The translations under genes and the position numbers were made by a program. From a virus, in IMG/VR virus record IMGVR_UViG_3300035698_024029, positions 1 through 21,744 of that record: a DNA stretch of 21,744 bases. One strand, 5' to 3'. The notes under the pieces are model-generated. The model did not search any database. It saw only the letters and a program-made list of their open reading frames with translations, and was not told the origin of the DNA. Shown here in pieces: positions 1 to 21,744 of this stretch. The first letter of the stretch is position 1, and each line of letters begins with the position of its first letter.

Positions 1-407
1 GGTGGAGACGTGATCACCCCATCCAACGAATTACCCACTATGTTTACTATTCTAGAAAAATCTCTACTGTCACCCCGTACCAAAATCGGTTGGGGTAAAT
101 TTTGGTCGCGGAGAATTCTAGTGTGAATTTGGAAACAATCGTGCCCCAACTGGACAAATCTAGGCTCAATTTCTACTCCAATCCACTGCAATCCAAATCG
201 ACAACCAATCACACCACCCAACCCAATACCCCCAAATGGATCACCTATCCAACTACCCACATTCCAGTAACTTTCAGATAACCCATGGGCATAAATTTGC
301 TCAATCAATCCCCTAGCAAATTTTGCTGGGTGTGCAAAACCATCTGGGGTAATCCACCCCTTCCAAGTTTTATCGTAACACCCATGCCAATCCAACATAG
401 TAGTCAT
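1..407 (-). CDS. DNA methyltransferase (N6-adenine/N4-cytosine type), 3' end cut by window edge
   Basis: I translated this partial gene by hand; it starts at ATG 407 and runs off the window at base 1, giving about 135 residues. Near residue 27 it has HPAKFARGLIEQIY, a motif X-like segment. A SAM-binding motif I follows (DPFGGIGLGG, then IGVEIEP). The visible part ends with TSPP, the start of the catalytic motif IV of amino-methyltransferases (normally TSPPY or DPPY). The order X-I-IV matches the gamma or alpha layout, and the target-recognition domain would lie beyond the edge. The start overlaps the stop of the 69-residue gene (TGATG), so translation is probably coupled; a second ATG at 398 is an alternative start with similar support. 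Likely role: methylation of phage DNA, for example against host restriction. The class is well supported, the target base unknown. Confidence 0.82.
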   Translation of the reverse strand, partial: MTTMLDWHGCYDKTWKGWITPDGFAHPAKFARGLIEQIYAHGLSESYWNVGSWIGDPFGGIGLGGVIGCRFGLQWIGVEIEPRFVQLGHDCFQIHTRILRDQNLPQPILVRGDSRDFSRIVNIVGNSLDGVITSP

Positions 408-616
408 CAATAACACTCTACGGTTTTCATACTAACCTGCAATAAATGATTGTAGTCCCCCGATTTAGCATCATTCCAATACTCTTGAATTTGTTCTTTA
501 GTACAACCCTCTCTCTTCATTGCTCTTGCTACTCGACCCATAATAGCAAAAGCATTTCCATGCTCACCTACAAGTTTCACCCTAATGTTAGGAAACTTCG
601 GTTCACTCTGTCTCAT
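407..616 (-). CDS. Small conserved phage protein, 69 aa
   Basis: This 69-residue protein starts MRQSEPKFPN and contains VKLVGEHGNAFAIMGRVARA followed by a short helical segment and SGDYNHLL. I recognise this pattern from small hypothetical proteins of environmental tailed phages, with no known function. A longer TTG-started frame exists upstream, but ATG 616 is preferred: it has a strong SD (AAAAGGAGGTGG) and overlaps the polymerase stop codon as ATGA. The protein lies between the polymerase and a DNA methyltransferase in the same operon, which hints at a DNA-related role but proves none. No catalytic motif, membrane segment or cysteine cluster is visible. Confidence 0.75.
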   Translation of the reverse strand: MRQSEPKFPNIRVKLVGEHGNAFAIMGRVARAMKREGCTKEQIQEYWNDAKSGDYNHLLQVSMKTVECY

Positions 617-1986
617 ATCTGTACCACCTCCTTTTCCCACCAATTCACTTTTGATACTTCTGCTTCCACCTCCAACGGGACAATTATCCAATCCCAGCAA
701 TCCCGAATATCCTCCGTCATTATCCTTTTGGCCAACTGGAGGTAATCATCTAATTCTCCCTCGACAACGTCAGCAACAATACTATCGTGAATTTGCCCTA
801 CAATCCTCGATTTCATCTTTCGCTGTCGTAATTCTCTGTCCAATCGAATTAACGACCATAACAAACAATGAAAAGCCGAACCCTGAATCGGACTATTAAA
901 CAAAAAATTCCTACTGAAAACACCCTCTATATGAAAACCAGTAGGTAAATCAAACCCACCAGTCTTTTGATACTTCTCCCACCACTGATCTTTACGTTCG
1001 CTCCAGGTCGGAAATAAATCGTTGAATTGAGACTCTACCATACGAATATGTCGCTCAAACGTTCCTTTTCTGGGAACATCCCTAGAATCACATTTACCCA
1101 ATTGAGTGATTCCCTCGTATCTAAGATGTTCAGATAGAGGCATTCCATCATTTCTTGTTAACTGCTCACGTCCTACAACAGACCATAGATTTCTGGCACA
1201 ACTGATGTAATAACTCCCGTACAAAATAGGGAACACAAACTGATTCTTCGCAAAAAACCTAATGCGTTTAGAAACCTGATTAACCGTCAATTTATAACAC
1301 AAACAGGCCATATCACGATGAATATCCAATTCTGGATTTGACGCATAAGCAACCATCTTTTCGTCTTGCCAAAAACAAGCCGCTATACGAAACTCCAAAG
1401 CCCCATAGTCTATTTCTACCAACACCCTCCCATCACCAGGTAAAAAACACCTTCTAATCAACTCACCAATCTCGGGGTCTCTTATGGGGATATTCTGAAA
1501 ATTTGGGGAATCTGAACTAGACCGAAACGTCTTGGCAAAATGAAGATTGAATACTGGGTGAATCTTACCATTCTGGACCTCCCGCTCGATTCCTACCAAA
1601 TATGTACTATACAACTTCTGCAATTTACCCCACCGGAGATAATCTACCACAAAAGGTAGATCCAACTGACTCAATGAATCTTCATTTACTGTAGACCTAC
1701 CTGTTGCCGTTTTTGTTTTCGACTCATACCCCAAATCGTCAAACAAGACTTTTCCCAGTTGAACTCTACTTGCCAAATTTGTACTCTGCCCATATCTTCT
1801 ACGCCAAATACCCCAAACCCTATCACCCTTCAATTTACCTTCTAATTCTTTAATCCTAACACCAGTCTCATCAATTGTCGACAACAAACGAGGATGGTCA
1901 ACCCTCATCCCGTAATCCTCGGCTCTCGACAAAGCTAGCGACCCCTCGTGTAACAACTTATAAGCATCATAGATATTAGGTATCAT
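613..1986 (-). CDS. polA-like: Family A DNA polymerase, polymerase domain only
   Basis: This 457-residue protein carries only the thumb-palm-fingers part of a DNA polymerase I. FRSSSDSPNFQNIPI (about 155-169) is the conserved template-binding stretch. Motif A is EIDYGALEFR (191-200) with catalytic D193 and E198. Motif B is R243, K247 and YG (256-257). Motif C is QIHDS (398-402) with catalytic D401; the usual Glu of HDE is replaced by Ser. Spacing from K247 to Y256 is one residue longer than in E. coli Pol I, in an AKNxFVFP context that I associate with SPO1-like phage polymerases. There is no 3'-5' exonuclease domain here; it is encoded upstream in the UDG-exo gene. ATG 1986 has an SD (GAGGG), and the stop overlaps the next start by ATGA. 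Role: phage genome replication. Confidence 0.95.
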   Translation of the reverse strand: MIPNIYDAYKLLHEGSLALSRAEDYGMRVDHPRLLSTIDETGVRIKELEGKLKGDRVWGIWRRRYGQSTNLASRVQLGKVLFDDLGYESKTKTATGRSTVNEDSLSQLDLPFVVDYLRWGKLQKLYSTYLVGIEREVQNGKIHPVFNLHFAKTFRSSSDSPNFQNIPIRDPEIGELIRRCFLPGDGRVLVEIDYGALEFRIAACFWQDEKMVAYASNPELDIHRDMACLCYKLTVNQVSKRIRFFAKNQFVFPILYGSYYISCARNLWSVVGREQLTRNDGMPLSEHLRYEGITQLGKCDSRDVPRKGTFERHIRMVESQFNDLFPTWSERKDQWWEKYQKTGGFDLPTGFHIEGVFSRNFLFNSPIQGSAFHCLLWSLIRLDRELRQRKMKSRIVGQIHDSIVADVVEGELDDYLQLAKRIMTEDIRDCWDWIIVPLEVEAEVSKVNWWEKEVVQI

Positions 1987-2146
1987 AGGGAACCCTCACC
2001 TTTGACAATCTTCTTCCCAAACTTCTGCCATGAACTTTCTTTTTTTTACATGATTTACAAGTACGATTCCCAGGACCACTTGAACAAAATATCTTAAAGC
2101 ACCGAAGACACATTCGTTCCTTGGGGTCAACTCCCTTTTCTTTCAT
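1976..2146 (-). CDS. Tiny zinc-ribbon protein, 56 aa, bridging UDG-exo and polymerase genes
   Basis: This 56-codon frame starts at ATG 2146 and stops at TAA 1976. It overlaps the end of the UDG-exo gene by 20 bases and the start of the polymerase gene by 11 bases. It encodes two CxxC pairs (C13/C16 and C30/C33) around the sequence SSGPGNRTC, followed by a very basic tail (KKKK, GRSLGRRLSK). CLRC...GPGNR.C..C is a pattern I recognise in small phage zinc-ribbon proteins. An SD (GGGAG, 8 bases away) precedes the ATG; M12 at 2113 is an alternative. A small nucleic-acid-binding or polymerase-accessory role is inferred from the Cys4 pattern, charge and place only. Confidence 0.72.
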   Translation of the reverse strand: MKEKGVDPKERMCLRCFKIFCSSGPGNRTCKSCKKKKVHGRSLGRRLSKVRVPYDT

Positions 2147-3326
2147 CCAACTGCTCCCGTTGTAAACCAGCTATACGACGCTCTACAAACGCATCCATTC
2201 CATTATAGTAGAGCAAATCCATTATCGGAATCTGACGAATACGATTGACCCGGTAACTACCTTTGACTGACGACTTGAAGTACGGTTTGATTTTTTCTTC
2301 ATAGTCGGGTTCCCCCAGCAACACAAACGACTGAAAACCAACGTTCGTAATACGCTGCCGATTATCCAAAAGATGAGCCGCCAACATTGTATCCCACCAC
2401 CAATTTCGCACCGGAGTCTTTAACATCACCCTAGACCAACGATCTTCAAACTTCGCATTTGCTGCAATCTTCGGCACTGACGACCGAAGAAATTTTCTCA
2501 TTGAATTCTTCACCCCATCTGACCACGGGAACGCCACTGTAACCGATTCTGTTGATATAGCACAACTCACAATCTCGGCTTCGTCGGATTCTGGCTTTAG
2601 CATATTCGTTTCATAATCAAAAGCAGCCGGGTGATTTTCTCCTATAATCTGATCAATTAGTGAATCCACCCTAGAAATATGAGTCACTCTACTTATCACA
2701 GGTTTAACAGTAATATCCCAAGGTTTTTCAACTAAAGAAAATGCCGCCTCCAAATGCTTACAAAAAAGCAAATCAAGCACGGCATTGTGTTCTCGTAACA
2801 GATAAGAGGGATGATAGGTCGGACACACCCAAGCATTCAACTGTTTCGACGGAATTCTCCACCCCGCCCAACGTGTAATACTACTGGCATCATTTTCCCT
2901 CCATATCCACCCAACCACCGACTTCAACGCTACTCCTCCCAATAATACAATCACATTAGGATCAAACTTCCTAATAGCCCGCACAACCTTCGGGCGACAA
3001 CAAATAACCTGATCTGTAGTAGGGGTCCCCGGAGGCTTACAACAGACAGCATTGGTCTTCCAACAATCACGGTCTAAATCCACCCCTATAGAGTCTAACG
3101 ACGATCGTAGTCGCTGTCCCGCCTTTCCAATTAACTGTATCCCCTTATCATCCTCGTTGCTTCCGGGCGCCTCCGCAATAATAAGTACCTTACGGCAACC
3201 ATCACCAGTCGGAGGCATCTTAGGGGAATTACACTCAAGATAAAGTCGACATTTTGCGCAGCTTGGCTCTACCTGATTGGATGATCCATTTATACGATCC
3301 AATTCACTCTGAGCAAATAACCCCAT
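2127..3326 (-). CDS. Uracil-DNA glycosylase (family 4/5-like) fused to a DEDD 3'-5' exonuclease
   Basis: This 399-residue protein has two domains. The N-terminal half is a Fe-S uracil-DNA glycosylase: C23 and C26 plus C95/C96 and C109/C110 as candidate cluster ligands, the uracil-pocket motif AEAPGSNEDDKG (51-62), IGKAGQ (66-71), and YHPSYLL (171-177) as the second active-site motif. The C-terminal half is a DnaQ/Pol I-type exonuclease: Exo I DYE (237-239), Exo II N290 with E294/D295, and Exo III YNGMD (374-378). The order UDG-exo is that of the N-terminal part of SPO1-type DNA polymerases, whose polymerase part is here a separate downstream gene. Likely role: proofreading plus uracil recognition or removal at the fork. 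ATG 3326 starts 6 bases after the clamp stop with only a weak SD. Confidence 0.88.
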   Translation of the reverse strand: MGLFAQSELDRINGSSNQVEPSCAKCRLYLECNSPKMPPTGDGCRKVLIIAEAPGSNEDDKGIQLIGKAGQRLRSSLDSIGVDLDRDCWKTNAVCCKPPGTPTTDQVICCRPKVVRAIRKFDPNVIVLLGGVALKSVVGWIWRENDASSITRWAGWRIPSKQLNAWVCPTYHPSYLLREHNAVLDLLFCKHLEAAFSLVEKPWDITVKPVISRVTHISRVDSLIDQIIGENHPAAFDYETNMLKPESDEAEIVSCAISTESVTVAFPWSDGVKNSMRKFLRSSVPKIAANAKFEDRWSRVMLKTPVRNWWWDTMLAAHLLDNRQRITNVGFQSFVLLGEPDYEEKIKPYFKSSVKGSYRVNRIRQIPIMDLLYYNGMDAFVERRIAGLQREQLDERKGS

Positions 3327-3332
3327 ATCCTA

Positions 3333-4340
3333 TTACCCCATTAGACTTGCTACGTAGGTAAACTCATCGGAAAAAACTGTCAGCTTTGTATCACTTACTA
3401 TACAAGTTTGACTTGCCCTACGAGCTACATCCTTAACCACCCCTGTTGAAACACTAAAACTAATTGGCTTATCAATTCCATGAGTATCAATCGCATGACG
3501 TTCTTGATACCAACCCCTAACACCTTCAGTGCGTAATGACAACTTACCTGGTGTTATTTTAATCTGAACTAACTCAGCCTCCGTATCTTCCACAAACAAT
3601 CCAGCTCTTTCGACAGCTTCCACCAATCCCTTTGGAAGATCAATTTCTACTCCATCTGATCTTAACACTTCTTCCAAATCTGAGAAACCACCTTTCTCTA
3701 TCACTTCTCGACGAAAACACAACTCTACATCTTTTGACCGCATACACAACCAACTAGACGTAACTCCCCATTCTGATCCCGTCGTGTATTTCAACGACAA
3801 CCCCTTAACCAAGATAGATTCAGGAAGCCCCGTTTTAACCCGAAATCTAATAGCCTGTTGGTTGTCACACGCCTCTAAACCCTCTGGGGTAAAATGAACA
3901 CAAGACAACATCGACTTCGCTTGATTTGGCCCTAACACACATTCCCTAGTCAACGCAATACCCGCCAATACCCGATCAGGAATAGGCATCCATTCCCGAG
4001 GTTGCTCTATCACATCCAAAGGCATCTTAATATCCTCTAGAGCAAACCCAGCCCGACGCTTTGCAGACTCATTAAACACAATCTGTCCCGGCTCATAACT
4101 GGCATCAATCGTATCGGCAGACCACTTACCCAACAACGACATCAAGGGTTTTGCCTCCATAGCAAAATCCCAATCGATTGGAAAGCCTACTTTTACGGAG
4201 CAAGCAACCTCATCATTAAACGAATAAGCCCGCCCCCCACGAAAAGCAAAATATGAAGATTGCTCTACAAGTTCACCAGTAGACACCCCACTAGATAATG
4301 ACTTCAACGAACGCAGTAGCACAACTCGATCAAGTTTCAT
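3333..4340 (-). CDS. Beta-clamp-like DNA polymerase processivity factor
   Basis: This 335-residue protein resembles a family of phage DnaN-like proteins. Supporting features are the N-terminal SYFAFRGGRAYSFNDEVAC, a central HFTPEGLEACDNQQAIRF (149-166) that matches the repeated strand pattern of clamp domains, and a C-terminal segment (GWYQERHAID, then PISFSVS and FTYVASLMG) like the last clamp domain. E. coli DnaN has 366 residues. I cannot see the full three-domain structure from sequence alone, so the call rests on overall pattern and on its position directly before the exonuclease and polymerase genes. ATG 4340 has an SD (GGGAG, 9 bases upstream) inside the csrA end, which it overlaps by 11 bases. 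Confidence 0.65.
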   Translation of the reverse strand: MKLDRVVLLRSLKSLSSGVSTGELVEQSSYFAFRGGRAYSFNDEVACSVKVGFPIDWDFAMEAKPLMSLLGKWSADTIDASYEPGQIVFNESAKRRAGFALEDIKMPLDVIEQPREWMPIPDRVLAGIALTRECVLGPNQAKSMLSCVHFTPEGLEACDNQQAIRFRVKTGLPESILVKGLSLKYTTGSEWGVTSSWLCMRSKDVELCFRREVIEKGGFSDLEEVLRSDGVEIDLPKGLVEAVERAGLFVEDTEAELVQIKITPGKLSLRTEGVRGWYQERHAIDTHGIDKPISFSVSTGVVKDVARRASQTCIVSDTKLTVFSDEFTYVASLMG

Positions 4341-4509
4341 CGTCAGATTCTCCCTCGATTAGGTCAAACACTTCTTTCCTATGAATCGGAATTTCCTTCG
4401 GGGCGTTAAACCCCAACCGAACCCTGTCCCCTTTAATCTCAAGTACAACCAATTCGATATTACCGTTTATAACAACCATCTCACGTTTCTTCCGAGATAG
4501 AACCAACAT
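4330..4509 (-). CDS. csrA: CsrA/RsmA-type translational regulator
   Basis: This 59-residue protein is a clear CsrA. It starts MLVLSRKKRE with L4 and R6, has the beta-strand core VRLGFNAPKEIPIHRKEVF, and keeps R44, the second RNA-binding arginine. CsrA dimers bind GGA motifs in RNA hairpin loops and block or modulate translation. A longer frame exists to TTG 4578, but ATG 4509 gives the canonical N-terminus and has an SD (AGGGAG) 6 bases upstream. The gene overlaps the radical SAM gene by 29 bases and the clamp gene by 11, so it is embedded in the replication operon. It may regulate phage or host mRNAs; a candidate phage target is the leader at 6404-6452. A csrA of this type suggests, but does not prove, a Planctomycetota host. 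Confidence 0.93.
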   Translation of the reverse strand: MLVLSRKKREMVVINGNIELVVLEIKGDRVRLGFNAPKEIPIHRKEVFDLIEGESDDET

Positions 4510-5422
4510 TGGTACTCCCTTTTGGCCTTCCAGGTTTTCGCCTAGGTGTTCCATCAAACAAATGTTTACGGGCCTCACTCGATATTGCTATCTTGATTTT
4601 TGTGGAGGATTGCCACCGATCGTAAAACTTTTTCCACCCTCCATGCTGGACCCCATCATCTCCCCTATAAGGCATGACATAAACAGAAAAACCAGCACGC
4701 ATAGTCTCGTGAACACGCTCCTCCGCCCTTCCATATGTATCCTTTGGATACCCCACAAGTACATAACATCTAGCAACACTATTACTACGATCAATAATAC
4801 CAGCATTCACCAACTTCTTACCTGCAACCTGTAACGGCTCTAAATCATCCGGTGTATCATAAGCAAAAAGCATGGATGTTAATTGTTTCTTGATCACAAC
4901 CAGTTGATCAATATGCCAATCTTTTAACCTAGCAGCTTCAAACCCCCCCGTAAACTTTACAACCTTCTTATCACCAAGCATCCGAAAAACACCCAAAATA
5001 TGATCATCACTGCACGCCAATAAATTATCGTCGCACACATTATTTCCGTGAGTAATTGGAATCTCTCGAACTCCATCACCCTCCCGTTTCCAAACATAAC
5101 AGAACCAACACTTATTTGGACACCCCCGTGAGGTAATAACATTACCCATTCGTAAATATCTACCCGGAGTGAAATCCTCACTACGCTGACCAGTTGCAGG
5201 TCCTCCAAACTTAACGGGGGCCACTGCTTCCCATAGTTTGGATAATTGCATGGCACGATCAAGCTCCCACGTAAACGAAGCACTCACATGAATCTCGTCG
5301 GCCTGATCCAAAAGACCTGGACCCACATTTACCCTAACCATTTTGTCGTCTGGTGTTTGTCGTGTTCTGGTAGCAAACACTCGTATTACACGCTTTCCAT
5401 CAATCTCCCAAGGTTTTACCAC
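4481..5422 (-). CDS. Radical SAM protein
   Basis: This 313-residue protein has the radical SAM cluster motif CPNKCWFC (C101, C105, C108; CxxxCxxC) in the context ITSRGCPNKCWFCYV. A conserved N-terminus precedes it (RVFATRTRQTP, then FTPGRYLRMG), followed by NLLACSDDHI and FTGGFEAARL. I recognise this architecture from uncharacterised phage radical SAM proteins. It should bind a 4Fe-4S cluster and cleave S-adenosylmethionine; the substrate is unknown. The start is GTG 5422, with GGAG 8 bases upstream; no in-frame ATG lies closer to the homologous N-terminus. The C-terminal tail (RRKPGRPKGS) is basic and AT-hook-like, consistent with nucleic-acid contact. It is the first gene after a strong terminator and overlaps csrA. 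Confidence 0.8.
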   Translation of the reverse strand: MVKPWEIDGKRVIRVFATRTRQTPDDKMVRVNVGPGLLDQADEIHVSASFTWELDRAMQLSKLWEAVAPVKFGGPATGQRSEDFTPGRYLRMGNVITSRGCPNKCWFCYVWKREGDGVREIPITHGNNVCDDNLLACSDDHILGVFRMLGDKKVVKFTGGFEAARLKDWHIDQLVVIKKQLTSMLFAYDTPDDLEPLQVAGKKLVNAGIIDRSNSVARCYVLVGYPKDTYGRAEERVHETMRAGFSVYVMPYRGDDGVQHGGWKKFYDRWQSSTKIKIAISSEARKHLFDGTPRRKPGRPKGSTNVGSISEET

Positions 5423-5503
5423 CGTAAAGTCTCCAAATTAGTTGTTTCACCGCCAGAGGGGTGCCAGCAAAATTCACAGTAGTGCAAAATCGGACACAAC
5501 AGG
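5423..5503 (-). other. Leader between terminator and radical SAM gene
   Basis: This short non-coding stretch must contain any promoter for the radical SAM-csrA-clamp-polymerase block, because a strong terminator ends immediately upstream. I see no convincing sigma-70 boxes; TTGTGT with TGAATT 17 bases downstream is weak. One copy of the TGGCACC intergenic motif lies at 5460-5466 (minus strand), and the SD GGAG precedes the GTG start. Confidence 0.4.
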
Positions 5504-5543
5504 AAAAAAAAAAGTTGGGACTACACCGAAGTGCAGTCCCAAC
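5504..5543 (-). terminator. Strong Rho-independent terminator
   Basis: On the minus strand a 13-bp stem (9 perfect bp at 5514-5522/5535-5543, plus GCAC/GTGT with one G-U pair) is closed by a UUCG tetraloop and followed by ten T residues (5504-5513). It starts 14 bases after the stop codon of the 279-residue gene and should end that transcription unit. Confidence 0.95.
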
Positions 5544-5556
5544 ATATCGAATTTCA

Positions 5557-6396
5557 TCACTTCCCGGAGGTGGTGTCCGTAGCAGCATCCCCTTCGGATT
5601 CACCAGAGGCTTCCACCTCAAGCAAATCCTCACCATTCTCCATTCCATTCAGAACGTCCCACGCCATGCGCAATTGTTGCATGGCAGCGGGGACACCATC
5701 TGTAGCCCGCCCTGCCCGGCCACCTTTGGTGAACAACTCTTCAACTTCCTTGGCCATATCCAAGGTACACCCTGCCGACAATCCACCGTGACGCCTCAAC
5801 ACTATCCCCGCACAGAAAAGACGATTCCGAATCGTTTTCTTTTCCTTAGTGGTTACTCCCCCAGAAGGTTTCTTCTTCTTCTTGGCCTTGGAATCAGGTC
5901 CCCACTCAGGCGGATTGGTCAGCTCAGGAATGCGTTTACACACACCAGCTACCACATCCCAGTCTCCACCCTCGTGATCACGTACGGACAATCGGTCATC
6001 ATCCATGCTCATAACCGTAGCCTCGTATTCATCATCCCCCGAATCCATCACCTCAACGTAACACCCCACCACAATATCGGTGAGATTTTCTGGTGGCTCC
6101 GGGGGGGGTTCGGGGGCCGGCTCGGCGGCTGGGTTTGGCGGGGCATCATCGGCCGATTTGGATTTTGACTTACCTCTGGTAGACGGACGGCTGATAATCA
6201 ACTCGTCTTCAGACCCTACCATTTTTTCCAAAACCCCCGCCAATGGTTCCTCCAAAGTCAACTCCAGATCCCCCAACTCAACAAGATGAACCACCTCATT
6301 CAGCTTGTCTTGTAACCGATTGGGTTTCCAACCCGGCGCAGCTCCAAACCCAGCCGCAACCACAACCGACACAGCATCCTTTCGACTCACGTTCAT
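5557..6396 (-). CDS. Phage protein with Tudor/SH3-like domain and proline-rich linker
   Basis: This 279-residue protein is of unknown function. It begins MNVSRKDAVSVVVAAGF, a short helical N-terminal domain (about 1-60). A low-complexity Ser/Lys then Pro/Glu-rich linker follows (70-105). A Tudor/SH3-like barrel candidate spans about 108-156 (VGCYVEVMDSGDDEYEATV, then SVRDHEGGDW). After a lysine-rich stretch (KAKKKKK) there is a helical domain (188-250: RNRLFCAGIVLRRHGG, MRMAWDVLN-like) that I recall from phage proteins of similar genomes. An upstream TTG (6417) is in frame, but ATG 6396 has GGGAGA at proper spacing. The gene sits alone between the duplicated leader and a strong terminator, so it is probably a separately controlled, possibly abundant protein. 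DNA binding is a guess from the basic patches. Confidence 0.8.
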   Translation of the reverse strand: MNVSRKDAVSVVVAAGFGAAPGWKPNRLQDKLNEVVHLVELGDLELTLEEPLAGVLEKMVGSEDELIISRPSTRGKSKSKSADDAPPNPAAEPAPEPPPEPPENLTDIVVGCYVEVMDSGDDEYEATVMSMDDDRLSVRDHEGGDWDVVAGVCKRIPELTNPPEWGPDSKAKKKKKPSGGVTTKEKKTIRNRLFCAGIVLRRHGGLSAGCTLDMAKEVEELFTKGGRAGRATDGVPAAMQQLRMAWDVLNGMENGEDLLEVEASGESEGDAATDTTSGK

Positions 6397-6403
6397 AGCA
6401 AAA

Positions 6404-6452
6404 TCTCCCTTAACCAAACCTTTCCCTTCGTTTGGGGGGACACGATCCCCCC
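6404..6452 (-). promoter_or_regulatory. Leader hairpins with loop GGA next to the SD, possible CsrA target
   Basis: On the minus strand a GGGGGG/CCCCCC hairpin (6447-6452/6434-6439) shares two bases with a CCAAAC/GTTTGG hairpin (6430-6435/6414-6419), so the two cannot form fully together. The second hairpin exposes GAAGGGAAAG in its loop, a GGA in a loop, and another GGA lies in the SD 17 bases downstream. Paired GGA sites of this kind are typical of CsrA-regulated leaders. The copy at 6533-6571 repeats both hairpins. Confidence 0.4.
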
Positions 6453-6473
6453 TGGTGTCACCTCAGTATTACT

Positions 6474-6502
6474 AGTATAACACAATTCATCGATCATTAC
6501 AA
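6474..6502 (-). promoter_or_regulatory. Candidate sigma-70 promoter, proximal copy
   Basis: This is the duplicate of the promoter at 6593-6621, with identical TTGTAA and TATACT boxes and the same 17-base spacer length. Conservation of both boxes while other positions changed supports function. It lies about 80 bases upstream of the ATG of the 279-residue gene. Confidence 0.55.
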
Positions 6503-6592
6503 GCACAAATGGAAGGGCGCCCCACGACCAAACCAAACCTTTCCCTTCGTTTGGGGGGACACGATCCCCCCTGGTGCCACCTCAGTATTACT

Positions 6593-6621
6593 AGTATAAC
6601 ACGATTCATCAATCATTACAA
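6593..6621 (-). promoter_or_regulatory. Candidate sigma-70 promoter, distal copy
   Basis: TTGTAA (6616-6621) and TATACT (6593-6598) are separated by 17 bases on the minus strand; the -35 box lies inside the end of the helicase gene. It would drive the 279-residue gene from the upstream repeat copy. Confidence 0.55.
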
Positions 6622-7994
6622 GCACAAATCGCAGGGCGCCCCACGGCCAAACAACCGGCAACATGAATTTGTCTCGATTCCCTAAACTCCTCATCCCTCC
6701 TCTTCAACCAATTTAACCTAGTCACCCCCTTTTGCTTATCGTCGTCAAGCATGTTTAGCCCTAGATTTGCCGTCACATGATCGTTTTTTGTACGTGAATC
6801 AGAAAAATTTCCTGCTTGTAGCAACTCTTTCGTATAGGATGCGGCGTCGGCCTGAGTTGCCGTAACGACCAAACAATGTAACTCCTGGGACAATCTGCGT
6901 AATCGTTTCCAGGTATCATCTATTTGATCCCGTTTCTCCCTGGTAAACGTAGGTGGAGCAAGCAAATCAGCGTAGTCAATAATTACTACATCGGCAACCC
7001 ACCCTTGACTTGCCCAGTCCATTATCATACCCGCCAAACTATCCGCCCCTAACGAAGACGACGGATGAACAGACAACCGCATCTGATTTTTACGTCTAGC
7101 TATTTTTGACCATACTCTAACTGCTTCCGTTGCCGACAACCCATTTTCCTGCTTCGTTAGTGTCTTCGGACCCAACTCAGGATCAATAAACTCTATGGGT
7201 ACAACCACCTCACGATCGCGTCGTGGCCGACCAGCCACCCTCATTCCTAATCGTCTCATCACTTGATTCTGAGACAAATCCCCTACTTCAAAATAGGCGA
7301 CCCGATTCCTCTGTCTAATAGCCCTTACCGCGATGTCAATCAACCACCACGATTTTCCACGCCCGAAGGCCCCCGTAATCGCCACAAAGGCTTCCCTACA
7401 AAACTCCCCGCCAATAAATTCACCCAACTCTTTAGGATACCAAATCAGTACGTCCGAATCGTCTTCGTCAGTAAATGCCCGGTGCCAGGGTTCATAGCTT
7501 TCCCCAGGATAAATAATCTCACTGGTTCCTAGCTCAACGTGCCTAGATAGTTTTACCCTATCCAAGGCTCCATCAACATCATCCCGCTCTAGATCCGACT
7601 CCAACCCATTGACTAACTCATACAACCTAGAAGAATTAAAGTGTCTCCCCGCCAAATCAATAACATACTCAGAATTCAATCGACCTTCTTCAGACACAAT
7701 GTCATCATAGATACGATCGAACTCATCTACATAATGCTCTAGTGCAGATACAGTTTCAGGATCGCTGTCCCGATGATTACCGATCCATTCATCCAGACGA
7801 GCAACCACACCACGGCCAATAGGAGCACTGTACTGCTTCCAGAATGCGATCGCCCACCCTCCGAGAAGATTGGCCCACCTGGATCGGAACAAGCCCCCGG
7901 GTGGCCAGTGAGGCGAAATTCGACTGACGACTATAGGGTCCGTCAGTAAACCCACTAGAATTTTTGCGGTTTGATTCCCAGAATATTGCTTCAC
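6609..7994 (-). CDS. DnaB/RecA-type replicative helicase
   Basis: This 461-residue protein has a RecA-fold ATPase in its C-terminal half. Walker A is GAFGRGKS (208-215), Walker B is VVIIDYADLL (336-345), and the DnaB-like sensor is VVTATQAD (376-383), followed by FSDSRTKNDHVTANLGLN, typical of DnaB-type helicases. The first 180 residues are not recognisable and lack an obvious DnaB N-terminal signature. It is probably the fork helicase, loaded with the help of the initiator-like proteins just upstream. The start is GTG 7994 with GGAAGGG about 10 bases upstream; an ATG at 8004 is out of frame. The last codons and stop lie inside the 119-bp duplication, so the end of this gene has been copied downstream. 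Confidence 0.88.
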   Translation of the reverse strand: MKQYSGNQTAKILVGLLTDPIVVSRISPHWPPGGLFRSRWANLLGGWAIAFWKQYSAPIGRGVVARLDEWIGNHRDSDPETVSALEHYVDEFDRIYDDIVSEEGRLNSEYVIDLAGRHFNSSRLYELVNGLESDLERDDVDGALDRVKLSRHVELGTSEIIYPGESYEPWHRAFTDEDDSDVLIWYPKELGEFIGGEFCREAFVAITGAFGRGKSWWLIDIAVRAIRQRNRVAYFEVGDLSQNQVMRRLGMRVAGRPRRDREVVVPIEFIDPELGPKTLTKQENGLSATEAVRVWSKIARRKNQMRLSVHPSSSLGADSLAGMIMDWASQGWVADVVIIDYADLLAPPTFTREKRDQIDDTWKRLRRLSQELHCLVVTATQADAASYTKELLQAGNFSDSRTKNDHVTANLGLNMLDDDKQKGVTRLNWLKRRDEEFRESRQIHVAGCLAVGRPAICACND

Positions 7995-8013
7995 GGCGGA
8001 TCATCCCTTCCCC

Positions 8014-9144
8014 CTAACCCAAAATTGCTTCTGGGGTTATACTACCTTTTTTCTCTCCCAACTCATGCAGGACCCTATCCACCAATGATTGATCACAAGT
8101 AAATTGTCCAGCGTCAATTAACATTCGAGATTTTGGTAGTTGTTGTCGCAACATCCTAATCACCTGGTCACGAATGCGTCCATCACATTGTTGCCCTTGA
8201 CGATCAACCCAAATTCTAGGGTGACCGGACCGATAACAATCACTGTACATAGTTTTTCGGGTAACTTTTCCATTAACACCATCCCCATTTTTTGCGATCG
8301 ATCGCTTCATGGCGTCTTGTATCTTAGTGAATTTACTCTGTAAATCAATTACCCTATAGAGTTTTGGTGTCCACGTATCTGCGTAATGATCGCGTAACCA
8401 TTCCAATACAGTTTTAATTTCATCAAAGCTTTTACTAGATCTAAGAGTATAAATCACTTGCTTGATCGTCGAAAGTTTAGCATGGGAGAAATCTAAATTA
8501 TGTAGTATTATTACTTCCTTATACAATAATGTTAGTGTTCGATCCGTACCGTCCATAAACCTATGAGATTTTATTCCTTTCTGTCTCAACTCTTTTTTTC
8601 CCGAAGCGGTGGCCGGTCGGCCGTTTAGGCCAACGGCCCTCCCCTTTTTTCTTTCTTGTTCTTTCTTCTTGATACCTTCGTCTGTCAAAAATGACAATTG
8701 CCGACTGTCATTTTCAGCAGAGCCTTCTGCCACTTCTGACAACTCTTCAGCGTTAGGGCTCTTGGATTGTGCCGTTTCTGACAATGGTTCAAATTCACCA
8801 CGAGAAGCATTAGCCTTTTTTTGTGCGTCTTTTTCAAGTTCCGCCTTTTTGATTAACGACCAAAGTGTTTCCATTAGTCGAGGTTTACCTCTGGGTGTAA
8901 TTGTTCTAAGTATCAATCTTCCGTTCCATTTTACTTTACGCAAATTCCCCATCATATGGGCGATTCGTGATACACTCAAACCTAGACAATCTGCAAAGTG
9001 ACCATCACTTGCATAACATCTACCGTTTTTTGCTAATCCATCGATTGCAGCTAAAAGTATCATTTCCTTTAGGGTTATATCTCCTGATTGAAATAGTTCT
9101 ACTATTTCAGGTGGAATCCACCATCCCTTTTTGGTTTTCTCCAT
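8014..9144 (-). CDS. Winged-helix replication-initiator-like protein
   Basis: This 376-residue protein starts MEKTKKGWWIPPEIVELFQSG and has a helix-turn-helix/winged-helix pattern over about 1-85 (ITLKEMILLAAIDGLAKNGRCYAS, then LGLSVSRIAHMMGNLRK). A polar, charged linker with SETAQ and KKKEQERKKGR follows, then a C-terminal domain of unknown type (about 215-376). This layout resembles phage replication proteins of the RepO/DnaD kind, and the gene lies directly before the DnaB-like helicase, as such genes usually do. Binding the origin and recruiting the helicase is therefore inferred. ATG 9144 is chosen over an upstream GTG (9162) because AGGAGA lies 7 bases before it. It is paralogous in its N-terminus to the next upstream gene. 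Confidence 0.72.
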   Translation of the reverse strand: MEKTKKGWWIPPEIVELFQSGDITLKEMILLAAIDGLAKNGRCYASDGHFADCLGLSVSRIAHMMGNLRKVKWNGRLILRTITPRGKPRLMETLWSLIKKAELEKDAQKKANASRGEFEPLSETAQSKSPNAEELSEVAEGSAENDSRQLSFLTDEGIKKKEQERKKGRAVGLNGRPATASGKKELRQKGIKSHRFMDGTDRTLTLLYKEVIILHNLDFSHAKLSTIKQVIYTLRSSKSFDEIKTVLEWLRDHYADTWTPKLYRVIDLQSKFTKIQDAMKRSIAKNGDGVNGKVTRKTMYSDCYRSGHPRIWVDRQGQQCDGRIRDQVIRMLRQQLPKSRMLIDAGQFTCDQSLVDRVLHELGEKKGSITPEAILG

Positions 9145-9188
9145 AAATAATCTCCTTAACACCCCCTGATGTTAGACTACCATGTAAA

Positions 9189-9590
9189 CTACCAATTTAA
9201 TTCAACTTCCTTAACTTCATCTTTTAGCTTTGGATCAATGTCATTACACATACTGTCCAACCGACTAAATGCAGATTGTAATAGTCGCTTGCCTTTCTGT
9301 GTAGTAGTTTGTTGTAATAGTGCAACACCCCTAAGAGACAACCTCCTAAGACGATAAATTGCTTCGTCTATTGCAGTCACATCACTCGACAATATCTCAG
9401 CCAATTGTATATCAGAGTGACCACACAAATCAATTTCTCCGACGTAGCAATCAACAGTGATAATAAGGGAAAACTGTAGTGGTGTGATTTGTCCTGAGTG
9501 TAATAGTTCTACTAAATCAGCAGTCACCCATAAACCACGAAAACCATCGACGACTTCATTGTGTAATTGATCTCTATTTTTTTGTTCCAC
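9189..9590 (-). CDS. Short winged-helix protein, paralogue of the initiator-like protein
   Basis: This 133-residue protein repeats the N-terminal domain of its downstream neighbour: GLWVTADLVELLHSGQIT (about 19-36) aligns with GWWIPPEIVELFQSGDIT, and the following helix-turn-helix segment (LAEILSSDVTAIDEAIYRLRR) aligns as well. The long C-terminal domain is absent. It may modulate origin binding or transcription as a partial copy. A TTG (9596) is in frame but lies too close to the SD (AGGG, 3 bases); the GTG at 9590 is 9 bases from it and is preferred. The start overlaps the upstream stop by 17 bases. Confidence 0.68.
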   Translation of the reverse strand: MEQKNRDQLHNEVVDGFRGLWVTADLVELLHSGQITPLQFSLIITVDCYVGEIDLCGHSDIQLAEILSSDVTAIDEAIYRLRRLSLRGVALLQQTTTQKGKRLLQSAFSRLDSMCNDIDPKLKDEVKEVELNW

Positions 9591-9969
9591 TTTCAATTGC
9601 CCTTTTCAAATGCTTGGCTCTGGTTAAAAGCTGCCATCGTTCCTTATCAGAATCATCCATAAACGGTGGGGGTTCGTCTGGTAGTACCACCTCTGGTTCC
9701 ATAACTTCGGCTGGTGAGACATTACCACCGGAGGGTTTTTGCTCTAACCATTTCAAGCAAGCTTGTACATTACCCGAAACGGCTGCCTGATATAGAGCAT
9801 CTTGAATACAATCCCACTCGATTTGTCTAATGATTATCAGCAAATTTGAATCAATTTGTAATATCTCTCTTAATTCCAAAATCGAGATACCACAAGTTTG
9901 ACAAGCATCTACTCTAGATGCACCTCCCGCCATCTCCCCTAAAAATTGATCTCTGTCAAAATCACTCAT
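9574..9969 (-). CDS. Helix-turn-helix protein, small-terminase-like
   Basis: This 131-residue protein resembles short phage HTH proteins often labelled small-terminase-like. FLGEMAGGASRVDACQTCGISILELREIL (9-37) has a helix-turn-helix pattern, followed by ALYQAAVSGNVQACLKWLEQKP (57-78), which matches the helical A.SG....CLKWLE.. stretch of that family. The C-terminal part is acidic and proline-rich, then basic. No large terminase gene is in view, so packaging is only one possibility; a role in DNA binding near the replication genes is equally likely. ATG 9969 overlaps the methyltransferase stop by 8 bases. Confidence 0.65.
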   Translation of the reverse strand: MSDFDRDQFLGEMAGGASRVDACQTCGISILELREILQIDSNLLIIIRQIEWDCIQDALYQAAVSGNVQACLKWLEQKPSGGNVSPAEVMEPEVVLPDEPPPFMDDSDKERWQLLTRAKHLKRAIESGTKK

Positions 9970-10561
9970 CGATTACTACTCCTACATAGAGCATTCCACC
10001 TTTTTCCATGTACGTATAAAATCGTTGACTCACAATGCGTTTGGGATGAAAGAATTTAACCAACCACGGACGAATCAACACTCGCCAATACATATTGAAA
10101 TAACGTCTCCTTTCGTTCTGGGGTAATAACTTCATGTGACCATCGGGATGATGGTACGGTCTATTTCTACGAAGTGATTGTAATCCCCCATCAGTTAGAA
10201 ATATCACCAAGGGATATTCAATTAAAGCGTTTCTACAGAATGACTTTAGAGCATCATATGGATATCCATAAGCATCCAAATCGGCTACTGAGAATGTTGG
10301 GGTAGAATCATTAAACGGCCAACTATCACAATCACCTTCAACCACATGAGCATTGGGAAGACGTTCGCGAAACCGTTGAACTCGAATAGGGTCGATATCC
10401 GCTGCCCAAATTGACCTATTCTTGTAAAGTTCTACAGCAATGTCACCATCACCACAAAAAGGAACATAAACGGCTCCCTCAGAAGTAGCTTTAGGAAGTA
10501 ACACTCTACGTAGTTTAATCTTCCTAAATATATCGTGGTGTTGACGTTTTTGCTCAAACAT
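9962..10561 (-). CDS. Class I SAM-dependent methyltransferase
   Basis: This 199-residue protein has a Rossmann SAM-binding motif I, VYVPFCGDGDIA (31-42), an acidic ribose-binding position in WAADIDP (52-58), and a DLDAYGYP segment (94-101) at the position of the catalytic motif. The DxDxYG pattern differs from the DPPY/NPPY of adenine methyltransferases and recalls the DPFG of RNA guanine methyltransferases, so the substrate is open. It overlaps the radical SAM gene upstream by 8 bases, a pairing that suggests joint action on one substrate. An upstream TTG (10594) is in frame; ATG 10561 with AGGAG 10 bases before it is preferred. Confidence 0.72.
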   Translation of the reverse strand: MFEQKRQHHDIFRKIKLRRVLLPKATSEGAVYVPFCGDGDIAVELYKNRSIWAADIDPIRVQRFRERLPNAHVVEGDCDSWPFNDSTPTFSVADLDAYGYPYDALKSFCRNALIEYPLVIFLTDGGLQSLRRNRPYHHPDGHMKLLPQNERRRYFNMYWRVLIRPWLVKFFHPKRIVSQRFYTYMEKGGMLYVGVVIDE

Positions 10562-11342
10562 CCAATCCAATCTCCTGGGGTAATTCAAGTCCAACTACTT
10601 CCTTGTAAGATTCCTTCCACTTAATCAAAGGGTGATCCTTTAATTGGTGATAAACTTTCAATACCATTTCATCAGTTTGACCTCCTAAGATACACTGAAT
10701 AGCTTCTTCATTTGTTCCATCAATACACCGCTTCCGAACCTGATTCATTTTACCTATCCAAATAGAATCAGTTGTCCAGGGTGTCAGATAGTCAATTAAC
10801 TCTAAAACATTTTCAGAGTCAAGAAGAGGTTCACAAGAAACTGACGTTTGAAAGCCCCAACTATAAGCTAATCGGAGAGCCCCTGTTCGTTCTAGAAATG
10901 TTGGAGCCCCAGGTTCCCAATAGTGTAAAATATCTTGGTCACAAGCTCCAATAGTAAATCGGAATAGAATTTGATCTCTTCTTGAAAAACAATGTTCACA
11001 AATTTGTTGTATACAATCCAGATGGGGTTTTGACGTTATAAGTAATTGATTACCCACTTGAAGGTTTTTTTGAATTACCACTAAACAAGCATCTAAATGC
11101 TCTGGGGTAATATCATGTGTGGTGGGAAACATAACTCGACCACCTGTTACTTTATCACGACGTTTCGTTATTTGCCCTTTGCGAACGTGATTGTATGTTG
11201 TTCCCCACTCGTTTGCATCTTGGATTCGGCGATATTGAAAAGCCATTGATCTGGCGTAACAATATCTGCACTGATGACTACACCCTAATACACAATTATC
11301 TGATGCTACTGACCATTCCTTAGTACCAGAAACCTTTGCCAT
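10554..11342 (-). CDS. Radical SAM protein of the SPL/phage Gp37-Gp68-like type
   Basis: This 262-residue protein carries CSHQCRYC (C21, C25, C28), the CxxxCxxC radical SAM cluster motif, in the context NCVLGCSHQCRYCYARSMA. VMFPTTHDITPEHLD, LLITSKPH, RFTIGACDQDILHYWEPGAP, SVSCEPLLD and SIWIGKMN are all conserved blocks I recognise from a widespread family related to spore-photoproduct-lyase-like and phage Gp37/Gp68 proteins. It should use a 4Fe-4S cluster and S-adenosylmethionine; the substrate is unknown. ATG 11342 has AAGGAA 7 bases upstream. It follows a 222-base structured leader with its own promoter and is coupled to the methyltransferase gene. Confidence 0.85.
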   Translation of the reverse strand: MAKVSGTKEWSVASDNCVLGCSHQCRYCYARSMAFQYRRIQDANEWGTTYNHVRKGQITKRRDKVTGGRVMFPTTHDITPEHLDACLVVIQKNLQVGNQLLITSKPHLDCIQQICEHCFSRRDQILFRFTIGACDQDILHYWEPGAPTFLERTGALRLAYSWGFQTSVSCEPLLDSENVLELIDYLTPWTTDSIWIGKMNQVRKRCIDGTNEEAIQCILGGQTDEMVLKVYHQLKDHPLIKWKESYKEVVGLELPQEIGLDV

Positions 11343-11424
11343 GGTTCATTTCCTTCATATTTGATAGGCGCATAAAATGAGCCTGGCCCGAGGCATCGGC
11401 AGGCCAGACTCTAAGAGGCGACCA

Positions 11425-11469
11425 CAGAAAGGTCGTCGACAGGAAGGTAATTTCCAGAAAGGTAATTGT
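11425..11469. repeat. Three 15-bp direct repeats, iteron-like
   Basis: Copies start at 11425, 11440 and 11455 with the shared core CAG(A/G)AAGGT on the plus strand. An inverted copy (CCTTTCTGTG) lies near 11492-11502. Exact 15-base periodicity in a non-coding region suggests protein binding sites, either an operator or part of a replication origin. Confidence 0.7.
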
Positions 11470-11517
11470 TCAGAGTGAATGATTCAAACCCTTTCTGTGA
11501 TTCCGATGCTGCACGTC

Positions 11518-11547
11518 AAAATATCAAATCGGGTCGATGCAAGTCAA
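11518..11547 (-). promoter_or_regulatory. Candidate sigma-70 promoter for the radical SAM operon
   Basis: TTGACT (11542-11547) and TATTTT (11518-11523) are separated by 18 bases on the minus strand, just after the stop of the 88-residue gene. It would produce a leader of about 170 bases before ATG 11342. Confidence 0.5.
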
Positions 11548-11564
11548 GTCCACTTTTCCGACAA

Positions 11565-11831
11565 TTACTTTTTAGGTATTTCAGATGACAAGTACTCAAT
11601 TCTTTGGGTAAATCCTACAAACTTTCCGTCAATCACTAAAATCTGAGTGCGAATTCCTTCACTATCGTAATACTCCAAACGACGATTTTCAAGTATCGCA
11701 CTAAATCCTTGAATCACCGCTTCTACGTCGTTCGTAATCGTGGGGTATTTATCCCATGGACCTATATCCCTCAGTAAAATCAATTTCTGTGTAACTTTAA
11801 CAATTGTTAGTCTTGCATGAGCGTTGAGCAT
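11565..11831 (-). CDS. Small conserved phage protein, 88 aa
   Basis: This 88-residue protein is of unknown function. LTIVKVTQKLILLRDIGPWDKYPTITNDVE (8-37) is a pattern I have seen in small hypothetical proteins beside phage primase genes, with a C-terminal part predicted as beta-rich (RRLEYYDSEG, QILVIDGKFVGF). There are no cysteines and no membrane segment. ATG 11831 has AGGG 6 bases upstream and lies 7 bases after the primase stop. It ends the primase transcription block, just before the structured leader. Confidence 0.75.
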   Translation of the reverse strand: MLNAHARLTIVKVTQKLILLRDIGPWDKYPTITNDVEAVIQGFSAILENRRLEYYDSEGIRTQILVIDGKFVGFTQRIEYLSSEIPKK

Positions 11832-11838
11832 TTGAACC

Positions 11839-12714
11839 CTAACTTAAACAATGTAAACGTAATCGAGCCACTTCATTGTGATCAGCCTCTCCCGGGTCAA
11901 TCGCATTGGTCTCAACAATTTCTGTTGTTCCGTGACATTCACGAAGTTGAATATAGTATTGACGGGCAGCTCGTCGTCCAGTTGCATCATTATCTAGACA
12001 AATGAACCTACGGGGAATTCTCTCTAGTAGATTCATTTGTCGATTGGATAAATGGATTCCAAAGGTTCCTACTGAACCAGGACCTAATCGCCAAACATCG
12101 GCAATTCCCTCACAAATCAAAACGGAGTGACGAACGTAATCCCACCCGTAGAGTAAATCACTTGTTGGTATAGATCCTCTAGTACCCGCGTGAAGATATT
12201 TTCGTTTTTGAGTTGCGATTGCTCTAGTGCTCCACGACACTAAAATACCATCTCTGTAAATGGGTATCCAAATTCGCCAAGGAAAATCCACCGCCAAGCC
12301 TATCCCCTTTATCCCCCATAAACGAATCAATTCGTTTACATTGAATCCCCTACTTTTTAGATATTTCAGATGACAAGGACACAATTCTCCTAATTGTTTG
12401 GGTAAATCCAAACTATGAATTGGTGATACAAAATCACTGGTATCCTCCGACAAATCAAGGGTTTTAGCTAAAGTGATTGCTTCCCGAAGTGAAATACCTA
12501 GAAGTTTAGTTAGTACATCTCCAAACCGCTGTCGACCACAACGCCAGCATGTAGCAGATCGCCCATTGAGAGATAATCCTAAATGCCATTGGTTTGCCCC
12601 TATACCATCACAATCAGGACAATCAACACCAACCCATCCATGCCGCACATGGTGGTGATCTCCCCCTTTCATGTACGGTACATGATATTTATCCAATAGG
12701 TGAATCAAATTCAT
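11839..12714 (-). CDS. DnaG-like primase with zinc finger and TOPRIM domain
   Basis: This 291-residue protein starts with a zinc-binding module (CPDC at 32-35 and CWRC at 56-59), the template-recognition finger of DnaG and phage primases. A central segment follows (YLKSRGFNVNELIRLWGIKGIG), then the TOPRIM signature: LICEGIADVWRL with E202 and ICLDNDATGRRAAR with D241 and D243. It lacks a C-terminal helicase domain, in keeping with the separate DnaB-like gene. It is shorter than bacterial DnaG (about 600 residues). It should make RNA primers for lagging-strand synthesis. GTG 12726 is in frame, but ATG 12714 has GAGG 7 bases upstream and is preferred. Confidence 0.9.
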   Translation of the reverse strand: MNLIHLLDKYHVPYMKGGDHHHVRHGWVGVDCPDCDGIGANQWHLGLSLNGRSATCWRCGRQRFGDVLTKLLGISLREAITLAKTLDLSEDTSDFVSPIHSLDLPKQLGELCPCHLKYLKSRGFNVNELIRLWGIKGIGLAVDFPWRIWIPIYRDGILVSWSTRAIATQKRKYLHAGTRGSIPTSDLLYGWDYVRHSVLICEGIADVWRLGPGSVGTFGIHLSNRQMNLLERIPRRFICLDNDATGRRAARQYYIQLRECHGTTEIVETNAIDPGEADHNEVARLRLHCLS

Positions 12715-12889
12715 TGGGAACCTCACAAGAGTCTACACTATTTATTTCAATTGACCCATCCAACATTGATTTAATCAAATCCACCATCACCCTTGACATA
12801 CTAACGTTTTTTTTGATACACAACATTTTGAACAACAGGCGCTCTCGGGGAGTAAGTCCATAAACTTGAATAGCTACTAGTTGTGTCAT
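12689..12889 (-). CDS. 66-aa helical protein, possibly DNA-binding
   Basis: This small protein starts MTQLVAIQVYGLTPRERLLFKML and continues CIKKNVSMSRVMVDLIKSMLDG, a helix-turn-helix-like arrangement after a short beta strand that resembles ribbon-helix-helix proteins. Its C-terminal 15 residues are acidic. It overlaps the SNF2 gene by ATGA and the primase start by 26 bases, so it is translationally linked to both. The SD is AAGGGA. The function is not recognised; a DNA-binding or regulatory role is inferred from the fold pattern alone. Confidence 0.68.
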   Translation of the reverse strand: MTQLVAIQVYGLTPRERLLFKMLCIKKNVSMSRVMVDLIKSMLDGSIEINSVDSCEVPNEFDSPIG

Positions 12890-14253
12890 ATCAATCCCTT
12901 CCTTAAAAGTCTGTCTTGTAATTGGTCATATATATTTAAGTGACTGTCGCATTCTTCTCCATCCAATACACTACTAACTACCTTCCATTTAGACTGCAAA
13001 ATCTCACATAAATCCTCTTCAATGGTTCCATTAGCCACTAAATACCATATCCAAGCAGTTCGGTGCTGGCCAATTCGATGTATCCTATCCTCGGCTTGCA
13101 CCATATTTGCAGGTACTACATCCAATTCAACAAACACCAGAGTATTTGCAGCCGTTAGATTTAACCCCACACCAATTGATTGTATCTGCCCTATAAGCAC
13201 TCTTGTAGTAGTATCAGACTGAAATTGGTCGACTTTAGCTTGACGTTTTCTACCGGTCACCGTCCCATCAATAAATACACTAGAAGCTTTGATCCTACGA
13301 CTGAGCAATTGAATCATCTTACGATGAATTGCCACTACAATCAATTTTTCATTGGGGTATGACTCCAACCATTTGTTGACCCAATCAACTACAGATTTTG
13401 ATTTCAATCGGGCAGCCAAAGTTTTCAAGTAACTGATTCTGGATACTGCTTTTGACTTTTTAGCACGTTCCCACCGATCTTCATTGATTTCCTTTAACCA
13501 ACCCAAAAAGTGACTGTTAGCTTGTTTATATTCACCCGGGTCTTCAATGGGTAGTGCAAATATACTACGCACTTTTTCGGGTAAGTCAGTCAAAACTTCG
13601 GATTTTCTTCTCCGAATTAAGCAAGTATTCCGCAATACAGCATTCAATTCCTTGGTATGAGTTGCCCCATCATAACGCCAACCCCACGGGGTCCATTGGG
13701 GGTCACAATATCTATTCAAATATTTGAGGCGAGAGCTAAACGTAGCAGGACAAATCAACCTTAAAAATGGGTATAACTCTACTGGACGGTTTACTAAGGG
13801 AGTTCCACTAATACCAATTACAAATTTGGCATCACACGCAAGTAGTTTTGCAGCTTTTGACCGTTGAGTCCTAGGGTTTTTTATGTATTGAACCTCATCC
13901 AACATCACACAAGGAAAATGAATTTTTCGTAGGCGTTCTTTCCAATAAGCCAATATATCGTAGTTGATAATTACCAACGAACGCCGAGGAATCATTATCC
14001 CTTTCCGTCCCTCCAATACCACTGAGTTACACCCTAACCGATTAGCCTCACGTTCCCATTGATATTTAACTGATCCTGGACAAATCACCAGGGCTGGACG
14101 AACATCAGTAGTTTTATACCACCACCATAGAGCCTGAACGGTTTTTCCTAACCCCATTTCATCGGCAAGTAGAGCCCGCCCCTTGAATTTGGTTATCAAT
14201 TCAACTCCATGTTGTTGATAATCATAGAGTTGCACAGTCACATTAGAAACCAC
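12886..14253 (-). CDS. SNF2-family DNA helicase/translocase
   Basis: This 455-residue protein has the complete two-lobe SNF2 core. Lobe 1 shows the Q-like YDYQQHGVEL (10-19), Walker A DEMGLGKT (31-38), Walker B DEVQ (119-122) and motif III SGTP (149-152). Lobe 2 shows GVGLNLTAANTLVFVELD (361-378) and motif VI AEDRIHRIGQ (387-396). It is compact, with almost no accessory domains, similar to phage and SMARCAL1-like minimal translocases. It may remodel forks, displace proteins or support recombination during replication. The start is GTG 14253 (AGGAA about 8 bases upstream), overlapping the zinc-ribbon gene by 16 bases. Confidence 0.92.
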   Translation of the reverse strand: MVSNVTVQLYDYQQHGVELITKFKGRALLADEMGLGKTVQALWWWYKTTDVRPALVICPGSVKYQWEREANRLGCNSVVLEGRKGIMIPRRSLVIINYDILAYWKERLRKIHFPCVMLDEVQYIKNPRTQRSKAAKLLACDAKFVIGISGTPLVNRPVELYPFLRLICPATFSSRLKYLNRYCDPQWTPWGWRYDGATHTKELNAVLRNTCLIRRRKSEVLTDLPEKVRSIFALPIEDPGEYKQANSHFLGWLKEINEDRWERAKKSKAVSRISYLKTLAARLKSKSVVDWVNKWLESYPNEKLIVVAIHRKMIQLLSRRIKASSVFIDGTVTGRKRQAKVDQFQSDTTTRVLIGQIQSIGVGLNLTAANTLVFVELDVVPANMVQAEDRIHRIGQHRTAWIWYLVANGTIEEDLCEILQSKWKVVSSVLDGEECDSHLNIYDQLQDRLLRKGLI

Positions 14254-14504
14254 GGGAATTTCCTTTTAGGAATGTTGCCTCTATCAACTTGATATTCCAA
14301 GTTTGATTGATTCTTCAACACTATAGGAATTTCTATCTTTCCATTAAATCCTTTACATGGGTATCGACACACCATCCCACACAAACAACATAATGACCCA
14401 CAGGTAAAGAACCTAACAGAACAAACGTCGGACGTACGAATGATTTCTTTTGCTCCACAAGAAGGACATACCCCATTCCTTTCAATTTTTGATTTGTTGA
14501 ACAT
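14238..14504 (-). CDS. Zinc-ribbon protein, 88 aa
   Basis: This 88-residue protein has an N-terminal zinc-ribbon pattern: CPSC at 13-16, then CGSLCCLCGMVC (35-46) and C50, giving several candidate ligands. The rest is basic and hydrophobic (EIPIVLKNQ, KRKFPWFLM). It lies between the sigma-like gene and the SNF2 gene, 6 bases after the former, with a weak SD (AGG). A transcription- or DNA-associated role is a guess from the cysteines and neighbours. Confidence 0.7.
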   Translation of the reverse strand: MFNKSKIERNGVCPSCGAKEIIRTSDVCSVRFFTCGSLCCLCGMVCRYPCKGFNGKIEIPIVLKNQSNLEYQVDRGNIPKRKFPWFLM

Positions 14505-14510
14505 AACAAC

Positions 14511-15023
14511 CTATTGACTGTAAAGGGCCAATCGAATCTCATAAAAAGCGTATTGAATGCGATCAATTGACCAACCTAAACTCAGTAAAGCGTCACAAAG
14601 GGCCACACGAATTTCCTCTGGGTTTTTTGGACACGAGTCTATAGCGGTGCCAGCAAGTGAAAACTCTAGTAGCATTTTGGCGTCTTCAGACAAATCACTG
14701 GAATCAAACGGTTCGTGATTACTTTCACTATAGGATACTACTATAGAATCGTCTATGGATTGATTAAACCAATGAGGAGATTCCCTTCGGTGTTTTTCCC
14801 GTAGACGATTCTTTACGGTAACCCATACCCAAGTCGTCAACTTGGCTTTTGTATAGTCAGCACAACGATAGGCTTGAACAAATCCTAACAAACCTTCGCT
14901 AAACCATTCATCGTAATCGTAATACTTTAGACTATGCTCCCTGAAGAATTTGTTTACTACCGTGTGAACCATTTTCACTAGATCATAGTATGTCTCTTCA
15001 AAGGCTTCTACCTTCAAATCCAT
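14511..15023 (-). CDS. Sigma-70-family-like RNA polymerase sigma factor
   Basis: This 170-residue protein shows a sigma region 2 pattern: YDYDEWFSEGLLGFVQAYR (35-53) and AKLTTWVWVTVKNRLREKHRR (60-80), the core-binding and -10 recognition helices. The C-terminal 45 residues (PEEIRVALCDALLSLGWSIDRIQYAFYEIRLAL) form helices but do not match a standard region 4. It probably redirects host RNA polymerase to phage promoters during infection; an anti-sigma or core-binding decoy cannot be excluded. ATG 15023 has GGGAGA 7 bases upstream. A 62-base gap precedes it, without a convincing promoter. Confidence 0.72.
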   Translation of the reverse strand: MDLKVEAFEETYYDLVKMVHTVVNKFFREHSLKYYDYDEWFSEGLLGFVQAYRCADYTKAKLTTWVWVTVKNRLREKHRRESPHWFNQSIDDSIVVSYSESNHEPFDSSDLSEDAKMLLEFSLAGTAIDSCPKNPEEIRVALCDALLSLGWSIDRIQYAFYEIRLALYSQ

Positions 15024-15085
15024 GACAATCTCCCGAGAACGTTGAGTAGTGTTTATCCGTTAATTTCACTCTCACCAAGATCATC

Positions 15086-15301
15086 TCATTGCTTTTTACT
15101 AGAATCATTTTCACTTCCGACATGATTCTGATCCTTAACCCATGTACGTTTGAATATTTTGCCAAATCCAGATCCACCCGGGGGAATAACCAAAGTAATT
15201 CCCCTTTTGGGGGTTTTAGCTGGCTTTCGTTGACTACGACGACGACATTTTTCGGCGTACATTTTCATTCGTTGTTGCTTGGTTTGTCCTTTAATCTTCA
15301 C
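15086..15301 (-). CDS. Basic small protein, 71 aa
   Basis: This 71-residue protein is strongly basic at its N-terminus (MKIKGQTKQQRMKMYAEKCR, then RRSQRKPAKTPKRG). A PPGGSGFG segment and a polar C-terminus follow. I do not recognise it; the charge suggests nucleic-acid binding. The start is GTG 15301, two bases after the stop of the SprT gene, with a strong SD (GGAGG, 7 bases). The arrangement and SD make it a real gene despite its low complexity. Confidence 0.62.
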   Translation of the reverse strand: MKIKGQTKQQRMKMYAEKCRRRSQRKPAKTPKRGITLVIPPGGSGFGKIFKRTWVKDQNHVGSENDSSKKQ

Positions 15302-15303
15302 AG

Positions 15304-15780
15304 CTAATCCTCCATTGGTAATCTAGCGGCGGTCTGAACAGTGATATCTTCCAGTAGAAGTAAATCAACTACTGGGGCGAAACGTACAGCTCGGGGTTTT
15401 TGCTTCACCCCCATATGGTAAGCTTTGCGTTGTGGAACCCCCAAGTAATCACGCAGAAGAATAAGCAGTAATCGAGCATACTGGGGAGAATGCCAAGAAA
15501 GAGTAGGTAGTAGAAAATGGGCTATCTCGTGTAAAACCACTGGGGTTTGTCGAGCCCACACCGGCAAGTTGATTTCTCTAACTCCACCCCACGCTTTTTT
15601 AGTACCACGACCATCCCGAATTTTCGGAAGTGGTCGATTACATTTATAGTCAAAATGTACTCGTCGAACTAACGCCTTGCATTCATCTAGGGTTAGTTTA
15701 TCCTTCAATTGGTATCTACAACTAACTCGACCTTCCCAACGATAAACTGCCCTGCGTTGAGAATCCCTAAGCTGTTTCAC
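15304..15780 (-). CDS. SprT-like zinc metalloprotease
   Basis: This 158-residue protein contains VVLHEIAHFL (81-90), the HExxH zinc-binding motif with catalytic E85, and a likely third ligand H97 in LSWHSPQYARLL. That spacing and the downstream helix are typical of SprT/Spartan-like minimal metalloproteases and of a related phage family. Such enzymes can degrade DNA-protein crosslinks; here the substrate is unknown. The start is GTG 15780 with AAAGGA upstream. The first 12 codons are part of a short tandem duplication with the preceding region. Confidence 0.78.
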   Translation of the reverse strand: MKQLRDSQRRAVYRWEGRVSCRYQLKDKLTLDECKALVRRVHFDYKCNRPLPKIRDGRGTKKAWGGVREINLPVWARQTPVVLHEIAHFLLPTLSWHSPQYARLLLILLRDYLGVPQRKAYHMGVKQKPRAVRFAPVVDLLLLEDITVQTAARLPMED

Positions 15781-15836
15781 TTGGTCATCCTTTCCTTGGT
15801 AATCTGCCCTGGTTGAGAATCCCTAAGCTCTTTCAC
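15744..15836 (-). repeat. 37-bp direct repeat that duplicates the SprT gene start
   Basis: Bases 15744-15780 and 15801-15836 match except for two substitutions and one deleted base. The second copy contains its own GTG (15836) with an SD (GGAG) and opens a 19-codon frame ending in TGA at 15777, which overlaps the real SprT start as GTGA. In the upstream gene's frame the same bases encode its last residues (SERA). Confidence 0.88.
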
Positions 15837-16119
15837 TGCGCTTGTCTCCAGGGCTTATTCCTCTTCGGACAACCCGAGAGCCTCCGAATCTTGTAGGTGC
15901 CGACCGGGCTTGACTATTCTCGATGTTGCTTGTGATTCTACTCACGTCCCAGACCTCTCCCTCTATCAACATAGAGTCATCCCCGAGTAGCAACCGGATG
16001 GCCTCGTCTGCTCGATGGGCTGTCACGCGACCTACTTCTATCCACTTGGCTACTCGACAACGATTACCCCAGTGTTCATAGTGCTTCCAGACACGTTTTT
16101 TCACTAGGTACTCCGCCAT
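15823..16119 (-). CDS. Small hypothetical protein, 98 aa
   Basis: This 98-residue protein begins MAEYLVKKRVWKHYEHWGNR and has a compact N-terminal part rich in basic and aromatic residues (to about residue 60), then a polar, arginine-rich tail. I do not recognise a family. A TTG one codon earlier is in frame; ATG 16119 with GGAGGTGA just upstream is preferred. The SD is formed by the last codons of the previous gene (AEGGD). Its end lies in the 37-bp repeat at the SprT start, so the C-terminus may be recently altered. Confidence 0.65.
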   Translation of the reverse strand: MAEYLVKKRVWKHYEHWGNRCRVAKWIEVGRVTAHRADEAIRLLLGDDSMLIEGEVWDVSRITSNIENSQARSAPTRFGGSRVVRRGISPGDKRSERA

Positions 16120-16493
16120 CAATCACCTCCCTCTGCATTCGTGACCTCTAGCCCACGGAAGTTCGGCAAATCAACATCAGAAAACCATGGGGTGTAGTCG
16201 TCCGGACCGTGCTGCGACCTGCGCGTCCACCTCTTACACCACCGCCGTATGTATTTCCTCTGCTTGACCGTAGCAGGCCGGAAACCAGTCCATAACGGAA
16301 AGTCCGTCTGAAGATACCTGGTCAGTTTCCACCAACCAGACAAGTCCATTTGATACTGGCAATCCGTGCTGTGTGGGAATATCTTGTCTGCAATCCATGT
16401 GTGGCAACCAAGATCACCGGCGTGCATCTCGGCTTCCGGGGAAAGCCACCCATTTTCCGGCAGAGCCGATGATATTGGATTGTCGCTCACCAT
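16119..16493 (-). CDS. Hypothetical protein, 124 aa, with AEGG tail
   Basis: This 124-residue protein begins MVSDNPISSALPENGWLSPEA and has several Trp-rich segments (DLSGWWKLTRYL, RRWCKRWTRRS). Its function is not recognised. A longer TTG-started frame exists, but ATG 16493 follows GGGAGGTGG closely. The final residues TNAEGGD are encoded by GCAGAGGGAGGTG, which also serves as the SD of the next gene. HAGDLGCHTW and C76 are not a recognisable metal site. Confidence 0.62.
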   Translation of the reverse strand: MVSDNPISSALPENGWLSPEAEMHAGDLGCHTWIADKIFPHSTDCQYQMDLSGWWKLTRYLQTDFPLWTGFRPATVKQRKYIRRWCKRWTRRSQHGPDDYTPWFSDVDLPNFRGLEVTNAEGGD

Positions 16494-16729
16494 CCACCAC
16501 CTCCCTCTGCTTTCGTTGCCCTGTCTAGAATCCGTCGTACTTCCTTCCACGCTATCCGTTTGCTGGGACAAACCGCCACAAGGTACACAACGTCACAGCC
16601 GACTCTAGACCGCACAACATTGTAGCCTGGAGCATAAAAGCAACGCAACCACGTCCACGGATTCCACCAGTACAGTTTAACCTCTGGTTCGATCCACAAC
16701 TCCATGTTACCAATTAGGTATTTTTGCAT
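16487..16729 (-). CDS. Small Trp-rich hypothetical protein, 80 aa, with AKAEGG-like tail
   Basis: This 80-residue protein begins MQKYLIGNMELWIEPEVKLY and includes WWNPWTWLRCFY, an aromatic stretch that could be a membrane-surface helix, and later VYLVAVCPSKRIAWKEVRRIL. The family is not recognised. ATG 16729 follows GGGAGGTG closely; the GTG one codon upstream is less likely. It ends RATKAEGGGGW, the gene-end tail shared by its neighbours, and overlaps the next start by 7 bases. Confidence 0.6.
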   Translation of the reverse strand: MQKYLIGNMELWIEPEVKLYWWNPWTWLRCFYAPGYNVVRSRVGCDVVYLVAVCPSKRIAWKEVRRILDRATKAEGGGGW

Positions 16730-17109
16730 CACTCACCTCCCTCTGCTTTCGCAGACTTCTCGTCCAGTCGTTTTTGTTCTATCACTCTACAGTTTAGCGA
16801 CCGATGGGGAGCCGTGGGGCTTATCCACGTACCACACTTGAATAACCAAGCGTCATCGTGTAGATTGAATTTGCCTGGTGATTTACAGTATGGACATTTG
16901 TTAGGACGGCCCCGGCAGAATTCCACGTCTTGTGTCACCCCTTCCCCCTCTGTGTTTGCAGCGTCTCGAATAATTTTCGTGTGTATTCGTTGGATCTCAC
17001 CGAACAAATCCGGGTCCTCATACTCAAAACCCCTCAGCCCGAACCCTCTACGGTTGCTGAGGTCTACCCAGATTTGTTGTGCGGCCTTTTTGGCCCAAGC
17101 GTTACTCAC
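16729..17109 (-). CDS. Zinc-finger-like small phage protein, 126 aa
   Basis: This 126-residue protein has an N-terminal helical part (SNAWAKKAAQQIWVDLSNR) and a C-terminal zinc-ribbon-like segment: C65 and CPYC (72-75), then AWLFKCGTWI, and a later CRVIEQKRL. CPYC...LFKCGTW is a pattern I recall from small phage zinc-ribbon proteins. It ends AKAEGGE, the shared tail. The start is GTG 17109, overlapping the previous stop as GTGA, with GGGAGG 7 bases upstream. Confidence 0.66.
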   Translation of the reverse strand: MSNAWAKKAAQQIWVDLSNRRGFGLRGFEYEDPDLFGEIQRIHTKIIRDAANTEGEGVTQDVEFCRGRPNKCPYCKSPGKFNLHDDAWLFKCGTWISPTAPHRSLNCRVIEQKRLDEKSAKAEGGE

Positions 17110-17510
17110 TCGCTACCTCCCGCCGCTTTCGCGACTTGCTCGGTGCCGTAGCACTCTTTGATCGGCCGGCTTGTTGTACCGGTGGTGAATATCAGCCAGA
17201 CGCCACCGGAGGTCCATTCAATGCGGTCGATGGCGTGTCGCAGGAGGCGTTTTGGTTTGCCGTACGACCAACAGAGAACCTCCACTTCCGGCGCAATCGG
17301 CGTGCCGTCGGGAAGCGCGAGGGAGGTTTTCCGAAGGCTCCCCAGCTCAGCCTTCAGCCGCTTCACCTCGCCGGGAGATGCAGCGATCGCGGGCAAGGGG
17401 TCGTCATCGTCTCGCTCGATGTATTTGGCCAGTGTGTTCGCCAACGTACCGGGCGGCTCAGCCAGCGCCATTTCGTAGGCCCAGCATTCGGTTGGGGTCA
17501 TGTCGTCCAT
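17106..17510 (-). CDS. GC-rich paralogue of the 206-aa Ea22-like protein, C-terminal domain
   Basis: This 134-residue protein shares its C-terminal 70 residues with the 206-residue gene at 17746-18366: LPDGTPIAPEVEV (66-78) against LPDGTLIAPGVEV, RIEWTSGG against RITWINSG, and KECYGTEQVAKAAGG against SECWGTYEAAQAAEG. The DNA is visibly more GC-rich than the paralogue and neighbours. ATG 17510 is chosen because GGAGG lies 8 bases upstream; ATG 17525 (five codons longer, weaker SD) is an alternative. Its function is unknown; a coiled-coil-like stretch (VKRLKAELGSLRK) precedes the shared domain. Confidence 0.66.
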   Translation of the reverse strand: MDDMTPTECWAYEMALAEPPGTLANTLAKYIERDDDDPLPAIAASPGEVKRLKAELGSLRKTSLALPDGTPIAPEVEVLCWSYGKPKRLLRHAIDRIEWTSGGVWLIFTTGTTSRPIKECYGTEQVAKAAGGSE

Positions 17511-17552
17511 CGCTTCATCCTCCATTGTTTTCCCGCGGCCAAGGTTACGGTG

Positions 17553-17744
17553 TTATGGTGTAAATCCCCCCCGACTGTCGATACGCGGGTCTGGATTGTG
17601 GGAATATCGCTTGTCTTCAGACCAACCACACTCGCAGCCCCAGGGGCCGTATATCATGCACACGCCGTTGTGGACCTCGTCCCGGCAACATACACACCCG
17701 CACTCAGGGCACAGTATCGAGTCGTCATCGGCCATGTTGTCCAT
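17553..17744 (-). CDS. Cysteine-rich zinc-binding-like protein, 63 aa
   Basis: This 63-residue protein begins MDNMADDDSILCPECGCVCC and continues with C30 and WGCECGW, giving up to eight cysteines in a zinc-ribbon-like arrangement. A longer GTG-started frame overlaps the previous gene and is unlikely. ATG 17744 has AAGGTG 6 bases upstream, and that SD lies in the last codons of the 206-residue gene (AAEGE). The role is unknown. Confidence 0.6.
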   Translation of the reverse strand: MDNMADDDSILCPECGCVCCRDEVHNGVCMIYGPWGCECGWSEDKRYSHNPDPRIDSRGGFTP

Positions 17745-17745
17745 G

Positions 17746-18366
17746 TCACTCACCTTCCGCCGCTTGTGCAGCTTCGTAAGTTCCCCAACACTCCGAGGAG
17801 TATCTCCCAGTAGTGCTTCCACCCCATTCTAGATAAGCACCACTATTAATCCAAGTAATCCGAACAATCACCTGGGAGGTAACTTTATTCGGAGGATTAT
17901 TTAAGCGAAAGAACACCTCCACTCCTGGAGCGATCAAAGTACCATCGGGAAGCTTTAGAGGAATTTCTTGTAGTATCTTTAACTCAACCAGCAAATACGG
18001 TACATCCTGGCGAGCATTCGCGATGAAAACCATATTATTCATCGTTGCATCGTTTGAATGGACGGGGGTAGCAATCGTATAACGCGCCCCCCTTTTTTTC
18101 ACTTGCTGACAATGAGGTTCTATCTGACAATTAGAATGGCGTATGGCTTCCCACGGGGCGGCCATAGCCGAAAAGCACCGTTGGACTATTTCCTTGATTC
18201 TATTGGGGTTTTTTGTTGTAAAATGTTCCGAAAAGAAATCGAATTGATTTCTATTCTCTATCTCTTCGCATAACACCATAAAATCTTCGGCGGGTATTAC
18301 AACACATCCTGGAAAAAGATTGGTTGGTGTTACAACCCTTCGTTTGATTGCTTCCAAGTTAAACAC
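17746..18366 (-). CDS. Ea22-like phage protein, 206 aa
   Basis: This 206-residue protein contains VFIANARQDVPYLLVEL (113-129), a motif of a widespread phage family related to Ead/Ea22-like proteins, usually of unknown function. CFSAMAAPWEAI (64-75) probably corresponds to the family's ATPGPW segment. A coiled-coil-like stretch follows the motif, then a C-terminal domain (LPDGTLIAPGVEV onwards) shared with the GC-rich paralogue at 17106-17510. It ends AAEGE, whose codons form the SD of the next gene. The start is GTG 18366 with GGAG 9 bases upstream. Confidence 0.7.
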   Translation of the reverse strand: MFNLEAIKRRVVTPTNLFPGCVVIPAEDFMVLCEEIENRNQFDFFSEHFTTKNPNRIKEIVQRCFSAMAAPWEAIRHSNCQIEPHCQQVKKRGARYTIATPVHSNDATMNNMVFIANARQDVPYLLVELKILQEIPLKLPDGTLIAPGVEVFFRLNNPPNKVTSQVIVRITWINSGAYLEWGGSTTGRYSSECWGTYEAAQAAEGE

Positions 18367-18788
18367 TATTCAGGTCTCCCTGGTTTATAAACACTAAACA
18401 GTTTAGTACCCACACTATCTGGGATACCTTGACTGTTCAGCCATAGGATATGCTGATCAAGATCATCAATTGAACACGGCCGAATGAACCCCATTTTACA
18501 CAATCCCAAATGCTCCATCATCCCCAACGGCATCACCAACCCTTCGATTCGATCGTTTGCAATAGTCAACCGGGCAGGTTCAAAACGTGGGTGTTGAAAA
18601 CCCATGGCCATGGTTGTTTCAGTTGCTTGACAATCCCGACAACACGGTTGACCACTTGCTCGCAACAGTGCTGGAAAACTTGGTAGAGGCATTACACTAC
18701 GTGATTGTATCTGACCTTTCATCGCCAATTCAAGGCATACGGAACATGGTATTTCCGAAAGATCGTCAAATGCCCGTGGACTATTCAT
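18366..18788 (-). CDS. Hypothetical phage protein with CxxC motifs, 140 aa
   Basis: This 140-residue protein has CSVC (15-18) and CCRDC (49-53), probably a zinc site, followed by ARLTIANDRIEGLVMPLGMM and GFIRPCSIDDLDQHILWLNSQGI. I recall similar IANDR...GL.RP....LD.H..WL patterns in environmental phage proteins of unknown function. ATG 18788 overlaps the previous stop as ATGA, and GGAAGA lies 8 bases upstream. No enzyme signature is visible. Confidence 0.68.
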   Translation of the reverse strand: MNSPRAFDDLSEIPCSVCLELAMKGQIQSRSVMPLPSFPALLRASGQPCCRDCQATETTMAMGFQHPRFEPARLTIANDRIEGLVMPLGMMEHLGLCKMGFIRPCSIDDLDQHILWLNSQGIPDSVGTKLFSVYKPGRPE

Positions 18789-19255
18789 GATTCATCTTCC
18801 AATGCTTTCGCGGTTATCTCGGACAAGATAGCTCGTTTTTCCCTCTCGACGGCGCGCAGGTCGATTCCAAAAAACTGGGCGAGTAGCTGCTCTCGGCTTT
18901 CGTTGATTGGCAGACACCAGCAGGTGGGCAAATCGCGTGTGGTGGTATCTGGTCGTGCCAAGCATATCCCCTGCGAATCCAACCACTCAAGGAAGTCGCT
19001 TATCGCCCGGCTTTCGTCCTGCACGTTTGCCATGCGGTCACACTCTGGACTATTTATCACCTCTCCCCCGCCGGTGACGACAGCTACTTCCACGTTAACA
19101 AACGACACCGCAAGCGGTTCATCGCTGCCTCTCACCCGAATCGGACCAGCGTCACAAATTGCCATCTCACAAATCTCAGCGAGTTCGTCTGAGTCTATTT
19201 CCACCCCTGCATTGTCGACAGCATTTACAACCTGAAAATTGACTACAAATTTCAC
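18785..19255 (-). CDS. Hypothetical phage protein, 156 aa
   Basis: This 156-residue protein has an N-terminal beta-rich part (MKFVVNFQVVNAVDNAGVEI) and a C-terminal part with ISDFLEWLDSQGICLAR (85-101) and SREQLLAQFFGIDLRAVEREK (119-139). The ISxFLEWL and LLAxFFGID blocks recur in hypothetical phage proteins; the function is unknown. The start is GTG 19255 with AGGGG upstream. The end, AKALEDES, uses GCGAAAGCATTGGAAGATGA and looks like a decayed version of the AKAEGG gene-end tail found downstream. Confidence 0.72.
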   Translation of the reverse strand: MKFVVNFQVVNAVDNAGVEIDSDELAEICEMAICDAGPIRVRGSDEPLAVSFVNVEVAVVTGGGEVINSPECDRMANVQDESRAISDFLEWLDSQGICLARPDTTTRDLPTCWCLPINESREQLLAQFFGIDLRAVEREKRAILSEITAKALEDES

Positions 19256-19305
19256 GCTTCACCCCTGCGAGGTACATCATTCCCCATTAGTTTTTTGTGG
19301 CTATG

Positions 19306-19431
19306 CTACACTTCCTTAAATCGGCAGATTGGAATAAATCCGTTTCCAATTAGAAACTCGCGAAGATCCTGAGCCGTAGGAAACGCACGATTCACAGTAG
19401 ATTCACAACCCAAAGTATTGCGGAGTGTCAT
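19306..19431 (-). CDS. Possible small protein, 41 aa
   Basis: This 41-codon frame starts at ATG 19431 with AAGGA about 9 bases upstream and ends at TAG 19306. It encodes MTLRNTLGCESTVNRAFPTA and then DLREFLIGNGFIPICRFKEV. The peptide looks protein-like in composition (DLREFLIGNGFIPI is reminiscent of the EFLEWL segments of neighbouring genes), but I recognise no family. It fills an otherwise empty 242-base gap after the DUF932 gene. Confidence 0.45.
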   Translation of the reverse strand: MTLRNTLGCESTVNRAFPTAQDLREFLIGNGFIPICRFKEV

Positions 19432-19432
19432 T

Positions 19433-19462
19433 ATCCTATTTCCTTAATTTGGATGATGTCAA
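19433..19462 (-). promoter_or_regulatory. Candidate promoter after the DUF932 gene
   Basis: TTGACA (19457-19462) and TAGGAT (19433-19438) are spaced 18 bases apart on the minus strand. The -35 box is perfect, the -10 box moderate. It lies directly before the 41-codon frame, so it would serve the genes from 19255 onwards rather than that frame. Confidence 0.4.
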
Positions 19463-19474
19463 TTACACTCCCCC

Positions 19475-19499
19475 GGTGCCAGAAATACCCTGGGGTATT
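19475..19499 (-). terminator. Hairpin at the DUF932 stop codon, weak terminator
   Basis: AATACC/GGTATT (19494-19499/19484-19489) forms a 6-bp hairpin with a four-base loop overlapping the stop codon. It is followed by TTC and a TGGCACC motif (19475-19481) rather than a T tract, so termination is uncertain; it may protect or pause the transcript. Confidence 0.35.
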
Positions 19500-20556
19500 A
19501 ACCTGCCGACGACAGTTGAACACCAGCCACACGACAAGCAGTCTGCCAAGCTCGTTCTTTCATGTCACGCCCGGGACCGTACAGACAAGCATTAAAACGA
19601 CACTCAGCCTTCTGTTGACGATTTGCCCCACGCCGAGGCAAATGATCTATGTGCTCCGTCACAGCATTGTACGCTGCCCATGCAGTACCCTCCACACCGG
19701 GCATAACTTGGCGCTCCGAACGATATCGTGTGCAGATCGCAGATCGAGTGTCACTAATCGCAGAGGCCCGACGCTCCGTCCAATCGGGATCATCCCTACA
19801 GATTTGAGGACACATAACGTCAAGAAACCGATACCATTCGCTCCGGGTGAATTGCTTTTCTACCAACTCACTGGCTATTTTCGTGTGCTCTTGAAATCCA
19901 CCCATAGCCATTCCAAGGATCGCTCTGGCCCGCTCCAGCTTATCCGATATCTTGCCAGCGTGGCTGACAGATAATTCTCTGGTCGTTCCTTCTCCCAGAG
20001 CTATTCTATGGGTGTTTGCACACACTGCCCGAACTATGCACGGGCCAAAGTTAATCCCTTTGGTGCCGTCATGCCCTAACGACAAGATGATATAAGGAAT
20101 CATCTTATCGTCCTTTACCACTTGAAGCTTCTGAGGCATTCGAGCCAAAAGCACTACGACTCTTCCGCCCCGCAGCGAGAAAGCACTTTCGTACTCCATT
20201 GTGTGATCTTCAACGAGGTCGTTTAGAAATCGAAACGCCTCAATGTTTTGCACTACCTTGTAGACTTTCTCGGACACGGTTCCGAGTACCAAGTCAGTAT
20301 CTTCCCGTACGTTGGCCACCAAATTATCTTGGACCGACCAATCAAATCCATCTACGTCACCCTCTGGAGTGCTTATGACCTTTGGACGACCGACCGCCAC
20401 GGGGCGCTGAACAATCCGCCAATCGAGCTTAGCGGCAGTGAAAGCTTCCTCTGCGCTCATAGAACGATCAAACACCGTGCCCAGCCCATGCCACGCAGCT
20501 TGAGCAAACGCAGCCTCAACCGTTCCATCACTTCTTTCTGTTAACTCATGAGCCAT
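19498..20556 (-). CDS. DUF932 family phage/plasmid protein
   Basis: This 352-residue protein belongs to DUF932 (the phage/plasmid-like protein TIGR03299 type). Evidence: MAHELTERSDG and AAWHGLGTVFDRSMSAEEAF (21-40), VSEKVYKVVQNIEAFRFLNDL (94-114), INFGPCIVRAVCANTHRIAL, and VTEHIDHLPRRG near the C-terminus. The biochemical function is unknown; the family is common on phages and plasmids and often highly transcribed. ATG 20556 has AGGAG 6-7 bases upstream. It is the first gene after the strongest promoter of the window, behind a 150-base structured leader, and is more GC-rich than the neighbouring genes. Confidence 0.88.
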   Translation of the reverse strand: MAHELTERSDGTVEAAFAQAAWHGLGTVFDRSMSAEEAFTAAKLDWRIVQRPVAVGRPKVISTPEGDVDGFDWSVQDNLVANVREDTDLVLGTVSEKVYKVVQNIEAFRFLNDLVEDHTMEYESAFSLRGGRVVVLLARMPQKLQVVKDDKMIPYIILSLGHDGTKGINFGPCIVRAVCANTHRIALGEGTTRELSVSHAGKISDKLERARAILGMAMGGFQEHTKIASELVEKQFTRSEWYRFLDVMCPQICRDDPDWTERRASAISDTRSAICTRYRSERQVMPGVEGTAWAAYNAVTEHIDHLPRRGANRQQKAECRFNACLYGPGRDMKERAWQTACRVAGVQLSSAG

Positions 20557-20705
20557 TGGTTTTCTCCTAACTGTGAGAAACTAGAAAATCGTTAAAGTGA
20601 ACTACCCCTAAAAAAAATGCCTTAATCGTCTTGAATCTCTCCGTGACAGATGGTTTTTTACGTTTGCATCGGAGTTTCTCCAAATGAAAGGCTCACTAGT
20701 AACCT
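20557..20705 (-). promoter_or_regulatory. Structured leader of the DUF932 gene with internal terminator-like element
   Basis: About 90 bases after the expected transcription start, a GCCTT/AAGGC stem (20688-20692/20619-20623) is followed directly by eight T residues (20610-20617). Inside it, CTCCG/CGGAG (20670-20674/20639-20643) competes with GGAG/CTCC. This layout suits an attenuator, or a small RNA of about 90 bases ending at the T tract. A tripeptide frame (ATG CAA ACG TAA) follows a GGAG in the leader but is too short to judge. Confidence 0.45.
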
Positions 20706-20707
20706 GA

Positions 20708-20736
20708 ATTGTACAATTGTGGGGGTTGCTTGTCAA
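20708..20736 (-). promoter_or_regulatory. Strong sigma-70 promoter with palindrome over the -10 box
   Basis: A perfect TTGACA (20731-20736) and TACAAT (20708-20713) are 17 bases apart on the minus strand. The -10 box lies inside the 12-bp palindrome AATTGTACAATT (20707-20718), a possible operator. This is the best promoter in the window and drives the DUF932 gene. Confidence 0.85.
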
Positions 20737-20746
20737 CCCAACCTCG

Positions 20747-20783
20747 AAAAAAAAATCCCTCAAAACCGGTGCCAGAACTGGGG
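20747..20783 (-). terminator. Terminator after the 104-aa gene
   Basis: An imperfect hairpin (outer CCC/GGG, inner stem around GGCACC) is followed by nine T residues (20747-20755) on the minus strand. It lies immediately upstream of the strong promoter, separating two transcription units. The stem includes a TGGCACC motif (20768-20774). Confidence 0.6.
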
Positions 20784-20799
20784 TGATTTCTGTAGGTGG

Positions 20800-21114
20800 T
20801 TAATCGGGGTATCCAGCAGCAGGATCAGATCCAGCTTGATTCGTAGTGTCTGGGGTATCCGACTCGTTATTCACACAACCAGAATTTGAACACTCAACCC
20901 CATCCCATCCTAACCGACCACAATCAGGACATTCATCTTGAAACAATACCCCGACTTGTTCGTCAAACCAATCGGACCAAAACTCCAGGAGTTTTTGTCT
21001 TACTACTTTTCTATTACATTCCACCTCAAAATCCAAATCGGGACAAGTGATGGTAACAACTACCTGTGGGATTCCTACAGAAGGATCACCGTAGGAAGTA
21101 ATTAAAACCTTCAT
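20800..21114 (-). CDS. Zinc-ribbon-like small protein, 104 aa
   Basis: This 104-residue protein has a beta-rich N-terminal half (MKVLITSYGDPSVGIPQVVV, then DLDFEVECNRKVV) and a C-terminal zinc-ribbon pattern CPDCGRLGWDGVECSNSGC, ending in an acidic, low-complexity tail. A longer frame to 21207 crosses a terminator and is rejected; ATG 21114 has AGGGAG 9 bases upstream. No family is recognised. Confidence 0.68.
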   Translation of the reverse strand: MKVLITSYGDPSVGIPQVVVTITCPDLDFEVECNRKVVRQKLLEFWSDWFDEQVGVLFQDECPDCGRLGWDGVECSNSGCVNNESDTPDTTNQAGSDPAAGYPD

Positions 21115-21303
21115 GTGTGAACTCCCTAATGTGAACGGTGCCAAATAAAACCCTGGTGAAAAAATGGTGACCGGTCTACCGGAGTAGGGCTCGTTCGCCC
21201 CGGTCACCCCTCAACGGAGTTTTCCCACTTGGAGAAGTGGGAACCCTAATCCTACCTCATGGACGATACCTGCGCCGAGGAGAAATCAGAGTCAGACTTT
21301 TAT
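21115..21303 (-). promoter_or_regulatory. Intergenic hairpin chain with terminator
   Basis: This 189-base region holds no credible gene. On the minus strand it contains a CCCACTT/AAGTGGG hairpin (21224-21241), a small CTCC/GGGG hairpin and the terminator at 21159-21208. TTGACT near 21306, at the end of the preceding gene, could be a -35 box but lacks a good -10. A TGGCACC motif lies at 21137-21143 just before the SD of the next gene. Confidence 0.5.
21159..21208 (-). terminator. Rho-independent terminator
   Basis: A 9-bp stem GGTGACCGG/CCGGTCACC (21200-21208/21166-21174) encloses an inner GGGC/GCCC hairpin and is followed by six T residues (21159-21164). It should end the transcript of the 124-residue gene. 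Confidence 0.78.
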
Positions 21304-21678
21304 CTAGTCAACAACCTCCTCGGTTGTTTCTCTCAGTTTCCACACAACATCCTTACCACACTGATCCCACCCACAGTTAGGGCAGACAAAATCCTTCGTT
21401 CCCTGAGATTCGGGGAATTCCATTTCAACCCCACAACGTAAACAATGGGGGTAATTTGCATACTCCAATTTTTCCCCCATGTGGTCCCACAGTACCCGCT
21501 GCCAATAATAGTAATCCGTCCAATCACCCCACGCCATTGCATGATGATAGCCGACTGTCTCCATGGCTTGTATCTGTAACATCGTCGAACAGCAACGAAT
21601 CCCAAGAACACAACCACAAGAAAGCTCAGGGTTGTTATCGTGAGTATGTTCGATACCAGTGTGTTTGTTGACTGTCAT
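21304..21678 (-). CDS. Zinc-ribbon phage protein, 124 aa
   Basis: This 124-residue protein has an N-terminal Cys/His segment (CGCVLGIRCC, 21-30), an aromatic middle (HHAMAWGDWTDYYYWQRVLW) and a C-terminal zinc ribbon (CLRC at 79-82 and CPNCGWDQC at 99-107). Its function is not recognised. ATG 21678 has GGGAG 7 bases upstream. It is the first gene of the window in transcription order, just after a hairpin at 21709-21730, and has its own terminator downstream. Confidence 0.72.
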   Translation of the reverse strand: MTVNKHTGIEHTHDNNPELSCGCVLGIRCCSTMLQIQAMETVGYHHAMAWGDWTDYYYWQRVLWDHMGEKLEYANYPHCLRCGVEMEFPESQGTKDFVCPNCGWDQCGKDVVWKLRETTEEVVD

Positions 21679-21708
21679 AGTGAAACTCCCTTTGAGAAAG
21701 AGAAAACC

Positions 21709-21730
21709 CCAGTAGTGTAAATTCTACTGG
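21709..21730 (-). terminator. Hairpin upstream of the first gene, possible terminator
   Basis: A perfect 7-bp stem CCAGTAG/CTACTGG with an eight-base loop is followed, after GG, by TTTTCTCTTTCTC on the minus strand. It may end the transcript entering from outside the window. A TGGCACC motif (21738-21744) lies just upstream. Confidence 0.5.
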
Positions 21731-21744
21731 TGTGTTTGGTGCCA

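Follow-up and report, generated by a model that had tools for sequence, protein, structure and literature searches.

A block of about 32 nt is common to six gene joints on the minus strand of an uncultured phage genome, between positions 16117 and 18817 of the window (the whole stretch of DNA analysed, 21,744 nt, IMG/VR record IMGVR_UViG_3300035698_024029). Judged from sequence comparison, this block is probably (at roughly 60%) a portable translation-start module that operates at the nucleotide level, akin to the start-associated sequences (SAS) of some phages. The element would consist, in order, of a short stem-loop, the extended Shine–Dalgarno (SD) sequence GGGAGGTGA and a stop codon that overlaps the next start or lies directly against it. 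GGGAGGTGA is the 8-nt complement of the usual anti-SD at the 3′ end of 16S rRNA, and the spacing from the element to the ATG or GTG is consistent. Positioned before small accessory genes, the element would give each gene its own strong ribosome-binding site, in most cases coupled to where the preceding gene ends, and would drive initiation or reinitiation; the stem-loop would matter to start function, and the encoded peptides (KAEGGE, AADAAGGE, RERGGR and others) would be a by-product of the upstream gene's frame. The element would travel with the gene behind it by homologous or illegitimate exchange; such a portable module is compatible with cassette exchange but is no proof of it.

Phage accessory genes are often directed against the host or its defences and turn over quickly. 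If the proposal is correct, a portable module answers the question of how a newly gained small gene can be expressed at once. The sequence of the element would also let accessory genes in uncultured phages be found by motif alone, and the range of start-associated sequences would widen beyond two clusters of actinobacteriophages to other phages.

Six junctions in the window

The five junctions and the weak sixth named in the original prediction were all found (J1–J6), each on the minus strand, as are all the genes described here, and each copy abuts the preceding gene or overlaps its end. J1 (16117–16148; ACGAATGCAGAGGGAGGTGATTGATG; CM R1 34.7 bits, E = 1.4e-7) joins the 124-aa gene (16119–16493, stop at 16119) to the 98-aa gene (15823–16119, ATG at 16119). 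J2 (16491–16522; ACGAAAGCAGAGGGAGGTGGTGGATG; 31.5 bits, E = 1.3e-6) joins the ~80-aa gene (16487–16729) to the 124-aa gene (ATG at 16493), and in both J1 and J2 the stem is unformed, with 2/5 pairs. The best copy in the window, J3 (16727–16758; GCGAAAGCAGAGGGAGGTGAGTGATG; 43.5 bits, E = 2.8e-10), lies between the 126-aa gene (16729–17109), which encodes a CxxC motif, and the ~80-aa gene; it comprises a TCTGC-GAAA-GCAGA stem-loop followed by GGGAGGTGAGTGATG, with 5/5 stem pairs, two of them compensatory relative to the GCCGC/GCGGC consensus. The four genes of 98, 124, ~80 and 126 aa have no family match. J4 (17107–17138; GCGAAAGCGGCGGGAGGTAGCGAGTG; 32.1 bits, E = 9e-7) reads GTCGC-GAAA-GCGGC followed by GGGAGGTAGCGAGTG and leads from the 139-aa gene (17106–17525) to the GTG start of the 126-aa gene, while J5 (17744–17775; GCACAAGCGGCGGAAGGTGAGTGACATG; 35.2 bits, E = 1e-7) reads GCTGC-ACAA-GCGGC followed by GGAAGGTGAGTGACATG and leads from the 206-aa gene (17746–18366) to a 63-aa Cys-rich gene (17553–17744, ATG at 17744) with a weak match to phrog_31468 (E = 0.0025); the stems of J4 and J5 have 5/5 pairs, each with one G-U. 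The diverged copy J6 (18786–18817; GCGAAAGCATTGGAAGATGAATCATG; 31.5 bits, E = 1.3e-6, being itself in the training set) stands between the 156-aa gene (18785–19255) and the 140-aa gene (18366–18788). Stop and start are arranged as TGATG in J1 and J3, GTGA in J4 and ATGA in J6, with a 7-nt overlap in J2 and a 1-nt gap in J5. The G+C content changes from ~0.41 to 0.61 across the region.

With a leave-one-out weight matrix, the five clear copies are the top five of 43,450 positions, and J6, scored at 16.7 bits by a matrix built without it, ranks sixth. In the 9-nt block 5′ of the SD, the six copies agree pairwise at 6.9/9 positions on average; blocks drawn at random in frame from the same genes average 2.4/9, and 0/100,000 draws reach 6.9/9. 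Codon and SD bias, which had been named as a possible explanation of the tails, fail to account for GCGAAAGC, the common 5′ half of the block. The tail was also expected to supply the SD of the next gene, as it always does, whereas the expected peptides hold in part: J4 encodes VAKAAGGSE, J5 encodes AAQAAEGE rather than KAEGG, and J6 encodes TAKALEDES. The proteins preceding the tails are mostly unrelated, as proposed. The exception is the 139-aa and 206-aa pair, which are paralogous over their C-terminal ~90 residues (shuffle z = 25); this could account for J4 and J5, not for J1–J3.

The possibility that J6 is merely the native C-terminus of the 156-aa protein was considered and rejected. The C-terminal half of this protein resembles phrog_21869 proteins of actinobacteriophages, which end without the block, but the phage G394 argues otherwise: its joint before a homologous 140-aa gene has a full copy, and J6 is therefore better read as a diverged one.

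Copies in other phages and the stem-loop

The same block, in the form GCCGC-NNNN-GCGGC-GGGAGGTGAGTGATG, is found in at least five other uncultured phage lineages, four of which have 2–4 copies each (G389, three clear copies and degenerate ones; G391/G392, four; G393, two; G394, three; G395, one); these copies were first picked by a pattern containing the SD, and their likeness in that part owes something to the selection. Other phages thus carry the block at junctions of different genes, as anticipated, and it is not confined to a single lineage; copies are no more alike within a phage than between phages. Flanking genes in the window and the other element phages are unrelated except for three homologous pairs, so the junction sequence and not the gene is what is shared, in keeping with the original prediction. 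The pairs are the 139/206-aa paralogues, the 140-aa gene (63% identical between the window and G394), which in both phages stands directly after a copy, with upstream neighbours that differ, and a gene of G389 and G393 that is close to copies, not directly behind them. Distant core genes are common to the element phages, and part of the block similarity across phages may reflect common descent.

A looser pattern gave 36 single matches, near chance, and two copies in L038 that led to relatives. An exact 17-mer scan of viral contigs found no match, and searches of viral contigs with the SNF2-like helicase, the 139-aa protein, the DUF932 protein and the 139/206 alignment confirmed no relatives. 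Among cultured phages, the window DNA and the 139-aa and 140-aa proteins had no match, and the consensus tail matched only at E ≥ 0.3. A radical SAM-like protein has a 45% identity match in a Kiritimatiellae genome; 388 Verrucomicrobiota genomes contain no element at up to 2 mismatches, and a Verrucomicrobiota genome search with the 139/206 domain gave one weak, stop-containing match. G401, which also encodes CsrA, has a single look-alike, GCGGC-GAAT-GCCGC-GGGAGG, and was excluded from the family.

The consensus of the stem-loop is GCCGC-NNAM-GCGGC, with loops that are mostly NNA[AC], and we hold with moderate confidence that the element includes a predicted 5-bp stem with a tetraloop abutting the extended SD. 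The stem is formed in 3/6 window copies and in most copies elsewhere; J1, J2 and J6 have a broken stem, and G389c, G392b, G394a and G395 a partly broken one. Overall, 86% of stem cells are paired, and covariation is modest, at 0.167 against 0.111 in shuffled alignments, a value reached by 11/500. Of 14 sites in an independent sample, chosen only by their SD and 3′ arm, five have a 5′ arm that pairs in full (binomial P ~5e-7 against a background of ~1%), with the caveat that related phages do not provide independent sites. Insulation of the SD by the hairpin was considered and set aside, since predicted SD accessibility shows a weak trend only (0.46, compared with 0.42 when the stem is replaced by shuffled sequence; P = 0.08); the broken stems and the little-changed accessibility weigh against a structural role. 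Hairpins abutting the SD are not generally enriched in control phages. No Rfam 15 family exceeded its gathering score at the element, and just two tRNAs were found in five sources; the integron attC core sites GTTRRRY and RYYYAAC are absent, on inspection, from 19 aligned copies.

Alternative explanations

The tail was originally described as an encoded KAEGG peptide, and many copies do encode A-A/K-x-A-A/E-G-G-E in frame 0, where upstream genes read AAxAAGGE. A C-terminal tag on the upstream proteins, for example a degradation or localisation signal, is nevertheless scarcely credible. Other copies are read in frame 2 (RERGGR at G389:832 and NRRIGGR at G394:9329) or frame 1 (KPPKRREVSD at G394:9590), or fall outside any long ORF (G393:9815 and G394:10047), and a block read in three frames or outside ORFs argues that the peptide is not the conserved thing. 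Synonymous codons are also fixed: alanine codons in frame-0 copies are nearly always GCC...GCG-GCG, while usage in the element phages is 0.22–0.47 for GCC and 0.16–0.34 for GCG. What is shared is a nucleotide element and not a protein tail. A plainer account, in which an ordinary strong SD and a stop/start overlap are supplemented by codon bias and neighbour paralogy, can point to the two paralogous upstream genes and to the unrelated phages L060, L061, L063, L067 and L069, where ...GGE* ends occur with TGATG and without the 5′ half. We regard it as very unlikely, because sharing of the 5′ half exceeds any in-frame draw and the same block recurs in other phages and other frames.

The element might instead, as the original prediction suggested, be kept mainly as a short homology for insertion or swapping of small genes, with the SD as a bonus. 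Unrelated genes do lie between direct copies, and in G393 a gene and a large gene are separated by three small genes and two copies, whereas in the syntenic region of G389 these same two genes lie ~285 nt apart with no copy between them. The differing upstream neighbours of the 140-aa gene in the window and G394, the lack of clustering by phage and the G+C change across the region are likewise in favour, and Rad52-like recombinases of phages tolerate diverged substrates (PMC3945230). Against this, position and spacing match a start signal, and 32 nt at ~28% divergence offers little length for homologous exchange. The identity of G391 and G392 in this region leaves recent exchange unreadable, and of the recombinants that the original prediction proposed to look for, none whose breakpoint falls within a copy was found. 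We consider this explanation unlikely, although it outranks the next, that the element is an operator for a phage CsrA that would bind the GGA in the extended SD and control the run of small genes together. CsrA (PF02599) is encoded in the window at 4360–4509 and may be a partner of the element. It is present in 5/6 element lineages (the window, G389, G391, G394 and G395), the exception being the 14-kb fragment G393, and in 1/30 other virus records (hypergeometric P ~9e-5), an association that may be historical because the phages are partly related and perhaps share a host type. G392, a 68-kb fragment of the G391 lineage, is without CsrA. Each block has one GGA, mostly lacking the A with which the usual ANGGA motif begins (AGGGA occurs in J1–J3 only, and CGGGA in most copies elsewhere); no GGA lies in the loop, and every strong SD contains GGA. 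These points make a CsrA operator, as read from the sequences, doubtful. Similarly improbable is a full cassette system, in which one short RNA/DNA element of distantly related uncultured phages fronts interchangeable small genes, supplies their ribosome-binding site in any frame and after any gene, and puts all of them under post-transcriptional control by phage CsrA.

Comparison with known systems

As a start module, the element resembles the SAS of some mycobacterium phages, yet is a different version. SAS and extended SAS have been described in cluster K mycobacteriophages (PMC3203893) and cluster EF Microbacterium phages (PMC7302621) as short asymmetric repeats at the ribosome-binding sites of many gene families in one genome, with an SD core, conservation reaching beyond the SD and a proposed role in translation initiation (PMC3203893, PMC7302621). 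The element is likewise repeated before the starts of genes of different families within one genome, and its SD core is conserved past what pairs with 16S rRNA. Its sequence differs: the cluster K consensus GGGATAGGAGCCC has two 3-mismatch matches in the window, at 6437 and 6556, which is below chance expectation, and both are off the element. In cluster K, an inverted repeat lies just upstream at about half of sites (PMC3203893), with arms of 17 bp, whereas the stem of the element is 5 bp and fused to the SD. SAS favour gaps over 50 bp and are tied to a cluster, while the element usually overlaps the preceding gene's end, is found in several lineages with little common gene content, and has copies that adjoin one another in small-gene runs.

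Most copies also resemble termination–reinitiation sites (TGATG, ATGA; PMC6728339) in that TGA lies against or over the next ATG or GTG and the SD is intragenic; unlike the element, generic coupling requires no conserved block 5′ of the SD. CsrA-controlled leaders share an SD-overlapping GGA, and CsrA is encoded by most element phages, but the element has neither an ANGGA hairpin loop nor a second GGA at a conserved position; the co-occurrence offers this class of element a candidate partner. In lambdoid phages, 'linker' sequences at gene boundaries have been proposed as recombination points, and these are similar by description in being short conserved sequences that join unrelated small genes.

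Small-gene joints in the window and in other phages

The genes discussed here lie on the minus strand of the window, a whole virus record of 21,744 bases, where a series of small genes, none confidently assigned to a family (15,823–19,255), is linked by six copies of a single block (J1–J6, 16117–18817). Ungapped alignment of these copies gives a common GCGAAAGC-(A/G)G(A/C)-GGGAGGTGA, followed by a stop and a start that overlap or abut. The original prediction, made from the sequence alone, had named five joints and a weak sixth, and the window sequence bears out these positions exactly. Adjoining the run, a 158-aa protein (15304–15780, minus strand) contains a metallopeptidase-like HExxH motif, VVLHEIAHFL, with no Pfam match.

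Searches by protein turned up no close relatives; pattern scans, which covered 2.9 million viral contigs, were more productive. Scanning with GCNGMGGGAGGTGANTGATG returned 19 stretches, several with the block more than once, and the consensus in the other phages is clear: NAAGCCGC-NNAM-GCGGC-GGGAGGTGAGTGATG. The check that had been proposed, seeking the block in other phages, thus finds it at almost entirely unrelated genes in uncultured phage sources G389 (stretch L038; 832, 1656 and 506, plus degenerate joints), G391/G392 (one lineage; in G392 at 4925, 4545, 4177 and 3941), G393 (10189 and 9815), G394 (9329, 9590 and 10047) and G395 (a single copy, 27494). A covariance model built on 19 copies, including the six from the window, gives these six E-values of 3e-10 to 1e-6, as expected of its training set. 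The searched cultured phages gave no convincing match, and the block is absent from 388 Verrucomicrobiota genomes. A look-alike, GCGGC-GAAT-GCCGC-GGGAGGTG, occurs once in a CsrA-encoding phage (G401, L084:17590–17621) and is excluded from the family. An unrelated phage without CsrA (G407, L087–L089) has a perfect 6-bp hairpin, TCGGCA-CGAA-TGCCGA, immediately 5′ of GGGAGGTGATG near 37987 (minus strand).

Conserved nucleotides and a candidate stem

Most copies are translated by the upstream gene as A-A-x-A-A-G-G-E, and the original prediction took an encoded KAEGG-type tail to be the shared feature. The other phages do not support that reading. The 63-aa gene preceding G389:832 uses a different frame (...RERGGR), as does the 62-aa gene before G394:9329 (...NRRIGGR); the 77-aa gene overlying G394:9590 uses the third (...KPPKRREVSD), and no long ORF covers G393:9815 or G394:10047. 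Among frame-0 copies the Ala codons are nearly invariant (GCC, then GCG-GCG), while these phages use all four. On the evidence of these sequences, it is the nucleotides that are conserved, and not the peptide.

The 3′ half of the block is expected from any strong Shine–Dalgarno (SD) sequence beside TGATG. SD and codon bias alone, the alternative named at the outset, fail to explain the 5′ half, where mean pairwise identity is 6.9/9 against 2.4/9 in random in-frame blocks from the same genes, a value equalled in none of 100,000 draws. With a leave-one-out weight matrix over 43,450 positions, five copies rank first and J6, the diverged copy, sixth. The 139-aa and 206-aa upstream genes are paralogues; this kinship may explain J4 and J5 jointly, but not the remaining copies.

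In J3, J4, J5 and most copies outside the window, the 14 nt 5′ of the SD can fold into a 5-bp stem capped by a tetraloop; the stem is not formed in J1, J2 and J6. Relative to the consensus GCCGC/GCGGC, J3 (TCTGC/GCAGA) has two changed pairs, both compensated. Across 19 copies, 86% of cells are paired and covariation is 0.167 against 0.111 when shuffled (reached by 11 of 500 shuffles); full pairing occurs at 5 of 14 sites chosen irrespective of the 5′ arm against approximately 1% expected, although related phages are not independent. Alanine-rich coding (GCN-GCN) favours such pairing too, and shuffling the stem hardly alters predicted SD accessibility. We take the stem to be likely, though not proven.

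Possible gene exchange at the joints

Neighbours of the copies are nearly all unrelated, both within one phage and across phages, so the description of the preceding proteins as mostly unrelated stands, the 139/206-aa paralogues excepted. Behind J6 stands the 140-aa gene, whose homologue in G394 (63% identical) comes immediately after a full copy; the upstream genes differ between the two phages. Two copies and three small genes in G393 are flanked by a gene matching G389 24884–25243 at 49% identity and by a large gene matching G389 25528–27531 at 64% identity; the corresponding G389 interval is approximately 285 nt and has no copy. (G391 has, at L071:6238–9069, a homologue of the large 667-aa G389 protein, with a Hint/intein splicing domain, PF13403.) Same-phage copies are no more alike than different-phage copies (similarity 0.71 within versus 0.72 between, P = 0.78; 5′ part 0.66 versus 0.64, P = 0.24), so they do not stem mainly from recent copying inside each phage. 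These data fit elements arriving together with their genes, or a common motif under strong purifying selection; recombination at the element is not proven by them. G+C shifts along the window from approximately 0.41 to 0.61, and its high value at 16001–17500 (0.50–0.61, versus approximately 0.41 in 8,000–15,000) suggests imported genes.

Proposed role, precedent and CsrA

The position and sequence of the block are read directly from the DNA, whereas its part in initiation, a role for the stem and its mobility are inferred. A ribosome ending the upstream gene, or recruited directly, would encounter an extended SD that precedes the next start by a few nucleotides and lies beside the overlapping stop; termination–reinitiation at stop/start overlaps is well established (PMC6728339). 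The conserved block would free the next start from dependence on the preceding gene and its frame, so that a small gene with the block in front could be placed behind almost any gene. Cluster K mycobacteriophages and cluster EF Microbacterium phages offer the closest precedent in their start-associated sequences. These are repeats at the ribosome-binding sites of unrelated genes, their conservation extends past the SD, and some of the sites have an inverted repeat upstream. The present element would work like these, but its sequence is different, its hairpin is much shorter and fused to the SD, and it overlies the end of the preceding gene instead of occupying a wide gap; because of these differences it is treated as a variant of the kind and not filed as a member.

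A CsrA homologue (profile match to PF02599, E 3e-21) is encoded at 4330–4578 on the minus strand. CsrA is found in five of the six element lineages (the window, G389, G391, G394 and G395; the sixth, G393, is a 14-kb fragment) and in 1 of 30 other virus records (G401 only), an association with P of approximately 9e-5 that may be historical, since the element phages have some distant core genes, and perhaps hosts, in common. In most copies the block's GGA is not preceded by the usual A, and the connection is a lead, not a result. Elsewhere in the window, two radical-SAM-like proteins are encoded on the minus strand: one at 4481–5422, with a weak Pfam match and a 31% homologue in G391, and one at 10554–11342, with no Pfam match. 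The latter shares 45% identity with a protein from a Kiritimatiellae genome and 24% with proteins of Acidianus two-tailed virus that carry a radical SAM annotation. Between the 286-aa and 461-aa genes (6393–6694), one intergenic stretch occurs twice in tandem, the copies lying approximately 119 nt apart; GGGACACGATCCC stands at 6437 and again at 6556, accompanied by overlapping ORFs that resemble each other.
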